From the NCBI GenBank assembly GCA_944321505.1, contig CALULN010000014.1, positions 1 to 64,000 of the forward strand: a stretch of 64,000 nt of DNA, written 5' to 3'. Of this stretch, positions 1 to 64,000 are shown piece after piece (the stretch's first letter is position 1; each line of letters begins with the position of its first letter). The notes below the pieces were generated by a model. It was given only the letters and a program-made list of their open reading frames with translations. It did not search any database and was not told the origin of the DNA. Source of the stretch: Candidatus Methanomethylophilaceae archaeon (GTDB taxonomy: Archaea > Thermoplasmatota > Thermoplasmata > Methanomassiliicoccales > Methanomethylophilaceae). Made by a program: the position numbers and the translations under genes.

Positions 1-703
1 GGACGCCCAGGAGAGCCCCTACTCCCTCGTGCCGCTCAAATCCCTGGTGTCCAAGGGCTTCGACTACTGGGCGCTGGGGCACATACACAAGCCCATGGTG
101 CTCTCCACCGACCCCTATGTGGTCTACCCCGGATGCATCCAGGGCCGCAGCTCCAAGGACTCCGGCCCCAGGGGCGCATACCTCGTGACGGTCCAGGACG
201 GCTCGGTCGTCAGGACCGATTTCATCACCCTGTGCGCCATCGAATGGACCGATGTCAGGGTCACCATCGATATGGACATGGACCTGCCCGCCTTCGTCGC
301 CTCCGCATCCTCCCGCTGCCGTCCCGGGTCACTGGTCCGCCTTTTCGCCGACGGCACCGGCCCCCTGAACTCCAAGCTGAGGCTCTACGGCTCGGATGTG
401 CGGAAGCTGTTCGAGGAGGCCTCCGGGTGCATATGCACGGGTCTGGAGGTGTCCACCCTGCCGGAGATAGACCTGGATGAGCGCTCCCGCAGCGGGGACT
501 TCACCGCCATGGTCATCTCCCACGGACGCGAGATGGTCAAGAGCATGAGCAGGCAGGAGATCATAGACGCCATATGCTTCACCGGCGCCTCATCGTACCT
601 GAGGCCCATATTCGAGTCCATGGACTCCGAGGAGCTCAGAGGGCTGCTGGAGGACGCCGTGGCGTTCGTGGTCGAGAAGATGAGGGAGGCGGAGTCGAGA
701 TGA
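1..703 (+). CDS. SbcD/YhaO-like metallophosphoesterase (5' end missing)
   Basis: The 3' part of a calcineurin-like phosphoesterase of the DNA repair exonuclease type; its start lies before the window (reading frame begins at base 2). Near the beginning of the visible part is WALGHIHKP, the GHxH metal-binding motif that normally closes the catalytic phosphoesterase domain. The following ~190 residues correspond to the C-terminal cap region. The next gene starts inside the stop codon (ATGA overlap at 700-703) and encodes an SbcC/YhaN-like ATPase, so the two are translationally coupled and probably form a nuclease-ATPase complex for processing DNA ends. The identity as SbcD/YhaO/Mre11-related is inferred from the motif and this pairing; the catalytic N-terminus cannot be seen. 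Confidence 0.8.
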   Translation, partial: DAQESPYSLVPLKSLVSKGFDYWALGHIHKPMVLSTDPYVVYPGCIQGRSSKDSGPRGAYLVTVQDGSVVRTDFITLCAIEWTDVRVTIDMDMDLPAFVASASSRCRPGSLVRLFADGTGPLNSKLRLYGSDVRKLFEEASGCICTGLEVSTLPEIDLDERSRSGDFTAMVISHGREMVKSMSRQEIIDAICFTGASSYLRPIFESMDSEELRGLLEDAVAFVVEKMREAESR

Positions 704-3099
704 GGATAACCAAGGTGGACCTGGAATCATTCGGGTCGGTGCACGGGTTCTTCGCGGACCTCGGCGACAGCAACATGACGCTGATCTACGGCGACAACGA
801 GGCCGGCAAGACCACCATCATGGAGTTCATACGCAGCACGGTCTTCCCCGGGAAGGCTCCCCGCTACCCCGTCCCCAGGAAGACCGACTGCGGTTCCCTC
901 ACCGTCGAGATGTCCGACGGAGGGACCAGGGTGCTCAAGAGGGAGCAGCGCAAGGTCACCGAGCAGGACGGCAAGCTGCTCCCGTCCCAGGAGCTGGGCA
1001 TGGACGCCGAGACCTACAGGTCCCTGTTCGCCCTGGACCTGGATCAGCTCACCAACGACAAGATGCTCAGCGACGGGGAGTTCAGGAAGAGGTTCCTCAC
1101 CGTCCCCGGAGGGGAGAACGTCCCCGAGGTCACCAAATCCATCAGGTCCCGCATGGACGAGCTGATGAGCAAGGAGAGGCTCACCGACGCCAGGATCGTG
1201 GGGCACCTGTACCGCGAGGTGAAGAAGCTGGAGTCGGAGGTGTACGCGGCCTCCGAGGAGGACGACGCATTCGACGCCCTCAGCGCCGAGAAGGACAGGC
1301 TCTCCATAGCTCTGGCGGAGGCAAAGTCCATGTGTCAGGCTGCGGCGTACGAGGAGAACCGGGAGTTCATGCTCGATTCCCTCAAGGACAACATGAAGAC
1401 CCTGGAGGACCTGAAAGCGAGGCGCCAGGCCCTCTCCGAGAGCGACGCGCTGACCGACGAGCTGGTCCGCAGGGAGGCGGAGCTGCGCACCCGCATCTCC
1501 GCATTGGACGAGCTCCTGGAGGCGCAGGCCGAGCCGGAGAGGACCGATTTCGGCAAGATGTGCGCCGGAGACATCATGTCCCTCGCCCCGGAGATAGAGG
1601 AGGCCTGGTCCGCCAGGTCCCGCATAGGCATGCTGGACGGCACCGTCAGGGACCTCAGAGCATCCATAGAGGCGGACACCGCCGCCATCAACGCATTGGC
1701 ATCCTCTCACGGCATGACCCCGGAGGAGCTCATCGCCGTCGCAGGCAGGAAGGAGCTCAGGGACACCGTGGAGGGCAGGAGGACAAGGGAGCTGTCCGCA
1801 TATCAGAAGCACAGGTACTCCCGCATGCTCATGGCCGGAGGCGCCGTCATAGCCGCAGTTGGCGTGGGCATGGCGGCCATGGGCCTCCCGGTCCCCGGTG
1901 CCGTGGCGGTCATTGCCGGCGCCCTCGCCGCCGCGTCGCCGTTCCTGCTCCCCAAGATCCGTGACAGGCTGGGCAGCAGGGACCGCACCGACTGGCCCGC
2001 CCTCATGCGCTCCAACGGCCTCCCGGAGACCGACCGCGAGGGGGCCAGGAGGCTGTTCGCCGACTCCGACACCATGTCCGAGCTGTCCAGCAGAAGGGAG
2101 CTCTCCGCATCCAGGCTGGAGGCCTTCTCCGCGGAGCTGGACGAGCTGCAGGCGGGATGCATGTCGGTATGCAGCCGCCTGGGGACCGTGGGCGGGACCA
2201 TCGAGGAGAACCTGGACGACATGTACAGCGTGTACGTCCTGGCCAAGAGCGCGGTGCAGTCGTTCTCCGAATCGGACGGTCTGTCGGACAAGCGCCGCGC
2301 CGCCGAGGACGAGCTGAAAGCGATCCACGGCAGGTTCGGCGGCGAGGAGGACTTCCGCAGGCTGCGCTCGATGAAGGACGAGGCCAGGGAGCTGGACCTC
2401 TCGATCTCCGCTCTCACCGATGCCGTCGAGTCCGCAGCCGGGATGACCTCGGATATAATCGTCAGATCCTCCGATGCAACGAACCGCGGCATGTCCAGAG
2501 AGGAGGCGGAGCAGACCGTGGACTCCATAAACGTCCGCCTCGGCGAGATCAACACCCGCATGAAGCAGATCCGCGACGCCGATGCGGCGGCGGAGCTGAA
2601 GGTGAGACTCGATGTCCAGCGGGCCATGCTCAGAGAGGCCTCCATGGAGTGGGCGGTGCTGTCCCTGGCGGACAACATCATCGGAGAGTGCAGCGACCGC
2701 TTCTACGCCGACATGCAGCCGGGCGTCATGAAGACCGCCAACCGCTACCTGGACCTGATGACCGAGGGGCGCTACCGCCTCGCCAGCGACCCCAGGGACA
2801 GCGAGATCAGCATCGAGGACCGCCGTGGCAAGAAGTACGACGGCGAATGGAGCTCCGGTCTGGGGGACCAGGTTTATCTGGCGGTCAAGATGGCCATCGC
2901 CAAGGAGATGGGCTCCGAGAGGCTGCCCTTCGTCATGGACGACGTGCTGGTTCGGTTCGATGCCAGGCGCAAGCAGGGAGCCTGCCGCGCGATAATGGAC
3001 TTCGCCAGGGACCAGCAGGCGATCATGTTCACCTGCGACAGCTCGCTCGTATCTATGTTCCGTCTGGAGGGACAGCTCAACTACATCATGCTCCCCTGA
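700..3099 (+). CDS. SbcC/YhaN-like ABC-type ATPase with central membrane hairpin
   Basis: A 799-residue RecN/SbcC-type ATPase. The start at 700 overlaps the upstream stop (ATGA) and gives the usual N-terminus MRITKVDLESFG; an open frame upstream of it is only overlap with the phosphoesterase gene. Walker A is GDNEAGKTT at residues 31-39. Long charged, coiled-coil-like segments follow. Around residues 376-420 there are two hydrophobic alanine/glycine/valine-rich stretches that look like a membrane hairpin. The C-terminal head has an ABC-signature-like SSGLGDQVYLA and Walker B LPFVMDDVLVRFD near residue 742. Membrane segments in the middle of the coiled coil are a feature of YhaN-type proteins rather than of classical SbcC/Rad50. 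It probably acts with the upstream phosphoesterase in DNA end processing. Confidence 0.8.
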   Translation: MRITKVDLESFGSVHGFFADLGDSNMTLIYGDNEAGKTTIMEFIRSTVFPGKAPRYPVPRKTDCGSLTVEMSDGGTRVLKREQRKVTEQDGKLLPSQELGMDAETYRSLFALDLDQLTNDKMLSDGEFRKRFLTVPGGENVPEVTKSIRSRMDELMSKERLTDARIVGHLYREVKKLESEVYAASEEDDAFDALSAEKDRLSIALAEAKSMCQAAAYEENREFMLDSLKDNMKTLEDLKARRQALSESDALTDELVRREAELRTRISALDELLEAQAEPERTDFGKMCAGDIMSLAPEIEEAWSARSRIGMLDGTVRDLRASIEADTAAINALASSHGMTPEELIAVAGRKELRDTVEGRRTRELSAYQKHRYSRMLMAGGAVIAAVGVGMAAMGLPVPGAVAVIAGALAAASPFLLPKIRDRLGSRDRTDWPALMRSNGLPETDREGARRLFADSDTMSELSSRRELSASRLEAFSAELDELQAGCMSVCSRLGTVGGTIEENLDDMYSVYVLAKSAVQSFSESDGLSDKRRAAEDELKAIHGRFGGEEDFRRLRSMKDEARELDLSISALTDAVESAAGMTSDIIVRSSDATNRGMSREEAEQTVDSINVRLGEINTRMKQIRDADAAAELKVRLDVQRAMLREASMEWAVLSLADNIIGECSDRFYADMQPGVMKTANRYLDLMTEGRYRLASDPRDSEISIEDRRGKKYDGEWSSGLGDQVYLAVKMAIAKEMGSERLPFVMDDVLVRFDARRKQGACRAIMDFARDQQAIMFTCDSSLVSMFRLEGQLNYIMLP

Positions 3100-3115
3100 T
3101 CGCTTTCCGACAACC

Positions 3116-3358
3116 TTTATAAAGAATGTTTACATTGCGATTGCCGAGGGCAGAGGTACTGTCTCCCTTGATTCACAGAATCACAAATCACAATCACACG
3201 AGGGTGCCCGATGTGCACCCCAGACCTAGCGGCCATTGATGCAGGCGCCGGCGGCGCCGTGGCCATGGATGGGAATCCGAAGGTGGGCGGACAGGCTCCG
3301 CCTGTAGATGGGATTGGATCAAAGCGAGTCAGTGCCTTCTCCCGAAGGGGAAGATCAC
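3116..3358 (+). promoter_or_regulatory. TATA box and long structured leader of dnaG
   Basis: A TATA box (TTTATAAA, 3116-3123) should start transcription near 3145, which leaves about 214 nt before the GTG start at 3359. Most other genes here look leaderless. The leader is rich in stem-loops: GGGTGC/GCACCC at 3202-3220; a stem GGCCA/TGGCC (3231-3264) enclosing GGCGCC-GGC-GGCGCC; GGCGGA/TCCGCC at 3286-3302; and a last hairpin at 3336-3353 with a GAA loop whose 3' arm holds the likely ribosome binding site AGGGGA, 5 nt before the start. The last hairpin could hide the ribosome binding site. It could be a cis-regulatory leader or a separate small RNA; no known riboswitch, SRP RNA or RNase P signature was recognised. 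Confidence 0.5.
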
Positions 3359-4918
3359 GTGAACAGTATAGACCCCAACACGACGAAGTACCTTGTGAGA
3401 GCCAAGATCAACGCCGACGGCGTTGTGGAGAAGCCCGACGTTGTCGGTGCCGTGTTCGGACAGACCGAGGGGCTGCTCGGAGACGAGCTGGACCTGAGGG
3501 ACCTGCAGAAATCCGGAAGGATCGGCAGGATCGAGGTGGAGGTCACCTCCAAGGGCGGCAAATCCGAGGGAGTGATCCTGGTGTCCAGCAGCCTGGACCA
3601 GGTTGAGACCGCCATCCTCGCCTCCGCACTGGAGACCGTGGACCGCGTCGGCCCCTGCAAGGCCTCCATCAAGGTGCTCGGAATCGAGGACGTCCGCGTC
3701 ACCAAGAGGGAGATGGTTGTCGAGAGGGCCAAGGAGCTCCTCAGCGACCTCATGAAGCAGAGCAAGGGAGCAGGCTCCGACATCACCGAGATCATCAGGC
3801 AGAGTATCCAGGTGGATGAGATCACCTCCTACGGCAAGGACCACTGCCCCGCCGGGCCCAACGTGAAGGACTCCGAGGCCATCATCATCGTCGAGGGCAG
3901 GTCCGATGTCATCAATCTCCTGAAGGCGGGCATCAAGAACGCCATCGCAGTGGAGGGCACCAACATCCCCAAGACCGTCCAGGAGCTGTCTAGGGAGAAG
4001 GTCTGCACGGCTTTCGTCGACGGCGACAGGGGAGGGGAGCTGATCCTCAGGGAGCTCTTCCAGGTGGCGGACATCGATTTCGTCGCCCGCGCGCCCCGCG
4101 CCCACGAGGTGGAGGAGCTCTCCGCCAAGCAGCTGGTCAAGTGCCTGAGGAACAAGATCCCCGGCGACCAGTACATGGAGATGAACGGTTTCACCGTGGA
4201 GCGCTTCGAGGACGAGGCCCCCAAGGCGGAAGAGGAGGAGAAGCCCCGCAGGTCTCGCAGGACTGAGGAGGAGGACGAAGAGGAGGAGAGGCCCAGGCGC
4301 ACCCGCAGGTCTGAGGAGCCCAGGGAGCACTCCAGGTCCAGGTTCAACTCCGAGGCCGCCGAGAGGTTCAAGAAGAAGGCCGACGACGACGAGGAGAAGC
4401 CCCGCAGGTCCCGCAGGACCGATGAGGAAGAGGAGAAGCCCCTGAGGTCCCTCAGGGGCACCGACGACGAGCCCGCCGCCGAAGAGGAGGAGAAGCCCCG
4501 CAGGTCCCGCAGGACCGAGGACGAGGGCGACGAGGAGAAGCCCAGGCGCACCCGCAGGACCGACGAGGAGAAGCCCGCCAGGACCTCCCGTGCCAAGAAG
4601 CCCGCTGTGGAGAAGATACTCTCCCCCGAGCAGACCGTCTACCGCGACATCCTCAGGGAGCTCAGCTCCACCCACAACGCCAAGGTCCTCAGCAACGACA
4701 ACGAGATCATGAAGGAGCTCCCCGTCAAGAGCCTGGTGGACACTCTCCGCGAGGACTCCGAGAACGTGGGCGCCATCGTCTTCGACGGCATCATCTCCCA
4801 GAGGATCATCGACGTGGCCTCCGAGAAGAACATCCCGGTGGTCGTGGGCGTCAAGAAGGGCAACATCACCAAGATGCCCGCAGGGATCACCTTCTGGACA
4901 AAGGAAGACCTCAACTGA
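3359..4918 (+). CDS. dnaG: DnaG-type primase with charged repeat insertion
   Basis: Archaeal DnaG, a TOPRIM protein associated with primase activity and, in other archaea, with the RNA exosome. The GTG at 3359 gives the family N-terminus VNSIDPNTTKYLVRAK, while an upstream ATG at 3308 would add 17 residues from the structured leader. The conserved core includes FGQTEGLLGDELDLRDLQ and a TOPRIM domain with IIIVEGRSD and the acidic TAFVDGDRGG. Between about residues 290 and 420 lies a low-complexity insertion of imperfect units of the type EEEKPRRSRRT with runs of Asp and Glu. It separates the TOPRIM core from the usual C-terminal domain (LSPEQTVYRDILRELSSTHN onward). The total is 519 residues. 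The stop overlaps the next gene's start by 1 nt (TGATG), so the two are cotranslated. Confidence 0.93.
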   Translation: MNSIDPNTTKYLVRAKINADGVVEKPDVVGAVFGQTEGLLGDELDLRDLQKSGRIGRIEVEVTSKGGKSEGVILVSSSLDQVETAILASALETVDRVGPCKASIKVLGIEDVRVTKREMVVERAKELLSDLMKQSKGAGSDITEIIRQSIQVDEITSYGKDHCPAGPNVKDSEAIIIVEGRSDVINLLKAGIKNAIAVEGTNIPKTVQELSREKVCTAFVDGDRGGELILRELFQVADIDFVARAPRAHEVEELSAKQLVKCLRNKIPGDQYMEMNGFTVERFEDEAPKAEEEEKPRRSRRTEEEDEEEERPRRTRRSEEPREHSRSRFNSEAAERFKKKADDDEEKPRRSRRTDEEEEKPLRSLRGTDDEPAAEEEEKPRRSRRTEDEGDEEKPRRTRRTDEEKPARTSRAKKPAVEKILSPEQTVYRDILRELSSTHNAKVLSNDNEIMKELPVKSLVDTLREDSENVGAIVFDGIISQRIIDVASEKNIPVVVGVKKGNITKMPAGITFWTKEDLN

Positions 4919-6447
4919 TGACTGAGCAGAGGGAAGTCAGGACCTGGTCGGACGTGGAGGGTCTGACCAGCACGGCGGACATCGCCATCCCCAAGGACCC
5001 CTTGGACAGGGTCCTGGGGCAGGAGGAGGCCATAGAGCTGGCCCGCATTGCGGCCAGGCAGCGCAGGCACCTCCTGCTCGTGGGTCCCCCCGGGACCGGC
5101 AAGTCGATGATCGCCAGGGCGATCTCTATGCAGCTCCAACCTCCGAAGACCGAGATCAGGGTGGCCAACAACCCGGAGAACCCGGAGCGCCCCTTCCTCC
5201 AGATAATCGAGGAGGAGCAGGTCCTCAGGGAGAACAGCTACCACGCCTCCGCTTCCGGGAAGCTCATCGACCCCGAGTCGGCACCCCGCAACGTGGCGGA
5301 GAAGCTCGGATACAGGTGCAAGAACTGCGGGAAGTACTCGTCCCACGACGAGCGCCTCTGCCCCTATTGTCAGAAATCCAAAGTGGAGATAACCGCCCAG
5401 GGCGGGATGATACAGCTCAACGAGATGTTCTCCACCGTCCTCGAGGGCATCCCCGGCATGTCCGGACCCAAACCGAAGGACAGGGTGGTCACATCCCACA
5501 TGCTCGCCGACGGAACCGAGGAGACCATGGTCTTCGAGGCTGCCGGCGACAAGATAAGGGTCCTCGATCAGAAGGCCATGGAGAAGCGCCGCGAGGTGGA
5601 GAAGAACTCCAACCAGAAGGTCATCGTCAAGCTGGACAGGTCGCCCTTCGTCCTCGCCACCGGAGCGTCGGAGACGGAGCTCCTTGGCGATGTGAGGCAC
5701 GACCCCTACGGCGGCCACGCCGGCCTGGGCACGCCCGCCTACGAGCGCGTGGTGGCAGGCGCCATACACGAGGCCCACGAGGGTGTGCTGTTCGTGGACG
5801 AGATCTCCCACCTCGGACCCCTGCAGAGGTTCATCCTCACCGCCATGCAGGACAAGAAGTTCCCCATCATGGGCAGGAACCCCCAGAGCGCAGGCGCCAG
5901 CGTCCGCGTGGACGACGTGCCTTGCGACTTCATCCTGGTGGCCGCCTGCAACATACAGGATCTGGAGAACATCCTATCTCCCCTAAGGTCGAGGATCATC
6001 GGCGGAGGATACGAGGTCCTCGTGGACGTGTCCATGCCCGACACCCCAGAGAACAGGGCCAAGTACGCCCAGTTCGTCGCTCAGGAGGTTGTCATGGACG
6101 GCCACATCCCCCATGCTACCATAGAGTCGGTGGACCTCATCATCGCCGAGGGCCGCTCCCGCGCCAAGGCCGACGGCCAGCTCAACGCCCTCACCCTGAG
6201 GCTCAGGGAGCTGGGCGGGCTCATCCGCGCCGCCGGCGACATGGCCGTCATGGAGGAGTCGGAGTTCATCACCGCCGACCACATCCGCCGCGCCATCAGA
6301 CGCTCCCGCCCCGCCGAGGACCAGATCAAGGAGAGGTACGGCTCGTACACCAAGGGCCTGTCCAAGGACATATCCTCGGCTCAGAAGGAGAAGTCGCAGT
6401 ACTATCTGCAGAACGAGACCGTGGCGGACGACAGGATGTTCAACTGA
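4918..6447 (+). CDS. LonB-like AAA+ ATPase with zinc ribbon, no protease domain
   Basis: A 509-residue AAA+ ATPase closest in motifs to archaeal LonB: VLGQEEAIELARIAARQRRHLLL leads into Walker A GPPGTGKS (residues 56-63), and Walker B is GVLFVDEISHL near residue 290, followed by an LRSRI arginine-finger region and a lid domain. A four-cysteine zinc ribbon (CKNC at 134-137, CPYC at 148-151) sits in the insertion before Walker B. The membrane segments and the Ser-Lys protease domain of real LonB are absent; the protein simply ends after the helical lid with QYYLQNETVADDRMFN. It is therefore probably a remodelling ATPase rather than a protease. Overlap with dnaG suggests a joint role, but no function is established here. 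Confidence 0.8.
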   Translation: MTEQREVRTWSDVEGLTSTADIAIPKDPLDRVLGQEEAIELARIAARQRRHLLLVGPPGTGKSMIARAISMQLQPPKTEIRVANNPENPERPFLQIIEEEQVLRENSYHASASGKLIDPESAPRNVAEKLGYRCKNCGKYSSHDERLCPYCQKSKVEITAQGGMIQLNEMFSTVLEGIPGMSGPKPKDRVVTSHMLADGTEETMVFEAAGDKIRVLDQKAMEKRREVEKNSNQKVIVKLDRSPFVLATGASETELLGDVRHDPYGGHAGLGTPAYERVVAGAIHEAHEGVLFVDEISHLGPLQRFILTAMQDKKFPIMGRNPQSAGASVRVDDVPCDFILVAACNIQDLENILSPLRSRIIGGGYEVLVDVSMPDTPENRAKYAQFVAQEVVMDGHIPHATIESVDLIIAEGRSRAKADGQLNALTLRLRELGGLIRAAGDMAVMEESEFITADHIRRAIRRSRPAEDQIKERYGSYTKGLSKDISSAQKEKSQYYLQNETVADDRMFN

Positions 6448-6889
6448 GGAACAGGATCATCCTGACCCCGTCCCCTCCGTCGTTGTAGTACCCATCGAGA
6501 GGATCCGATTCCCTGAATCCGAAGCGGGAGTAGAACGCCCGTGCGCGCATGTTCTCCTTCCTGACCTCCAGGGTGACGTATCTGCGCATCTCCATGCGGG
6601 CCTGCATAAGCGTGCGCTCTAGCAGCTTGGTCCCTATGCCGCAGCCGCGGCAACCCGGGGATACGGCGAACAGCATTATGCGGATGCCTCCGTCCGCCAG
6701 CCTGGCGGAGCATATCAGCCCCAGCGGCCTGCCGGAGAAGTCGCAGGATACGAACTGTCCCTCCGGCCAGGATTCGGAGAAGGCGTAGAACACATCCGGG
6801 AGGTACTCCTCGTCGAGGGAAGCCGTGACGATGGCGTACAGCTCATCCCTGTCCGACAGCCTCATCTCCCGGATGTAGTTGGGTATCAT
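6440..6889 (-). CDS. GNAT family N-acetyltransferase (RimI-like)
   Basis: A 149-residue GNAT acetyltransferase that would transfer an acetyl group from acetyl-CoA to an amine, possibly a protein N-terminus. The acetyl-CoA binding motif is visible as SPGCRGCGIGTKLLERTL (the Q/RxxGxG/A region), followed by VRKENMRARAFYSRFGF, typical of RimI-like enzymes. Its last 8 bases overlap tail to tail with the AAA+ ATPase gene. Its ATG overlaps the stop of the upstream phospholipase D-like gene (ATGA at 6886-6889), so the two are cotranscribed. The substrate is unknown. Confidence 0.85.
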   Translation of the reverse strand: MIPNYIREMRLSDRDELYAIVTASLDEEYLPDVFYAFSESWPEGQFVSCDFSGRPLGLICSARLADGGIRIMLFAVSPGCRGCGIGTKLLERTLMQARMEMRRYVTLEVRKENMRARAFYSRFGFRESDPLDGYYNDGGDGVRMILFLS

Positions 6890-8829
6890 CTGACCGTCTT
6901 AATCCGCTTCACCGCTATTATCATTGCCACGAGGGCGATTGCGGGTATGTACTTCAGAGGGCCGTCCATGAACCCTCCGGAGCTTCTGTCATCCTCAGCG
7001 GATCCGACCTTGAAGGTGATGCTGTGCACCTCCCCTTCCGGCGTGACCGCCGTCAGAGTGCATTCGGTGGCTTCGTAGAACGTCCAATCCGTTGTCATCC
7101 CTGTTGCTTCGCTCTCACCGTCGCCGTCCAGATCCCATCCGAATTCGCTGCCGAACGGCACGGAGGAGCCGGATGCATCCAGGTGTGTGCGGCCGTCGGA
7201 TTCTGAGATGCGCACATCCAGGTTTACATTCCCGTTGTACACCGGTCCCCAATCGGAGAGGAAGAGCTCCGAGTAGTGATCAGCCACTCCCTCTGAGTCT
7301 ATAATCACAGCAAGCTCGCGGTTCTCGTCGAGGGACGAGTCCGTCCAGTTCACGGATCCGAGCCAGACCCTGTCGTCGACGATGACGCCTTTGTTGTGCA
7401 CAGTCCCGTCCCATACGGAGTACCTCATGTCGATCCCTCCGTAGTCCCGGTAGTGGGTGTAGATGCCGTATCCGTCCTCGGTATCGTCGTCATAAGGGCT
7501 GTCGTAGGTTACATCCACCTGCAGGCGCACATCCAGTCCCAGTTCGGATTTCTCCTTCATCACAGACAGCGGGGAATCCTCATCAAATAACCAGGAGTGC
7601 TGCACGTCCAGCTGCTGGGAGTATATCCTCTCCTCTGCCGAGTCCAGGAAAGCCATCAGGGTCTCTCTGGAGTAATCCGGAGACAGGACCGCCGTGACAT
7701 CCGCGACGTATGATCTGACATCTGCTGTCACAGGATCCGAAGGCTCCAGGATCATCGGTATAGCCGTTGGGTACAGATCATCGAAGTCGTGTATGTCCGA
7801 ACCGTGGGAATCGCTCTCGAACACAGCGGTCATGTAATCTGCGAACTCCGCATCCGTGACGACCGCTCCCCAGCCTCTGTTGCTGTGGAATCCGCTCTCG
7901 GTCCAGTTCTCTGATGTGATTATGACCGTCTCATCGTCGATTATCGCGTATTTGGAGTGGAGGTAGGAGAACCGTTTGTAGGAGTCAGTGCTCTTGATCA
8001 CCTGGACCTCTGCGCCCGACATGGACAGTGCCTTCAGTATGCCCAGTTCGTCGGTATCCATCCCTCCGGCGGGGGACCCCTCGATCAGCAGTCTGATATC
8101 CAGCCCTTCGAGGCAGGCATCCCTCAATGCCGACGCGACGACTTTGTCGTCCATGTCGTACATGCTCACCAGGACGGAGTCCTCCGCCTGCTGTATCGCT
8201 TCTATGACCGGCTCCCCATCGGATTCCGGGAAGGAGAAAGGCTTCACCTCGCAGTCCTCGAATGTGCGGGCGAAGTGGTACTGAGTACGTCCCGGGACAT
8301 GTATCCTCCATTCCTCTCCGTCAAACGGTTCCGAAGAGCCCTTGTTCCTCACCGCAAACTCGCATTTCCCAATCGTTCCGAATGGCTTGCCGGCCCATAG
8401 TCCGCAGGGTTCGCAGTCGCCGTATACGAAGCTGTCAACTATGGTCCCGTCGGCTCTGCACACATGGATGTCGTCGCCTCTGTCGTTGAGGGCGAATCCG
8501 TCATTGACGATGCCCCTGTCACCTTGCAGAACGTAATCGGAGATCTGCATCCACTGCTCGGGTTCCGAGGCAAGGACCGTGATGGATTCCCCTGGACTCA
8601 GGATGAAGGATTCTGTGAAGGATATGATGCCATCCCAATCGGTCACGTGGTAGTCCGCAAGGTCAGCGTCGCTGAACGACATGTTCCTCAGGGTGAATCC
8701 TTCGGAACCCCCGGTAGGGCAAACCATGTCGAGTATCAAACCGTCCGCAGGGTACGCATCCGTATCGGCGGACGCCAGCGGCGAGAGGATAAGCAAAGCA
8801 AGCAGTGCGACAATGCAGAACGCGCGCAT
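6886..8829 (-). CDS. Secreted, membrane-anchored lamin-tail/phospholipase D protein
   Basis: About 647 residues from ATG 8829 (a GTG two codons upstream is also possible). An N-terminal signal peptide (MRAFCIVALLALLILSPLASA) is followed by a lamin-tail-like beta domain (roughly residues 25-140). Two phospholipase D domains carry HxK motifs: LHSKYAIIDDETVIITSENWTESG and VHNKGVIVDDRVWLGSVNWTDSS. A PKD-like beta domain with GWDLDGDGESE comes next, then one membrane helix and a basic tail (KRIKTVR). The catalytic part should face outside the cell. Lamin-tail plus PLD architectures are usually extracellular nucleases or phosphodiesterases; the substrate is not determined. It is cotranscribed with the acetyltransferase downstream. 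Confidence 0.82.
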   Translation of the reverse strand: MRAFCIVALLALLILSPLASADTDAYPADGLILDMVCPTGGSEGFTLRNMSFSDADLADYHVTDWDGIISFTESFILSPGESITVLASEPEQWMQISDYVLQGDRGIVNDGFALNDRGDDIHVCRADGTIVDSFVYGDCEPCGLWAGKPFGTIGKCEFAVRNKGSSEPFDGEEWRIHVPGRTQYHFARTFEDCEVKPFSFPESDGEPVIEAIQQAEDSVLVSMYDMDDKVVASALRDACLEGLDIRLLIEGSPAGGMDTDELGILKALSMSGAEVQVIKSTDSYKRFSYLHSKYAIIDDETVIITSENWTESGFHSNRGWGAVVTDAEFADYMTAVFESDSHGSDIHDFDDLYPTAIPMILEPSDPVTADVRSYVADVTAVLSPDYSRETLMAFLDSAEERIYSQQLDVQHSWLFDEDSPLSVMKEKSELGLDVRLQVDVTYDSPYDDDTEDGYGIYTHYRDYGGIDMRYSVWDGTVHNKGVIVDDRVWLGSVNWTDSSLDENRELAVIIDSEGVADHYSELFLSDWGPVYNGNVNLDVRISESDGRTHLDASGSSVPFGSEFGWDLDGDGESEATGMTTDWTFYEATECTLTAVTPEGEVHSITFKVGSAEDDRSSGGFMDGPLKYIPAIALVAMIIAVKRIKTVR

Positions 8830-8877
8830 GCGCACGTCTGCGCGGATAAGGGGTTAACGGCTGAGGCTACCTGTAGC

Positions 8878-9555
8878 CTACAGCCCGGAGACCAGATCCA
8901 GAAGAGCGGACCTGGGGTCCTTGTGCTTCACCACGCCGGAGGCCAGGAGCACGCCGTCGGCACCCAGTCCGATAGCGGCTTCCACATCCTTGCCGGTCTT
9001 CACACCTGCCCCGCAGAGCACGGATATGCGGCTGTCGACGGACTTGACGGCGTCGACGGTGTCGCTGACGATGCGGGGGTTGGCTGTGGTGACGGAGATG
9101 TCCCCTCCGATCAGCTCGGGAGGCTCCACTGCGATGAAGCGTGGGGAGAACGATGCCACGGATACGGCTCTCTCCACGGATTCGGCGCAGACCATCGGCA
9201 CGAGGCCGAGGTCACCGCACATGGATACGCAGCGGCCGATGACGGAGTCGTCGATGCGGTGCTCCGAGTGGTTGATCAGCGTGCCGCATGCTCCCGCAGC
9301 CTTCACCATGGACGGAGTCATCCATCCTGTGGCCGAGCCGGGAGCATAGGGGTCCACGTTCTGAGAGAGCACGGGTATGCCGACGGAGCGCGCCACGGCG
9401 CCGAGCTCGGCGACCGGAGGGCAGACTCCGATGCATACCCCCGTCTCATCGGAGACTGAGGCGCATATCTCCGCAAGGGAGGTTGCGCGGAGGCCGTCCA
9501 CTTCGGCGTACGCCTTGAAATTGACGACCACCGCGGGGGTCTTGAGCTCACTCAA
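8878..9555 (-). CDS. tpiA: Triosephosphate isomerase, archaeal type
   Basis: A 225-residue archaeal triosephosphate isomerase that interconverts dihydroxyacetone phosphate and glyceraldehyde 3-phosphate. Visible active-site elements are VVVNFKAY (Asn and Lys), INHSEHR (catalytic His) and AVEPPELIGG (catalytic Glu), with the phosphate-binding LCGAGVKTG and GVLLASG. The size matches the short archaeal form. The start must be TTG (9555), because any later start would remove the active-site Asn/Lys; it overlaps the end of the fbp gene by 8 nt. The pair serves gluconeogenesis. It ends with a TAG codon, which matters if the organism encodes pyrrolysine; readthrough would add only a few codons before TAA. 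Confidence 0.93.
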   Translation of the reverse strand: MSELKTPAVVVNFKAYAEVDGLRATSLAEICASVSDETGVCIGVCPPVAELGAVARSVGIPVLSQNVDPYAPGSATGWMTPSMVKAAGACGTLINHSEHRIDDSVIGRCVSMCGDLGLVPMVCAESVERAVSVASFSPRFIAVEPPELIGGDISVTTANPRIVSDTVDAVKSVDSRISVLCGAGVKTGKDVEAAIGLGADGVLLASGVVKHKDPRSALLDLVSGL

Positions 9556-10684
9556 GGTCTTCCAGCCTCTGCTTCAGCTCGTTGAGGACAGCGGGCCTGG
9601 AGGTGTACTCCATCTCCTCGGGACCGAGGATGGCGGGCATGAAGGGCCCCATGGACCTCATGAACTTGCTGGCCTTGACCGCCCTCTGCCTGACGTAGTC
9701 CCACTCGGATCCCTTGAAGAAGTCCATGGGCACGTGGTCGCCCACGGTGCCGTACTTCTCAAGTCCCTGGAACCTTCCGTTGCACATCTGGAATCCGAGA
9801 GCGCAGATTCTCGGGGGTCCGTCGAAATAGGTGGGGTCGGAGTTCTCGGGGGAGCAGGGGAACCATGCGCCGTAGTGGGAACCCCTCATCCAGCCGGCAA
9901 CCAGCATGGTGTTCATGAACACCTGGAGGTACTCGCCGACGGAGGGCAGGCCGCTCTGGGCCCTGCACACGCAGACGGGGTCGTCCTTGCCGACGTACTT
10001 GCCGGCGGTCAGGTTCAGCTTGTCGGTGGAAACGACGCAGGCGGGGCCGATGCCGGCGCGGCTGCTGATCCTCTTGATGGCGTATCTGGAGGTGTCGCCC
10101 AGCAGCGAGAGGATGCTGAGGGTCTCCTCGGGGGAGGACATTACGACCTTCTTGTGGTCCAGGACGTCGTGGATCTCCACGTCGAATCCCTTCTTGGCCT
10201 TGGCGTCGATGACCAGGCCGGTGGTGGTGAAGGGGTCCAGATAGATCCTGCTCAGGGGCAGGGAGTAGGCGGAGGGCTCGGTCTTGTCCGCCATGAAGAA
10301 TATGACGGGCTCGGCGGGCCTCTCCTCGAAGGACATCTCCGCGGATCCGGGTCCGGCTCCCTTGATGTTGCCGGAGAAGGCATCGGTGAGGATGTCCTGT
10401 CCGGCTCCGTAGAGCTTCATCTGCTTGGCGAGCTTGGTGGCCTCAGTGAAGGCATCCCATCCGAGCTTGTGGACCTCGGGGTTGTTCTCGCCCCTGAAGT
10501 GGGACATGAACAGGTTGATGTCGTCTCCGACACGGGTGACGTAGAAGTCCTCGATGATTCCCTGCTTGGCAGCGTCGGCCAGGATCTCCTTGCACTTCTC
10601 GACCATGGAGGGGTGGGGCCTGGTGTGTCCGCAAACGGATCCGACGTCCGCCTTGATCACTGAAATCGTAACTTTCTCTGCCAT
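9548..10684 (-). CDS. fbp: Fructose-1,6-bisphosphate aldolase/phosphatase
   Basis: The archaeal class V bifunctional FBP aldolase/phosphatase (378 residues), which condenses triose phosphates to fructose 1,6-bisphosphate and dephosphorylates it to fructose 6-phosphate, making gluconeogenesis unidirectional. The family N-terminus with VTISVIKADVGSVCGHTRPH (metal-binding Asp and His) and the acidic GDDINLFMSHFRG are clear. Later segments such as GQDILTDAFSGNIKGAGPG and WFPCSPENSDPTYFDGPPR are characteristic. The promoter is a TATA-like TTATTATAAGG on the minus strand near 10735. It is followed directly by tpiA with an 8-nt overlap, so the two act as a gluconeogenic operon. Confidence 0.95.
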   Translation of the reverse strand: MAEKVTISVIKADVGSVCGHTRPHPSMVEKCKEILADAAKQGIIEDFYVTRVGDDINLFMSHFRGENNPEVHKLGWDAFTEATKLAKQMKLYGAGQDILTDAFSGNIKGAGPGSAEMSFEERPAEPVIFFMADKTEPSAYSLPLSRIYLDPFTTTGLVIDAKAKKGFDVEIHDVLDHKKVVMSSPEETLSILSLLGDTSRYAIKRISSRAGIGPACVVSTDKLNLTAGKYVGKDDPVCVCRAQSGLPSVGEYLQVFMNTMLVAGWMRGSHYGAWFPCSPENSDPTYFDGPPRICALGFQMCNGRFQGLEKYGTVGDHVPMDFFKGSEWDYVRQRAVKASKFMRSMGPFMPAILGPEEMEYTSRPAVLNELKQRLEDLE

Positions 10685-10804
10685 TTCTCTTACCGCCCAT
10701 AGGTGGGTATTGGCGCCCCCTACGACGTCGCCTTATAATAATATGCCCCCGCGCATGCGCGAGAGACCGCACCAATCATATATGGAATCGGGGATGCGTA
10801 GGCC
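10685..10804. promoter_or_regulatory. Divergent promoter region fbp / aspS
   Basis: A 120-nt divergent intergenic region. On the plus strand TCATATATGG (10776-10785) sits about 25 nt before the aspS ATG at 10805, so aspS should be leaderless. On the minus strand the TTATTATAAGG stretch near 10735 is the likely TATA box of fbp and would leave a leader of about 25 nt. A palindromic GCGCATGCGC lies between the two at about 10750-10759. Confidence 0.55.
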
Positions 10805-12112
10805 ATGACAGTCAACCGCAGGGACTCGTCCACCGTCAAGGCGGGGGACGGGACCGTCACAGTGTCCGGCTGGGTGCAGGACATAAGGAACCTCGGTGGG
10901 ATCTCCTTCGTCATCCTCAGGGACAGGTTCGGCACGCTTCAGATCACCCTTCCGAAGAAGAAGGTGGACCCGGAGCTCTTCGCCACCCTCACCACCCTCC
11001 CCAGGGAGTCGGTGGTCAGCGTCACCGGCGAGGTCAAGGAGAGCAACCAGACCGAGCTGGGTGTGGAGATCATCCCCTCCTCCTTCGTCCTGGAGTCCGA
11101 AGCCGGCACCCCGCTGCCTCTGGGCGTCGTGGACAAGGTGAACGCGGAGATGGACACACGTCTGAACCACAGGTTCATGGACCTCCGCAAGCCCGAGGTC
11201 AGGGCGGTCTTCGAGCTCAAGAGCCTGATGATGAGGCTCATCACCGAGGCTATGGAGGAGAAGGGGTTCGTGCAGGTCTGCACCCCCAAGATCGGAGCCT
11301 CTGGAGCCGAGGGCGGAGCCACCCTCTTCAAGGTGGACTACTTCGGAAAGCCCGCTTATCTGGCACAGAGCCCGCAGCTCTACAAGCAGATGCTGATGTC
11401 CACCGGTCTCGACAGGGTGTTCGAGATGGCTCCGGCGTTCAGGGCGGAGAACTCCAACACTAACCGCCACGTCACCGAGTTCATCTCCTTCGACGGGGAG
11501 ATGTCCTGGATCGGCAGCATGGCCGACGTAATGTCCATGATGGAGGAGATCATGGACCACGTCATCCGCGGCCTGAAGGAGAAAGGGGCCCACTGGCTCT
11601 CCGTCATGGGCAAGGAGATCTCCGTCCCGGTGCGCCCGTACCCGGTGCTCACCTACTCAGAATGCCTTGCCATGGTGAACGGGGCCGGCCTCCCCCTGAA
11701 GGACGGCGACGACCTCGGCACCGAGGGCGAGAAGATCGTCGGAGACATCATGAGCCAGAAGGGCTACGACATGTACTTCATCGCCGAGTACCCCTCGGAG
11801 GCGAAGCCCTTCTACATCATGGAGAAGGACGGCACCGAGTACTGCATGTCCTTCGATCTGGACTACAAAGGTCAGGAGATCTCGTCCGGCGGACAGAGGG
11901 AGCACAGGTACGACCGTCTGGTGGAGAGGATGGAGAAGCTGGGGCTGGACCCCGAGGACTTCGGATTCTACCTCGATGCCTTCAGGTACGGCATGCCTCC
12001 CCACGGCGGATGGGGCATCGGCATCGAGAGGGTGCTGGTCAAGATGCTGGATCTCCCCAACGTCAGGGAGGCCATACTCTTCCCCAGGGACCCCTCGAGG
12101 CTCTCTCCCTGA
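10805..12112 (+). CDS. aspS: Aspartate-tRNA(Asp/Asn) ligase
   Basis: A 435-residue class IIb aminoacyl-tRNA synthetase of the short archaeal type. It starts with the OB-fold anticodon-binding domain (VSGWVQDIRNLGGISFVILRD). The class II core follows: motif 1 around RLNHRFMDLRKP, motif 2 FRAENSNTNRHVTEF and motif 3 GWGIGIERVLVKML. Archaeal enzymes of this kind are often non-discriminating and also charge tRNA(Asn) for amidation; whether that applies here depends on an AsnRS or GatCAB elsewhere in the genome. TATA at 10778-10785 makes it leaderless. Confidence 0.95.
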   Translation: MTVNRRDSSTVKAGDGTVTVSGWVQDIRNLGGISFVILRDRFGTLQITLPKKKVDPELFATLTTLPRESVVSVTGEVKESNQTELGVEIIPSSFVLESEAGTPLPLGVVDKVNAEMDTRLNHRFMDLRKPEVRAVFELKSLMMRLITEAMEEKGFVQVCTPKIGASGAEGGATLFKVDYFGKPAYLAQSPQLYKQMLMSTGLDRVFEMAPAFRAENSNTNRHVTEFISFDGEMSWIGSMADVMSMMEEIMDHVIRGLKEKGAHWLSVMGKEISVPVRPYPVLTYSECLAMVNGAGLPLKDGDDLGTEGEKIVGDIMSQKGYDMYFIAEYPSEAKPFYIMEKDGTEYCMSFDLDYKGQEISSGGQREHRYDRLVERMEKLGLDPEDFGFYLDAFRYGMPPHGGWGIGIERVLVKMLDLPNVREAILFPRDPSRLSP

Positions 12113-12186
12113 GGGGATTCGGCCGTATTCGGCCACCTCCCCTTTCCAACTTTATATACCATTTAGCCACTGGATGAATCGGTAAG

Positions 12187-12726
12187 ATGGGAGCGCAGGG
12201 GGATCTCTACGAACGCGAGCTGAAGCATCTCCTGTCCGGGGATGCGGCAGTCATCGAGAAGGTCATAAAGACCTGTACGGATCAGGAAGCGGAGGCCTAC
12301 CGCTCGCTCGTCGACACGCCTTTCATGGTCGTCCGGGCCGCCGGGTCCCACGGAGTCGACCTCATCGCCCTCAGATGGGACTTCTCTTTCCCGATAGAGG
12401 TCAAGAGCTCCGGGGACTTCGTCCTGCACTTCAGCCGCAATCCGCGCCTCGGAGAGCAGGCCGAGAACATGGCGATCGAGTGTGCCAGATCCCAGCTGCT
12501 CCCCATCTATGCCTTCCGTCTGAAGAAGTCCGGCGGCAACGTCAAAGGGGATCCCTGGAGGCTGTTCTGCCTGCCCGTGCCGGAGGACCTGCGGGGCCCT
12601 GCGGGGCTGCTGCAGCGCAGGATACCCTGCATGTGCAGGGGCCCCAGCGGGAACCTGATCATGAGGTGGGAGGAGGGCATGAAGCTCTCGGATTTCGTCC
12701 GCTACGCGAACATGAAGATGGAGTGA
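12187..12726 (+). CDS. Hjc-like Holliday junction resolvase/nuclease
   Basis: A 179-residue protein with the archaeal Hjc/PD-(D/E)xK nuclease pattern: an N-terminal GDLYERELKHLL (acidic residue on helix 1), VVRAAGSHGVDLIAL (Asp58) and FPIEVKSS (Glu71, Lys73). Hjc cuts four-way DNA junctions during recombination. This protein is longer than typical Hjc (about 120-140 residues): it has extra sequence between the first helix and the catalytic strand, and a C-terminal extension of about 60 residues. It could be a divergent Hjc or a paralogous nuclease. A TATA box CTTTATATACC lies at about 12149-12158. Confidence 0.75.
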   Translation: MGAQGDLYERELKHLLSGDAAVIEKVIKTCTDQEAEAYRSLVDTPFMVVRAAGSHGVDLIALRWDFSFPIEVKSSGDFVLHFSRNPRLGEQAENMAIECARSQLLPIYAFRLKKSGGNVKGDPWRLFCLPVPEDLRGPAGLLQRRIPCMCRGPSGNLIMRWEEGMKLSDFVRYANMKME

Positions 12727-12813
12727 GGGGCCGTCGGCACTCATAGGGCTCATCATCGGTCAGCCTCGGTCTGTCGTCATCCGGCACACCCTCGGCCGAA
12801 GAATCCCGCCTGC

Positions 12814-13719
12814 CTATTTCATCTCTGTCATCCTGCGGACAGGGTTCTGCGCAGCCGTGATAACATCGGCAGGGAGCGTGACCTCGCCGGACATGTCATC
12901 CAGGCAGCGGGCGATGTCATCAAGCCCTATGCGCTTCATGGGCTCGCATACAGCGGATTCGATGAAATGGAACCTCTTCCCCGGCAGCTCGGACTCCAAA
13001 CGGTGCCTCATGCCGGTCTCGGTGACGATTACGAACTCATCCGCATCGGAGGTGCGGCAGAACCTCAGCATATCCTCCGTGGATCCGACGAAGCCCACCA
13101 TGTCCAGGACTTCCGTTCTGCATTCGGGATGGGCCATGGAAGGGGCGCCGGGATGCTCCTCGATCACTCTGCGGACGTCATCGGCGGTGATGCGGTCGTG
13201 TATGGGGCAGCAGCCGTTCCAGAGGACCATCCTCCTGTCCGGCAGCCTCTTCGAGATGTAGGAGCCCAGGTTCCTGTCTGGTACGAAGAGCACCTCGTCG
13301 TCTTCGGCCAGCGAGGAGACGACCTTCAGGGCGTTGCCGGACGTGCAGCAGATGTCCATGTGGGACTTGGCTTCCGCGGTGGTGTTGACGTAGCCCACCA
13401 CAACGGAATCGGGATGCTCCTCCCTTGCCTTCATCAGGTCCTCCGCGCTGCACATGGCCGCCATGTCGCATATGGCGTCGGGCACCGGCAGCAGGACGGT
13501 CTTCTCCGGAGACAGTATCTTGGCGGTCTCACCCATGAAGCTGACGCCGCAGAACACGATGACTTCGGCGTCAGTCCGGGAAGCGGCGATCGACAGTCCG
13601 AGGGAGTCCCCGACCAGGTCCGCTATGTCCTGCACCTCGGGGGATGTGTAGTTGTGCGCCAGGATCACAGCGTTCCTCTCAGCCTTGAGCTGACGTATCC
13701 TTTCGGCCGTTCCCGCCAT
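12814..13719 (-). CDS. nadA: Quinolinate synthase
   Basis: A 301-residue NadA, an Fe-S enzyme that condenses iminoaspartate with dihydroxyacetone phosphate to quinolinate in NAD biosynthesis. Characteristic segments are ILAHNYTSPEVQDIADLVGDS, FCGVSFMGETAKIL (first cluster Cys), CCTSGNA and MAHPECRTEV (further cluster Cys). Size and order match the family. It ends in TAG; a readthrough (pyrrolysine) product would be only about 18 codons longer, so the annotated end is preferred. The 88 nt between its stop and the upstream nuclease gene show no gene. Confidence 0.95.
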   Translation of the reverse strand: MAGTAERIRQLKAERNAVILAHNYTSPEVQDIADLVGDSLGLSIAASRTDAEVIVFCGVSFMGETAKILSPEKTVLLPVPDAICDMAAMCSAEDLMKAREEHPDSVVVGYVNTTAEAKSHMDICCTSGNALKVVSSLAEDDEVLFVPDRNLGSYISKRLPDRRMVLWNGCCPIHDRITADDVRRVIEEHPGAPSMAHPECRTEVLDMVGFVGSTEDMLRFCRTSDADEFVIVTETGMRHRLESELPGKRFHFIESAVCEPMKRIGLDDIARCLDDMSGEVTLPADVITAAQNPVRRMTEMK

Positions 13720-13808
13720 GGGCGTTCATCGACAGCACGTAGTTAAAGGAATCGGATTGGCTACCGGCATGCGCAACGGCCTTATAGGGCGTCCATCTAG
13801 GCGCATTC

Positions 13809-14192
13809 ATGGACGGCAGAGAGGAGCTTGCTTCATCCAGGTTCCATTGCACGGCTTCCGAGAGATGCGCATTCGAAACCGGCATCAAATTGGCTACAGT
13901 GTACCATCAGTTCGTCGGCACCCCATTCGACGCCTCCTCCGTGGAGGGTCTTGAGGAATGCATACGCAGATGCATCTCCGCCCAGCCGTACGTGGTCGGT
14001 GCATCGGTGTCCATCGACCGCTCCGTCATACCTGCCGACAGGGACGTGTACAGCTACGTCTCCCTCACCGGCGACATGATCGATGCGACGGTTACCGTGT
14101 CCTTGGACGGTGTGACCATGACCGGCGAGATGCGCTACGACCGCGAGCTCGGCTATCCGCTCATGTACATATCCTCGACGGCCACGGATTGA
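13809..14192 (+). CDS. mptD: Archaeal dihydroneopterin aldolase MptD
   Basis: A 127-residue protein matching the archaeal MptD family, which cleaves 7,8-dihydroneopterin to 6-hydroxymethyl-7,8-dihydropterin and glycolaldehyde in methanopterin biosynthesis. The diagnostic stretch is CAFETGIKLATVYHQFVGTPF, and the C-terminus has the conserved YDRELGYPLMYI. Length fits the family. A TATA-like CCTTATAGGG lies about 25 nt before the ATG, so the gene is probably leaderless. It is transcribed away from nadA. Confidence 0.85.
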   Translation: MDGREELASSRFHCTASERCAFETGIKLATVYHQFVGTPFDASSVEGLEECIRRCISAQPYVVGASVSIDRSVIPADRDVYSYVSLTGDMIDATVTVSLDGVTMTGEMRYDRELGYPLMYISSTATD

Positions 14193-14304
14193 CCCCTATT
14201 CCATGGGTGAATATTGCCAGCAGCCGTGCGGCGGATGTACAAAACAGAACCGCTTTATAAATAGGTGAAGCGCCATCCAGCATCACTAGCGCGTGTGGGT
14301 GCAC

Positions 14305-14853
14305 ATGATTTCTGACATAAAGATTGGCATTACTGGACTGCCGGGCGCCGGGAAGACCTACGCCCTTATGCAGGTCATCGAGATGCTCCAGCAGAGCGGC
14401 GAGGTGACCATCGGCGGGATGATCGACGAGCCTATCATGGAGGGGCGCCGCCGCGTCGGCTTCCTCTGCCGCGACCTGATGACCGGAAGGACCGAGACCT
14501 TCGCCCATCTGGACTACGAGAGCCGCATAATGGTGGGCAAGATCGGCGTGGACGTTTCCAAGCTGGATTCCGTCGCCGTCGAAGCCATCCTCAACGCGTG
14601 CGAGTGCTGCGACATCATCGTAATCGACGAGGTCGGGAAGATGGAGGTGGAGAGCGAGAGGTTCGTCCAGGCCGTCAGGGACGCCCTGGATGTGGACAAG
14701 CCCATGATACTCACACTCCACAAGAAGTCCCGCAACCCCCTGCTCCAGGACATCCGCCGCCGCGACGATGTCCGCATCCTGGAGGTCACACCCACCAACC
14801 GCAACCTCCTGCCCCACAAGATCGTGAGGCTCATGAACGGTGAGAACATCTGA
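14305..14853 (+). CDS. THEP1-type nucleoside-triphosphatase
   Basis: A 182-residue P-loop NTPase of the THEP1 family. Walker A is GLPGAGKT near the N-terminus; IIVIDEVGKMEV contains Walker B; the C-terminal VTPTNRNLLPHKIV is typical of the family. ATG 14305 is preferred over a GTG four codons upstream because it places the P-loop close to the N-terminus as usual. The TATA box TTTATAAATA is near 14254-14263. The stop overlaps the trm1 start by 1 nt (TGATG). Its cellular role is uncertain, with hydrolysis of NTPs shown only for relatives. Confidence 0.88.
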   Translation: MISDIKIGITGLPGAGKTYALMQVIEMLQQSGEVTIGGMIDEPIMEGRRRVGFLCRDLMTGRTETFAHLDYESRIMVGKIGVDVSKLDSVAVEAILNACECCDIIVIDEVGKMEVESERFVQAVRDALDVDKPMILTLHKKSRNPLLQDIRRRDDVRILEVTPTNRNLLPHKIVRLMNGENI

Positions 14854-15950
14854 TGGACAGCGTCAGGATCACCGAGGGGTCGACGGTCCTCAAGGTCCCC
14901 GCCGCGCATTCCGCCGGCGGCCCCGGGAAGATCCTCGGAACCGTGTTCTTCAACGAGCAGATGGCGTTCAACAGGGACGTCAGCGTGATGCTCCTCAGGT
15001 CCCTGGACAGGGACATGTCCGTGGCGGACTGCATGACCGCCACCGGTGCCAGAGCGGTCCGCATAGCCAACGAAGCACCCAAGACCATGGTCGCCGCCAA
15101 CGATATCAACGCCGGCGCCATCCCCTGGATCGAAGGGAACATCCGCATCAACGGGCTTACCAACTGCAGAGCGGTCCGCAGCAATCTCCACTCACTGCTT
15201 GCGGAGGAGGTCTTCGACTACATCGACCTGGATCCCTTCGGCTCCCCGGTGCCGTTCCTCCATTCGGCCATCCAGGGATGCAAGCGGAAGGGCATACTCG
15301 CCATCACAGCCACAGACACCGCCCCTCTAGCCGGTGCCCATCGCGCCAAGTGCGAGCGCAGGTACCAGTCCCGCCCCATGAGAGGGCCGATGTGCCACGA
15401 GACGGGGCTGCGCATCCTCATGGCCACCGTCGCCAGGGAGCTGGCCAAGTTCGACAGGGGGATGACACCCATCATCTCCTTCTTCGCCGACCACTACTTC
15501 CGCACATACGTGAGAGTGGACGAGGGCACCGCCGCCGCAGACAGGTGCCTCGGCACCCTGGGATACCTTTCCTACGACCCGTCGACCCTGGAGCGTTCCG
15601 TCTCCCCCGAGAAGGACGGCAGCCACGTCTACGGGCCGGTGTGGACCGGGAGCCTGTTCGACAGGGATGCCCTGAAGGCTCTGGACCCGTCAGGCATGGC
15701 CGACGAGCGCCGCTGCCGCAGGATGCTGGACCTCTGGTCCTGCGAGCTCGATTCGGTGCCCTTCCTATACGAGGTCTCCGAGCTGTCCTCTGCTCTCAGG
15801 ACGGAGACCCCCAGGTTCTCGAAGCTGCTGGAGGTCATGAACCAATACGGCACCGCGACTCCGACGCATATGTCACCCACCGCATTCAAGACCGTGCTGT
15901 CACCGGAGGAGGTCCGTGATGCATTCCTCGAGACCGTCGCCTCCCATTGA
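14853..15950 (+). CDS. trm1: tRNA (guanine(26)-N2)-dimethyltransferase
   Basis: A 365-residue archaeal Trm1 that methylates N2 of G26 in tRNA using S-adenosylmethionine. Visible features are the FFNEQMAFNRDVSVMLLR segment, the SAM-binding ADCMTATGARAVR and the catalytic-type DYIDLDPFGSPVPFLHSAI. Further on, LAITATDTAPLAGAH and KCERRYQ are family hallmarks. It is translationally coupled to the THEP1 gene upstream. Length is normal. Confidence 0.95.
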   Translation: MDSVRITEGSTVLKVPAAHSAGGPGKILGTVFFNEQMAFNRDVSVMLLRSLDRDMSVADCMTATGARAVRIANEAPKTMVAANDINAGAIPWIEGNIRINGLTNCRAVRSNLHSLLAEEVFDYIDLDPFGSPVPFLHSAIQGCKRKGILAITATDTAPLAGAHRAKCERRYQSRPMRGPMCHETGLRILMATVARELAKFDRGMTPIISFFADHYFRTYVRVDEGTAAADRCLGTLGYLSYDPSTLERSVSPEKDGSHVYGPVWTGSLFDRDALKALDPSGMADERRCRRMLDLWSCELDSVPFLYEVSELSSALRTETPRFSKLLEVMNQYGTATPTHMSPTAFKTVLSPEEVRDAFLETVASH

Positions 15951-15972
15951 TTGGTTTATATAGAATCGGGTC

Positions 15973-17298
15973 ATGGCAAACCCCGGTAACATGCCGACCG
16001 TTGCGATCATTGGCGCCCAGTGGGGCGATGAGGGTAAGGGCAAGATCACTGACTACCTGGCCGAGGGCGCTGACGCCGTGGTCAGATTCCAGGGTGGCAA
16101 CAACGCCGGCCACACCATAGTCGTGGGCGACAACGTGTTCAAGCTCCATCTCCTCCCTTCCGGGGTCCTCCGCGAGGGGAAGCTTGCGGTAATCGGCAAC
16201 GGTGTCGTCGCCAACTTCCGGGACATGGAGGAGGAGATCAGGCAGATAGAGGAGGCCGGCCTCTCCATAGACGGGCTCCGCATCTCCGACAGGGCCCATC
16301 TCATCATGAACTACCACAAGAAGCTGGACGGCGCCGAGGAGGTCTACCGCGGCAACAAGCCCGTGGGCACCACCAAGAAAGGCATAGGCCCCTGCTACCA
16401 GGACAAGGCCGCCAGGATCGGCTTCAGGGCCGGGGACCTCCTGGAGCCCGACACCATCCGCGAGAAGGCATCCTACGTCCTCCCCATGAAGAAAGACATC
16501 ATGGACCTCATGGGCGCGGAGAAGTGCCAGTGCACCGTGGAGTCCTTCACCGAGAGGCTTGTAGGCTGGGGTGAGAAGTACGGCAGCCACATCTGCGACA
16601 CCTCCGTCCTGGTCAACGACATCATCGACAGGGGAGGCAACGTCCTGTTCGAGGGCGCCCAGGGCGTGATGCTCGACATCGACCACGGCACCTATCCCTA
16701 CGTCACATCATCCTCCACCGTCGGCGGAGGCATCTGCTCCGGATCCGGCGTGGCACCCAACCGCATCCAGAAGGTGGTCGGCTGCCTGAAGGCCTACACC
16801 ACCCGTGTGGGCGAGGGTCCCTTCGTCACCGAGCTCACCGGGGAGGAGGAGCTGGAGCTGCAGAAGAAGGGCGGTGAGTTCGGGGTCACCACCGGCAGGG
16901 GCCGCAGATGCGGCTGGCTGGACCTCGTGGTCGCCGAGCACGCCGCCAGGCTCTGTGGCATCACCTCCTGGGCGGTCACCAAGCTGGACGTCCTGAACGA
17001 TTACGATACCATCAAGGTCTGCGTGGCCTACGAGATCGACGGCGAGGAGGTCAGGCACTTCCCCGCCTCCGTCAAGAAGCTCATGAGGGCCAAGCCCGTG
17101 TACGTCGAGCTGCCCGGATGGAAGGGCTGGGAGGAGTCCGAGGACGTCCTCCGCCAGGGATTCGACTCCCTGCCCGAGAACATGCGCAGGTACATCGGAT
17201 TCATCGAGGACTACACCCACATCCCTGTGGACATCATCAGCGTGGGACCCGAGCGTCACGAAACCATCGACCGCACCGGCGGCGCCTGGTGGAGCTAA
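15973..17298 (+). CDS. purA: Adenylosuccinate synthetase
   Basis: A 441-residue PurA that forms adenylosuccinate from IMP, aspartate and GTP in AMP synthesis. The N-terminal AQWGDEGKGKITDYLAEGAD contains the P-loop-like GDEGKGK; RFQGGNNAGHT is the IMP-binding region; TTGRGRRCGWLDL is the conserved C-terminal loop. A TATA box GGTTTATATAGA only about 20 nt before the ATG gives it its own leaderless promoter. Its end overlaps the convergent NUDIX gene by 4 nt. Confidence 0.97.
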   Translation: MANPGNMPTVAIIGAQWGDEGKGKITDYLAEGADAVVRFQGGNNAGHTIVVGDNVFKLHLLPSGVLREGKLAVIGNGVVANFRDMEEEIRQIEEAGLSIDGLRISDRAHLIMNYHKKLDGAEEVYRGNKPVGTTKKGIGPCYQDKAARIGFRAGDLLEPDTIREKASYVLPMKKDIMDLMGAEKCQCTVESFTERLVGWGEKYGSHICDTSVLVNDIIDRGGNVLFEGAQGVMLDIDHGTYPYVTSSSTVGGGICSGSGVAPNRIQKVVGCLKAYTTRVGEGPFVTELTGEEELELQKKGGEFGVTTGRGRRCGWLDLVVAEHAARLCGITSWAVTKLDVLNDYDTIKVCVAYEIDGEEVRHFPASVKKLMRAKPVYVELPGWKGWEESEDVLRQGFDSLPENMRRYIGFIEDYTHIPVDIISVGPERHETIDRTGGAWWS

Positions 17299-17864
17299 TC
17301 CCTGAACGCCTTGGAAGGCTCGGTGTACCTGTCGAAGGAGTAGAAGGCATCGTCGTTGGCGACGGTGCCTCCTCTTCCGCCTTCTCTGAGTGAGAACAGC
17401 GATGCGATGAACGATTCGCGGTACTGTATGAAACTGCGGTCGTCGATCATCCCGCAGATCTCCCCGAACGTGCACCAGCGGACCTCCGACACCTCCGACT
17501 CCTGGAGTGCCAGCGCTTCTCCGCTGTACTCGCAGCAGTAGTAGTCGTCGAAGCCGTAGTCGAAGGAGACGGTGATGCGGACATCCTCTTCGCGGAATGC
17601 ATGGGGGATGCCCGTCTCCTCGAAGAGCTCCCTGGAGGCCCCCTCGTGGGATGCCTCTCCCGCGTCGACCTGCCCGCCCGCCGACACGTCCCAGTATCCG
17701 GGGAGGGATGCCTTCTGCGCAGAGCGCCTCTGGACAAGCATGCGGTCGCCGTCGAAGACGCATACGTGGGCTATGAGGCGGTACTCTCCGGGCCCCCAGG
17801 CTCCTCTGGGCACCCGCTTCCCCGTCAGATGCCGTTCCGAATCGTAGACGTCGGTGAGCTCCAC
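17295..17864 (-). CDS. NUDIX hydrolase
   Basis: A 189-residue NUDIX pyrophosphohydrolase. The Nudix box runs GGQVDAGEASHEGASRELFE followed by ETGI, with all key Gly, Glu and Arg residues. The N-terminus (LTGKRVPRGAWGPGEYRLIAHVCVFDGDRMLVQRRS) resembles YfcD/isopentenyl diphosphate isomerase-like Nudix proteins. The substrate is unknown. The start codon appears to be GTG (17864); a TATA-like element lies about 30 nt upstream on the minus strand (GATATACG). It diverges from xseA. Confidence 0.88.
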   Translation of the reverse strand: MELTDVYDSERHLTGKRVPRGAWGPGEYRLIAHVCVFDGDRMLVQRRSAQKASLPGYWDVSAGGQVDAGEASHEGASRELFEETGIPHAFREEDVRITVSFDYGFDDYYCCEYSGEALALQESEVSEVRWCTFGEICGMIDDRSFIQYRESFIASLFSLREGGRGGTVANDDAFYSFDRYTEPSKAFRD

Positions 17865-17944
17865 GGGGTGAGTGAGGGTCCCTTCGTATATCGCGGTTTC
17901 CCATGTTCAAAAGCGATATATCGCCGGCATCCGTTCATGGCCCG

Positions 17945-19279
17945 ATGACAGGGGAGATCACCGTCAGCCAGTTCAACGAGAGGGTCAAAGGGCTCCTCGG
18001 TTCCGCTGACATGCTCCACGACATCTCGGTCGTGGGGGAGATCTCAGAGTACAAGACCGCCAGCTCCGGACATGTGTACCTCACTCTCAAGGACAGGGAT
18101 TCCGCCGTTTCGTGCACGCTTTTCCGTTCGGCCGCCTCGCGTCTCTCCTTCCGCCCTGCTGTAGGGATGAAGGTTGTGGCCTTCGGCAGCGTGTCGTTCT
18201 ACAGTCCCAGAGGGAGCCTGGGATTCAACATCCTGGGGATGGCGCCCTACGGCAAGGGGGAGCAGCAGAAGGCCCTGGAGGAGCTCACAGCAAAGCTGCT
18301 CAAGGAGGGCCTGTTCGATCCGGAGCGCAAGCGCCAGGTGCCCAGGTACCCCAAGGTGATAGGGGTGGTGACCTCACGCACCGGCGCCGTCATCAGGGAC
18401 ATCATAGACACCGCCTCCCGCAGGTTCCCCGCAGACATACTCCTGGCTCCCGCACAGGTCCAGGGGGAGGGAGCGGACGTCTCCATCGTGAAGGGGATAG
18501 AGCTGCTGAACAGGGAGGGCGTGGATGTGATCATCGTCGGTAGGGGAGGCGGTTCCGCCGACGACCTCTCCGCTTTCAATTCGGAGATCGTCGTGAGGGC
18601 GGTATGCGCTTCCAGGGCACCCGTCATATCAGCGGTGGGACACGCCATCGACAAGTCCCTCACAGACCGCGCTGCGGACAGGTACGCAGAGACCCCAACC
18701 ATGGCCGCCACCATCGCTGTGCCGGAGCTCGAGGGAGAGATGCGCCGGGTGGACGCCCTGGATATGAGGATGTCCTCGTCGCTGAACGCCGTGCTGGAGA
18801 GGATGAGGTCCCGCTTCGGGATGTATGATTCCCGGCTCCGTCCGGAGTCCGCTCTTCGCGAGATCTCCGGGAAGCGTTCTCAGGTCGAAGCGCTCTGGTC
18901 CGCCGCTGGATCGGTGGTCTCGAGGAAGGTTTCCGGAGCATCGTCATCATTCGCCAGGGCGGACTCCCGTCTGGACCCGTCCAGGGCGGCGGATGCCATC
19001 GCCAGGCTACGGGAGGCGCTGGCTTCGATCGATGCCAGGGTGTCAGCATCCGCATCCCTGGCGATGGAGCGCAGGGCATCCGCATTGTCCGCCCTCTCGG
19101 ACCGCCTGCGCTCGGACGATCCCTCCAACGTGCTGGGGAGGGGATACAGCTACATAACCGACGGAAGCGGACGCGCCGTCGGATCGGCTGTGCAGCTGTC
19201 GCCGGGGACCACGGTGACCGTGCGCATGAAGGACGGTTCCGCCAAGGCGGAGATACAGGAGGTGAGCATCGATGGATGA
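17945..19279 (+). CDS. xseA: Exonuclease VII large subunit
   Basis: About 444 residues, XseA, the large subunit of the bacterial single-strand-specific exonuclease VII. The N-terminal OB-fold with VVGEISEYKTASSGHVYLTL is clear. The core contains VIGVVTSRTGAVIRDI, IIVGRGGGSADDLSAFNSE and the SAVGHAIDKSLTDRAADRYAETPT region, followed by a coiled-coil C-terminal part and ending in LGRGYSYITDGSGRAV. An earlier ATG at 17903 lies before the palindromic TATA box (GCGATATATCGC, 17913-17924), so transcription should begin at the second ATG, 17945. It overlaps xseB by 8 nt. Confidence 0.92.
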   Translation: MTGEITVSQFNERVKGLLGSADMLHDISVVGEISEYKTASSGHVYLTLKDRDSAVSCTLFRSAASRLSFRPAVGMKVVAFGSVSFYSPRGSLGFNILGMAPYGKGEQQKALEELTAKLLKEGLFDPERKRQVPRYPKVIGVVTSRTGAVIRDIIDTASRRFPADILLAPAQVQGEGADVSIVKGIELLNREGVDVIIVGRGGGSADDLSAFNSEIVVRAVCASRAPVISAVGHAIDKSLTDRAADRYAETPTMAATIAVPELEGEMRRVDALDMRMSSSLNAVLERMRSRFGMYDSRLRPESALREISGKRSQVEALWSAAGSVVSRKVSGASSSFARADSRLDPSRAADAIARLREALASIDARVSASASLAMERRASALSALSDRLRSDDPSNVLGRGYSYITDGSGRAVGSAVQLSPGTTVTVRMKDGSAKAEIQEVSIDG

Positions 19280-19508
19280 GAAGAGACCTGAGGAGATGAC
19301 GTTCGAGGAGAGCCTCGACAGGCTGAACGAGCTGGTGGAGCTGCTGGAAGGCGGCACCCTGGACCTCAACGGGAGCATAGAGGTCTACGAGCAGGCAGTG
19401 GCCCTGAGGGACAGGTGCAGGAGCATCCTCGAGGACGGGGAGCGCCGCATTCAGGCCATAATGGAGAAGGCCGACGGCACCGTGAAGGACGACCTGGTCA
19501 TCGGCTGA
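19272..19508 (+). CDS. xseB: Exonuclease VII small subunit
   Basis: A 78-residue XseB. The family pattern is evident in MTFEESLDRLNELVELLEGG, GTLDLNGSIEVYEQAVALRDRC and the short helical C-terminus. The start overlaps the end of xseA. Several copies of the small subunit normally assemble with one large subunit. The gene ends 11 nt into the convergent methyltransferase gene. Confidence 0.93.
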   Translation: MDEKRPEEMTFEESLDRLNELVELLEGGTLDLNGSIEVYEQAVALRDRCRSILEDGERRIQAIMEKADGTVKDDLVIG

Positions 19509-20262
19509 CCGGGTGCCAGCAGTGCACGGTCAGGGAGTTCTCCCAGTCGTAGACGTAGTAGCCGTCCTCGATATAGGGGTCCATCAGCTCCCGCACGACG
19601 TCTGAGACGTCCTCATCCACGCCGTTGGCGCGGAACGCGGTGCATTCCCTGGATACAGCCTCGTCCACGGGTATGCGGGCCCTGACCCTCTCGGTGAAGG
19701 TCTCGGTGAGGCGCTCCCTTCCGTTGTCATCCAGCCATTCCGCCACTGCGGCGGCCTGGCGGTTCACCGGACGTTCGATCCCCAACGATTCCCATACGGC
19801 CGTCCTGAGCCTCTCCCCTCCGTGGAACCTCCAAGATACCGTGGCGCAGCTCTCCCTGGCGGCGCCCTCCATCCTGCGGAGAGATGCATCGGTGTCCGGG
19901 AACGGGCACAGGGATGCTATGCAGGCGGCGTATCCTTTCTTCGGGATGTATCTCCCCCAATCCTGATGGAACAGCTCGATGTTCGTCAGACCCTTCTCCT
20001 TCGCGCCTGCGGAGAGCCTTGCGAGCATGCGCTCCGACGAATCCATGCAGGTGAGGATCCTGACTTTGGGAGCGAGTTCAAGGGAGTAGGTGCCCGGTCC
20101 GGAACCAACCTCCAGCACCGAGTACTCAGGCCTCAGATAGCCGGTCTCCAGCATCCGATCCACTATCCTGCCGGGCATGGAGCCCTGCTGATAGGATGAG
20201 TATCCCACGGCGTACTCGTCCCAGTACCTGATGCGGTCGTCTGAGCCCTCCTGCTGCCTCAT
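19498..20262 (-). CDS. SAM-dependent methyltransferase, last gene of the PARIS-like operon
   Basis: A 254-residue class I methyltransferase. Motif I is YSVLEVGSGPGTYSLELA, with the acidic residue of motif II in LTCMDSSERML. The C-terminal half (WRFHGGERLRTAVWESLGIE, DVVRELMDPYIEDGYYVYDW) does not point to a known substrate. The start at 20262 overlaps the stop of the DUF4435 gene as ATGA; upstream in-frame ATGs would lie inside that gene. It is the fourth gene of a tightly coupled operon behind an SBF-type transporter, an AAA ATPase and a TOPRIM protein. It could be a modification or self-protection enzyme for that system, or unrelated cargo. Confidence 0.8.
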   Translation of the reverse strand: MRQQEGSDDRIRYWDEYAVGYSSYQQGSMPGRIVDRMLETGYLRPEYSVLEVGSGPGTYSLELAPKVRILTCMDSSERMLARLSAGAKEKGLTNIELFHQDWGRYIPKKGYAACIASLCPFPDTDASLRRMEGAARESCATVSWRFHGGERLRTAVWESLGIERPVNRQAAAVAEWLDDNGRERLTETFTERVRARIPVDEAVSRECTAFRANGVDEDVSDVVRELMDPYIEDGYYVYDWENSLTVHCWHPVSR

Positions 20263-21116
20263 GGCTCCCTCCATAGCGTCATGCCGTTGGCCTTGCACCA
20301 ATCCGCTGTGTTCCTGTATAATTCCGTCTCCGCGAACATGCGCAGGTCGTAGGTCATCCTAAGGGCGCCCCCCACCTCGCCTTCCCTGATGTTCTTGGAG
20401 TTGTATGCGCCGAAGGTCTCCCTGAATCCTATGACAAGGATGTCCACCAGGTCGTGCCCTCTGCACACGGACTCCGGGGGATGCTTCCGCTTCAACTCGT
20501 CGGAGAGCATGTCCTTCAGCTCTCTGCTGTCGGTACGGCGGTACTTGGTGTTGGACAGCACCTCCCGTATCAGGGATGATGTGTCGCAGGAGAGCGAGCG
20601 GGTGTCGATGAAGCTGTAGAAGTCCAGGTCCTTGAACGACAGGTTGAGGGACTTCCTGCTGCTGATGTACATGAGCAGACCTATCGGATACGCTGCCTGG
20701 AGCACCCTGCCCCTTATCGGACCGTACCTCTCCTCGAATGCTTTGATGCTCTCGCGCTCACCGTACTCCCAGAGGATGCTGTCGAAGGCCTCGGACATGA
20801 CGATCATGGACTCCGCATCCCTGGTGTCCGTTTCGAACACCGGTCCGTCGGCGGATCCGTGGCGGAGGATGTCCAGATCCGCATCCGCTATCCCGATCAC
20901 CTTCCGGTCGTTCCTGGATTCGCGGCAGGTGCGGACGGATTCCACGACCTTGTCCTTGCTGTGGGCTATCACCAGCTCCACCTGGTCCTCTACCGTGAAC
21001 TTGCCGTAGAGGCGGAAGTCCGTTATGCCTTCGACGACCAGTATCGTCCCTTTGAAGGCGGACCTCATCATGCAGACCGTGTTGGCCACATCGGAGGATG
21101 TCAGGTATTCGCGCAT
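20259..21116 (-). CDS. DUF4435 TOPRIM protein, AriB-like
   Basis: A 285-residue protein with the DUF4435 layout: GTILVVEGITDFRLY (Glu29 of the TOPRIM motif), then a strand ending in KVIGIADADLD (Asp78, Asp80, Asp82), then ETDTRDAESMIV. In the PARIS anti-phage system the effector AriB is a DUF4435 TOPRIM nuclease activated by the ATPase AriA. Here the ATG (21116) follows directly on the stop of an AAA/ABC ATPase gene (TGA-ATG), the arrangement expected for an AriA/AriB-like pair. A methyltransferase starts inside its stop codon. That it is a nuclease effector is inferred from family and context; the catalytic residues appear intact. Confidence 0.75.
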   Translation of the reverse strand: MREYLTSSDVANTVCMMRSAFKGTILVVEGITDFRLYGKFTVEDQVELVIAHSKDKVVESVRTCRESRNDRKVIGIADADLDILRHGSADGPVFETDTRDAESMIVMSEAFDSILWEYGERESIKAFEERYGPIRGRVLQAAYPIGLLMYISSRKSLNLSFKDLDFYSFIDTRSLSCDTSSLIREVLSNTKYRRTDSRELKDMLSDELKRKHPPESVCRGHDLVDILVIGFRETFGAYNSKNIREGEVGGALRMTYDLRMFAETELYRNTADWCKANGMTLWREP

Positions 21117-22145
21117 TCAAGCCCTCAGCTCGTTGGAGCGGTCCCACATGTCGTGTATCACCTGCGGCGAGTGGGTGGCGGCGACGATCTGCAGGTCCCT
21201 GAGGCGGCAGACGTCCATGAGCACCTTGCCCAGCCTCTGCTGCCAGGACACGTGTATGGATATCTCGGGCTCATCGATGATGGCCAGGGCACCGTGGGGG
21301 GTCTGGAACAGCAATCTGTAGAACACGATGATGATGTGCTTCTCCCCGGAGGAGAGGACCTCCAGGGGGATGTGGGAGCCGTTGTTGAGGGTGATCTGCA
21401 TCTTGCCGTTGGAGATGGACAGCCTCTTGTTGACGAAGAATGAGTTCACTATGTCCTGGAACACGACGATGGACTCCGCCAGGTCGTAGCAGTCGGCTAC
21501 GTACTCCTCCACGGCGCGGGTGAGCCTGAGGTAGCTGTCGTGTGATTTGTGGATGTCGTACCTGGAGGGGGCCATGCGCAACCCCACGGGCAGGTTCATC
21601 CTCAGCCCTGCGGAGTACATGAAGTCGGTCTTGGGCTTCAGGTCCGCCAGCCGGGATTCGATGTCTGCATCGGACATGTCATCGCCGGGGGATGTGGCTG
21701 CCACGTCGATCGCCGTCTCCTCCTTCGCCGAGAGGAACCTGTCCTCCAGCTCGTCGGCGTACACGTCGATGGCGTACATCAGGCGTCCGTCCTTGCGCTT
21801 CACGGTGAGCCTCTCCGGGGATACGTAGACCGCGGGGAGGATGGTCTCGAGGTCGTATCTCCCGAGCCTCTCCTCCAGCTCGTTCTTCTGCATCTGAACA
21901 AGCAGCTCCTCTCCGTTCTCGACGATTAGGATGGATCCGTCATCGAATCCAAGGTCCAGACGGGTGAAGGGGACGGCTTTGACCTCGACGGTGTATCCCC
22001 TCAGGATCCCGTAGATGAGCTTGAGGAAGATGCTCTTGCCCATGCCGTTGGTTGAATGGACGAACGTCACACCATCGGGGTCCAGCTCAATCCTGTGGTC
22101 GTACACGCCGAAGAGGCCGGTGACTGTGGCGGAGACGAGCTTCAT
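21117..22145 (-). CDS. AAA/ABC-type ATPase, AriA-like
   Basis: A 342-residue ATPase of the AAA_15/AAA_21 (OLD/RecF-like) group. Walker A reads HSTNGMGKS near residues 30-38, where the usual first Gly is replaced by Ser31. The ABC signature is VLSSGEKHIIIVF, Walker B ALAIIDEPEISIHVSW, and the switch His is in AATHSPQVIHD. It is somewhat shorter than described AriA proteins. It overlaps the upstream transporter by 4 nt and abuts the DUF4435 gene downstream. In PARIS such an ATPase assembles into a cage-like sensor that releases AriB; a similar role here is inferred. Other ATPase-DUF4435 defence pairs are an alternative. Confidence 0.78.
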   Translation of the reverse strand: MKLVSATVTGLFGVYDHRIELDPDGVTFVHSTNGMGKSIFLKLIYGILRGYTVEVKAVPFTRLDLGFDDGSILIVENGEELLVQMQKNELEERLGRYDLETILPAVYVSPERLTVKRKDGRLMYAIDVYADELEDRFLSAKEETAIDVAATSPGDDMSDADIESRLADLKPKTDFMYSAGLRMNLPVGLRMAPSRYDIHKSHDSYLRLTRAVEEYVADCYDLAESIVVFQDIVNSFFVNKRLSISNGKMQITLNNGSHIPLEVLSSGEKHIIIVFYRLLFQTPHGALAIIDEPEISIHVSWQQRLGKVLMDVCRLRDLQIVAATHSPQVIHDMWDRSNELRA

Positions 22146-23065
22146 CGCATGGGAGAAGCGGATTCCGCGCTATTATCACTTCCCTTGTCCCGGGTGACGA
22201 CGGAGAACCACAGCGTCTCGAATATGATGGCGAGGAAGCAGGGGATCACCGACTCGGGGGCCAGCAGGATCATGGCCATGGACACCGACAGCCCGGTGTT
22301 CTTCCAGACACCCATCACAAGGTAGACGGTGTACGTATCCCTCCCGAAGCCGATCCTCTTCACAACGAATCCGGTGAGGAGGTGGAGCACCGCTATGCGG
22401 ATTATGACAACGGCGGCTATGGACAGGACGAAGGAGACGTTGTCCATGATGTAGGCGTGGTTGGCGTTGACGGAGAAGAACACCATCAGCGCCATCATGA
22501 TGTTGATGACGGGGACCTTGGCGGTGCGGCTGAGATGCAGGTACTTCAGGGGGCGGGAGACCACCACGGGTATGATGATGAACAGGCCGATGTACCTGAG
22601 GATCTCCAGCGGGTTGACCGCATCGCCCAGCAGCATGAACGATATGAGCGGCGTCAGCACGATGCCGGCCGCATAGGTTGCGGTGACGCCCATCACCGCT
22701 GCGCCCACGTTCCCCCTGACGAGGATGGCGGCGGTGACAACCGATATCGCGCAGGGCATGGATGCCAGCATGACCCAGCCGTGCCAGATGTCGGGGTTGG
22801 ATTCGATGTATATCAGCCCGAACAGGAGGGTGATGGCTGTGTTCAGGACATAGCACAGCAGCACCGACATCACGGCGCCGCCTCCGTGCTCCGCGAAGTT
22901 CTCTCTGCTGATGGTCAGACCGTCAAGGGAGAGGGTCATCTGGATCATCAGCGCGATGACGATGAGGGTGGAGGAGTCGATGTCCAGAGGCTCCATGAGG
23001 AGGCTGAGGGCAATGGCCAGGATCACCCAGAACCGCAGGTCCATTAGGAGGTCCGATGCACGCAT
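22142..23065 (-). CDS. SBF/BASS-family transporter (sodium symporter-like)
   Basis: A 307-residue membrane protein with about nine to ten hydrophobic segments. It resembles the bile acid:sodium symporter fold (SBF/BASS, including ACR3-like and YfeH-like proteins), for example WVMLASMPCAISVVTAAILVRGNVGAAVMGV and the repeated VYLVMGVWKNTGLSVSMAMILL in the second half. The substrate is unknown. A TATA-like GGTAAATAGGG lies about 25 nt before the ATG, so it leads the operon whose later genes are the AriA-like ATPase, AriB-like protein and methyltransferase (4-nt overlap with the ATPase). A transporter at the head of a defence-like operon is unusual; it may simply be the original owner of the promoter. 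Confidence 0.78.
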   Translation of the reverse strand: MRASDLLMDLRFWVILAIALSLLMEPLDIDSSTLIVIALMIQMTLSLDGLTISRENFAEHGGGAVMSVLLCYVLNTAITLLFGLIYIESNPDIWHGWVMLASMPCAISVVTAAILVRGNVGAAVMGVTATYAAGIVLTPLISFMLLGDAVNPLEILRYIGLFIIIPVVVSRPLKYLHLSRTAKVPVINIMMALMVFFSVNANHAYIMDNVSFVLSIAAVVIIRIAVLHLLTGFVVKRIGFGRDTYTVYLVMGVWKNTGLSVSMAMILLAPESVIPCFLAIIFETLWFSVVTRDKGSDNSAESASPMR

Positions 23066-23187
23066 GCGCGTGCATGCACGATTCCCTATTTACCGACTAT
23101 GGAAGGTCTCCGTCGATGACGTGGGTCCCGCACCCCGACACATGACGGGCGGAACCATTTAGTACGGATTCCCCCGATGCACGGCCG

Positions 23188-24030
23188 ATGGATACTCAAT
23201 CGGTCTATGACAGCATAACCGAGGACGTGAAGAACGGCGCTATCGATTCCGTGTTCCCCAAGGTGGAATCCATCCTCGCGGAGCACCCCCACGATCCGAT
23301 GGAGCACATCAAATGCGCCTCCCTTCTGAAATCCATCGATCTGGAGTCCGAATGCCAGGGGATCCTGGACCGTGTCGTCTCCGATCCGCCGGAGGATCCC
23401 GCGGAAAGGCAGGCCGTCGCCGTGGCCTTGCGCAATCTCGGCCGCTCCGAGGAGGCCTTCGACATTGTGCGCTCTCTCCCAGAACCGGACCCGTACGAGC
23501 TGGCCATGTGCATGCACTCCGTGGGAGAGGATGAATCCGCACTCTCCGTCATCCGGGAGAGGGGTCTCTCCGACCGCGATTCGAGGATACTCCTCTGCGA
23601 GTGCCTGTGCTCCGTCGGAGAGCATGCCTCCGCACTCAGGGAGGCCGAGGCGCTGTACTCAGACATCGGCGGTGAGTACGATGTGCTGGTCAACCTGGCC
23701 ACCACCATGGTCCGCGGCGGCGACGCCAAAGGTGCCGCGAAATTCTTGAAGGACCTCATGAAGCACGACAAGAAGGACCTGGATGTTATGGCAGCTTTCG
23801 CCCGCATCATGCTGCTCACCGGGAAGATGCCGGCCGCGGTCAACTACTCAGTGCGCGTGGTCAACACCGACGGCACCCATCTTGGGGCCCTTGAGACCCT
23901 GGCCATGTGCCATGTGGAGAAAGGCTCCTACGGCCATGCCAAGATCATCGCCGGACGCATCAACGAGCTGGATCCAGGCAACCCCGCTTCGGTCCGCATC
24001 ATCGACGCCTGCCGCATCATGGGTTCCTGA
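23188..24030 (+). CDS. TPR-repeat protein
   Basis: A 280-residue protein made of helical, tetratricopeptide-like repeats, for example DPAERQAVAVALRNLGRSEEAFDIV, DVLVNLATTMVRGGDAKGAAKFL and KKDLDVMAAFARIMLLTGKMPAAVNYS. There are no membrane segments or enzymatic motifs, so it probably serves as a protein-interaction scaffold in the cytoplasm. A TATA-like element (CCATTTAGTACGG) lies about 28 nt before the ATG. Its 3' end overlaps the convergent trkH by 14 nt. Confidence 0.75.
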   Translation: MDTQSVYDSITEDVKNGAIDSVFPKVESILAEHPHDPMEHIKCASLLKSIDLESECQGILDRVVSDPPEDPAERQAVAVALRNLGRSEEAFDIVRSLPEPDPYELAMCMHSVGEDESALSVIRERGLSDRDSRILLCECLCSVGEHASALREAEALYSDIGGEYDVLVNLATTMVRGGDAKGAAKFLKDLMKHDKKDLDVMAAFARIMLLTGKMPAAVNYSVRVVNTDGTHLGALETLAMCHVEKGSYGHAKIIAGRINELDPGNPASVRIIDACRIMGS

Positions 24031-25516
24031 TGCGCCTTATCCCGCTCATCATCCATGCCTTCCAGAACCCGGGCGTGAGGACGAGCACCGCCATTATGAC
24101 CTCCAGCCTGCCTATCCACATCAGCAGGCAGAGGACCAGCTGGATCCAGGGGCCCAGCTCGATGGCCGTGAGCTCGAACAGTCCCGAACCGACCGTTGAC
24201 AGCGAGGCTATCGACAGGGCTATGGAGCTGGAGAAGTCCATGGTGTTCGTCAGGAGGGAGATGGCGCCGGCCCCGATGGCCGCGATGATGAGGAACAGCA
24301 CCGCGATGATTATGGATGAGTAGACGACGTTGCTGTCCGCATCCTTCCCGTGGTCCTTTATGCTGTACACGGCGTTGGGGCTGGTGGAGAGCCTCACCGT
24401 CCCCAGGATGACCTGCGCTATGAGCTTCAGGCGGTGGATCTTCAGCCCTCCGGTCGCGGAGTTCGAGCATCCCCCGATGAGGCCGACGATCGAAAGGAAG
24501 ATGACCGCCGTCTCCGGCCAGTTGACGTAGTCTGCCACGAACCCCGTGGTGGTGGCCACCGAGAGCGCGTAGAACAGGGTGTCGAAGAACGAGTCGAAGC
24601 CGTCGAAGCTGTATCCGGCACGGGACAGCAGGATGACAAGCAGCACGATCACAACCGCGAACCAGACGAGCATGTACCTGAGCTCGCTGTCCTCTCTGAA
24701 GGGCTGCAGGGACCTCTTGGTCACGGCGGTGAAGGTTGTGATAAGGTTGGTGGAGGCGATGACCATGAACACCGCGATCACCGCCTTCGACGCCATATCC
24801 AGGGACACGACCTCGTCGTCGGCTACGGCGAACCCGGTGGTGGACGCGGTGCTCATGGAGAGGCACACCGAATCCAGGAAGCTGTTACCCAGTGCGGTCA
24901 GGATGACCGCTTCCACCAGGGTTATGGCGGCGTAGAGGGCGGCGAACCTCACCGCCAGGGTCTTCATCCTGTTGGTGAAGATCCTGGATTCGCTGAGGAG
25001 GTCGGAGGAGAAGAGGTATCTGCCCCCTAGGCCGAAGACCGTAAGGAACAGCGTGAACACGCAGATGAAACCGATGCCTCCGAGCCAGCCCGTCAGGGAC
25101 CTCCAGAGGAGCATCGAGCCGGGCATGGATTCCAGGTCCTCGATGCATGTTATGCCGGTGGTGGTGAACCCGCTGACGGACTCGAACACCGCATCCATGG
25201 GGGCGAGGCCGTAGGCGAGGTACGGTATCGCGCCGGAGACGCAGGCCAGGAGCAGCACCAGGGAGACCGTGGCGACCCCCTTCAGGGGGATGACCTTATC
25301 CGGAGTGCGGAACGCCATCAGGAGGGCCAGCCCGATGACGATCAGCGCGGCGGACGATCCTCCGATGGCCGCGGCGGTGCCGTCGGGGCATCCCATGATG
25401 CCGAAGCAGACGGTCATGGCGATGCCGATGGCCAGGAGGACGTACCCGCCCACGTGGAGGGGGAACGATTGGAAAGGCGCCTTGGAGGACAGGTCCTGCA
25501 GGAACTCATTGAGCAT
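24017..25516 (-). CDS. trkH: Trk potassium uptake membrane subunit
   Basis: A 499-residue TrkH/KtrB-type potassium channel subunit with multiple membrane helices and the four selectivity-filter loops, among them SVSGFTTTGITCIEDLES, STASTTGFAVADDE and SVATTTGFVADYVNWP. The last third contains FELTAIELGPWIQLVLCLLMWIGRLE, typical of TrkH. The ATG overlaps the end of trkA by 11 nt, so the gating subunit is made first. Confidence 0.94.
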   Translation of the reverse strand: MLNEFLQDLSSKAPFQSFPLHVGGYVLLAIGIAMTVCFGIMGCPDGTAAAIGGSSAALIVIGLALLMAFRTPDKVIPLKGVATVSLVLLLACVSGAIPYLAYGLAPMDAVFESVSGFTTTGITCIEDLESMPGSMLLWRSLTGWLGGIGFICVFTLFLTVFGLGGRYLFSSDLLSESRIFTNRMKTLAVRFAALYAAITLVEAVILTALGNSFLDSVCLSMSTASTTGFAVADDEVVSLDMASKAVIAVFMVIASTNLITTFTAVTKRSLQPFREDSELRYMLVWFAVVIVLLVILLSRAGYSFDGFDSFFDTLFYALSVATTTGFVADYVNWPETAVIFLSIVGLIGGCSNSATGGLKIHRLKLIAQVILGTVRLSTSPNAVYSIKDHGKDADSNVVYSSIIIAVLFLIIAAIGAGAISLLTNTMDFSSSIALSIASLSTVGSGLFELTAIELGPWIQLVLCLLMWIGRLEVIMAVLVLTPGFWKAWMMSGIRRIRNP

Positions 25517-26864
25517 CGGTCACACCGTGGTTGATCTGGGATCTGAAGAGCTTCTCCAGCTTGGAGATCTTGACGTTGTAGGTGAACATCAGGACCTTGT
25601 CCCCCGGGAGGTACTGCACATCCATCCTGGGGAAGATCCTCCTGTCTCCGCGGAGTATGCATGCAACCCTGCTGCCGGACGGCAGCTTGACGTCGCCCAT
25701 CAGCTGGGATGCGACGCTGGATTCCTCCATGACATTGATGCTGAAGAAGAGCTCCCCGTCGTACTTCATGCGCAGGATGGCCTCAGAGTCGGAGACCAGG
25801 GTCTTCGTGATCTCGTTGGCCACCACCGTCTGGTACCCCAAGGTGGACTGGATGCCGGTGAAGTCGAAGATGTCCTCGTATTCTGTGAGGGAGTAGCTGG
25901 CGACGATTTTCCTGGCGCCCAGCTTCTTGCCCATGAGGCATGCGAGGAGGTTGGTCTCGTCGGAGGACGAGAGGGCAAGCACAACATCGGACCTCCCTAC
26001 ATTTTCCATGTTCAGGAGGTGGGGGTCTACGGGGCTCCCGTTGACGACGATGACGCTGCTGAACTGCCTGGCCATGCGCCTGCAGACCTCGGTGTCCGGC
26101 TCGATCAGCTTCACGTAGCGCTTCTTGCCCTGGAGCAGGCGGGCGGTATGGGCGCCGGTGACGGTGGCTCCCAGGATCACGAACTCGTTGGCCTCGCGGG
26201 GGCAGCCCATCATGGTGTTGAACGCGTCTATGCCCTCGGGGGTCCCCAGGACGCAGATCCTGTCCCCTTCGTGTATCTCCACGGTCTCGTTGTCCAGTAT
26301 GACCTCATCGCCGCGGTAGATGGCCACCACGCCGACGTCCGGAGGGATGTCGAGGCCGATGACCACTTTGCCGATGATGTCGGGGTTGCTGCGGGTGACC
26401 AGGAACGTGGCCAGCCCCATCCCCATGGACTCGATGGACTCGTAGTCCACGGCGTTCTCCAGAGTGGCGATGGTGGCCAATAGGCTGGCGCTGAGGAGCT
26501 CGGGGGAGAAGATCTGGTCGATGCCCTCGAAATGCCCCTTGTCCCCGGGGACGTAGTCCGGGTCGACCACTCTGGCCACCGTCTTGACATCGGGATCGAT
26601 CTGCTTGGCCAGCATGCATATGAAGAGATTGACGTCGTCCTGTTTCGTGGTGGCGATGACGACGTCGGCCCGGTGCCTCTCTATGGCCTCCCTGAGGATC
26701 TTCGGGTTGGAGCCGTTCTCGTTGAACATGGAGACGTTGAGCAGGGATTTCACCCTCTCGGCCACCTGCGTGTCGTTCTCCACGATCATGACGTCGTTGT
26801 TGTGGGAGAGGACCTCCGCCACAGTGAATCCGACCTTCCCGGCACCGATAATTATTATGTTCAT
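25506..26864 (-). CDS. trkA: Trk potassium uptake gating subunit
   Basis: A 452-residue TrkA with two RCK units. Each begins with a Rossmann NAD-binding motif: MNIIIIGAGKVGFTVAEVL at the N-terminus and FVILGATVTGAHTARLLQG in the second half. Each is followed by a TrkA-C domain (for example IIGKVVIGLDIPPDVGVVAIYRG). The start at 26864 is chosen because it sits right at the Rossmann motif; upstream in-frame codons overlap the intergenic gap. It regulates TrkH according to NAD(H)/ATP state in relatives. Confidence 0.94.
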   Translation of the reverse strand: MNIIIIGAGKVGFTVAEVLSHNNDVMIVENDTQVAERVKSLLNVSMFNENGSNPKILREAIERHRADVVIATTKQDDVNLFICMLAKQIDPDVKTVARVVDPDYVPGDKGHFEGIDQIFSPELLSASLLATIATLENAVDYESIESMGMGLATFLVTRSNPDIIGKVVIGLDIPPDVGVVAIYRGDEVILDNETVEIHEGDRICVLGTPEGIDAFNTMMGCPREANEFVILGATVTGAHTARLLQGKKRYVKLIEPDTEVCRRMARQFSSVIVVNGSPVDPHLLNMENVGRSDVVLALSSSDETNLLACLMGKKLGARKIVASYSLTEYEDIFDFTGIQSTLGYQTVVANEITKTLVSDSEAILRMKYDGELFFSINVMEESSVASQLMGDVKLPSGSRVACILRGDRRIFPRMDVQYLPGDKVLMFTYNVKISKLEKLFRSQINHGVTDAQ

Positions 26865-26877
26865 CGACACACACCGC

Positions 26878-27267
26878 TCATTCTTCCGACGGGCTGTAGT
26901 TGCGGTACCTGAGATAGGCCACAACCGCTCCGATAATGCAGAGGACGATGAGGAGCAGGCAGATCGCCAGGAACACGTTGACGTACGAATCCCCGAACCC
27001 GCCCTGGTACGAGGAGTCCAGGAACGTGTCGGTGGTCAGGTAGGTGAACATCTCGGACACGTAGTGGACGGCATCTCCGGCCATCTGGGGTGAGAACACG
27101 GTGCCGAAGTCCTCCATGAACGTGTCGAGGGAGTAGTCGGGCAGCTCCACGGTGGAGAACACATCTCCGAGTGACGGCGGCTCCGATGCGGATGCATCCG
27201 AAGGAACCGCGGCAATGAACAGGAATGCCGCCATCGCGACCAGCGCCACCGCAGCTGTCTTCCGCAT
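26878..27267 (-). CDS. Small secreted/membrane-anchored protein upstream of trkA
   Basis: A 129-residue protein of unknown function. It has an N-terminal signal peptide (RKTAAVALVAMAAFLFIAAVPSDASA), a ~70-residue acidic extracytoplasmic stretch rich in aromatic and hydroxyl residues, and a C-terminal membrane helix (VFLAICLLLIVLCIIGAVVAYL) ending in a short cytoplasmic tail. The stop is 13 nt before trkA, so it is the first gene of a three-gene trk operon. It might be a small accessory subunit of the potassium transporter, but no family was recognised. Confidence 0.7.
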   Translation of the reverse strand: MRKTAAVALVAMAAFLFIAAVPSDASASEPPSLGDVFSTVELPDYSLDTFMEDFGTVFSPQMAGDAVHYVSEMFTYLTTDTFLDSSYQGGFGDSYVNVFLAICLLLIVLCIIGAVVAYLRYRNYSPSEE

Positions 27268-27363
27268 GCCACCGCCGACGGCTTCCCGCCATATATAGTT
27301 TAACGGGCGACCTTTCGCACGTGCGAGATATTGTATTTATACGGCGAAAGGATGCGAAGGCCC

Positions 27364-28638
27364 ATGTGGCAGAAGCTGGAAGAGGGATTCTGGCAGAAGA
27401 ACAGGGCATCGAAGGTGGCAGACGTCGCTGACACGGTGTCCGGGATTATCGAGAAGGTCCGCACCGAGGGCGACAGGGCCCTGCTGGAGCTCACCGAGAG
27501 GTTCGACAAGGTGAAGCTGAAGACGGTCGCCGTCTCCAGGGAGGAGATCGAGGCCGCCTACGAGAAAGTGGACCCCGTCCTGGTCGAGGAGCTGGAGAAC
27601 TCGGCCTACAACATCCAGCGCTTCCATGAGATGCAGGTCCCCGACGACCTTTGGCTCAGGGAGGTCGAACCCGGCGTGACCCTGGGGGTCAAGAGCACCC
27701 CTCTCGAGCGCGTCGGATGCTATATCCCCGGCGGCAGGGCCGCATACCCCTCCACCGCCCTCATGACAGTCATCCCCGCCCGCGTGGCGGGTGTGGACGA
27801 GGTCATCTGCTGCACCCCCGCACCCATCAGCCCCATCATCCTGGTGGCCATGGACATCGCCGGCGCAGACGAGATCTACGCCGTCGGAGGCGCTCAGGCC
27901 ATCGCCGCCATGGCACTCGGAACCGAGTCCATCGAGCCCGTGCAGAAGATCGTCGGACCCGGGAACGTGTTCGTCACCTCTGCCAAGATGATGCTCCGCA
28001 ACACCGTGGACATCGACTTCCCTGCGGGGCCCAGCGAGATCGGCATCATCGCCGACGATTCTGCGGTCCCCGAGTTCATCGCCGCGGACTTCATCGCCCA
28101 GGCGGAGCACGATCCCTCATCAGCCGCCATACTCGTCACGCCCAGCGAGACGCTGGCTGAGAAGGTCGGCGCCGAAGTCGAGAAGCGTGCCACTGAGGCG
28201 GTCCGCAGCGAGATCATCGAAAAGGCACTCGCCAACTCCGGATACATCATCGCCGACAGCCTCGACCACGCCATCGAGATCATGAACGAGATGGCGCCCG
28301 AGCACCTATCCATCCAGACCGCTGACCCCCTCGACACACTCTCCAAGGTGAGGAACGGCGGTTCCATCTTCGTCGGCCCCTACACGCCCGTGGCGGCAGG
28401 TGACTACGCATCCGGGACCAACCACGTCCTGCCCACTGCCGGCAACGCCAAGGTAGCCTCCGGTCTGAACGTTGCCCACTTCCGCAAGACCTCCACCGTG
28501 CAGATCCTCACCAGAGAGGGGCTGGAGTCCCTGTCCCCTACCATCCGCACGATAGCGGAGGCCGAGGGTCTCATCGCCCACTCCGACTCCGTGAAGGTCC
28601 GCTGCCCTCCTCAGGATGACGGGGAAGAAGACGATTGA
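27364..28638 (+). CDS. hisD: Histidinol dehydrogenase
   Basis: A 424-residue HisD catalysing the last two NAD-dependent oxidations from histidinol to histidine. Recognisable regions are CYIPGGRAAYPSTALMTVIPARVAG, EIYAVGGAQAIAAMALGTESI and KIVGPGNVFVTSAK, plus the zinc/catalytic IAQAEHDPSSAAILVT. The ATG at 27364 is about 27 nt after TATTTATA (27333-27340), consistent with a leaderless mRNA; an ATG at 27352 is too close to the TATA box. No other his genes are next to it. Confidence 0.95.
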   Translation: MWQKLEEGFWQKNRASKVADVADTVSGIIEKVRTEGDRALLELTERFDKVKLKTVAVSREEIEAAYEKVDPVLVEELENSAYNIQRFHEMQVPDDLWLREVEPGVTLGVKSTPLERVGCYIPGGRAAYPSTALMTVIPARVAGVDEVICCTPAPISPIILVAMDIAGADEIYAVGGAQAIAAMALGTESIEPVQKIVGPGNVFVTSAKMMLRNTVDIDFPAGPSEIGIIADDSAVPEFIAADFIAQAEHDPSSAAILVTPSETLAEKVGAEVEKRATEAVRSEIIEKALANSGYIIADSLDHAIEIMNEMAPEHLSIQTADPLDTLSKVRNGGSIFVGPYTPVAAGDYASGTNHVLPTAGNAKVASGLNVAHFRKTSTVQILTREGLESLSPTIRTIAEAEGLIAHSDSVKVRCPPQDDGEEDD

Positions 28639-28844
28639 ACCTCATTCAAACATTTTACGCAACCATTTCTCTTTATCCTTTGATTTTGTGCAACATTTGA
28701 ACACGTAAATCATTGATTTTTGTTGATTTAAGTGGTGTTTAAGCATGTTTTAATATAGCAATCAGGTTGTACGGAGGTGCATAACAAAAGACGGTATCCC
28801 TTGCACGTTCGAAAGAACATCCGCCGTCTTTTGTTTACCACTTT
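28639..28844. other. AT-rich intergenic region with long stem-loop
   Basis: A 206-nt gap, much richer in A and T than its surroundings. A plus-strand TATA-like TTTAATATA is at 28748-28756. A perfect 11-bp inverted repeat (ACAAAAGACGG at 28784-28794, CCGTCTTTTGT at 28824-28834) encloses a small GTTC-GAAA-GAAC hairpin (28807-28818) and is followed by TTTACC. It lies just behind the stop of the minus-strand HD gene and could be its terminator. With the TATA element upstream it could also be a short plus-strand RNA of about 60 nt. A reading frame beginning at GTG 28777 behind GGAGG runs into the HD gene antisense and is not considered real. Confidence 0.45.
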
Positions 28845-29483
28845 TTATACCGTGCCTTCCCACTCCTCTTCGAAGCGTTCCAGGAACTCCAGCATGAACG
28901 CATGGCGGGATTCGGCCATACTACGGCCGGCATCGGTGTTCATCATGTCCTTCAGCAGTAGGAGCTTCTCGTGGAAGTGGTTGACCGTGGTCCCTTTGCT
29001 GGCGAAGTACTCCTCTGCATTCATGCCTGTTTTCGGGGGTTCGGACGGATCGTGCATCCTCCTGCCTCTGCTGCCGCCGTAGGCGAAGGCTCTGGCTATG
29101 CCGATCGCACCGATGGCGTCCAAGCGGTCCGCGTCCTGGACGATCCTCCCTTCGAGGGAATCCGGCGATACCGAATCCGCGCCTTTGAAGGACACCTGGC
29201 GGATGACAGCGGTGACCCGATCGATCACATCATCGTCGAAACCCAGGTCCTCCATCAGCAAGACTGCGAAAGGACAGTCTTCCGAGCCGAAGAGCTTCCT
29301 GTCATCCGCATCGTGCAGCAACGCCGCAATCTCTATGATGTCCGGATCCCCGCCTTCGGTCGACTGGATGGCCATGGCGGTCCTGGCGACTCTGAGGGTG
29401 TGATAGATATCGTGGCCGGATGAGTCGGAAGAGAACCTCTCTCTGAGAGCTTCGATTATCCTTGCGCGGACGGAAGGGTCCAT
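28845..29483 (-). CDS. HD-domain phosphohydrolase
   Basis: A 212-residue HD-superfamily protein with SGHDIYHTLRVARTAMAI, AALLHDADDRKLF (His-Asp pair) and IVQDADRLDAIGAIGIARAFAYGG, as in the YedJ/PF01966 class of metal-dependent phosphohydrolases. The C-terminus (NHFHEKLLLLKDMMNTDAGRSMAESRH) is typical of this group. Probably a nucleotide phosphohydrolase; the substrate is unknown. A TATA box on the minus strand (TTTTAAACC, about 29505-29512) sits about 25 nt upstream, partly inside the end of the gdhA terminator. Confidence 0.88.
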   Translation of the reverse strand: MDPSVRARIIEALRERFSSDSSGHDIYHTLRVARTAMAIQSTEGGDPDIIEIAALLHDADDRKLFGSEDCPFAVLLMEDLGFDDDVIDRVTAVIRQVSFKGADSVSPDSLEGRIVQDADRLDAIGAIGIARAFAYGGSRGRRMHDPSEPPKTGMNAEEYFASKGTTVNHFHEKLLLLKDMMNTDAGRSMAESRHAFMLEFLERFEEEWEGTV

Positions 29484-29516
29484 GGATGGAAGAAGAGGGA
29501 TCGGTTTAAAAGGATG

Positions 29517-29537
29517 GCCGGAGGGAGACCCTCCGGC
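29517..29537 (-). terminator. gdhA terminator hairpin
   Basis: A perfect 9-bp stem with 3-nt loop (GCCGGAGGG-AGA-CCCTCCGGC) begins 9 nt after the gdhA stop. On the minus strand it is followed by ATCCTTTTAAACC, a T-rich run that also serves as the likely TATA box of the next gene (HD phosphohydrolase). Confidence 0.7.
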
Positions 29538-29546
29538 GTTTCGACA

Positions 29547-31137
<1,591 letters not shown>

Positions 31138-32505
31138 ATGGAGAAGAACGACGGGAGCATGGTCCTGCTGGCGCTCATCAGCGTCGTGGCGTTGATGGAC
31201 TGCCTTGACGGCAATATCGTCAACGTCGCTCTGCCGAGAATTGCCTCGGACATGGGCGTGGATATGGCCGCCGCCTCATGGGTCACCGTCATATACTTCG
31301 CCATGGTCGCCGGACTCATCATCCTCTTCGGGCGCATAGCCGCCAACGGCTCCGTTAAAAGGGTGATGATAGCCGGCCTGACCGTCTTCATCATCGGTTC
31401 GGCTTTGTGCGCCATGTCCGAAGAGTTCCTTATGCTCGTGGCATCCAGGGTCGTGCAGGGGATAGGCGCAGCCATGATGGGGGCAGCCATCCCGATGTCG
31501 TGCGTGCGGTTCTTCTCCCCGAGGGTGATGGGCTTCGCATTCGCCTGCGTCACCATCGGATACTCCGTCGGGGCCGCATTGGGCCCTTCAGTCGGAGGGT
31601 TCCTGGTCGAGTACCTGTCGTGGCATTGGATCTTCCTCATCAACATCCCCATAGGCATCGTGCTGATCGTTCTGATCCATCTCCTGATGACGGACAGGGC
31701 GCCCGAGGAGAAGGCCCACGTGGACTGGCTGGGAGGTGCGCTGCTCTTCGTTACGATCACCGCTCTTCTGATGGTCTTCGAGTTCGTCGAAGAGCTTCCG
31801 ATATGCCTCTCTAGCATAGCGCTCTTCGTCGTCATGCTCGGTCTGTTCGTACGTCACGAGAGACGCTCCCCCGCTCCGCTGCTCAACATATCCATATTCA
31901 GGAGCGCCCGCTTCGACATGACCATCACCGTCTATTTCCTGATCAATGTGGTCTACCTCGGAGCATTGTATGTCATGCCCTTCTTCATGAGCATCTGCAT
32001 GGGGCTGTCCAGCTCGGAGAGTGGCATGCTCCTCCTGATCCCCGCTGCCATAACCCTGGTGTTCGGACTGCCGGTCGGCAGGTGGTCCGACCGCACCGGC
32101 AGGCGGTGGTTCAGCGTCTCCAGCGGATTGCTGACGGCTCTGATGTGCATCCTCCTGATGCTGCCCGGCGCGGATACCATGCCGGTGATGGTCTGCGCCC
32201 TGGTGGCCGGAGGCCTCACCTGGGCGTTCTGCGGCGGCCCCGTGATGTCCAGGGTGGTGGAGACCGTATCCGGTGAGAGCCGCGAGATGGGCTCCACGAT
32301 GACCAACGAGGCGGGATACCTGGGTTCAACCGTGGGGACCGTGCTCTTCGCAGTGCTGTTCGCCGCAGTTTCGGGGACATCCGGCGTCGATATCTCTTCG
32401 CTGTCCCCGGACGTGTTCGCCATCGGCATGACCGGCGTCATGGCCGTCGGAGCGGTTCTGGCTGCCGTGTCAACCATTCTTTCTTTCGCAGTGAGGGATG
32501 AGTGA
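31138..32505 (+). CDS. MFS transporter, DHA2 (EmrB/QacA) type
   Basis: A 455-residue major facilitator with about 14 membrane helices. The N-terminal MDCLDGNIVNVALPRIASDMG and the LILFGRIAANGSVKRVMIAG loop (motif A-like) are typical of the 14-helix drug:proton antiporters. SRVVQGIGAAMMGAAIPM and SWHWIFLINIPIGIVLI are further hallmarks. It probably exports drugs or toxic metabolites. The MBL-hydrolase gene starts inside its last codons (ATG 32498), so the two are coupled. Confidence 0.9.
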   Translation: MEKNDGSMVLLALISVVALMDCLDGNIVNVALPRIASDMGVDMAAASWVTVIYFAMVAGLIILFGRIAANGSVKRVMIAGLTVFIIGSALCAMSEEFLMLVASRVVQGIGAAMMGAAIPMSCVRFFSPRVMGFAFACVTIGYSVGAALGPSVGGFLVEYLSWHWIFLINIPIGIVLIVLIHLLMTDRAPEEKAHVDWLGGALLFVTITALLMVFEFVEELPICLSSIALFVVMLGLFVRHERRSPAPLLNISIFRSARFDMTITVYFLINVVYLGALYVMPFFMSICMGLSSSESGMLLLIPAAITLVFGLPVGRWSDRTGRRWFSVSSGLLTALMCILLMLPGADTMPVMVCALVAGGLTWAFCGGPVMSRVVETVSGESREMGSTMTNEAGYLGSTVGTVLFAVLFAAVSGTSGVDISSLSPDVFAIGMTGVMAVGAVLAAVSTILSFAVRDE

Positions 32506-33412
32506 AATGGAAAAACTTGGGATAATGGAGAGCAGGGAGATCAAGGGGAGGAAGAGGGACTACAGGATCACCAACGTCGGCGGTGTCGTGGGCGGCGAAT
32601 GCTTCCTCATCGAGACCGACCGCTCCGCCTTCGTCTGCGACACAGGATTCGGCTTCAGCGCCCCTCAGACCGTGGAGAACCTCCGCAAGGCCCTGGGCGA
32701 CCGCACGCTGGACCTCATCCTGCTGACGCATTCCCACTACGACCACGCCCTCGGTGCACCGTACATCAAGGACGCCTATCCCGATGCCAAGGTCGTCGCC
32801 GGGGTATACGCTGCGGAGGTGTTCCCGAGGGAGGGCGCCCGCAAGACCATGCAGGCCATGGACGATGCGGCCGCCTCCATGTACCGGGCACAGCCGGTGC
32901 CGGTGAGGGAGGTCCATGTCGATATGGCGGTCGCCGAGGGCGATGCCGTGGACACAGGCGACATGGTGCTCAGGGTCTGCGAGTTCCCCGGACACACCAG
33001 ATGCTCCATCGGCTTCTACTGCGAGGAGGAGAAGCTTTTGCTCTCCTGCGAGACCCTCGGCGTCTACGGAGGGGAGATCGGCATGATCCCCATCTATCTT
33101 GTCGGGTACAACATGGCTGTGGACTCCCTGAAGAAGGCCATGGGGTTGGATGTGGAGGTCATGCTGATGCCCCACACCGACGTCATCCAGGGCCCCCAGG
33201 TCCGCACTTTCGCCGCCGAGGCTCTTAAGAACACCGAGGAGACCGCCCGCGAGATCATGGAAATGTACCGTTCCGGATCCGACGAGAAGGAGCTCATCGA
33301 AACGGTGGTCAGGCGCTACTTCACCGGCTACGTCCGGAAGCTCACCCCCGAAGCGGCATTCAGGCTGAACGCCGGCTACATGATCAAGTGCATCATCAGG
33401 GATCTCAGCTGA
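32498..33412 (+). CDS. MBL-fold metallohydrolase
   Basis: A 304-residue metallo-beta-lactamase-fold enzyme with the HSHYDHALG zinc motif, a second His in EFPGHTRCSIGFY and a later MPHTDVIQG His. It lacks a signal peptide and should be cytoplasmic. It overlaps the MFS gene by 8 nt, which suggests detoxification of a compound also handled by the exporter. The substrate is unknown. The last 8 nt overlap the convergent membrane-protein gene. Confidence 0.87.
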   Translation: MSEMEKLGIMESREIKGRKRDYRITNVGGVVGGECFLIETDRSAFVCDTGFGFSAPQTVENLRKALGDRTLDLILLTHSHYDHALGAPYIKDAYPDAKVVAGVYAAEVFPREGARKTMQAMDDAAASMYRAQPVPVREVHVDMAVAEGDAVDTGDMVLRVCEFPGHTRCSIGFYCEEEKLLLSCETLGVYGGEIGMIPIYLVGYNMAVDSLKKAMGLDVEVMLMPHTDVIQGPQVRTFAAEALKNTEETAREIMEMYRSGSDEKELIETVVRRYFTGYVRKLTPEAAFRLNAGYMIKCIIRDLS

Positions 33413-34061
33413 CGGTGTTCTGGGGATCTGGGAACGCCTTCTTCAGCACCTTCAGCACGTAGCGTGCGGTGACGCCCACGAAGATGGCTGCGAATATCGT
33501 TCCCTCCCTCACCCCGTCCAGGTGTCCGAACCACAGGATGGATACCAGTGCAGCAAGCAGGACGTAGGTGACGTCGAACATCACCTTGGTCTTGCTGAAC
33601 TGCATCCTGGTGCGGTACGATATGGCGAGGACGATGCCCTCGCCAGGTACCATGGATGTCCTGGAGAACATCTCCAGAGCCACACCGGTTCCGAGTATGA
33701 CAGTGCTCAGGACAACCAGGCCGAACTGCTCCCAGTATTCGGTGGGGATGATGCCCGCTGTCATCGCCATGGTCAGGTCGGTGAAAAGGCTGAACACGAT
33801 GATCACACCCACCTGAGCCAGATGGTATCTGGTGAACCTGTCCTTCAGCAGGAAGTACTGGGCCACTATGAACAGCGCGTTGACGATGAAGGTGATGGTG
33901 CCCAGGCTCAGCCCCGTGCCGATGCTGATGACGTAGGGGAATGATGAGATGGGGGTGGTTCCGATGAGTGCCCTGACCGACAGGGAGATGCCAGTGGTCA
34001 TCACGAAGATGCCGACCACCAGGATCGCGATCCTTTTCACGACATCCTTTGTGATCCGCAT
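33405..34061 (-). CDS. YczE/YitT-like membrane protein
   Basis: A 218-residue integral membrane protein with about five hydrophobic helices, similar to the YczE/YyaS group: VVGIFVMTTGISLSVRALIGTTPISSFPYVIS followed by LGTITFIVNALFIVAQYFLL and TSMVPGEGIVLAIS. Its role is unknown. Some relatives sit next to transporters or regulators, which gives no functional lead here. Confidence 0.75.
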   Translation of the reverse strand: MRITKDVVKRIAILVVGIFVMTTGISLSVRALIGTTPISSFPYVISIGTGLSLGTITFIVNALFIVAQYFLLKDRFTRYHLAQVGVIIVFSLFTDLTMAMTAGIIPTEYWEQFGLVVLSTVILGTGVALEMFSRTSMVPGEGIVLAISYRTRMQFSKTKVMFDVTYVLLAALVSILWFGHLDGVREGTIFAAIFVGVTARYVLKVLKKAFPDPQNTVS

Positions 34062-34142
34062 AGCCAGTCCAATGTGGGGATGTATTTACGCATTGTGAAG
34101 GGACGCCGAACAGATTATGTATGGCGCCGTGGATTGCCGGCC

Positions 34143-34415
34143 ATGGGAGCCTCTGCATACATAATAGCCTTCTTCGTCATCCTGAACATCATCTCTCTGG
34201 CTATGTACGGGTCGGATAAGAGGAGGGCGATCCGCGGAGACCGCCGCATCCCCGAAAGGACCCTTCTCCTGGCGGCTGTGCCGGCTCCCTGGGGCGCGGT
34301 CATCGGCATGCAGGCATTCAGGCACAAGACCCGTAAGCCCCTGTTCAAGCTGGTCTACGTCCTCGCCGCGGTGCATCTCGCCATCGCGCTGATCGTCATC
34401 CTCAGGCCTTTCTGA
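34143..34415 (+). CDS. DUF1294 small membrane protein
   Basis: A 90-residue protein with the DUF1294 pattern: an N-terminal helix, MYGSDKRRAIRGDRRIPERTLLL, APWGAVIGMQAFRHKTRKPLF, and a C-terminal helix. ATG 34143 is preferred because a TATA-like TTATGTAT lies about 29 nt before it. The function of the family is unknown. Its 3' end overlaps the convergent helicase-nuclease gene by 14 nt. Confidence 0.85.
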   Translation: MGASAYIIAFFVILNIISLAMYGSDKRRAIRGDRRIPERTLLLAAVPAPWGAVIGMQAFRHKTRKPLFKLVYVLAAVHLAIALIVILRPF

Positions 34416-37400
34416 GCCCGGCGAGGTCCGTGATACGGTCCATCTCCGCATCCGGGTTCTTATGCCAGGCGGGCAGCCACACGCGGTAGACCTTCCATCC
34501 CATGGCTTCCAGGTACCTGCGGCGGTGGTAGTCCCTCTCCCGCGGGCTCATCCTGTCCAGATCCTGCACGCCGTCGCATTCGATACCCAGGACGTATCTG
34601 CCCTCGGATCTGACGGCCATATCTAGGGTGTATCCGCCGATACCGATGCTCCGGTCCACCTCAAGCCCTCTGCGGACCAGGGATTCGTACACGGAGTCCG
34701 CGAAGCCGTCGTCGGACATGCGGGCGTTTTCCGGGACGGCGCCCCCGCTGAGTGACCGGAGGATGGCGCCCGCCTCCGTTCTTGAACCGGAGCTTACGGC
34801 GAAGCAGTACTGCAGGTACCTCTTCAGCAGCCGCGGACCCTCGTTCTTCATATCGTCAACATACAGCTCCGATGGGCGGAATGAGGTGACGATGTGGACG
34901 GCGGTCTTTGCCCTGCTGATGGCCACATTGAGCCTGTTCTCGCCCCCTCTCTGATTGAGCCAGCCGAAGTTGCGGACCAGCTTCCCGCTGTCGTCTCTGG
35001 CGTAGCCGATGGAGAACACGATGATGTCCCTCTCGTCCCCCTGGACGTTCTCGATGTTCTTGACGAAGAGGCCGAGGTCCTCGCCCCTCTCCGTTCTCGA
35101 GACCTCAGCGGCGTAGATCCCGGCGAATCCGGGGTCCTGAGCGCACCTCTCCTCCAGCAAGGACTCGATCAGATCCATCTGGGCGCTGTTGAATGTGATG
35201 ACGCCCACGGTCTCCCTGTTCTGCCTGCTGTGCAGGATCTCCTCCACCAGCGAGACCACCCTGCGGGCTTCCGGCAGGTTGCAGCGGTCCTTCCAGATGC
35301 CGTTCTCGATCAGATGGACCTTTATGGGCGGGTCCGGATCGCTCTCCAGATCGGGAGCGACCATCAGGCCTCCGCCGTAGAACGCGTGGTTGGAGAAAGC
35401 TATGAGCTCCTCGTACCTCGACCTGTAATGGTATCTGAGCATGATGCCGGGGTAGGTGGGACGGGCCATGTCCAGGAGGCTCTCGGTCTCCATGTCGGCG
35501 GTGACGATGCCCTCGGCGGCCATGTCGTCCTCGTCCATGCCGATCCTGCCCATGCCTAGCCTCGAAGGGCGGAGCTGGCGGTGGTCTCCGGCGATGACTG
35601 CCTTCTTGGCTCTCAACAGGGAAGGTATGCCCTTCTCGACGAACATCTGCGATGCCTCGTCGAAGACCACCAGGTCGAAAAGCCCCGTCTGAAGGGGAAT
35701 GATCTCGGACACGACATCCGGCGTCAGCAGCCAGATTCTGATCCCTTTGAACAGCTCGAAATCGAATCTGCCGACGAACTTGTTCACGGACCATCTGCGC
35801 TTCATCTCCAGGACCTTGCGCATCTCCGGATAGCGCTTGGATCCGGTGATGGAGGAGAGGCAGCCCGCGAGACGGCGGTGCGTCTCCTCTCTGACCGCTT
35901 TCTGCTTCATGGCGAAAGCTTCGTTCAGGTCCTTCCTGGTCTCCTCGAATGAGGATATCTCGCGGAACAGGCGGCGGTTCTCGGTCTCGAAACGCCTGAT
36001 CTGCTGATTGATTATGTGGCGGTACAGTGCATCCGAAGCGAGGTTCGGAGAGATCGCACCATCGTCCGCCGCATGGCGTATGGTCTCGTAGAACATCCTC
36101 TCGCCGTCCCCCATGGACTCGTAGACGGCGTTGAGTGAGGCGAAGTCGTCATAGTTCCTGAGTCCGGAGAGGTAGTCGTCGATCTCCAGGTACGTAGCCG
36201 CAGGATCGCCGCAGCGGTAGTATGTCCAGTACTTGGACATGACCTCCTCGACGCGTTCCTTCATCCTGCTGCGGTTGAGCATCTTGGAGAAGAATCCTGA
36301 AGATCTCCAGGCTCCGAGCTCCGCTTTCAGAGAGGCGAGGTCCCCGGCCGCTTCCTCGATGTCGTCTGTGCTGAGGTCGGTGCGCATATCCGCCATCCAC
36401 GGGTGCATCCTGCGCATCTCCATGCAGTCGTCCATGTCCGATATGGCTGACGATCTGCGGAACCGGTCTCTGGCCCTCACGATCTCAGCATATCCAACAT
36501 CCAGCAGGCGCTGCGGGAACGAATCGGCGAAAGGGGATCCGGATGAGTCGGCATTCCCGGCCTGGATGTACATGGAGTACGGGTCCAGTCCGAACGAGCA
36601 CGGTTCGTGGACCGCACGGGTGAGGCTGTCCAGGTAGGAGAAGATGCCGTCTATGCGCGATGATGCTTCCGCAGGGCTCATGGATGGGGCATCCGTGGGA
36701 ATGGCGGCTTCAGTCATCGCCTCGAGCTGGCTGTAGAAGAGGTCCTTGCTGCTGACGTCGTCGATAAGCATCGCGTACCTGGAGAGCTCCCCCAGCCTGG
36801 AGTATACGACGTCCAGGGCCGCTTTCTTCTCCGATACGACGAGGACGGATCTGCCGGCGTCGGCGAAGCCGGCGATGAGATTCGTTATCGTCTGGCTCTT
36901 GCCGGTTCCGGGCGGACCCTGGATGACTAGGCGGTCGGAGTGACGCATAGCATCCAGCACCTCCTCCTGGGCGGAGTTTAGGTCCGAGATGTACCTCAGA
37001 TCCCTCTCGGAGACATCTGCGGTGTGCATCTCGGGATTGCCCGAGCCGGTCAGCAGGCCCTCCACCAACGGGCTGACCTTGCCGCTGTCTATGATATCGA
37101 TGAAATCCTTCTGTATGGAGCTGGAGTATGTGGGGAACCTCCCGATGACCGCGTTGCGCCTGAGCCGCAGCTCCCCCTCGCCGTAGAGTGGGAACGTCCC
37201 GTCGCGGTAGCCCTCGAACCGCTGGATCTCGGGACCTCCGTCGTCCTCGATGCGAAGGCCCACGGCCTCGTAGAACCTCAGCACGTTCTCGATGAACGAA
37301 CCCCTGTCGGCTTCTGCGATGACGTTCTCCGGGAGCGGGCGGTTGATGCGGCAGAGCTTGAAGTACCCCAGGACGAGGGTGTTGTTGAAGACGATGTCCC

Positions 37401-38118
37401 TGTCGGGGTCGAACCTGAGGCTCACGGATCTGGCATCCCTGACCATCTCCACCGGGAACAGGGCCAGCGGCGCCTTGATGTCGAACCTCTCCCCCGGAAG
37501 GCGCCCCTCGGCGAACGGGTATGCGACGTAGAGGTCGTTGCGTCCCCTCTCCCTGATTTCCCTGGCTATGTTGCGCTGGAGCTGGGAGAGCATGCGGTGG
37601 TACTCCGTCGGCTTTCCTTCTGCGGACCTCATCTTCGGGACGGCTATGGTGACGCAGGCCCCGCGGTCGAAGAGGGGGGACAGCACGTCCGCCTGATGGG
37701 ACAGGAGGTGTAGATCGAAGACCTCTTTGGGATTGCGGACCCTCTGCATGAACAGGAGGCGGTTGCTGCGGCTGATGTTGACCAGCTTCTTCTCCAGCTC
37801 CTGGAGGGCGAACTCCACGGAACGGCACATCTCCACTCCGGAACCGTCGACCGACCCTTCGTTCAGGATCTCGAGGAAGCGTGTTGCGTAGTTCTCCCCG
37901 AAGGATCTGCCCAATCCGGGGATGACGGAGAAATCGGACGGTTTGGCGGGTCTCAGCCTGACCATCTCCCTGCATGCCTCGTCGGAGCAGACGTTGGGCG
38001 TGCGGCCGTTCCTGGACCTGCCCTCCTCGCGCAGCCTGTCGCGCAGTGAGATCAGCTCGTGGATGAGCCCTCCGTCCTCGATGCCGCCGTCCATCCGCCA
38101 CCTTCCGGTGCCAGCCAT
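34402..38118 (-). CDS. HRDC-DUF4011-SF1 helicase-Vsr-like nuclease
   Basis: A 1238-residue multidomain protein. The N-terminal HRDC-like domain is at about residues 44-86 (CREMVRLRPAKPSDFSVIPG). A DUF4011-type segment starts at about 105 (KKLVNISRSNRLLFMQ). An SF1 helicase has Walker A VIQGPPGTGKSQT near 400, Walker B LVVFDEASQMF near 817, motif III GDHRQLRPS and the C-terminal motif NVAISRAKTAVHI. A C-terminal Vsr/MTES_1575-like restriction-endonuclease fold lies at about 1150-1225 (GYTLDMAVR, LGIECDGVQ, RDYHRRRYLEAMGWKVYRVW). DUF4011-helicase-Vsr proteins are known single-gene anti-phage defence candidates; that role is inferred here. The added HRDC-like domain is notable. TATA lies near 38160 on the minus strand. 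Confidence 0.83.
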   Translation of the reverse strand: MAGTGRWRMDGGIEDGGLIHELISLRDRLREEGRSRNGRTPNVCSDEACREMVRLRPAKPSDFSVIPGLGRSFGENYATRFLEILNEGSVDGSGVEMCRSVEFALQELEKKLVNISRSNRLLFMQRVRNPKEVFDLHLLSHQADVLSPLFDRGACVTIAVPKMRSAEGKPTEYHRMLSQLQRNIAREIRERGRNDLYVAYPFAEGRLPGERFDIKAPLALFPVEMVRDARSVSLRFDPDRDIVFNNTLVLGYFKLCRINRPLPENVIAEADRGSFIENVLRFYEAVGLRIEDDGGPEIQRFEGYRDGTFPLYGEGELRLRRNAVIGRFPTYSSSIQKDFIDIIDSGKVSPLVEGLLTGSGNPEMHTADVSERDLRYISDLNSAQEEVLDAMRHSDRLVIQGPPGTGKSQTITNLIAGFADAGRSVLVVSEKKAALDVVYSRLGELSRYAMLIDDVSSKDLFYSQLEAMTEAAIPTDAPSMSPAEASSRIDGIFSYLDSLTRAVHEPCSFGLDPYSMYIQAGNADSSGSPFADSFPQRLLDVGYAEIVRARDRFRRSSAISDMDDCMEMRRMHPWMADMRTDLSTDDIEEAAGDLASLKAELGAWRSSGFFSKMLNRSRMKERVEEVMSKYWTYYRCGDPAATYLEIDDYLSGLRNYDDFASLNAVYESMGDGERMFYETIRHAADDGAISPNLASDALYRHIINQQIRRFETENRRLFREISSFEETRKDLNEAFAMKQKAVREETHRRLAGCLSSITGSKRYPEMRKVLEMKRRWSVNKFVGRFDFELFKGIRIWLLTPDVVSEIIPLQTGLFDLVVFDEASQMFVEKGIPSLLRAKKAVIAGDHRQLRPSRLGMGRIGMDEDDMAAEGIVTADMETESLLDMARPTYPGIMLRYHYRSRYEELIAFSNHAFYGGGLMVAPDLESDPDPPIKVHLIENGIWKDRCNLPEARRVVSLVEEILHSRQNRETVGVITFNSAQMDLIESLLEERCAQDPGFAGIYAAEVSRTERGEDLGLFVKNIENVQGDERDIIVFSIGYARDDSGKLVRNFGWLNQRGGENRLNVAISRAKTAVHIVTSFRPSELYVDDMKNEGPRLLKRYLQYCFAVSSGSRTEAGAILRSLSGGAVPENARMSDDGFADSVYESLVRRGLEVDRSIGIGGYTLDMAVRSEGRYVLGIECDGVQDLDRMSPRERDYHRRRYLEAMGWKVYRVWLPAWHKNPDAEMDRITDLAGLRKA

Positions 38119-38270
38119 GCCATGTGCCGTCTGGCTGTTCCGGTGGATGCGGGTCGGTCTTATTAATATTCGGAGAGGACGGCCGGAACGGTGTTATATA
38201 GGCGGTAGGCAATCGGCGCGGCATAAAAACAGACACGCGGGTTGTAACCGTGTGCGAAGGACTGATTCGG

Positions 38271-40025
38271 ATGAAGGCATTGTACAGTGACGGAAGGGTT
38301 GAAGAATGCGATGACGAGCTCAGGGTCATCAGGCACACCGCCTCGCACATCCTGGCGCAGGCCGTTCAGAGGCTCTACCCCGGGACCAAGCTCGCCATAG
38401 GCCCCGCTATCGACGACGGATTCTACTACGATTTCGACAAGGATGGCGGATTCACCCCCGAGGACCTCCCTTCCATCGAGGCCGAGATGAAGAAGATCGT
38501 CAAGGAGAACCTCAAGCTGGAGACCTTCACCCTCCCCAGGGACGAGGCCCTGGAGCTCCTCAGGTCCAAAGGCGAGGACTACAAGGTCGAGCTGGTGGAG
38601 GAGCTTCCCGAAGGGGAGCCCATCAGCTTCTACAGGCAGGGGGAGTTCACCGACCTCTGCGCCGGACCCCACGCACTTTACACGAAAGCCGTCAAGGCCT
38701 TCAAGCTGACCTCTCTGGCCGGAGCCTACTGGAGAGGCGACGAGAAGAACAAGATGCTCTCCAGGATCTACGGCACCGCCTTCTCCAACAAGGAGGACCT
38801 GGAGGCCCATCTCGCCATGATCGAGGAGGCGAAGAAGAGGGACCACCGCCGCCTGGGCAAGGAGCTGGGCATCTTCACCATGATGGAGGAGGGGCCCGGG
38901 TTCCCGTTCTTCCTCCCCAAGGGCATGGTGCTGAAGAACACCCTCCTGCAGTACTGGAGGGAGGTCCACACCAGGGAGAACTACCTTGAGATCTCCACCC
39001 CCATGATCCTCAGCAGGAAGCTGTGGGAGACCTCCGGACACTGGGACCACTACAAGGACAACATGTACACCACCGTCATCGACGGCGAGGACTACTGCAT
39101 CAAGCCCATGAACTGCCCCGGATGCGTGCTGGTCTTCGGCAGCGAGGCCCGCTCCTACCGCGACCTCCCCATGAGGATCGCGGAGCTGGGAGTGGTCCAC
39201 AGGCACGAGAAGTCGGGGACCCTCCACGGCCTCATGAGGGTCAGGTGCTTCACCCAGGACGATTCCCACATCTTCATGACCCCTGAGCAGATCACCCAGG
39301 AGATCAAGGGCGTGGCCAGCCTCATCGACGAGTTCTATTCGAAGTTCGGGTTCTCCTACAAGGTGGAGCTCTCCACCCGTCCCGAGGACAGCATGGGCAG
39401 CGACGAGGACTGGGAGGCGGCCACCGACGGCCTCAGGACTGCATTGGACGAGCTGGGCCTCGAGTACACCGTCAACGAGGGCGACGGTGCCTTCTACGGC
39501 CCCAAGATCGACTTCCACCTGAAGGACACACTGGGCAGGACCTGGCAGTGCGGCACCATCCAGCTGGACTTCCAGCTGCCCCAGAGGTTTGACCTCGGGT
39601 ACATCGGAGCCGACAACGAGAGGCACCGCCCCATCATGATCCACCGCGTGGTCTTCGGCTCCATCGAGAGGTTCATCGGTATCCTCATCGAGCACTACGC
39701 CGGAAGGTTCCCCGTCTGGCTGTCGCCGGTGCAGGTGAAGGTGCTCTCCGTGTCCGAGAAGTCCAGGGACTACGCCAACTCCGTATACTCCAGGCTCAGG
39801 TCCGCCGGGATCCGCGTCGAGATCGACAACCGCGACGAGAAGATCGGCTACAAGATCCGCGAGGCGCAGCTGGAGAAGGTCCCTTACATGCTGGTCATCG
39901 GCGAGAAGGAGACCGAGAACGGCAACATCGCCGTCAGGAGCCGCGACGGCGGCGACCTGGGCTCCATGGACACCGAGGATTTCGTGGCCAAGGTGCTGAA
40001 GGAGACCTCCGAGCGCTCCGCATAA
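38271..40025 (+). CDS. thrS: Threonyl-tRNA synthetase, bacterial type without TGS domain
   Basis: About 584 residues. The protein begins directly with the N2 editing domain (RHTASHILAQAVQRLYPGTK, zinc-binding H22/H26 and later FTDLCAGPHALYT). It lacks the N-terminal TGS domain of most bacterial ThrRS and has no archaeal DTD-like editing domain. The class II core has motif 2 around RHEKSGTLHGLMRVRCFTQDD, and the catalytic zinc ligands include PMNCPGCVLVF. The C-terminal anticodon domain is complete (QVKVLSVSEKSRDYANSVYS). ATG 38271 is chosen; a GTG at 38250 is possible. TATA GTTATATAGG (about 38192-38201) would give a 50-nt leader. Probably acquired from bacteria. Confidence 0.93.
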   Translation: MKALYSDGRVEECDDELRVIRHTASHILAQAVQRLYPGTKLAIGPAIDDGFYYDFDKDGGFTPEDLPSIEAEMKKIVKENLKLETFTLPRDEALELLRSKGEDYKVELVEELPEGEPISFYRQGEFTDLCAGPHALYTKAVKAFKLTSLAGAYWRGDEKNKMLSRIYGTAFSNKEDLEAHLAMIEEAKKRDHRRLGKELGIFTMMEEGPGFPFFLPKGMVLKNTLLQYWREVHTRENYLEISTPMILSRKLWETSGHWDHYKDNMYTTVIDGEDYCIKPMNCPGCVLVFGSEARSYRDLPMRIAELGVVHRHEKSGTLHGLMRVRCFTQDDSHIFMTPEQITQEIKGVASLIDEFYSKFGFSYKVELSTRPEDSMGSDEDWEAATDGLRTALDELGLEYTVNEGDGAFYGPKIDFHLKDTLGRTWQCGTIQLDFQLPQRFDLGYIGADNERHRPIMIHRVVFGSIERFIGILIEHYAGRFPVWLSPVQVKVLSVSEKSRDYANSVYSRLRSAGIRVEIDNRDEKIGYKIREAQLEKVPYMLVIGEKETENGNIAVRSRDGGDLGSMDTEDFVAKVLKETSERSA

Positions 40026-40032
40026 TCGCGGG

Positions 40033-40066
40033 AAGCCCGCCCTCATCCGTAATCGGATGAGCGGCG
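40033..40066 (+). terminator. thrS terminator hairpin
   Basis: Just after the thrS stop an 8-bp stem CTCATCCG-TAAT-CGGATGAG is extended by CCGCC/GGCGG with one bulged C, and is followed at a distance by a T-rich TTGTTTGTTTCCC. It is a good candidate for a factor-assisted or intrinsic terminator. The rest of the gap up to 40280 holds no gene that I can see; its last part is the TATA box (CTTAAAAATT, 40251-40260) of the next gene. Confidence 0.6.
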
Positions 40067-40280
40067 GACTCCCTTCCTCTTACCGGGTTCTCATGTTGTT
40101 TGTTTCCCTTCCGTACGGTGAATCAGCCCTGAGGAGTCAATGCCCGCGATCATCTATTGAAGGTTAAGGGCAGCTTGCACAAGGCGTCAAAATCTGTGCG
40201 AACGCTTTCTTCCGACAATATCATGACCTTTTGATTCTGTATTAACAATCCTTAAAAATTCATACCTTGGTTCATCAACC

Positions 40281-42866
40281 ATGAGCAGGGCATGGACGGG
40301 GATCACAGGTGTCCTTCTGGCACTGGTATTGACTGCGGTTCTGTTTATCGTTCCGGCAGGCTCGGATGACAGTGAGGCCGCGGTCATCAACGAAGGCGGT
40401 TTCATCTACCGTATCACTGGCGACACTGCATATGCCGAACAATCGCTGCACGGAGGAGATGTCGCCATACCAACCGCGGTCACGCATGACGGGAAGACCT
40501 ACATGGTAACAGGTCTCGATCTCGGAGGGTTCCAATACTGCGAATCGCTGACGATCCCGTCGGCCGTAACGAACATCACTACTTACAATCTCGGTCGCAC
40601 ATCGACGCTCCGTGATGTGCAGGTGTCCGCAGACAACACCGCTTACGTGTCCCATGATGGTGTCTTGTTCTCGAATGACATGTCCACTCTCGTCTATTAC
40701 CCCATGGGGCGCACCGTGGACTCTTACGTCGTCCCCGACAGTGTGGTCACAATCCAGGAGTACTCTTTCTTCGGCGATGGCGGTCCGCGCAGCGTCATCA
40801 TGTCCGACACCGTCACCTCAATCGAGAGCGAGTGCTTCTACGAGAACAGCACCCTTGAGAGTATCGATCTCGGGAGAGCTGAGATCACCAGCCTGACACT
40901 CTACGGCTGCAACAATCTCTCAGAGATCGAGGTCTCATCCGACAGCCCGTACACCGTCTATGACGGAGTCCTCTTCTTCGGAGAGTCCCTTTACAGATAT
41001 CCGGCCGCTTCGGCTCCTACCGAATATGTGACGCCGACCCAGGTAGGCGGAACCGAGGTGACGGAGATCTACAATTACGCCTTCATGTATGCGGAGAATC
41101 TCCGCAGCATCACACTGTCCGATGGGATACGCTATCTGGAGACGGGCGCTTTCACAGGATGCCCGTCGTTGGAAGAAGTCGTATTCCCCAGCTCACTCGT
41201 ATCGATGGGGCAGTATGTATTCGAAGAATGCCCGTCCCTCATTTCCGCGGACCTGTCCGGTACCGAACTGTCCTCGATGTCTACCGGCGTCTTCCAGGAC
41301 TGTGCCTCCCTCGAATCGGTCTATCTTCCTGATTCACTGCGTGATGTGGATATGTACATGTTCGACGGTTGCTCATCTCTGAAAGATGTGAATATGCCCG
41401 GGGCCAGGTTCATCCGCGAATACTCGTTCCTGGGCTGCACATCCCTGGAGGGCATCGAACTTCCTTCCGTCACCAGCATATCCCGTGCCGCGTTCTCCGG
41501 CTGCACAGCTCTTGTTTCCGTATCGCTCGGCCCATCGGCATCGTCGTTGGAATCGTCCTCTTTCTACGGATGCACGTCGCTTTCCGACATCACAATCGAT
41601 GATGGCTGCACTCATTTGAAAGTGGTTGACGGGATAGTATACTCCTTGAACGACAATGGCGACCTTGTCAGGCTAATTCTATGTACCCCTGCGGTCATCG
41701 GTTCTGAGATCGCAGTTCCCGAAGGTGTGGCATCAATCGGACCCGGTGCTTTCAGCAATCTGACTGAACTGCGCAGCATAACCATCCCCGGGGGTGCGGA
41801 GGTAGCTCAGGGTGCCTTCGACGGATGTACGTCCCTTGAGACCATCTCCACAACCGCGGGGAACAGGTCTGTTGCCATCGATGACGTCCTATACTCCTGC
41901 GATGCAGAAGGCAAGCCTTCGACTCTCATTGTCTATCCTGCTCAGAAGAGGGGTGCATCCTTCCTTGTTCCGGATACCGTCACCGCCATCGGCGGTAAAT
42001 CCTTCAGAGGCAACACCCATCTGACAGATCTCAAAATCGGAGAAGGCGTTCTGACCATCGGCGATTACGCATTCAACGGATGCACCGCTCTCTCGACTGT
42101 GCGGATTCCGTCGACTGTCAATGACATCGGTTCGTGGGTTTTCGACGGATGCACGTCACTCTCGTCCATCACCGTTGCCGAAGGGAATCCGAACTATCAT
42201 TCTGAAGCGGGCGTACTGTACAGTTCCGGCAGCAGCGCCTCTCTGATCAAGTATCCCGCGGTCAAGACCGATTCTGTGTACACACTGCCCGCAGACATCA
42301 CTTTCATCTACGATCTGGCTTTCGAAGAGGCATCGAATCTCATGGAGTTCCGTGTAGAGGACGGGAACGAGAATTTCGCTGCGGAGAACGGAGCGATTAT
42401 GAAAAAGGAGGCTTCAGGCTTGGAAGGGGTGCCTCAGCTCATCGCCGTGCCATCGGGGCTGGAATCATTCACGGTTCCGCAAGCGACGGTGTCCATATCC
42501 GGCTGTGCATTCACCGGGAAGATAATCGATATTGTTCTTCCGGATCTGCCGGTTATCGTCTACGGCGATGCCTTCCACAATTGCGACGGTCTGCGCAGCA
42601 TCACCGTACAGCATCCCGGGACCACGTTCAGGGAAGGCTCCATCTCATTCAATGACGAATCGATGCATACAATCGACATAGTGTCGGATTCCGGCTACAG
42701 GATGCCTGACGACGCTGTCAACGGCAATGTGACATTCACGTACACTGACAGTTCCTCGGGTGATCCTCCCTCCGACGGATTCCCGTGGATGTGGTTGGTT
42801 GCAGGCATCGTCGCTCTACTGGCGGTCGTAGGCATTGTCTTCTATCTAAAGGGGAGGAACCACTGA
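40281..42866 (+). CDS. BspA-like leucine-rich-repeat surface protein
   Basis: An 861-residue surface protein. After a signal peptide (GITGVLLALVLTAVLFIVPAGSDDSEAA) come many LRR_5/BspA-type repeats of about 22-24 residues with the pattern xxFxGCTSLxxIxLP, for example FEECPSLISADLSGTELSS, FDGCSSLKDVNMPG and FYGCTSLSDITIDDG. Three stretches break the series with GVLF/GIVYS beta segments. A C-terminal membrane helix (WMWLVAGIVALLAVVGIVFYL) and KGRNH anchor it. Such proteins often mediate adhesion in host-associated microbes. It is preceded by TATA at about 27 nt, so leaderless. Its base composition is somewhat more AT-rich than its neighbours. Confidence 0.9.
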   Translation: MSRAWTGITGVLLALVLTAVLFIVPAGSDDSEAAVINEGGFIYRITGDTAYAEQSLHGGDVAIPTAVTHDGKTYMVTGLDLGGFQYCESLTIPSAVTNITTYNLGRTSTLRDVQVSADNTAYVSHDGVLFSNDMSTLVYYPMGRTVDSYVVPDSVVTIQEYSFFGDGGPRSVIMSDTVTSIESECFYENSTLESIDLGRAEITSLTLYGCNNLSEIEVSSDSPYTVYDGVLFFGESLYRYPAASAPTEYVTPTQVGGTEVTEIYNYAFMYAENLRSITLSDGIRYLETGAFTGCPSLEEVVFPSSLVSMGQYVFEECPSLISADLSGTELSSMSTGVFQDCASLESVYLPDSLRDVDMYMFDGCSSLKDVNMPGARFIREYSFLGCTSLEGIELPSVTSISRAAFSGCTALVSVSLGPSASSLESSSFYGCTSLSDITIDDGCTHLKVVDGIVYSLNDNGDLVRLILCTPAVIGSEIAVPEGVASIGPGAFSNLTELRSITIPGGAEVAQGAFDGCTSLETISTTAGNRSVAIDDVLYSCDAEGKPSTLIVYPAQKRGASFLVPDTVTAIGGKSFRGNTHLTDLKIGEGVLTIGDYAFNGCTALSTVRIPSTVNDIGSWVFDGCTSLSSITVAEGNPNYHSEAGVLYSSGSSASLIKYPAVKTDSVYTLPADITFIYDLAFEEASNLMEFRVEDGNENFAAENGAIMKKEASGLEGVPQLIAVPSGLESFTVPQATVSISGCAFTGKIIDIVLPDLPVIVYGDAFHNCDGLRSITVQHPGTTFREGSISFNDESMHTIDIVSDSGYRMPDDAVNGNVTFTYTDSSSGDPPSDGFPWMWLVAGIVALLAVVGIVFYLKGRNH

Positions 42867-42889
42867 CATCCCTACAAACCATTTGGTTC

Positions 42890-42920
42890 TCCCGCAGGCG
42901 GTTAAATACCGTCTGCGGGA
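42890..42920. promoter_or_regulatory. 31-bp palindrome on the tetR TATA box
   Basis: An almost perfect palindrome: TCCCGCAG and CTGCGGGA arms, inner CGGT/ACCG, with the TATA box (TTAAATAC) at its exact centre. Its position about 40 nt before the ATG of the TetR-type gene makes it the likely autoregulatory operator, where binding would block TBP. Confidence 0.75.
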
Positions 42921-42944
42921 TTCCTGCCTGTCGGTTTCGGCCGC

Positions 42945-43574
42945 ATGAGGATGCGAATGACAGGGCCTGATTCCATAAAGACCAGCGAAGACGAGATCAT
43001 CGAAGCCTGCAGGGCTCTGTATCATACCGTTGGGTTCAAGGACATCACCATCAGGTCCATCAGCGAGCGCACATCTCTGACCCGCACCTCGGTGTACAAC
43101 TACTTCTCATCGAAAGAGGAGATCTTCCTCTGCCTACTGGAACGGGAGTACCGGGCTTGGATAGCCGATCTGCGCTCAATCGCATCCGAGGAACTGGACG
43201 TCGACATCTTCGCCGACCGTCTCGCTGCGTCATTGGCTGACAGGGGCATCATGCTCAGGCTCCTCTCTCAGAACCTCAGCGACATGGAGGAGAACACCAG
43301 GGTCCAGCGTCTGGCGGAGTTCAAGCTCACCTATTGCGATTCAGTGCTGGCACTCTCCGAATGCGTCAGGAAGGCGGCCCCGGACATATCCGACGTCGAT
43401 CTGAAAGGATTCACCGCATCGTTCCTGCCCATGCTGTTCGGGCTACACCCATATACGGTCACATCGCCCAAGAAGATGCGCGCCATGGAACTGGCGGGCT
43501 GCATCCGCGAGCCGGATACGGTGCAGGACCTGGTGTCCGGAACGGTGAGAAGGCTGCTTCAGAAGTACCGTTGA
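42945..43574 (+). CDS. TetR/AcrR family transcriptional regulator
   Basis: About 209 residues. An N-terminal helix-turn-helix (DEIIEACRALYHTVGFKDITIRSISERTSLTRTSVYNYF followed by SSKEEIFLCLL) is typical of TetR repressors; the C-terminal ligand-binding part has no recognisable specificity. Three in-frame ATGs lie close together at the start, and the first is given. A palindrome covering its TATA box indicates autorepression. Target genes are unknown; the convergent rubrerythrin and the BspA gene are neighbours. Confidence 0.88.
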   Translation: MRMRMTGPDSIKTSEDEIIEACRALYHTVGFKDITIRSISERTSLTRTSVYNYFSSKEEIFLCLLEREYRAWIADLRSIASEELDVDIFADRLAASLADRGIMLRLLSQNLSDMEENTRVQRLAEFKLTYCDSVLALSECVRKAAPDISDVDLKGFTASFLPMLFGLHPYTVTSPKKMRAMELAGCIREPDTVQDLVSGTVRRLLQKYR

Positions 43575-43584
43575 ATAAGGTGAT

Positions 43585-43602
43585 CCGGGGCCGGAGCCCC
43601 GG
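43585..43602. terminator. Shared hairpin between tetR and rubrerythrin genes
   Basis: A perfect stem-loop CCGGGGC-CGGA-GCCCCGG between two convergent stop codons, 10 nt after tetR and 8 nt after the rubrerythrin gene. It can serve as a bidirectional terminator. Confidence 0.6.
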
Positions 43603-43610
43603 GAATGGTT

Positions 43611-44159
43611 TCACTCTCCGAAGTATCTCTTCAGGAGACCGGCGAACGCCTTGCCGTGCCTGGCCTCGTCCCTCGCCATCTCGTGGACGGTGTCGTGGAT
43701 GGCGTCCAGGTTGGCCGCCTTCGCCATCTTGGCGAGCTCGGTCTTTCCGGCGGTGGCGCCGTTCTCGGCAGCGACCCTCATCTCGAGGTTCTTCTTGGTG
43801 CTGTCGGTGAGGACCTCGCCCAGCATCTCCGCGAACTTGGCAGCGTGCTCGGCCTCCTCGTAGGCGGCCTTCTCCCAGTACAGGCCGATCTCGGGGTATC
43901 CCTCGCGGTGTGCGACCCTTGCCATTGCGAGATACATACCGACCTCGGTGCACTCTCCGTTGAAGTTGGCCCTGAGGCCCTCGACGATCTCAGCGGGGAC
44001 GCCGTCGATGATGCCGACCTTGTGCTCGGAAGCCCAGGTGACCTCGTCGTCGATGACCTCGACGAACTTCTCGGCGGGCGCCTTGCACACAGGGCACTGC
44101 GCGGGGGGCCTGTCTCCCACGACGATCTCTCCGCAAACCAAGCATCTCCATTTCTTCAT
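43611..44159 (-). CDS. Reverse-type rubrerythrin
   Basis: A 182-residue rubrerythrin with the rubredoxin domain first ([25 protein letters not shown], four Cys) and the di-iron ferritin-like domain second. Conserved Glu/His are seen in [39 protein letters not shown] and DEARHGKAF. It scavenges hydrogen peroxide with NAD(P)H-derived electrons in anaerobes. The AT-rich upstream stretch (44170-44250) carries its promoter. Confidence 0.92.
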
Positions 44160-44328
44160 GTCAGTTCCTCCGGGAACCGTCAGAGATTCCCTATTCTTCT
44201 GGTAATAATCACCTCGTATTAATATCTTCTTAACGGCGTTAACACACCTTTATCTGAATCCATATCCAATGCGAGCCAGCATCCCGTTTCCCCACGCAGA
44301 TTTATATAGGGCCTGCATATGGCCGACC

Positions 44329-45252
44329 ATGGAAGTCAGCATGATCGAGTGGATGGTGTTCTTCGCCATCGTCGCCATACTGCTGTTCCTGGACCTTTTC
44401 GTGATACACAGGAAGAACGAGCACATCCCGGTCCGCAGCGCTCTGCTCCAGACCGCCATATGGGTGTCCATCGCCCTCGCCTTCGGCGTGTACGTGTACC
44501 TGCAGCATGGCGCAGACCATGCCATGGAGTTCTACGCCGCATACGTGGTGGAGGAGGCGATGTCCGTCGACAACCTCTTCGTGTTCATCCTGCTGTTCTC
44601 GATGTTCGGGATCAAGGATGAGATGCAGCACAAGGCTCTGTTCTACGGCATCATCGGCGCCATCGTGTTCCGCGCCATCTTCATATTCGTGGGCTCCGAG
44701 CTGCTCAACAGGATCGACTGGATGATGTACATCTTCGGGATCCTCCTGGTGTTCCTGGCCTTCAAGACCGCGTTCCAGAAGAAGGACGAATCCAAGGCCC
44801 CCGTCGCCGAGTGGCTCTCGAAGCACATGAACGTTTCCTCAGACCTGGATGGAGGGAAGTTCTTCACCATCGAGAACGGCAAGAGGATAGCCACTCCCCT
44901 TCTGGTCTGCGTGCTGGCCATCGAGCTGACGGACATCATGTTCGCCATCGACTCCGTCCCCGCATGCCTGTCCATCACTCAGGAGACGTTCCTGGTCTAC
45001 ACGTCCAACATCTTCGCCATCATGGGTCTCAGATCCCTGTACTTCGCCATACACGGCTCTCTGGAGTCCCTCAGGTACATGAAGTACGGCCTGGCCGCCA
45101 TCCTGCTGTTCGTGGGATTCAAGATGCTGGTCTCGAACTTCTACCACGTGGACGTCGTCATGTCCCTCGGAGTGATCCTCGGTGTCCTCGCCGTCACCGT
45201 TGCGGCTTCGCTGTTGATCAAACCGAAGGCACCCAAAACCGCCGCTCCCTGA
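44329..45252 (+). CDS. TerC family integral membrane protein
   Basis: A TerC-family membrane protein of about 307 residues with eight or more helices and conserved acidic sites in MEFYAAYVVEEAMSVDNLFVFILLF and IELTDIMFAIDSVPACLSI. Members export manganese or assist metal insertion at the membrane. A TATA box TTTATATA (44302-44309) lies about 25 nt before ATG 44329, so this start is chosen over upstream frames. Confidence 0.92.
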   Translation: MEVSMIEWMVFFAIVAILLFLDLFVIHRKNEHIPVRSALLQTAIWVSIALAFGVYVYLQHGADHAMEFYAAYVVEEAMSVDNLFVFILLFSMFGIKDEMQHKALFYGIIGAIVFRAIFIFVGSELLNRIDWMMYIFGILLVFLAFKTAFQKKDESKAPVAEWLSKHMNVSSDLDGGKFFTIENGKRIATPLLVCVLAIELTDIMFAIDSVPACLSITQETFLVYTSNIFAIMGLRSLYFAIHGSLESLRYMKYGLAAILLFVGFKMLVSNFYHVDVVMSLGVILGVLAVTVAASLLIKPKAPKTAAP

Positions 45253-45329
45253 GCGGCCCCTTCATATTCTTTTCATACCGCCTGACTAGGCGGCATCCTC
45301 CTTTTTAGCCCTGTTTACGATTCGGTCGT

Positions 45330-46670
45330 ATGGCCGATATCGTCGCCGCACTGGACCGGTACTTCGGCATCACCGAGAAGGGCTCCAACATCCGCACCGA
45401 GGTCAAGGGCGGAGTGATCATCTTCCTGGCGATGCTGTACATCCTTGTCTCCAACCCAGCGATCATCAACACAAGCGGGACCCTGAACACCGACGCCCTG
45501 TTCACCGCAACCGCCCTCTCCACAGTCATCGCCTGCATCGCTTCCGGGCTTCTCGCGAAGTTCCCGGTTGCTATGGCTCCGGGTATGGGGATCAACGCGT
45601 TCGTCTCCTTCACCATCATGGGTGCCATGGGCTTCACGTGGGCCCAGGCTCTGATGGCGGTTCTGATCTCCGGTATCCTCTTCCTGATCGTCTCCCTGAC
45701 CGGACTCAGGTCAAAGATGCTTGATGCCATCCCGGTTTCCTTCCGTCTCGCCATCACAGCGGGTATCGGGCTGTTCATCGCCACGGTGGGTCTCATCGAT
45801 GCAGGGGTCATCAATTTCGCCACAGGCACTCCTGCCTTCGGACCTCTGGGTGACCTTGAGATCGCCCTTGGGCTGTTCTGCATAATCGTCACCTTCATCC
45901 TCTATTTCCGCAAATGGTGGGGTGCGGTCATCGGAGGCATCCTGCTTACAGCTGTTGTCGGCATGATAATTGGTGTCATCGAGTTGCCCAAGGAGGTCCT
46001 GAGCACCCCCAATTTCGAGTACTTCGCCTACGTCTTCACCGATTTCGAGATGTTCGAGAACGCCATGATCCCGTCGTTCATCATCGCGGTGTTCGCTCTG
46101 TTCATGGTGGACATGTTCGATTCCGCCGGCACCCTCCTTAGCATCGGCGAGCGCGCCGGAATGGTCAAGGAGGGAGGGTTCAGCAAAGAGGCCGGAAAGG
46201 CGCTGATGGTAGACTCCGGAGCGACCATAACCGGTGCTGTGCTGGGTACCTCCACGGTCACTTCCTTCATAGAGTCCCAGACAGGCATCGAGGCCGGCGG
46301 CCGCACCGGGCTGATGCCGGTAATCGTCGGTCTCCTGTTCCTCCTGGCGATGTTCTTCTTCCCGATATTCGAAGTCATCACATTCCCCTGCATCGTAGGT
46401 GCACTGGTGTTCGTGGGGGTGTGCATGCTGGCCTCCGTGAAGGACATCGACTGGAAGGACCCCGTCATCGCGACGACGGCGTTCCTGGTCATCGCGATAA
46501 TGACGCTGTCCTACTCCATCAGCAACGGCATCGGCTTCGGTGCCATCGCCTACGTCATAGGCATGCTGGTCACCGGCAGGAGGGAGCAGCTCAACAAGGG
46601 CATGATCTTCATAGCCCTGATCTTCGCCGTGTATTTCGTGGCGTACTATGCGGTGATCCCGATACTGTGA
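45330..46670 (+). CDS. NCS2-family purine permease (AzgA-like)
   Basis: A 446-residue nucleobase permease of the AzgA (guanine/hypoxanthine/adenine) subgroup. It starts with YFGITEKGSNIRTEVKGGVIIFLAMLYILVSNP and has MAPGMGINAFVSF plus the conserved VDMFDSAGTLLSIGERAGM and STVTSFIESQTGIEAGGRTGL. About 12-14 helices. It imports purines. Its stop codon directly abuts the stop of the convergent zinc-ribbon gene. Confidence 0.93.
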   Translation: MADIVAALDRYFGITEKGSNIRTEVKGGVIIFLAMLYILVSNPAIINTSGTLNTDALFTATALSTVIACIASGLLAKFPVAMAPGMGINAFVSFTIMGAMGFTWAQALMAVLISGILFLIVSLTGLRSKMLDAIPVSFRLAITAGIGLFIATVGLIDAGVINFATGTPAFGPLGDLEIALGLFCIIVTFILYFRKWWGAVIGGILLTAVVGMIIGVIELPKEVLSTPNFEYFAYVFTDFEMFENAMIPSFIIAVFALFMVDMFDSAGTLLSIGERAGMVKEGGFSKEAGKALMVDSGATITGAVLGTSTVTSFIESQTGIEAGGRTGLMPVIVGLLFLLAMFFFPIFEVITFPCIVGALVFVGVCMLASVKDIDWKDPVIATTAFLVIAIMTLSYSISNGIGFGAIAYVIGMLVTGRREQLNKGMIFIALIFAVYFVAYYAVIPIL

Positions 46671-46904
46671 TCACCTTTCGGCCACGAGCCTCCTGTACAG
46701 CTCGTGGCCGATGCACTCCTCTGCGTGCTGGCACCACTGGATGCAGGACTGGATGTCGTTGTAGACTACGAATCCGCATCTGTCGCATGCCGCCTTGAGG
46801 TCGATGGAGAAGAGCTCGATCTCGTTGCCGCATTCCGGGCATACGCGGATCTCCAGCTGAGGAGTCTCGTTGTTGCAGGATCCGGGGCACTTGAATTTGG
46901 CCAC
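46671..46904 (-). CDS. Small zinc-ribbon protein of the methanol operon
   Basis: A 77-residue cysteine-rich protein with three or more zinc-ligand pairs: CPGSC, CPECGNEI, CDRCGFVVYND and a CIQWCQHAEECIG ending. Small proteins of this kind accompany corrinoid-methyltransferase genes in methylotrophic anaerobes, as far as I recall. It is the last gene of the mta operon (32 nt after the GTPase gene). Function unknown; a role in corrinoid protein activation is possible. Confidence 0.7.
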   Translation of the reverse strand: MAKFKCPGSCNNETPQLEIRVCPECGNEIELFSIDLKAACDRCGFVVYNDIQSCIQWCQHAEECIGHELYRRLVAER

Positions 46905-46936
46905 GACCGCTCACCTGCGAGGCGGTATTTCAAGGT

Positions 46937-47515
46937 TCAGGGGAAGAGGCACTGTGAGAACGCCTCCTCCAGCCCCTCCCCTGTCTTGCCGGATACCATG
47001 AAGACCGGCGTTCCCGGGCTGAGGGCCCTCAGCCAGGACGAAACCTCGAAAACCCTCTCGAAGTCCACGGCATCCACCTTGTTTATCAGGAAGAAGTCGG
47101 ACCTGGACAGCTGCGCCTTCAGGAAGTCCTCCTTCCTCTCGATGAGGGTGTCGAACCTGTGGGCATCGATGATGCCGATGATGTTCTCCCTGTCCTCGTC
47201 GACGGTTCCGCGGATGAGCTCCATCACCTTCCCGGGAAGAGCCAGACCGGTGGGTTCGATGAGGAGGACATCGGGGTCTATCTGCGCCTCGATCTCCTTC
47301 ATGGTGGACTGGAGGGAGCCGGCCAGAGAGCAGCAGATGCATCCCTGCTCCAGCTCCACGGTCTCCAGCCCGCCGGAGCGGATGGTGCTCCCATCCACTC
47401 CGATCTCGCCGATCTCGTTGACCAGAACCGCCACCTTCCGTCCTTTGCCGATGTAGTGCTCAGCCATGCGGATGATGATGGTGGTCTTCCCACTACCCAG
47501 AAACCCTCCCAGCAC
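46937..47515 (-). CDS. CobW/HypB-like GTPase, GTPase domain only
   Basis: About 193 residues of a CobW/G3E GTPase: P-loop GGFLGSGKTT, the metal-binding GCICCSL, LLIEPTGLALPG and NKVDAV. The C-terminal CobW domain is missing. The start is unclear: GTG 47515 puts only two residues before the P-loop Gly-Gly. Codons upstream in frame encode TDIHVLGGFLGSGKTT without an ATG; an ACG (47527) 7 nt after a good GGAGGG ribosome site could be used. Lying 28 nt after the RamA-like gene, it probably works as a cobalt or corrinoid chaperone for MtaC activation. Confidence 0.8.
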   Translation of the reverse strand: MLGGFLGSGKTTIIIRMAEHYIGKGRKVAVLVNEIGEIGVDGSTIRSGGLETVELEQGCICCSLAGSLQSTMKEIEAQIDPDVLLIEPTGLALPGKVMELIRGTVDEDRENIIGIIDAHRFDTLIERKEDFLKAQLSRSDFFLINKVDAVDFERVFEVSSWLRALSPGTPVFMVSGKTGEGLEEAFSQCLFP

Positions 47516-47543
47516 GTGTATGTCCGTTACGAATCCCTCCGTA

Positions 47544-49157
47544 TCACTCCATGGTCAGCAGGTCGTACTTGAACACCTTCTCCGGGCAGTGGAGCTGGCA
47601 CCTGTAGCAGGCCGTTCCGAGGCACTTCTTGGTCTCGATGCTGAAGCTTCCGTCGGATGGCATGGAGAGGGCTTTCTCGGGGCATTCCCTGACGCATCTG
47701 CCGCAGGATGTGCATCCGTCGAAGGATCCCACCAGCCTGGTGCCGATGTCGTCAAGCATGACCAGTCCGCGCTCTCCCAGGTCGGGGATGTCCCTCTCCA
47801 CGATGCGGTGGACCGTAGGGTGGCCCCTGGGTTTCGGCAGGGGCTGTATGCCGTCGAGGGCAAGGTTGGAGTTGTACATCTCCATGGTCATGCCCTCGTC
47901 CCAGTAGGCCAGCTCCTGTATGTAGATCTTCTCGAACACCTTGTCCGAAGCGAACATGATGTGGTTGGCGCGGATCATGTCGGCGATGCCCTGGAGCTCG
48001 TCCAGGAGCTCGGGGTTGCGCAGCAGGTCGGTGGCCATGGACAGAGAGGTGTTCCCTATCTGGTAGATCCTGGAGCAGGTGGGCGGCAGCAGACCGATCT
48101 CCCTGGCCTTCACAGCGTCGACGTAGGTCCCGGAGGCTCCGGCCATGTACATGATGTCCAGGTTGTCGAAGCTTATGCCGGCATGCTCCACCAGGGCGAA
48201 GTGCCCTGCGCGCATGGCGCCGATGGCCTTGCAGGCCTCGGAGATGTCCTTGGAGTCGACGAATATGCCGTCCTGCATGTGCAGCTTGCCGTCGGAGGTG
48301 GTGAGTTTTCCCTTCTTCCAGAGCCTGGAGCTCATTGCGGCGGCGACGGCGGCCACAACGCCGGTTCCGGTGATGCCTTTGGCTTTGCCGTGCATGGGTC
48401 CCTCGTCGGTGCACATCTCCAGGCCGAAGTCGTACTCGTCGCCGTCGCATGCAACCATGTCGTCGTCCAGGACCTTGCATCTCCACCTGAAGTTGTACTC
48501 CAGGTCGGAGATCGCCCCGGGGGCGGCCAGCATCCCGTGGAGGATGGACTGCCCCTCCATCGCGGGTCCTGCGGCGGCGGAGCCGGTGTAGATGTCGTCT
48601 CCCACCTTCAGGGCCATCTCCGCATTGGTGCCGTAGTCGGTGACCATGCAGTTCTCCTTCTGGTCCAGGAACCCGCTCTTGTACATCATGGCCAGAGCGT
48701 CGGCACCGATCTCGTGCCTGATCGCGGGAGGAACCAGTAGCTCTGTTCCGTCCTTCACGTCCATGCCGACGGCGGCGGCGTCGAACACGCCGGCGTTGCG
48801 CTTCTGGGCCTGGATGTTCCTGGCCTTGTGGGCGTTCTCGCCCGCGAATGCCAAGTCGTCAACGGGGATCCCCTGGAACAGCGAGAGCTGGATGGGGTTG
48901 CCGCAAATCGCCACTCTCTCAACCTGCTTGAGGTCCACGCCCAGGCTCCTGATGACCTTGTTGACGGTGTCCATCAGGATGTCGTGGGCGAGTCCGCTGC
49001 CCACCCTTATGCAGAAGGTGAGATGGTCCATGATGTTCGCACCGGGCAGGGGGTGGCAGGTGGTCATCGCCGTCGAGACGATCTTCCCGTCGGCGAGGTC
49101 AACCGCATGCGCCCTGGTCCCGCTTGTCCCTATGTCCATCGAAATTCCGTATGCCAT
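47544..49157 (-). CDS. ramA: RamA-like corrinoid-protein reductive activase
   Basis: A 537-residue ASKHA-type protein that reactivates Co(II) corrinoid of methyltransferase subunits by ATP-dependent reduction. The N-terminal YGISMDIGTSGTRAHAVDL and central MVTDYGTNAEMALKVGDDIYTGSAAAGPAMEG belong to the DUF4445/RACE group. The C-terminus carries two [4Fe-4S] motifs: CTSCGRCVRECP and CLGTACYRCQLHCP, as in RamA. It is 13 nt after mtaB in the mta operon. Specificity for MtaC is inferred from the operon. Confidence 0.9.
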   Translation of the reverse strand: MAYGISMDIGTSGTRAHAVDLADGKIVSTAMTTCHPLPGANIMDHLTFCIRVGSGLAHDILMDTVNKVIRSLGVDLKQVERVAICGNPIQLSLFQGIPVDDLAFAGENAHKARNIQAQKRNAGVFDAAAVGMDVKDGTELLVPPAIRHEIGADALAMMYKSGFLDQKENCMVTDYGTNAEMALKVGDDIYTGSAAAGPAMEGQSILHGMLAAPGAISDLEYNFRWRCKVLDDDMVACDGDEYDFGLEMCTDEGPMHGKAKGITGTGVVAAVAAAMSSRLWKKGKLTTSDGKLHMQDGIFVDSKDISEACKAIGAMRAGHFALVEHAGISFDNLDIMYMAGASGTYVDAVKAREIGLLPPTCSRIYQIGNTSLSMATDLLRNPELLDELQGIADMIRANHIMFASDKVFEKIYIQELAYWDEGMTMEMYNSNLALDGIQPLPKPRGHPTVHRIVERDIPDLGERGLVMLDDIGTRLVGSFDGCTSCGRCVRECPEKALSMPSDGSFSIETKKCLGTACYRCQLHCPEKVFKYDLLTME

Positions 49158-49170
49158 ATCCTGTTCTCCT

Positions 49171-50568
49171 TCACAGTCCGTAGTTCGCCGGATCGAACTT
49201 GGAGACCTCCGTGGAGTACCGCCTTAGGCAGGACTCCATGAAAGCGTCCGAATCGTCCGGCAGGGACTCCAGGTCCCTGATCATGCGGTAGAGCTTCTCC
49301 AGCTGCCTCCTGGACAGCCCCAGCTCGCCGCTCCTGTATCCTTCGAGTATGATGTTCGCGCCGGCGATTGCCGCCGCCCTGGCGCGGAGGTAGTGGTCCT
49401 TCCTGTTGTCCACGATGGCCTTCCCCACCGCCCAGGCATTGTCGTAGGAGAGAATGTAAGATTCCGGGCTCCTGACCCGGTCGGAGAGCATGTAGAGGTC
49501 CCTGAGCACCTTCCCGTTGCCGGATGCGGTGGCGGTGTTCATCAGGGAGCACTCGTACCCCAGTGAACCTGCCCAGCAGGCAACGGATGACCCTCCGAAA
49601 TCCGGATGGTACTCCACCGATTCGTCGGACCACAGGTCGCAGCACTGGGCCATCACGTTGCCCATCAGGTCGAAGTGGGCGCAGCCAGCGTTCTTACCCT
49701 CTTGGGAGATGGGGAGGCCGGTGATGGCCTTGACTATGATTCCCTCATAGGCGCAGTCCTTGCCGGGCCCGGTGGCGCCGCATTCGAAAGGCACCAGCGA
49801 CCTGGCCGCCGAAATGCACCTGCACAGGGCGGAGAAGGTCTTCTGGACGTCGTTGTCGAGATACCCGCCGGACATGAACATGACGGTGTTCGCTCCTGAG
49901 CAGGCGGTGTCGCCGCCGGGAACGGTGCGGTTCCTGCGGCAGATGCCGACGAACTCGTCCCAGACGTATTCAGCATCGATGGAGCCGAGGCAGCCCATGC
50001 CGAAGAGGAAGCCCACTATATCCCCCTGTGTGACGGCGTAGTCGCAGATCTCCTTGCCTCCGAGGGTCTCCACGGACAGGACGTCTGCCCCCTGGGAGCA
50101 TGCGGTCTCGGCGGATTCGAACAGCTGCTCCGGATGGCTGCGTATGCTGTCCCTTCCGGGCCTCAGGCCGAGCTCGCATTCCCTGAGGTCGGGGATGGTC
50201 TGGCGCACAGCCAGGTTGATGCCGTATTCCGCATGGCATCCCTCGATGAGTTCCTTCTGCATGGACACTATGTCGCCGGAGGTGCGCTGGTCGGCTCCCA
50301 TGTGGGATATCCACTCCGTCTCCAGCTGGAGGTCGGGGAAGCCCAGATTCACCGCCCGGTGGATTATGTCCTTGGACATGTAGTCCACGAACTCCCTCTT
50401 CAGGCGGTCGGGGGACTGCGTGACTCCGGGACGGGGAGCGTACTTGGCTTCGGGGATCACCCTGCCGGTCCCGACTTTGATTCCAAGGCCGTAGGAAAGG
50501 GGCTTCCTGGAGCTGCCGAAGACCATGTCATCGGCTTTCTGGTAGGCCATGCGGGCGAACCTGGGCAT
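49171..50568 (-). CDS. mtaB: Methanol:corrinoid methyltransferase, catalytic subunit
   Basis: A 465-residue MtaB, a zinc enzyme transferring the methyl group of methanol to the corrinoid of MtaC. Family features include MVFGSSRKPLSYGLGIKVGTGRVIPE, DVLSVETLGGKEICD (zinc Glu), CGATGPGKDCAYEG and GKNAGCAHFDLMGN (zinc Cys candidates). There is no in-frame amber codon, as expected for the pyrrolysine-free methanol enzyme. The ATG follows immediately on the mtaC stop codon. Confidence 0.96.
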   Translation of the reverse strand: MPRFARMAYQKADDMVFGSSRKPLSYGLGIKVGTGRVIPEAKYAPRPGVTQSPDRLKREFVDYMSKDIIHRAVNLGFPDLQLETEWISHMGADQRTSGDIVSMQKELIEGCHAEYGINLAVRQTIPDLRECELGLRPGRDSIRSHPEQLFESAETACSQGADVLSVETLGGKEICDYAVTQGDIVGFLFGMGCLGSIDAEYVWDEFVGICRRNRTVPGGDTACSGANTVMFMSGGYLDNDVQKTFSALCRCISAARSLVPFECGATGPGKDCAYEGIIVKAITGLPISQEGKNAGCAHFDLMGNVMAQCCDLWSDESVEYHPDFGGSSVACWAGSLGYECSLMNTATASGNGKVLRDLYMLSDRVRSPESYILSYDNAWAVGKAIVDNRKDHYLRARAAAIAGANIILEGYRSGELGLSRRQLEKLYRMIRDLESLPDDSDAFMESCLRRYSTEVSKFDPANYGL

Positions 50569-51354
50569 TCAGATCCCTCCGGTGATGTCGTCCCATTCCT
50601 CTCTGATCTCCCGCCAGCCCTTCCCTTTGAGGACCATGTCCGCTATCGGAGGCGTCTGAGGCGCCTTCCTCGAATAGATGCCGCCGTCGAAGGATTCCGC
50701 GTATTCGCGGTTCACGGCCCCGCCGGCGGCCATGTACGGTATGTCCAATCCCGCTGCGTGCAGCTTCTCCGCAGCAGCGGGGAATGCGGGCATGGTCGTC
50801 GTCATGAGCGCCGTCCCGGTCACCATCAGCGGCTTCCTGTCCAGGACTATGCGGACCACCTCGTCGACCGGCACGTCCTTCCCCAGGTCCACCACTTCGT
50901 ATCCTGCGGATCTGAGCATGACGGCGGCGATGTTCTTGCCTATGTCGTGGGGGTCCCCTTCCGCGGCATGCATGACCACCATCCCCTTGGTGACGCGCCC
51001 TCCGGGGATGTGCTTCTCCGCAAGGGAAATGCCGGACTCCATGGTCTTGGCGGCCATCATGACCTCCGGCAGGTAGTAGACGTGCTCCTTGTAGAGGTAG
51101 CCCACGGCGTCCATGCCGGCCACAAGTCCTTTGTTGATGATGTCAAGGGGCTTCACTCCCATCTGGAGCGCCCTGGAGACGGCGGGGCCCACGTCCCTGA
51201 GCCTCATGAACATGACCGATGATGCTACCTCTCCCAGCAGAGGGTCCTGAGGCAACATCCTGGCGGCTACGGTCTCGGGGCGCATCTGCGATTCCGACTC
51301 GATGTCGTAGCGCCTGAGGATGAATCCGTAGTCCACTTTCCGGGGATCGATCAT
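50569..51354 (-). CDS. mtaC: Methanol corrinoid protein
   Basis: A 261-residue corrinoid protein. The helical cap domain contains VKPLDIINKGLVAGMDAVGYLYKEHVYYLPEVMMAAKTMESG. The B12-binding domain has the lower-ligand motif AEGDPHDIGKNIAAVML (DxHxxG) and later VTGTALMTTTMPA. It shuttles the methyl group from MtaB to the coenzyme M methyltransferase MtaA, which is not in this window. First gene of the operon, with an AGGAG ribosome site and a TATA box (CTATAAGCG) near 51390. Confidence 0.96.
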   Translation of the reverse strand: MIDPRKVDYGFILRRYDIESESQMRPETVAARMLPQDPLLGEVASSVMFMRLRDVGPAVSRALQMGVKPLDIINKGLVAGMDAVGYLYKEHVYYLPEVMMAAKTMESGISLAEKHIPGGRVTKGMVVMHAAEGDPHDIGKNIAAVMLRSAGYEVVDLGKDVPVDEVVRIVLDRKPLMVTGTALMTTTMPAFPAAAEKLHAAGLDIPYMAAGGAVNREYAESFDGGIYSRKAPQTPPIADMVLKGKGWREIREEWDDITGGI

Positions 51355-51393
51355 GTCCGCTCCTGAACCGTAAACGGCGTTATGCGCTTATAG

Positions 51394-51409
51394 CGTTCCG
51401 TGTGGAACG
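51394..51409. promoter_or_regulatory. Inverted repeat at the mtaC promoter
   Basis: A perfect 6-bp inverted repeat with 4-nt spacer (CGTTCC-GTGT-GGAACG) immediately upstream of the mtaC TATA box, in the position of an activator or TFB-recruiting regulator site. A methanol-responsive regulator is inferred; none is encoded next to it. Confidence 0.5.
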
Positions 51410-51581
51410 GTCAGTCGGCTGTTATAATCGTATTTAACGGTTTTTATTATCAACATCGATGCTCTATGAACGGGCATGCGAAGATACAGGCCCGTATCCG
51501 CCTGATAAAGCTGTGTTTACAGGCTTGATAGCAGTGAAACGTTCAGCACGGCGGCGAATAGCAGGGGTGTTCCGCAGATGC

Positions 51582-51633
51582 CATATGTATAACGATGCAA
51601 GGCTTATGTATAAGGACTTTTGTTATACATATG
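51582..51633. repeat. 12-bp inverted repeat flanking the TATA box of the transposase-like gene
   Basis: CATATGTATAAC at 51582-51593 and its exact reverse complement GTTATACATATG at 51622-51633, 28 nt apart. Between them TTATGTATAAGG (51604 onward) repeats the core TATGTATAA and is the likely TATA box. The right arm ends one base before the ATG at 51635, where a leaderless transcript would start. No copy of the repeat was found behind the gene, so it looks like an operator rather than transposon ends. Confidence 0.65.
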
Positions 51634-51634
51634 G

Positions 51635-53164
51635 ATGTCTTCCATCGTCTATCTGAAGAACAAGGACACGGGCAAGGTGTACGCCTACCTCAACGAATCC
51701 AAATGGGATCCCGTCAAGAAGAAGTGCGTATGCAAGAGGAAGTGCCTCGGCCATCTTGACCCGGAGACGGGGGACATCGTGCCCAACAGGGGCAAGAAGG
51801 AGAAGGATTATGCTGTGGTGTCCACAGTGGGCACCACATTCTTCCTTGAGCAGATCGCAGAGAGGATCGGCCTGCGGAACGCTCTCAGATCCGCTCTGCC
51901 CGACGACTGGAGGCTGGCCCTCAGCTGCGCCTTCTACCTGCTGGAGGGCCATTCGGTGCTCCAGGGCATCAGGTACTGGTCCATGGACCACCAGACCCCT
52001 TACGGGAAGCCCATCGAGGAGAAGGATGTGGAGAGGCTGCTCTCGAGCATAGATGAGAACACACTGTTCGCGTTCTACCGCGACTGGAGGGACGAGTTCC
52101 ACGGGTCGGACTTCTACATCCTCAGCACCGAGTCCGTATCCTCGTATTCCTCCAGGTCTGAGCGCATCAGCTTCAACGACCTCCCTGACATGACCGTCAG
52201 CCCTACGGTTAACATCAACATGGTCTTGAGCATGAAGGACGACATGCCGCTGGCGTACTCCGTCATCCCCCGCTCTCCCAGGGACCTCACCGACATCAGG
52301 AGGAGGGAGAGCGAGTACCGCTGGCTGGACCTCCCCCGCATCACCCATGTCCTGGACAAGGACTTCTGCAGCAGCGACAACTTCGACAGCCTCACCCGCA
52401 CCAACCAGCGCTTCCTGATACGCGCTCCCCCCGAGTTCCCCCTGGCCAGGGAATCCATCATCAGGGTCAAGGACAGGATAATGGACCTGGCCAACTACCG
52501 CACCATCGAGGGGAAGTCCTTCTTCGTCATGTCCTTCCTGAACTATTGGAAGGGAAGGAAGTGCTACGTCCACATCTACTTCAGCACCGAGGACGCCGAG
52601 AACGAGTTCAGCCTGTTCCTGGGTCTGCTGGAGGAGTGCAGACTGGAGCTGGAGAAAGGGGTGTACGTCCCCGAGCACCGGGACTACTACGACAAGTACT
52701 TCATCATCACCGAGACGCCGGGAGGCAGATCGGTTGTGCAGAACGGAGAGGCCATAATGGCGTACAACGACGTCGCAGGCTTCTTCGTGCTGATATCCAA
52801 CACCGTGAAGGACCCGCTGAGGGCCTTCGGATACTACCTGCGCAAGGACGGGATGGAAGCCAGGTTCGAGAACATCCGCAACCGCCGCGACCGCACCGCT
52901 CTGAAGCTGTACACCGACCAGAACCTATTCGGAAGGGTCTTCCTCCAGTTCCTGGCGGTGACCATGCATTCCCACATCACCAACGTGATGGACGACCATG
53001 CCATGCTCAAGGGGACCGGCTACAGGGACATCCTCCACGAGATGTCCGCCATCAAGAAAGTGTCTATCCCCGGTTTCAAGACCCCGTTCTACACCAACAT
53101 AAACAACGCCCTGCTGGAGGTCATGAAGGCCTTCGGAGTCGATCCCTCGTCATTGCGCTCCTGA
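51635..53164 (+). CDS. IS1634/IS4-like transposase-derived protein, first catalytic Asp missing
   Basis: A 509-residue DDE-transposase homologue of the IS1634 type: an N-terminal domain VYLKNKDTGKVYAYLNESKW, an RNase H-like core and a C-terminal region FGRVFLQFLAVTMHSHI. The usual YDxTSxSSYS motif reads LSTESVSSYS here, with Ser where the first catalytic Asp is expected. The second Asp (HVLDKDFCSSDNF) and the Glu (DGMEARFENIRNRRD) are present. The frame is intact and GC-rich like its neighbours. The start is ATG 51635, leaderless after TATA at 51604. No terminal repeats or target duplications were seen. It may be an inactive insertion sequence or a domesticated DNA-binding protein. Confidence 0.8.
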   Translation: MSSIVYLKNKDTGKVYAYLNESKWDPVKKKCVCKRKCLGHLDPETGDIVPNRGKKEKDYAVVSTVGTTFFLEQIAERIGLRNALRSALPDDWRLALSCAFYLLEGHSVLQGIRYWSMDHQTPYGKPIEEKDVERLLSSIDENTLFAFYRDWRDEFHGSDFYILSTESVSSYSSRSERISFNDLPDMTVSPTVNINMVLSMKDDMPLAYSVIPRSPRDLTDIRRRESEYRWLDLPRITHVLDKDFCSSDNFDSLTRTNQRFLIRAPPEFPLARESIIRVKDRIMDLANYRTIEGKSFFVMSFLNYWKGRKCYVHIYFSTEDAENEFSLFLGLLEECRLELEKGVYVPEHRDYYDKYFIITETPGGRSVVQNGEAIMAYNDVAGFFVLISNTVKDPLRAFGYYLRKDGMEARFENIRNRRDRTALKLYTDQNLFGRVFLQFLAVTMHSHITNVMDDHAMLKGTGYRDILHEMSAIKKVSIPGFKTPFYTNINNALLEVMKAFGVDPSSLRS

Positions 53165-53203
53165 GCACCGATACAATATTCAACCCCACTGCGATGCGTC
53201 TCC

Positions 53204-53527
53204 ATGGACGGATGCGTCGTAGACGTGGATGCCGGGGTCTGCAAGATGAGGACCCGCATCACCGCGAAGCAGAACGACGAGGCCATGGTGGACCTCGATG
53301 TGGAGAGCGACTGCCCCTATGTCCTCAGGATGTCCTGGAAGTTCAAACCGGTGAATCCCTACACCGAGATCGAGGCATCCATGAGGGAATCCGACGTTTA
53401 CGGCTGGGCTTCGGAGGAGCTCCCCCACGCCGCATGCCCGGTGCCCTGCGCCATCATCAAGGCGGTGGAGGTGGCCAGCGACATGGGTGTCAGAAGGGAC
53501 GTCGCCATCAGATTCGCAGACGAGTGA
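53204..53527 (+). CDS. Conserved small protein of unknown function
   Basis: A 107-residue soluble protein with five cysteines: VVDVDAGVCKMRTRITAKQ, SDCPYVLRM and HAACPVPCAIIKAVEVASDMG. The CPVPC pair and two further Cys could bind metal. A TATA-like ATACAATATTC lies about 30 nt before the ATG. It converges on an HdrD-like Fe-S protein gene with 3 nt between stop codons. I do not recognise the family with certainty; similar short proteins occur in methanogens near methyltransferase genes. Confidence 0.65.
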   Translation: MDGCVVDVDAGVCKMRTRITAKQNDEAMVDLDVESDCPYVLRMSWKFKPVNPYTEIEASMRESDVYGWASEELPHAACPVPCAIIKAVEVASDMGVRRDVAIRFADE

Positions 53528-53530
53528 CTG

Positions 53531-54493
53531 TCACGGGATCTCCGGGACTATGCGGTGGCATCCAAGGGACCTCCTGTCCCCTGCGGCCACCGCAACAGCT
53601 TCTGCGATGTGCATCACGGGGATGCCGCCCTCCCAGGTGTCGTACCACATGAAGCAGGCGGGACAGCCGACGATTACGGCATCGGCACCATCCATGCTCT
53701 TCTGACGCTCGCTCATCAGGGCATCGCGGACCTTGGTCCCTTTGCCGCAGCATCCGGGCTCGATATCCATGACCTCAGCGCCCAGACGCTCGCAGATCTC
53801 CCTGTACATCCGGATGATGGGGCGCATCCTGCAGCCCGGCTGTATGGCCACCTTCAGACCCTCCAATCCGCCGTCGGGAAGGCGGTCCAGGTTCCTGTGC
53901 AGCAGCCATACGATATGCTCCGCGTCGCCGCCGGACTCCGTGAGCTCGTGGCTGCAGCCTCCGCAGAGCGTGACTATCCTGCCGTATCCCTTCAGCATAT
54001 CCTTCTTCAAGCCGTCCCTTTCGCCTTCTGTCATGACGCGGTAGGGGACAGGATAGACGCAGCACCCGCTCTCATAGCGGGAGACGGGCATACCCAGGTG
54101 ACCGAGGGCTGAGACGGCGGCGTTCTCAAGATACCTGTATCCCGCGTTGACGATGCACCCCGGCATCAGGGACAGTCCGGATCCCCTGTATTCGGGCTCT
54201 CCGTAAGGGTACTCCCCGGCCGGGAGGTTGTATCCTGTCTCGCGGAAGCATCCGGGGATGGGGACGGGGGTCCTGACGGCGGTGGTGTACATCATCACCT
54301 TCTTTGGATCAGTGACCCCGCAGACGTCGGTGCATGACCCGCAGCCTATGCACCCCTCCCACGAATCGCCTCCGAGCATCACGTCCATGGGGTCGCAGCC
54401 CCCGTGCGCATTCGACGGGCAGGCTTCGGTGCATCTCCCGCATCCGATGCACAGGTCCATCAGCTCCCTTATGTCCTTGCGGATGTCCATCAT
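53531..54493 (-). CDS. HdrD/GlpC-like Fe-S oxidoreductase with two CCG domains
   Basis: A 320-residue protein with two N-terminal [4Fe-4S] motifs (CIGCGRCTEACP and CIGCGSCTDVC) and two cysteine-rich CCG domains: MPGCIVN...SGCCVYP...CGGC and QPGCRMR...PGCCGKG...CPAC. This is the layout of HdrD/HdrCB fusions and GlpC-type subunits, somewhat shorter than methanogen HdrD (about 400). In methanogens these reduce CoM-S-S-CoB or transfer electrons to related partners. Here the gene stands alone near the methanol operon; the partner is unknown. A second ATG one codon in is equally possible. Confidence 0.82.
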   Translation of the reverse strand: MMDIRKDIRELMDLCIGCGRCTEACPSNAHGGCDPMDVMLGGDSWEGCIGCGSCTDVCGVTDPKKVMMYTTAVRTPVPIPGCFRETGYNLPAGEYPYGEPEYRGSGLSLMPGCIVNAGYRYLENAAVSALGHLGMPVSRYESGCCVYPVPYRVMTEGERDGLKKDMLKGYGRIVTLCGGCSHELTESGGDAEHIVWLLHRNLDRLPDGGLEGLKVAIQPGCRMRPIIRMYREICERLGAEVMDIEPGCCGKGTKVRDALMSERQKSMDGADAVIVGCPACFMWYDTWEGGIPVMHIAEAVAVAAGDRRSLGCHRIVPEIP

Positions 54494-54559
54494 GACCCGG
54501 AAAGCGGAAGGATAGAAAAAGCAGGCGGGAGGGAACCCCCCGTGTAATGGTCCGGAAGC

Positions 54560-55150
54560 TCATCTGGAGCGGAACCTGACGCCCATCTCGGATGCCATCT
54601 CCATGCAGCGGTACTCCTGGGCCTGCGTTATGTATCCGGAGACCACGGACACGGTGACATCGCCGATGCGGTCCCTGCATTCCCTGATGAACCCCAGGAG
54701 AGCTTCGTAGCACCCCTCGCCGAACCTGCAGCGGGTAATATCGAGATAGGAGGGCTCATCCGGAGCATTCAGCGAGATCGATACGGCATCTATGGCATCG
54801 GCCAGCTCCGGCACTATATCCCTGCCGTTTATCAGGGACCCCATGCCGTTGGTGTCCAGGCGGATCCTGCATCCCCAGCGTCCGCGGATGATAGGGGAGA
54901 GCTCCTTGATCACGTCCAGCCTCTCGGTGGGTTCCCCGTAACCGCAGAAGACCACCTCGCGATAGGACCCTGCACCCTTCCTCTCAAGCTCCGCAACAAG
55001 CTCCTCCACCGAGGGCTCTCCCGAGAGCCAGAGGGAATCCGCATCCCCGAGGGCGTCAGTCTTGGAGCGCACACAGAACACGCAGCTGCAGGGGCATCTG
55101 TTGGTGATGTTGAGGTACAGTCCGCTTCCGTACGTGTAGACGATGCTCAT
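54560..55150 (-). CDS. Radical SAM protein (TatD-linked type)
   Basis: About 196 residues. CPCSCVFCVR is the CxxxCxxC cluster motif following MSIVYTYGSGLYLNITNR, and VVFCGYGEPTERL is the GGE-like SAM-binding motif. RIRLDTNGMGSLINGRD and VSISLNAPDEPSYLDITR complete the short radical SAM core. The N-terminus and size fit the small family often linked to TatD nucleases; the reaction is unknown. ATG 55150 sits 4 nt after the stop of the YbaK-type gene, so both are cotranscribed. Confidence 0.8.
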   Translation of the reverse strand: MSIVYTYGSGLYLNITNRCPCSCVFCVRSKTDALGDADSLWLSGEPSVEELVAELERKGAGSYREVVFCGYGEPTERLDVIKELSPIIRGRWGCRIRLDTNGMGSLINGRDIVPELADAIDAVSISLNAPDEPSYLDITRCRFGEGCYEALLGFIRECRDRIGDVTVSVVSGYITQAQEYRCMEMASEMGVRFRSR

Positions 55151-55154
55151 GATC

Positions 55155-55619
55155 TCACCTCGACACGTCAGCAACGGCGATATCCGCGGCGCGGAGCAGG
55201 TCCTCCGTTCTCATCTCGATCTGGAGGCCCACCTTCCCGGCGCTTACATAGATGCGCTCGTTGGAAGCGGGTTCGGAGTCCAGAACGACGGTGGCATCCC
55301 TCTTCAGGCAGAGAGGGGAGCACCCTCCGTGGACGTATCCCGTCCTCGGCAGCAGTTCCTTGGATGGCAGCATGGACACGGACTTCTCCCCAACCGCGGC
55401 GGCCGCCTTCTTCAGATCCAGCTCCCTGTCGACGGAGACGATGAACACATGCAGCCTGCCTGTTTTTCCCTCGGTGACCAGGGTCTTGCAGACCTGGCGG
55501 GAATCCTCGCCCAATGCGGAAGCCACATCCATCCCGGCCACCACACCGCTGTACTCGTGAACCGTGTAAGGTATCCCCAGCCTGTCCAGGTGCCTCATGG
55601 GGTTGGTCTTGGCATCCAT
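55155..55619 (-). CDS. YbaK-type aminoacyl-tRNA deacylase
   Basis: About 154 residues. The YbaK/EbsC fold is recognised from KTNPMRHLDRLGIPYTVHEY, VCKTLVTEGKTGRLHVFIVSVDRELDLKKAA, GGCSPLCLKRDATVVLD and a C-terminal VGLQIEMRTEDLLRA. YbaK hydrolyses Cys-tRNA(Pro). ATG 55619 gives the family N-terminus; 12 upstream codons are not needed. It is the first of two cotranscribed genes with the radical SAM protein. Confidence 0.9.
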   Translation of the reverse strand: MDAKTNPMRHLDRLGIPYTVHEYSGVVAGMDVASALGEDSRQVCKTLVTEGKTGRLHVFIVSVDRELDLKKAAAAVGEKSVSMLPSKELLPRTGYVHGGCSPLCLKRDATVVLDSEPASNERIYVSAGKVGLQIEMRTEDLLRAADIAVADVSR

Positions 55620-55669
55620 GGACGGTGATTGGCGAGCTGGTATAGATTGTTGCACATCCCGGTTATTAA

Positions 55670-55726
55670 GACGCGGACAGCCTCGGCAACATGGTTAATA
55701 ACATTCTGACAAATCTTTAATAACCG
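55670..55726. promoter_or_regulatory. Three TTAATAAC repeats at the ZIP transporter promoter
   Basis: CGGTTATTAA (55670-55679), GTTAATAAC (55694-55702, itself palindromic) and TTAATAACCG (55717-55726): three copies of one motif, the outer two forming a perfect 10-bp inverted repeat. The last copy covers the probable TATA box (CTTTAATAACC) about 28 nt before the ATG. Likely operators of a metal-responsive repressor. Confidence 0.6.
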
Positions 55727-55746
55727 AAGCGATTGAATCGGAAGTC

Positions 55747-56550
55747 ATGGACAGCCTCACGGTGTTCGCCATATACTCGGTCGTGCTGTTCGCCGTATCC
55801 ATCGGCGGAGCCTGCCTCCCCCAGTTCAGGAAGCTGGACGACCGTCAGACCCACATGCTCATCACCCTGAGCGCGGGCATATTCCTGGGTCTGCTGTTCT
55901 TCATGCTGATACCCGAGGCCTGGGAGATCTCCGTCAACCACGAGTCTCGCGCGTTCACCAGCATAGCCCTGGCGATGCTGGCTGGTTTCCTGGTCATAGC
56001 CTTCGTGGACTGCCTCATCAAGCACCTCCACATGGCATCCTGCCCCTGCGAATGCCACGAGGACGACCACAAGCACTCCATGTATTCCATCTCGTCCTTC
56101 ATCGGCCTCTCCGTCCATGCCGCCTGCGACGGCCTGATGCTGGCCACCGCCCTCCTGGGGGGCCAGGAGGTGGGCCTCGTCGCGCTCCTCGGCATGTGCC
56201 TCCACAAGTTCGTGGTGCTGTTCTCCCTTTCCTCGTCGCTGCTGCTTACGGAGAGCGACAAGAGATCCAGGTGGATGTACCTGACATCCTTCTCCCTGAT
56301 CACGCCGTTCGTGGGCATCGCCCTCTACGTGATATTCGATGCGCTGTCGGTGGGCGACGTCACCGGACTCCCCATGGCCTTCGCCGCAGGGACGTTCATG
56401 TTCGTCACCTTCTGCAACATGGTGCCGGAGGCCTTCCACAGGAAGGACAACGAGCTCCGCTCGTTCTTCATACTCCTGCTGGGTGTGGCTGTGGCCCTGA
56501 TCAGCATCCTGCTGATCAACGCCATGGGCGGGCACATCCACGTGCACTGA
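55747..56550 (+). CDS. ZIP family metal transporter
   Basis: A 267-residue ZIP protein with eight helices: a His-rich cytoplasmic loop (CECHEDDHKHSM) and the metal-site helices SVHAACDGLMLATALL (HxxxDG) and LHKFVVLFSLSSSLLL. It probably imports zinc, iron or manganese. The promoter carries three operator-like repeats. Its stop codon abuts the stop of the convergent larE-like gene. Confidence 0.9.
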   Translation: MDSLTVFAIYSVVLFAVSIGGACLPQFRKLDDRQTHMLITLSAGIFLGLLFFMLIPEAWEISVNHESRAFTSIALAMLAGFLVIAFVDCLIKHLHMASCPCECHEDDHKHSMYSISSFIGLSVHAACDGLMLATALLGGQEVGLVALLGMCLHKFVVLFSLSSSLLLTESDKRSRWMYLTSFSLITPFVGIALYVIFDALSVGDVTGLPMAFAAGTFMFVTFCNMVPEAFHRKDNELRSFFILLLGVAVALISILLINAMGGHIHVH

Positions 56551-57321
56551 TCATCCGGCGTAGGGGTCGCGCATGACCTCGTAGGTGTACCCGATGGAGT
56601 CAAGGTAGTACCTGAGGTCCTCCTCGCAGTCGTGGAGCTTCTGCATCTCCTCTGCCGAGGTCTGGAGGCGGAGATGCCTGGATCCGTCCATGCGGACCCT
56701 CAGCTGCTTCACCTCCGCTATGCTGCGGATGCCGTACTCGATGTCCTCAACGGTCTCCAGGTCCTCCTCCGTGACAGGGACGCCTAGGGGGAACCTCATG
56801 AGCATGCAGGTCTCCTTGACGAGATCCAGGGGGAGCTCCAGGGAATCCACGTACTCCTTCACCCGTGCCCTGGACACCCCGGCGTCCCTGAGGGGGGACA
56901 GAACACCCGCTTCCTCTGCGGCACGCATGCCGGGCCTTGTGGAGGGGTCGTCGTCCGCAGTGTCGCCGTTGAGGATCCAGCGGATTCCGTGGTCCTCCGC
57001 CACCTTCCTGACCGCCTTGTACATCGCTCTCTTGCATATGTAGCAGCGGTCTGCGCCGTTCTCCAGTATCCCCTCCAGATCCTGCCATTCCAGCTTCGCG
57101 GTGACCAGCCTGCAGTCCAGTCTGGAGGAGACGATGAGCGCGATGTCACGGCTCCTCTCGCTCAGCATCGGAACGTCCACCATCACAGCGGTGACGCCGT
57201 CCCCCAGAGCCTCCTTGGCGAGGCTGAGGAGGGCGGTGCTGTCCATCCCTCCGGAAAAGCACACGGCAACCTTCCCCAGGCTCTTCAGGCGGTTCTTGAC
57301 GATCGAGAGCGAATTGTCCAT
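56551..57321 (-). CDS. larE: LarE-like ATP-dependent sulfur transferase
   Basis: A 256-residue PP-loop protein with VAVCFSGGMDSTALLSLA (PP-loop), GADRCYICKRAMYKAV (the RCxxCK sulfur-donor cysteine region) and WILNGDTADDDPSTRPGMRAAEEAGVLSPL. LarE converts the carboxylates of the P2CMN precursor to thiocarboxylates during synthesis of the nickel-pincer nucleotide cofactor. It is divergent from larB with only 80 nt between the two starts, which supports the assignment. larC was not found in the window. Confidence 0.9.
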   Translation of the reverse strand: MDNSLSIVKNRLKSLGKVAVCFSGGMDSTALLSLAKEALGDGVTAVMVDVPMLSERSRDIALIVSSRLDCRLVTAKLEWQDLEGILENGADRCYICKRAMYKAVRKVAEDHGIRWILNGDTADDDPSTRPGMRAAEEAGVLSPLRDAGVSRARVKEYVDSLELPLDLVKETCMLMRFPLGVPVTEEDLETVEDIEYGIRSIAEVKQLRVRMDGSRHLRLQTSAEEMQKLHDCEEDLRYYLDSIGYTYEVMRDPYAG

Positions 57322-57401
57322 GCTCAGGAAACGATGAGAGCCTATTTAACCGGTCCCGGCCCGAGAAGTAGATATACATATCCGCAAGGGATGGACCAAC
57401 C

Positions 57402-58145
57402 ATGACCGTCCGCGACATCCTGGAGGGATTCAGAGACGGGAAGGTCTCCCTCTCCGAAGCCGAGCGCATGCTCCGCCTCGACTACCTTGAATCGATAGGC
57501 TCAGACGTGGTCTTCGATACGTCCAGAGGGCTCAGGAAGGGGATACCGGAGGTCGTCTACGCCAGATCCAAGACCCCCGAGACCGTGGCCAGGATCGCAA
57601 AGATGCATAACGACGGCATCCTGATCGTCTCCAAAGCCGACGGAGAGAGGCTGGATGCGGTGCAGTCGGCGGTTCCGGACGCCGTCATATCGAGGGACTG
57701 CGGCATAGCCGTCATCGGCCGGATCCCGGAGCCCTCCGGAAGGCCCGTCGGCATCATCACCGCAGGCACCTCGGACATCCCCATAGCAAGGGAGGCCCAG
57801 GTGATGGCCGAGTGCATGGGCCGCGGATGCATAGTCAGGTACGACGTGGGCATCGCCGGGATGCACAGGGTGCTGGAGCCCATGAAGGACATGATTGCCG
57901 CTGACGTCGCATCCATTGTGGTCTGCGCGGGCATGGAGGGGGCGCTTCCAACGGTCGTCTCCTCCCTCTCCCCCGTCCCCGTGATAGGGGTCCCTGTGTC
58001 CACCGGCTACGGATACGGAGGCAACGGCGAGGCGGCGCTGATGTGCATGCTCCAGTCCTGCTCTCCCGGACTGACGGTGGTGAACGTGGACAACGGTATC
58101 GGCGCCGGCGCCACCGCCGCACTCATCGCCGGACAGAGCGTATGA
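57402..58145 (+). CDS. larB: LarB, pyridinium-3,5-biscarboxylate mononucleotide synthase
   Basis: A 247-residue LarB that carboxylates nicotinic acid adenine dinucleotide in the first step of nickel-pincer cofactor synthesis. Evidence: the N-terminal helix FRDGKVSLSEAERML, then the PurE-like core VGIITAGTSDIPIAREAQVMAE, DVGIAGMHRVL, VVCAGMEGALPTVVSSL and VSTGYGYGGNGEAALMCMLQSC, which is diagnostic. TATA TATATACATA lies about 30 nt upstream. The nreA ATG overlaps its stop (ATGA). Confidence 0.93.
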   Translation: MTVRDILEGFRDGKVSLSEAERMLRLDYLESIGSDVVFDTSRGLRKGIPEVVYARSKTPETVARIAKMHNDGILIVSKADGERLDAVQSAVPDAVISRDCGIAVIGRIPEPSGRPVGIITAGTSDIPIAREAQVMAECMGRGCIVRYDVGIAGMHRVLEPMKDMIAADVASIVVCAGMEGALPTVVSSLSPVPVIGVPVSTGYGYGGNGEAALMCMLQSCSPGLTVVNVDNGIGAGATAALIAGQSV

Positions 58146-59419
58146 CCGGATCCTTCTTCGATTCCATGGTCACCGCTACCGGATCGGGTTCCGGATCGGG
58201 GCTGTGCGTGGTATGCAAAGGGAGCAAGATGCTCTGCGGGAAGGACAGATGCCCCCTCATGGTGAAGTTCTACTCCCAGAGCCGCACCGCACCGAAGATC
58301 GACTTCAGGGACATACGTGGCAGCAGCCCTCCTGCGGTGTTCGTGGGCCGGTACGGCTATCCGAAAGTGGACATAGGCCCCCTCCTGCCCCCCGAGTTCG
58401 GGGATACGACGATACTCGACACCCCCGAGATGTGGATGGGGAAATCCATCGACGACATCACCGATATGCGCTTCAGACTTGTCCGCGGCAAGTACAGGAT
58501 CGATGCCAGGGACTTCAGGAAGGCCGGCAGGATAGTGGATGGCGTACAGGAGCTGGCACTCACCGAGAAGCCTGTCGACGTGGAGGCCAGCTTCACCGAG
58601 AAGCCCAAAGGCAGGCTGGTCCTCGACGACGAGGTGCAGCCCTTCGGACCCAGCGCCAGGATGGAGGGCATGAAGGCCGGCAGCGGGAGGTTCCAGAGGT
58701 ACCTGGAGCGCAGCTTCTACGACACCGACATGAGGGCGAAGGACGCCGTCGTGAACGCATACGAGAACGGCACGCTGATCTCGGAGATACAGAAGGCCTT
58801 CTCGGTGGCGACCATGGGCATCGACCGCAACCGCAGGTTCGTTCCCACCAGGTGGAGCATCACCGCCGTCGACGACATCATAGGTAAGCACCTCCTGCAG
58901 ACGACGAAGCTCAACGACACCATCGGGGAGTTCAGGGTGTACAGCTGGGAGCAGCTGGACAACAGGTGGTGCATACTCATGCTCCCCACGACCTGGAGGT
59001 TCGAGCTCATAGAGGCATGGTACCCCAACAGCACCTGGAACCCCATGGGCAGGCAGGTGGAGATCATATCCGACCACGAGTTCTACGAAGGGCGCAGCGA
59101 GTACGCCTCCATCGGCGGATGCTACTACGCCTCCCGCATGGCGGTGAACGAGCTGCTGAAGGAGGAGAAGCGCACTGCGGGTGTTGTGATACTCAGAGAA
59201 GCGCATCCCGGGTACATCATGCCCGTGGGCGTCTGGAACGTGAGGGAGAACGTCCGCGCAGCCCTGAAGACCGCTCCATTCAAAGCGGAGACCCTGTCCA
59301 AGGCCTTCGACCACATAGAAGGCATCATGGACATCAAGCGGAGGACATGGATCGCCCATTCGGGCATCCTGAGGGACTTCACGGTGCAGAGGAGGATCGA
59401 CGACTATGTCGCTCTCTGA
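58142..59419 (+). CDS. nreA: Archaeal DNA repair protein NreA
   Basis: A 425-residue protein of the archaeal Nre family (DUF650/DUF651), implicated in repair of DNA damage and interacting with PCNA in relatives. The N-terminal zinc-binding CVVCKGSKMLCGKDRCPLM is followed by the conserved GSSPPAVFVGRYGYPKVDIGPLLPPE and LALTEKPVDVEASFTEKPKG. SRWSIT-type TRWSITAVDD and the C-terminal HIEGIMDIKRRTWIAHSGIL are typical. ATG 58142 overlaps the larB stop. Its last 14 nt overlap the SPL-like gene. Confidence 0.9.
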   Translation: MTGSFFDSMVTATGSGSGSGLCVVCKGSKMLCGKDRCPLMVKFYSQSRTAPKIDFRDIRGSSPPAVFVGRYGYPKVDIGPLLPPEFGDTTILDTPEMWMGKSIDDITDMRFRLVRGKYRIDARDFRKAGRIVDGVQELALTEKPVDVEASFTEKPKGRLVLDDEVQPFGPSARMEGMKAGSGRFQRYLERSFYDTDMRAKDAVVNAYENGTLISEIQKAFSVATMGIDRNRRFVPTRWSITAVDDIIGKHLLQTTKLNDTIGEFRVYSWEQLDNRWCILMLPTTWRFELIEAWYPNSTWNPMGRQVEIISDHEFYEGRSEYASIGGCYYASRMAVNELLKEEKRTAGVVILREAHPGYIMPVGVWNVRENVRAALKTAPFKAETLSKAFDHIEGIMDIKRRTWIAHSGILRDFTVQRRIDDYVAL

Positions 59420-60221
59420 CTTCCTGAACCGCGACAGGTGGGACGGGCGCTTCGAGGTGGCCGAATGCAGGAGGGCACTGCATCCCTCCGGCCTGCCGGG
59501 CATCGACTTCGCCCTCAATCCCTACGGCGGATGCGAGCACGGATGCAGGTACTGCTACGCGCCCGAGGTGACCCATTCCGACTGGGATTCATGGAGGGTG
59601 GTGAGGGTGAGGGCCAACATCGCCGACCGCCTTTCCAAGGAGATCCAGGGGCTCACCGGCGTCATAGGCATAGGCACTGTCACCGATCCGTACCAGGGCG
59701 CAGAGGCAAGGTTCGAGCTGACGTTATCGTGCCTCCAGGTCATCTCCGGGTCCGGGATGGGCGTCCATATCCACACTAAATCGGACCTGGTGACCAGGGA
59801 CGCAGACATCATCGCCTCGATGCCCCACACCATAGGGATCACAGTGACCACCCCGGACGATTCCGTATCCAAGCGCACCGAGCCTGGCGCACCGCTCCCT
59901 GCCCGGCGCCTCGAAGCGATGCGCACCCTGTGCGATGCCGGCCTTGACGTGTACGCCCTGGTGGGTCCGGTGATGTCCTCTCTCGAGGGCAGGGAGCGGG
60001 AGCTCGCCGAACTTATCTGCTCCACCGGGGTCAGGAAAGCCGTGATAGACAGACTGAACCTCCGTCCGATTCTTCAGGACAGGCTATCCCGCATGGGCAT
60101 AGGAGCATCCGAGAAGGCTGTCTCCACTGTGAGGAGGTGCCTTGAGGAGAGGGGCATCGTCGTCTCCGATGCGTTCCCTGACCGTCCCCGCAACGATTCG
60201 GAAACCCTTCATCTCCGCTGA
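59406..60221 (+). CDS. SPL-like radical SAM protein
   Basis: A 271-residue radical SAM protein with GCEHGCRYCYA (CxxxCxxC) after FALNPYGG, and IGTVTDPYQGAEARFELT, resembling the spore photoproduct lyase/Rv2578c group. HIHTKSDLVTRDADII and ITVTTPDDSVSKRTEPGAP are characteristic. The radical reaction is not known; proximity to nreA (14-nt overlap) suggests nucleic-acid repair or modification. Confidence 0.85.
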   Translation: MSLSDFLNRDRWDGRFEVAECRRALHPSGLPGIDFALNPYGGCEHGCRYCYAPEVTHSDWDSWRVVRVRANIADRLSKEIQGLTGVIGIGTVTDPYQGAEARFELTLSCLQVISGSGMGVHIHTKSDLVTRDADIIASMPHTIGITVTTPDDSVSKRTEPGAPLPARRLEAMRTLCDAGLDVYALVGPVMSSLEGRERELAELICSTGVRKAVIDRLNLRPILQDRLSRMGIGASEKAVSTVRRCLEERGIVVSDAFPDRPRNDSETLHLR

Positions 60222-60261
60222 CTGCAGAAGGGTTATCACATCCGAAAAAACTCCCGAACCG

Positions 60262-61227
60262 ATGAACGGTACGGAGAGGTTCGCCGCAGGTTTCCTGGCA
60301 TCCATGGCCATCCTCGTCGCTGCTGTGGCCCTCCTCATCCTGGAGATCATCGGCTTCTGGGTGTTCATCACTCTGTTCCTGATCTCCTTCGCCGTCATCC
60401 TCATCCCCATTGTCGGAGGCAGGACGATTTCAGCCGAGTTCGCCGACGGGAAACTGCATGTGAAGGCGATGTTCGTCGATGCGAGGATCCCGCTGTCACG
60501 CATCGATGCCGTGGAGCTGAGGCAGACCTTCGATCCCGGCATCCGCCTCTTCGGCTACGGAGGAATGACCAGAGGATACGGTGACTTCTCGAACGAGGAG
60601 TTCGGAGGGTACATATTCGCCGGGGACACCAAGGTGCCGTCCTTCATCATCGTTAGGTACGACGGCAAGAAGACGCTGGTGTTCAACCTCGGCGACTCAG
60701 AGACCACATACCGGATGTATTCCTCTCTTGTCTCCGGGACGGATGCGGCGACCTCCATACCTGCCGCGTCAGCGGATGCGGCCGAGAAGCATCGGAGATC
60801 CCACCTCTCCAACAAGCGCCTGATCTACGGGCTCGTCGCGGTCACAGTTGTCATCGCCGCGTCGATAGTCGCATTCGCCATGATGTCCGGACATGCGGAT
60901 GCATACCTCGAGGACGATGGCATACGCATCGACGCGTCGATGTACGGCGAGACTATAGCCTATGATTCCATCACCTCCGTCAGTCTTGAGACCGGGATGG
61001 ACTACGGCACCCGCGTCATGGGATACTCGTCCCATGAGATCCTCTCGGGGGATTTCCGCAACGATGCTTTCGGCGACTACAAGCTAGCGGTCCACAAAGG
61101 CGTGGCTGAATGCATCGTCGTCCACAAGGCGGGCGGCGGCGTAACCGTCTTCAACCTCGGCTCCTCCCAAGACACCGGGGAGCTCTACGACGTGCTCTGC
61201 ATGAAGCTCTCCATCAACGCGCCGTGA
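60262..61227 (+). CDS. Membrane protein with two PH-like (bPH) repeats
   Basis: About 321 residues. Two adjacent hydrophobic helices at the N-terminus (ASMAILVAAVALLILEIIGFWVFITLFLISFAVILI) are followed by a beta-rich domain. A third helix (LIYGLVAVTVVIAASIVAFAMM) is followed by a second, similar domain. The halves share a pattern: YGDFSNEEFGGYIF...TLVFNLGDSETTYRMYSSL against SGDFRNDAFGDYKL...VTVFNLGSSQDTGELYDVL, so they arose by duplication. The fold resembles bacterial PH domains (bPH_5 type). Function unknown. ATG 60262 is chosen because the upstream frame overlaps the SPL-like gene. Confidence 0.72.
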   Translation: MNGTERFAAGFLASMAILVAAVALLILEIIGFWVFITLFLISFAVILIPIVGGRTISAEFADGKLHVKAMFVDARIPLSRIDAVELRQTFDPGIRLFGYGGMTRGYGDFSNEEFGGYIFAGDTKVPSFIIVRYDGKKTLVFNLGDSETTYRMYSSLVSGTDAATSIPAASADAAEKHRRSHLSNKRLIYGLVAVTVVIAASIVAFAMMSGHADAYLEDDGIRIDASMYGETIAYDSITSVSLETGMDYGTRVMGYSSHEILSGDFRNDAFGDYKLAVHKGVAECIVVHKAGGGVTVFNLGSSQDTGELYDVLCMKLSINAP

Positions 61228-61327
61228 CGTTCCTTTTATGTATTAAGAGGAAGCCGTCCGGTTGTATAAAAGTCATGTTTATATAGAAGAACTAAATTAC
61301 CTGGCTTAGTAAAAGGAGTATCATACC

Positions 61328-62971
61328 ATGTATGGATCCGGAAACAACCAGCCGATTATAGTCCTCAAGGAGGGCACCGAGAGGAGCAAGGACAAGGAGG
61401 CCCAGTTCAACAACATCGCAGCCGCGAAGGCTGTCGCTGACGCCGTCAGGTCCACCCTCGGACCCAAGGGAATGGACAAGATGCTCGTGGACACCATCGG
61501 GGACGTTATCGTCACCAACGACGGTGTCACCATCCTGAAGGAGATCGATGTCCAGCACCCCGCCGCCAAGATGGTGGTCGAGGTCGCCAAGACCCAGGAC
61601 AGCGAGTGCGGAGACGGCACCACCACCGCCGTCGTCCTGGCCGGAGAGCTGCTGAAGCAGTCCGAGTCTCTCATCGACGCCAACGTCCACCCCACCGTCA
61701 TCACCAACGGATTCAAGATGGCCGCAGCCAAGGCCGTCGAGATACTCAACGACATCGCCATCGACTCCAACAACGACGACCTCCTGAAGAAGGTCTCCGA
61801 GACCGCCATGACCGGCAAGTCCGTCGGCGGCGAGGGCGAGCACCTCTCCGACATCGTCGTCAAGGCCTGCAGGGCCGTCGAGGAGAACGGCAAGGTCGAC
61901 ACCGACAACATCAAGATCGAGAAGAAGATGGGCGGAGTCATCAGCGACACCTACATGATCGAGGGCCTTGTCATCGACAAGCAGAGGGTCCACCCCAGGA
62001 TGCCCAAGGTCATCAAGGACGCCAAGATCGCCCTGCTGACCGCCGCAATGGAGAACAAGAAGACCGAGGTCGACGCACACATCAGCATCACCGACCCCAC
62101 CACTATGCAGTCCTTCCTGGACCAGGAGGACGCGCACCTGAAGTCCATGGTCGAGAAGGTCAAGGAGGCCGGCGCCAACGTCGTCTTCTGCCAGAAGGGA
62201 GTCGACGACCTTGTCCAGCACTACATGGCCAAGAGCGGCATCTACTGCTGCAGGCGCCTCAAGCAGTCCGACATGGAGGCCATCGCCAAGGCCACCGGAG
62301 CAACCCTGGTTGGCAACTTCACCGAGCTGAAGGCTTCCGATCTCGGAACCGCCGCATCCGTCGAGGAGAAGGAGGTCGGAACCGACTCCATGACCTTCAT
62401 CACCGGCTGCAAGAACCCCAAGGCCGTCTCCATCATCATCCGCGCAGGCACCGAGCATGTCGCGGACGAGGTCGAGAGGGCCATGACCGACGCCATCCGC
62501 GTCGTCGGCGTCGCCATCGAGGATGGCAAGGTCGTCGCCGGTGCCGGTGCACCCGAGATCGAGGTCGAGCTCAGGTTGGCCCAGTACGCATCCTCCGTGG
62601 GCGGAAGGGAGCAGCTGGCCATCGACGCTTTCGCCAAGGCCATGGAGATCATCCCCTGGACCATCGCCGAGAACGCCGGTATCGACTCCATCGACGCCAT
62701 CATCAAGCTCAAGAGCGCCCACGAGAAGGAGAAGGACGGCAAGTACTTCGGCCTCTGCCTCACCTGTGGCGAAGCCGTCAACATGCTGGACAAGAACGTC
62801 GTCGAGCCCCTGAGGGTCAAGGTCCAGGCAGTCAACTCCGCTGCCGAGGTCGCCAACATGATCCTGAGGATCGATGATGTCATCGCCTCCCGCAGAGCGC
62901 CCCCGATGAACCCCATGGCCGACCCGTCCATGGGCGGACCCGGCATGTCCGGCATCGGCGGCATGATGTGA
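61328..62971 (+). CDS. thsA: Thermosome subunit (group II chaperonin)
   Basis: A 547-residue thermosome subunit. Evidence: [44 protein letters not shown], the ATP-site [20 protein letters not shown], the central apical domain, [41 protein letters not shown], and the Gly/Met-rich tail [13 protein letters not shown]. It folds proteins in the cytosol. The TATA box (GTTTATATAG, about 61278-61287) leaves a short leader with an AAGGAG ribosome site. Confidence 0.96.
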
Positions 62972-63305
62972 TCGCAAACCACTCAAGAGGGGCGCAAGCC
63001 CCTCGCAACCCCACCCTTGATTCTCGATGATTCATTGGATACATCGACGTATCCCGTTTTTTCGCAGCCCGATTCTGCTTCTTAGGATTGAATTTAATTA
63101 ATTAAGTAGGTAGCTTTATTGAAATTATTAATTATGCATGAAATACTCTTCCATAGAACAGGCAACCGATCCCATGCCGGATCCTCACAATTCAATGCGG
63201 ACACGTTTGTTAAGCTTCCTCATTGATTTGTATCCGAATTTCACAAATTAATAACGTTAGATTGGTTAATTTTTACCGTCAGACAAAGGTCAGACAATAA
63301 TAAAT
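62972..63305. other. AT-rich intergenic gap before the recombinase gene
   Basis: A 334-nt gap with a sharp drop in GC after about 63050. It holds the thermosome terminator, an imperfect palindrome GATACATCGACGTATC (63037-63052), repeated ATTAATTA stretches (63095-63135) and AATTAATAACG (63245-63255). No gene or tRNA was recognised. It is a plausible location for the attachment site of the element whose serine recombinase follows; the TATA for that gene may be AATAATAAATA just before the ATG. Confidence 0.4.
62987..63004 (+). terminator. Thermosome terminator hairpin
   Basis: GAGGGGC-GCAA-GCCCCTC, a perfect 7-bp stem with a tetraloop 15 nt after the thermosome stop codon. Confidence 0.65.
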
Positions 63306-64000
63306 ATGGGAAAGCGGAATAATCCTAGTGGGATGGAGCAGAAGGGGAATCTTCGGGCGGCACTGTATGTCAGGGTATCCACCGACGAACAGGCCACTGA
63401 GGGTTTCTCTCTGGATGCACAGATTTCCAAGCTGAAGGCTTACTGCAAGCTCGAGGGTTGGACTGTCTCTGCGGTGTACTGCGAAGAAGGGGAATCCGGT
63501 CGCAGCACCAAACGTCCCCAATACCAGAGGATGATGTCGGAATCCGACTCCTGGGATGTGCTCCTGGTCTACAAACTGGACAGGATCCACAGGAACAGCG
63601 TGAACTTCGCCAAGATGATGGAGGACCTCGATCGGAAGGGCAAGGAGTTCTGCTCAGTCCAGGAGAAGTTCGACACCAGCACTGCAATGGGGCGGTTCGT
63701 CCGCGACGTGATGGAGCGCATCGCCCAGTTGGAGAGCGAACAGATCGGCGAAAGGGTGAAGCAGGGCATGGAAAGGAAAGCCAGGATGGGAACCGGGCTG
63801 CTGGGTTCCGGACTGCCGTTCGGATACACTAGGAAACGCGGCAAACTCAGCATCGATGAGAACGAAGTCTACACGGTCAGGGCGATCTACAGCTTGTACA
63901 TACAGGGCAACAGCATGGACAAGATCGCCAATGATCTGAACAACGCGGGCGTGCCCTCCAAGAACGGAGGGAAGTGGTACAAATCCACCATATACGGGAT
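63306..64000 (+). CDS. Large serine recombinase (3' end beyond window)
   Basis: The first 231 residues of a resolvase/invertase-type site-specific recombinase. RAALYVRVSTDEQATEGFSLDAQ contains the catalytic Ser. VLLVYKLDRIHRNSVNFAKMM and FDTSTAMGRFVRDVMERIAQLESEQIGERVKQGM are conserved catalytic-domain segments. GLPFGYTRKRGKL begins the recombinase domain, and GNSMDKIANDLNNAGVPSKNGGKWYKSTI is the DNA-binding part typical of large serine integrases. It probably integrates or excises a mobile element that continues beyond base 64000. The preceding AT-rich gap agrees with an element boundary. Confidence 0.9.
   Translation, partial: MGKRNNPSGMEQKGNLRAALYVRVSTDEQATEGFSLDAQISKLKAYCKLEGWTVSAVYCEEGESGRSTKRPQYQRMMSESDSWDVLLVYKLDRIHRNSVNFAKMMEDLDRKGKEFCSVQEKFDTSTAMGRFVRDVMERIAQLESEQIGERVKQGMERKARMGTGLLGSGLPFGYTRKRGKLSIDENEVYTVRAIYSLYIQGNSMDKIANDLNNAGVPSKNGGKWYKSTIYG

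What the first reader, a model, noticed from the sequence alone, without database searches (positions are those of the whole stretch)
19498..23065. PARIS-like ATPase/DUF4435 pair in an archaeal four-gene operon with a transporter and a methyltransferase
Seen: four minus-strand genes overlap or abut at every junction (ATGA, TGA-ATG, ATGA): SBF-type transporter, an ABC-type AAA ATPase, a DUF4435 TOPRIM protein with intact Glu and DxDxD residues, and a SAM methyltransferase. Known: the PARIS defence system is AriA (AAA/ABC ATPase) plus AriB (DUF4435 TOPRIM nuclease). Inference: this may be an archaeal PARIS variant, with a shorter ATPase, a Ser replacing the first Walker A Gly, and two extra coupled genes that could sense a signal or protect self targets.
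Basis: partly seen in the sequence, partly recalled or inferred. Interest (0 to 1): 0.75.

Follow-up and report, generated by a model that had tools for sequence, protein, structure and literature searches.

The report
PARIS-like gene pair fixed in archaea
Two neighbouring genes here resemble a bacterial virus-sensing suicide system (PARIS), but instead of being scattered by mobile DNA they sit as one fixed copy in most members of a family of archaea, so they may be a permanent built-in alarm or may have taken on an everyday job.

Summary
The four genes are as described, but the unit is two genes. The ATPase–DUF4435 pair is PARIS-like: the ATPase profile's best solved relative is AriA (116 vs 48 bits); the models match AriA (Z 24.7) and AriB (Z 14.7) best. 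The SBF transporter belongs to one genus, the methyltransferase to 2 of its 6 genomes. DUF4435 is single copy in 92 of 102 genomes of the archaeal family (42 of 45 high-quality) and 1 of 45 others of the order, at one locus beside TPR and xseB (each 37 of 40), under purifying selection. Bacterial relatives are patchy (7 of 196; 3 of 249; source included); one lies between CRISPR arrays. Best reading: a PARIS-type ATPase–toxic nuclease module fixed by descent, its ATPase about 95 residues shorter. A resident antiviral suicide system is likelier than a domesticated nuclease; nothing here settles it. Some genomes of one genus lost the nuclease or both genes, so it is dispensable there. Five paper searches showed no account of it.

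The parts
21117..22145 (-). AriA-like ABC/SMC-type ATPase, 342 aa (first gene of the conserved pair)
   Evidence: AAA_21 50.8 bits; PADLOC AriA 88.4 bits; profile A2 best PDB hit AriA, E 2e-32; model pLDDT 92.6, best match AriA 8v46_B Z 24.7, rmsd 6.4, 326 aligned
20259..21116 (-). AriB-like DUF4435 TOPRIM protein, 285 aa (second gene of the conserved pair)
   Evidence: DUF4435 40.0 bits; PADLOC AriB 61.9 bits, its only hit; model pLDDT 95.2, best match AriB 8ux9_A Z 14.7, rmsd 4.4, 257 aligned, next OLD TOPRIM Z 7.7
22032..22055 (-). Walker A of the ATPase, residues 31-38 (S-T-N-G-M-G-K-S)
   Evidence: sequence; Ser or Ala at the first position and K37 in 39 of 39
21342..21353 (-). ABC signature of the ATPase, residues 265-268 (SSGE)
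   Evidence: S265, G267 and E268 in 39 of 39
21264..21284 (-). Walker B of the ATPase, residues 288-294 (AIIDEPE)
   Evidence: D291 and E292 in 39 of 39
21018..21032 (-). TOPRIM Glu motif of DUF4435, E29 to D33 (EGITD)
   Evidence: E29, G30, D33 invariant in 39 rows and, as E30, G31, D34 of L111, in 15 rows that include plasmid and phage DUF4435 proteins
20871..20885 (-). TOPRIM acidic motif of DUF4435, D78-D80-D82
   Evidence: D78 and D80 invariant in 39 rows and in the 15-row set
22142..23065 (-). SBF-like transporter, ATGA overlap with the ATPase; addition of this genus
   Evidence: PF01758 24.5 bits, cut-off 24.3; upstream of the ATPase in 6 of 6 genomes of the genus and in 3 of the 40 loci, all of that genus
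19498..20262 (-). SAM methyltransferase, ATGA overlap with DUF4435; at this place only here and in G117
   Evidence: PF13649 37.3 bits; directly downstream of DUF4435 in 1 of 40 loci; 58% identity and dN/dS 0.28, against 79% and 0.17 for DUF4435, in the same genome pair
19272..19508 (+). xseB (exonuclease VII small subunit), convergent flank of the locus
   Evidence: on the downstream side within about 1.1 kb of DUF4435 in 37 of 40 loci; name recalled from sequence
17903..19279 (+). xseA (exonuclease VII large subunit)
   Evidence: synteny; distribution; name recalled from sequence
23188..24030 (+). TPR-repeat protein, divergent flank
   Evidence: TPR_19 45.2 bits; on the upstream side in 37 of 40 loci, with other genes between in some
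24017..25516 (-). TrkH-like cation transporter in the conserved block
   Evidence: TrkH 88.5 bits; present in 34 of 40 loci

Best explanation
The ATPase and DUF4435 genes form a two-component, PARIS-type (AriA-AriB-like) ATPase-nuclease module that has become fixed in one family of archaea (Methanomethylophilaceae, inferred from the named relatives) and is inherited vertically at one chromosomal site. By analogy with PARIS, the ATPase is the sensor and scaffold that holds the TOPRIM protein inactive; a trigger releases it, it dimerises and cuts RNA, probably tRNA, and so arrests growth of the infected or stressed cell. Shown here: homology, predicted folds, intact catalytic residues, the coupled gene pair, one locus, purifying selection, a shortened ATPase. 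Inferred: complex, release, RNA target, antiviral role. The SBF transporter and the methyltransferase are late, lineage-specific neighbours and not parts of the core mechanism.
For: Best solved relative of the ATPase profile is AriA, E 2e-32, 116 bits against 48 for the next family. ATPase model against AriA Z 24.7, rmsd 6.4, 326 aligned; next fold (SMC head) Z 19.3. DUF4435 model against AriB Z 14.7, rmsd 4.4, 257 aligned; next (OLD TOPRIM) Z 7.7. Catalytic acids shared with DUF4435 proteins next to an ATPase on four plasmids and one phage. Pair adjacent in 40 of 40 loci and coupled in 39 of 39. DUF4435 in 92 of 102 family genomes, ATPase in 95 of 102. dN/dS 0.07-0.17 for both genes in 6 chosen genome pairs. 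Distances track HisD (r 0.84 and 0.87). For a defence role: a Bacillota relative (G878) lies between two CRISPR arrays beside cas6, cas1, cas2 and cas4. Dispensable: G029 and G030 lack the pair with both flanks intact.
Against: Family-wide fixation, housekeeping neighbours and an ordinary rate (mean patristic distance 1.54 and 1.50, against 1.41 for XseA, 1.42 for TrkA, 1.97 for TPR and 0.66 for HisD; row sets differ) are unusual for an antiviral system. DUF4435 does not find AriB by sequence in the PDB set, alone or as a 25-row profile, although plainly mobile relatives also fail. Its PADLOC AriB score (61.9) is below those of a clostridial, a phage and a plasmid relative (77.0, 82.4, 159.0). 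The ATPase lacks about 95 residues of the longer forms, which could remove a sensing or assembly surface. DUF4435 distances track XseA less well (r 0.57). No relative was found on viral contigs. Trigger, complex and target were not tested.
Confidence: 0.58

Rival explanations
1. Domesticated housekeeping enzyme: the pair descends from a PARIS-like ancestor but now serves ordinary RNA turnover, stress response or DNA repair in this family.
For: Core-gene distribution (42 of 45 high-quality family genomes), fixed locus with housekeeping neighbours, purifying selection, ordinary rate, no family genome with two full copies, no viral-contig relative by a pattern scan. A clostridial family also carries a relative (9 of 24 genomes, source included) in a partly shared chromosomal neighbourhood (six loci).
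Against: Lost in part of genus g5: both genes in G029 and G030, the nuclease alone in G028, so it is dispensable at least there. A relative between CRISPR arrays and relatives on plasmids and a phage point to defence in the wider family.
Confidence: 0.27
2. Four-gene PARIS variant: transporter and methyltransferase sense a signal or protect self targets.
For: ATGA overlaps at both outer junctions; SBF upstream in 6 of 6 genomes of the genus and itself under purifying selection (dN/dS 0.15).
Against: SBF in 3 and the methyltransferase in 1 of 40 loci; the methyltransferase in 2 of 6 genus genomes, with the lowest identity (58%) and the second highest dN/dS (0.28) of the 11 genes compared.
Confidence: 0.05
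3. Functional partner of exonuclease VII, which lies convergently beside it.
For: On the same side in 37 of 40 loci; all 37 genomes of the phylum sample with DUF4435 also have xseA; the one genome of the order outside the family with the pair (G008) has xseA too, on another contig.
Against: xseA occurs in 141 of 389 genomes of the phylum and 103 of these lie outside the family, where no DUF4435 was found, so exonuclease VII does not need the pair. xseA lies away from the pair in G092 (same contig, 62 kb), G080 and G093 (no xse genes in the fetched loci) and on another contig in G084. Convergent genes are not one operon.
Confidence: 0.05
4. Decaying relic of an acquired defence system.
For: Partial or complete loss in genus g5 and a 265-aa ATPase in G027.
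Against: Invariant catalytic residues in 39 rows and dN/dS 0.07-0.17.
Confidence: 0.04

Closest known systems
PARIS (AriA ABC ATPase + AriB DUF4435 TOPRIM tRNA nuclease), PMC9122126; AriB mechanism PMC12409363
   Same: Adjacent ATPase and DUF4435 genes; passes the published score rule; best fold match of both proteins; TOPRIM acids and ABC motifs intact
   Different: Shorter ATPase (342 aa here, against 464 for solved AriA); single-copy core locus of an archaeal family instead of a patchy or mobile one; no function shown
Bacillota relatives: clostridial pair (L111, L128-L133, L150) and CRISPR-flanked pair of G878 (L149)
   Same: DUF4435 of L111 is closer to the archaeal proteins (32-36% identity) than to plasmid and phage ones (20-27%)
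   Different: Longer ATPase (380-454 aa in the complete ORF calls); 7 of 196 genomes of the order; G878 has the two genes in reverse order. Both trees separate archaeal, clostridial and mobile groups, but which two are sisters depends on a midpoint root
OLD / Gabija GajA nucleases
   Same: ABC-type ATPase plus TOPRIM chemistry; OLD TOPRIM is the next fold match (Z 7.7, rmsd 5.2, 156 aligned)
   Different: There ATPase and TOPRIM are one polypeptide (recalled); here two genes, and a far weaker match than AriB
Septu / retron PtuA ATPases
   Same: Same ATPase superfamily; 48 bits or less in the PDB profile search
   Different: The partner here is DUF4435, not an HNH protein (PtuB, recalled)

Membership tests
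PARIS | ATPase (AAA_15 or AAA_21) and DUF4435 genes together, over the published bit thresholds (27 for AAA_21, 27 for DUF4435) | tested here: met
   AAA_21 50.8, DUF4435 40.0 bits; rule read in a passage of PMC9122126
PARIS | AriA fold of the ATPase | tested here: met
   AriA is best by sequence profile and by model, Z 24.7, rmsd 6.4, 326 aligned
PARIS | AriB fold and TOPRIM catalytic Glu/Asp | tested here: met
   Z 14.7, rmsd 4.4, 257 aligned; Glu and Asp invariant. That E29 is the counterpart of AriB E26 is inferred from the motif, not from an alignment
PARIS | AriA hexamer that sequesters AriB | not testable with these tools
   no complex prediction on hand; feature read in PMC11455837
PARIS | tRNA-Lys cleavage by the released nuclease | not testable with these tools
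   feature read in PMC12409363, sections 23 and 24
PARIS | Activation by anti-restriction proteins and protection against viruses | not testable with these tools
   feature read in PMC11455837
PARIS | Usual, not defining, context: patchy, mobile or in defence hotspots | tested here: not met
   DUF4435 in 92 of 102 family genomes, one locus. Controls: Peduoviridae phage, pair between cI and integrase; integrase-AlpA-DUF927-pair on a Salmonella plasmid
Four-gene SBF-ATPase-DUF4435-methyltransferase system | The four genes occur together across relatives | tested here: not met
   all four in 1 of 40 other loci
OLD / Gabija | ATPase and TOPRIM fused in one protein (recalled) | tested here: not met
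   separate reading frames in the window and in the 40 loci
Septu / retron PtuAB | HNH nuclease partner (recalled) | tested here: not met
   the partner gene in the window is DUF4435

The most novel reading that the evidence does not exclude
A PARIS-type ATPase-nuclease pair has been domesticated in Methanomethylophilaceae: a former suicide module became a core cellular system, an RNA-cutting stress or quality-control switch kept since the origin of the family, with a trimmed sensor ATPase. Automated defence annotation based on the same profiles would probably still report it as PARIS.
Probability: 0.27. Interest if true: 0.75.

Novelty: new variant of a known kind. Interest (0 to 1): 0.52.

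Why it matters
Defence systems are expected to come and go. A PARIS-type pair that is a single-copy core locus of a whole family of archaea either is a rare fixed immune module or shows how a toxic nuclease becomes a cell function. The natural deletions in one genus and ATPases of about 440, 345 and 265 aa give direct handles on which parts are needed. Surveys that call PARIS from these profile rules probably count this locus as defence, and that needs a test.

Tried and rejected
Four-gene block: rejected as the unit. Dependence of exonuclease VII on the pair: rejected. Absence in G083 and G091 as real loss: not accepted, because TrkA and xseA are missing from these assemblies too, so the whole block is unseen. 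Viral origin: one pattern scan of viral contigs gave 148 stretches and no relative; its patterns come from close kin and would miss distant ones. With the clostridial protein as query, 16 of 72,556 plasmid and 2 of 50,697 phage records match (the two phage records are one phage), surely an undercount of PARIS. DUF4435 against PDB sequences: none for the window protein, three hits that I judge chance with the profile, none for the phage and clostridial proteins. PF14491 as a genome query found 24 family genomes and G008 among 300 of the class but missed the window's own gene, so I used the protein and a profile of my own. TrkA/TrkH near the pair in archaea and Clostridia: kept as a lead only.

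Rows dropped: ATPase set leaves out L049 and L070; A1 uses 25 of the 41 DUF4435 proteins at hand and A2 24 ATPases; one search leaves out tblastn matches covering under 70% and includes G008 for both genes; trees use chosen rows: 21 family rows, G008, 5 clostridial, 5 mobile; 16 family, 4 clostridial, 4 mobile, G008 and G878. dN/dS was done for 6 chosen pairs, and several dS values are near 1.

Full report
Observation. The four minus-strand genes and their overlaps are in the sequence as described. Pfam gives SBF (24.5 bits, barely over its cut-off of 24.3), AAA_21 (50.8), DUF4435 (40.0) and Methyltransf_25 (37.3). PADLOC's best model for the ATPase is AriA (88.4 bits); its only one for DUF4435 is AriB (61.9).

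The unit. I searched 147 genomes of the order with the DUF4435 protein and with the ATPase. The window's family (f1) has 102 genomes in that set (my count of the handles). DUF4435 is found in 92 of 102 and the ATPase in 95 of 102. No family genome has two full copies; the double matches are partial pieces on different contigs. Among family genomes at least 90% complete and at most 5% contaminated, 42 of 45 have DUF4435 (my count from the rounded values; the call's tally is 43 of 74 with G008). Outside the family, 1 of 45 genomes has the pair (G008). In 389 genomes of the phylum all 37 DUF4435 matches lie in the family. Of 44 loci in the named genome collection, 43 are archaeal records with titles such as Methanomethylophilus, Methanoplasma, Methanomethylophilaceae and Methanomassiliicoccaceae, and one is a Clostridia bacterium. 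The family name Methanomethylophilaceae is my inference from these titles.

Locus. In 40 homologous loci (39 of the family and G008) the two genes are adjacent in 40, with TPR on one side in 37, TrkH in 34, and XseB on the other side in 37. Some misses are contig ends (L062, L070); others are real breaks. In 39 of 39 loci the two ORFs overlap or lie at most 10 nt apart. SBF is upstream in 3 and the methyltransferase directly downstream in 1 of the 40. SBF is next to the ATPase in all 6 genomes of the window's genus, the methyltransferase in 2 of 6. So the four-gene operon is a local elaboration of a two-gene core.

Natural losses. In genus g5, G029 and G030 have TPR and XseB side by side and no pair; G028 keeps an intact 346-aa ATPase but has lost DUF4435; G027 keeps DUF4435 with an ATPase of only 265 aa that lacks the middle part but keeps the nucleotide-binding motifs. 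The system is thus dispensable at least in part of this genus, and an ATPase can persist without its nuclease. G083 and G091 lack TrkA and xseA as well and say nothing.

Selection and descent. dN/dS is 0.07-0.17 for both genes in 6 chosen genome pairs. Pairwise tree distances track HisD (r 0.84 for DUF4435, 0.87 for the ATPase) and each other (0.74), and XseA less well (0.57 and 0.66). In the trees the family with G008 is one side of a branch (DUF4435 84/87, 99/98; ATPase 100/99). For the ATPase the family alone is also a clade (99/98); for DUF4435 the place of G008 is open, and it falls weakly (83/81) among family rows. Archaeal, clostridial and plasmid/phage groups are separate in both trees; the roots are midpoints and some branches are long, so the direction of transfer between bacteria and archaea is open.

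Fold. Models: DUF4435 pLDDT 95.2, ATPase 92.6. DUF4435 against 8ux9_A (AriB): Z 14.7, rmsd 4.4, 257 aligned; next OLD TOPRIM Z 7.7. ATPase against 8v46_B (AriA): Z 24.7, rmsd 6.4, 326 aligned; next an SMC head Z 19.3. By sequence the ATPase profile hits AriA at 2e-32 and the next family at 8e-12. DUF4435 does not find AriB by sequence in the PDB set.

Differences from PARIS. Family ATPases are mostly about 345 aa; G008 has 440 and the clostridial L111 443, solved AriA 464. Walker A begins with Ser or Ala in 39 of 39; L111 has Ala and AriA Gly at that place. [quoted passage not shown]

Bacterial relatives. The L111 type is in 7 of 196 genomes of its order and 9 of 24 of its family, the source included, in a partly shared chromosomal neighbourhood with GH94, AsnRS, SpoU and TrkH-TrkA genes (six loci; families checked in L131 only). 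In a sample of its phylum 3 of 249 genomes match, the source included, one of them weakly (28.8 bits). One, G878, carries DUF4435 and then the ATPase between two CRISPR arrays, with cas6, cas1, cas2 and cas4 nearby and a TPR-S protein with a weak cyclase match directly downstream. That favours a defence role in the wider family. Controls from mobile DNA: a Peduoviridae phage with the pair between cI and integrase, and a Salmonella plasmid with integrase, AlpA, DUF927 and the pair; the P2-like and P4-like nature of these is recalled.

Mechanism. In PARIS, AriA holds AriB; a viral anti-restriction protein releases it; AriB dimerises and cuts tRNA-Lys (PMC11455837, whole text; PMC12409363, passages and sections 23-24). 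The archaeal pair has the same two folds and the active-site acids, so the same logic is the best guess. None of these steps was tested here. Nothing found separates resident immunity from a domesticated enzyme; the CRISPR-flanked relative and the losses in g5 tip me to the first, the core distribution and ordinary rate to the second.

Literature. Searches with DUF4435, PARIS, AriA/AriB, Methanomethylophilaceae, Methanomassiliicoccales, Methanomethylophilus and archaeal defence (listings) and word searches in PMC12988326 (archaeal defence survey, no PARIS in its main text) and PMC13356809 show no account of this locus. PMC9009780 and PMC9090908 were seen in passages. Supplements and closed papers were not seen, among them the two Nature papers on PARIS structure.

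Verdict. A PARIS homologue of unusual evolutionary status: a new variant of a known kind. Whether it is resident immunity or a domesticated enzyme is the open and testable question.

Noticed in passing
L149 (G878) 22-17298: AriB/AriA-like pair in reverse order between two CRISPR arrays (65 copies in one repeat family over both arrays), with cas6-cas1-cas2-cas4 upstream and a TPR-S protein with a weak cyclase match directly downstream: possibly a CRISPR-linked PARIS variant.
   Followed up: partly
window 24017-26900; L131, L132, L133: TrkA/TrkH cation transport genes lie within about 5 kb of the pair in 34 of 40 archaeal loci (TrkH) and within about 7 kb in 3 of 6 clostridial loci (families checked in L131), but not in G008 (L109). 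May be chance.
   Followed up: partly
L140 (G027) 5768-6565: 265-aa ATPase without the middle part but with Walker A, signature and Walker B, beside an intact DUF4435.
   Followed up: no
L134 (G028) 7576-8616: Orphan AriA-like ATPase whose DUF4435 partner is gone.
   Followed up: no
L135 (G092) and L136 (G080): xseAB sits away from the pair in some genomes of genus g10 (G080, G092, G093, probably G084).
   Followed up: no
L070 (G097) 941-2944: The ATPase frame stays open for 668 codons across DUF4435 by my ORF call: a lost stop, a sequencing error or a long overlap.
   Followed up: no

Follow-up and report, generated by a model that had tools for sequence, protein, structure and literature searches.

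A predicted catalytically dead relative of IS1634 transposases is a candidate regulator of the adjacent methanol operon in Methanomethylophilaceae

The nuclease-dead TnpB derivatives called TldR are proven transcription factors that use guide RNAs and are linked to host genes (PMC13418256). The protein described here is encoded in the window, i.e., the whole 64,000-nucleotide stretch of DNA that was analysed, and it resembles TldR in that it is transposon-derived, has lost catalysis, is predicted to have kept DNA binding and is linked to a non-transposon gene. In contrast, TldR derives from an RNA-guided nuclease, whereas the window protein is a DDE transposase by profile and fold, has DNA sites of its own, is found in archaea and is a predicted regulator. 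By analogy, it would work most like TldR. Its fold is similar to those of the Tn5 transposase (1muh) and the Tn5 transposase inhibitor (1b7e), the latter being a transposase derivative without transposition activity. The Tn5 inhibitor is, however, a shortened product belonging to a live transposon, while the window protein is a full-length, stand-alone protein. TnpA-REP, of another enzyme class, keeps its chemistry and serves REP sequences, whereas the window protein appears to be an inactive DDE protein beside a metabolic operon. TnpA-REP has been called the first prokaryotic domesticated transposase (PMC8266576). In Methanosarcina acetivorans, proteins of the Msr group act as activators and repressors of individual mtaCB isozyme operons (PMC11218639), and the likeness lies in a dedicated protein tied to an individual mtaCB isozyme operon, with regulation predicted in our case. 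A dedicated regulator per operon is biologically reasonable because the M. acetivorans operons have their individual Msr regulators, but the window protein is unrelated to them, having no Pfam match above the cut-off and a transposase fold.

The archaea that carry the gene are gut and rumen methanogens with methanol and methylamines as substrates. A literature search on domesticated transposase regulators returned no prokaryotic DDE case, which is not proof of absence; the searches also returned no paper naming both IS1634 and Methanomassiliicoccales, and no described regulator of methanol genes in these gut and rumen methanogens. The gene and the positions relevant to catalysis are as follows.

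51635..53164, plus strand: transposase-derived gene (509 aa), predicted catalytically dead relative of IS1634; ATG at 51635, stop at 53162-53164, frame intact
51635..51790, plus strand: codons 1-52, the best conserved N-terminal segment by identity comparison, presumed DNA-binding part
52124..52126, plus strand: codon (AGC) of Ser164, at the first catalytic Asp position by alignment with intact relatives
52355..52357, plus strand: codon of Asp241, second catalytic position by alignment, kept in the window protein
52856..52858, plus strand: codon of Glu408, third catalytic position by alignment, kept in the window protein

NCBIfam assigned the 509-aa protein to the IS1634 transposase family (NF033559) with 127.6 bits against a cut-off of 100, and a Pfam search gave no match above the cut-off and thus no match to a domain of a transcription-factor family. 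The AlphaFold2 model (pLDDT 87, pTM 0.79) had its best PDB matches in the two Tn5 structures named above, and no domain besides the transposase fold was recognized by Pfam or fold comparison. The N-terminal 52 residues showed 68% identity within the family and 54% to active elements, compared with 15-28% in the catalytic core. Gap-free alignment of the window protein segment FYILSTESVSSYS with YYCMDITSVSSYS of a Lachnospiraceae element and with TYALDITSISSYS of an archaeal IS1634 element (G068) placed Ser164 opposite the first catalytic Asp in both cases. All three D-D-E residues were present in 17 of 17 intact IS1634 relatives. Among the 31 full-length members of the family, the first position was never Asp (S in 10, T in 7, N in 4 and other residues, H, Y and L among them, in the rest), the second was Asp in 25 and the third was Glu in 8. 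D241 and E408 are kept in the window protein, yet its relatives indicate that the whole catalytic site is free to drift. The sequence-only reading of this DNA had described an intact 509-codon transposase homologue with Ser at the first catalytic Asp and with the later Asp and Glu remaining, and these descriptions were borne out; an Asp aligned at that position, which would speak against them, is excluded by the 31 members. That reading had also proposed a search for related full-length copies with the same substitution: the first Asp is missing from all 31, but Ser itself is found in only 10.

The family was defined by searching 102 genomes from the archaeal family of the window with a profile. 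Members scored at least 417 bits, except for two copies truncated at contig ends, and a gap down to 139 bits followed; the lowest score of the upper group (G068) belonged to an intact insertion sequence, which was left out of the membership. We found 33 loci, of which 31 were full length, in four genera and with one or two per genome; no member contained a stop codon, and a survey of 300 genomes of the same archaeal class yielded members from this archaeal family alone. In a maximum-likelihood tree, the 31 full-length members formed one clade (100/100) with Lachnospiraceae elements as its sister (97/93). Nei-Gojobori dN/dS values were 0.05-0.33 in eleven pairs with synonymous distances from 0.03 to 1.8. 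The two family copies of the window genome were only 30% identical to each other, unlike the near-identical copies of a mobile element, and no matching active element was found in that genome. Insertion-sequence ends hidden around the family genes were searched for as well, and none were found; the 12-bp end repeats of intact relatives were absent on both sides of every member, with a best match of 3-6 mismatches in 12. Within 400 bp downstream of the members, a half-site of the operator type described below occurred only in G006, in line with the earlier statement that no matching repeat lies behind the gene. The family thus matches the IS1634 profile but lacks the D-D-E triad, the terminal inverted repeats with target-site duplication and the mobility of an IS1634 element, and it shows the single origin, fixed genomic context, purifying selection and loss of mobility of a domesticated gene. 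The proposal that the gene was domesticated, with catalysis lost and the N-terminal part retained, is well supported by the single clade, the purifying selection, the missing ends and the dead site, and we regard the protein as almost certainly catalytically dead and domesticated.

The region directly upstream of the gene contains three related sites.

51581..51593, plus strand: operator site 1, CCATATGTATAAC, left arm of a 13-bp inverted repeat (sequence, conservation)
51603..51614, plus strand: operator site 2, CTTATGTATAAG, where a TATA box is expected, about 29 bp ahead of the start codon (sequence, conservation)
51622..51634, minus strand: operator site 3, inverted, GTTATACATATGG, directly abutting the ATG at 51635 (sequence, conservation)

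The consensus of this element consists of WTGTATAA, a second WTGTATAA 20-21 bp on, an inverted TTATACAW a further 15-17 bp on and then the start codon. A perfect 12-bp inverted repeat forming a symmetrical operator around the gene's own TATA box had been proposed here; the repeat is real, its right arm abuts the ATG and it does lie over the promoter, but its arms are 13 bp long and the operator comprises three sites instead of one pair. The inverted repeat, judged alone within the window, is only mildly unusual: perfect repeats of at least 12 bp with a loop of at most 60 numbered 4; the operator repeat accounted for two of them, in different registers, and block shuffles gave 0.55 on average. 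The significance of the operator comes from its conservation and not from the length of the repeat, since the exact three-site element was found in 22 of the 33 family promoters, including that of the second gene of the window genome, whose protein is 30% identical, and in none of 70,000 shuffled promoters. A chance inverted repeat, against which the repeat alone is weak evidence, was rejected on this conservation at related promoters.

When 29 whole genomes were searched, the inverted site pair occurred at 26 places, 25 of which were upstream of a family gene; it was absent from three genomes without a family gene, and the reversed-pattern control also gave none. The direct site pair gave the same picture in the same genomes, with two stray matches (G095:C22:22567 and G002:C18:3752). 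The lone inverted pair outside a family promoter was TGTATAACAAACTATTATACA (L153 137-157, G006:C118), close to a contig end. A search of the window's own genome for CATATGTATAAC with one mismatch returned 5 matches, 3 of them at the two family genes. A search for operator elements at other promoters had been proposed as a check; almost none were found beyond the family genes, and a genome-wide regulon via CATATGTATAAC was rejected, the two-site patterns being nearly always at the gene's own promoter. Across the genomes searched, the three-site element appears dedicated to the family gene, with no wider regulon of that form. A conserved operator therefore overlaps the gene's own promoter, the arrangement of an autoregulated protein. 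Five A-type genes keep only one clear operator site. In the B-type genes of G005 (L039 8899-9072) and G004 (L040 2022-2195), the three-site element is located some 140 bp ahead of the annotated start, a distance that implies a long leader or a missed upstream feature.

The nearest intact relatives that we found were 1.74-kb elements present in several copies in gut Lachnospiraceae (Dorea, Petralouisia and others; L115-L123, L131), several of which show target duplications of 5-6 bp. Their left end is CCTAATCTCCCGAAATTGTTATACATAGG and their right end is CATATGTATAATTGATACGGGATTTTAGG, and inside both ends lies TTATACATA / CATATGTATAA. The 11-mer CATATGTATAA was also present inside the 17-bp spacer of the elements' own promoter (TTTACA ... 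TATACT), where CATATGTATAA...TTATACATATG lies in and after the -35/-10 spacer and the inverse lies downstream, before the ribosome-binding site. This repetition of the end-repeat core at the transposase promoter is a probable autoregulation circuit of the Lachnospiraceae elements. Additionally, the plasmid-borne IS1634 elements of Aliarcobacter and Carnobacterium (L154, L155) have a promoter inverted repeat that resembles their own inner end, by eye only. The archaeal IS1634 element of G068 (L096 5039-6829, 1791 bp) is intact, with perfect 12-bp ends CCTATTCTCCCG and a target duplication TCAAAC.

Because CATATGTATAA occurs in the ends of the active Lachnospiraceae elements as well as at the promoter of these elements, the archaeal operator is best explained as an ancestral transposase-binding and autoregulatory site that was kept after the ends were lost. 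It fits an archaeal promoter, in that the middle site doubles as the TATA box. The domesticated family shares with IS1634 elements the protein family and the N-terminal segment, and with the Lachnospiraceae elements the CATATGTATAA site found in their ends and at their transposase promoter. In contrast, active IS1634 elements have an intact D-D-E triad, end repeats of the CCTAWTCTCCCG type and target duplications, all of which the domesticated family lacks, and the Lachnospiraceae elements occur in several copies, which the domesticated family does not. Recent multicopy insertion, with this repeat at each end, had been named as evidence against domestication; elements of that kind do exist, but only as distant bacterial relatives with an intact active site, and they point to the origin of the operator and do not refute the domestication. 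From the identity of the operator with the end sites of active relatives, autoregulation of the gene via its own operator is very probable.

The methanol operon lies on the other side of the operator, as the sequence-only reading had stated.

49171..50568, minus strand: mtaB, methanol:corrinoid methyltransferase (PF12176, E 8e-193)
50569..51354, minus strand: mtaC, methanol corrinoid protein with B12-binding domains (domain search)
51355..51634, no strand: divergent intergenic region of 280 bp between mtaC and the gene (coordinates)

The positions of mtaB were determined in these 102 genomes. Linkage was assessed at 31 loci with enough flank, a set that includes downstream-cut copies in G001 and G004 and omits two copies at contig ends. 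All 31 lay within 3 kb of an mtaC-mtaB operon, with a chance proximity below 1% per gene by arithmetic from about two mtaB loci per 1.5-Mb genome, and at 28 of them the gene and mtaC were divergent, their start codons 172-466 bp apart; of the other three, G006 had the gene upstream and in the same orientation, and mtaCB was convergent within 3 kb in G028 and G061. In the two-copy genomes of the window's genus (G000, G002-G005), each mtaCB had its own copy of the gene, and in G004 and G005 two units of mtaCB plus gene stood side by side. The intergenic region measured 261-284 bp in 15 species of one genus. Operons of mtaCB without the gene exist in the same archaeal family, so the gene is not required for mtaCB as such, and the mtaB tree needs two changes of linkage. 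In the divergent regions examined, TGTATAA/TTATACA sites clustered at the start of the gene itself, and a search of the mtaC TATA box for a further operator copy, which would be a binding site of the protein's own at that core promoter, found none.

At the level of sequence, these comparisons establish the dead catalytic site, the domestication and the homology of the operator. Overall, the gene probably encodes a transposase-derived DNA-binding protein that is catalytically dead and regulates itself, and whose most likely role is that of a dedicated regulator of the mtaCB operon beside it. An IS1634-type insertion sequence would have settled beside an mtaCB operon in the ancestor of the archaeal family and been domesticated once. 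The family has lost the ends and the first catalytic Asp, and later often the other two catalytic residues, and has retained the N-terminal segment and the open frame under purifying selection. Sites equal to the transposase-binding sites of active relatives have been kept as the three-site element over the gene's own TATA box and start codon, and the gene has stayed beside mtaCB through speciation and duplication. The protein may still bind CATATGTATAA sites and repress the promoter of its own gene, in the way presumed for the parental element, and would act from the divergent region as a dedicated regulator, activating or repressing, of the adjacent methanol methyltransferase isozyme operon. 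Direct control of the neighbouring mtaCB is fairly likely; its weak point is that, with no site at the mtaC TATA box, the protein would act from about 100 bp or more, or not at all. We lean slightly towards a DDE transposase having turned once into a dedicated methanol-operon transcription factor, with transposon end-binding sites re-used as its operator. If so, this family would be to DDE transposases what TldR is to TnpB and would constitute a new class of archaeal regulators, and DDE transposases, not TnpB alone, would become transcription factors in prokaryotes. It would also give a concrete route, in which ends and active site are lost and the autoregulatory sites are kept. Annotation pipelines label such genes as transposases and would remove them together with mobile elements.

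The mtaC TATA box without a site would also suit a domesticated, self-repressing DNA-binding protein with a target other than mtaCB, e.g., a dominant-negative guard on the ends of incoming insertion sequences, similar to the Tn5 inhibitor. The sites of the protein equal the end sites of active gut-bacterial elements, and one of the fold matches is the Tn5 inhibitor itself. We nevertheless consider such a guard unlikely, as the matching active element was not found in its own genome. It would reduce the linkage to mtaCB to an accident of the ancestral insertion site, kept by descent, but this linkage persists through duplication of the unit, with an own copy per mtaCB in G000 and G002-G005, and one genus shows an almost constant intergenic length. 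Local transcription regulators are usually laid out with a shared, divergent promoter region. This layout makes it improbable that the protein controls only itself and acts on mtaCB products or RNA in a non-transcriptional manner; the operator dedicated to its own promoter and the missing regulon would agree with such an action, but no domain other than the transposase fold was recognized.

Two further alternatives take the transposase ancestry more literally. In G004 and G005, units of mtaCB and the gene occur in tandem, which could reflect a protein that still performs DNA rearrangement with non-canonical residues, e.g., promoting duplication of the mtaCB unit, but no conserved residue takes the place of the first Asp, just 8 of 31 members keep the Glu and the end sequences to act on are absent, which leaves this very improbable. 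Hardly credible is a decaying IS1634 copy that was inherited beside mtaCB by happenstance: the profile does identify an IS1634 transposase and the catalytic residues do erode, but dN/dS stays at 0.05-0.33 up to synonymous distances over 1, the members have no stops and the promoter element is conserved. An ordinary or decaying insertion sequence was accordingly rejected on dN/dS, copy number, fixed context and intact frames. The reading as a dedicated regulator of mtaCB is the one that we prefer.

Further features were observed around the loci. A CTGG[AC]T box lies 100-104 bp before the gene start in 14 of 15 species of one genus (L046, L081-L095). On the mtaC side, 11-12 of the 15 loci of one genus had TTATAAC repeats 37 bp apart, and no TTATAAC occurred in 13 mtaC promoters lacking a family gene; this association with gene-linked loci may be due to descent, the linked loci being orthologues. 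The mtaC promoters without the gene (L143-L150) often have a GGATG...ATCC palindrome beside the TATA box, which is possibly the operator of another mtaCB regulator. Downstream of the transposase-derived gene, the window contains a DUF6951 (PF22263) gene at 53204-53527; ORF clustering revealed that a DUF6951 gene follows in several A-type loci (G000, G002 and G028), and the start of a similar ORF is visible in G003 and G006.
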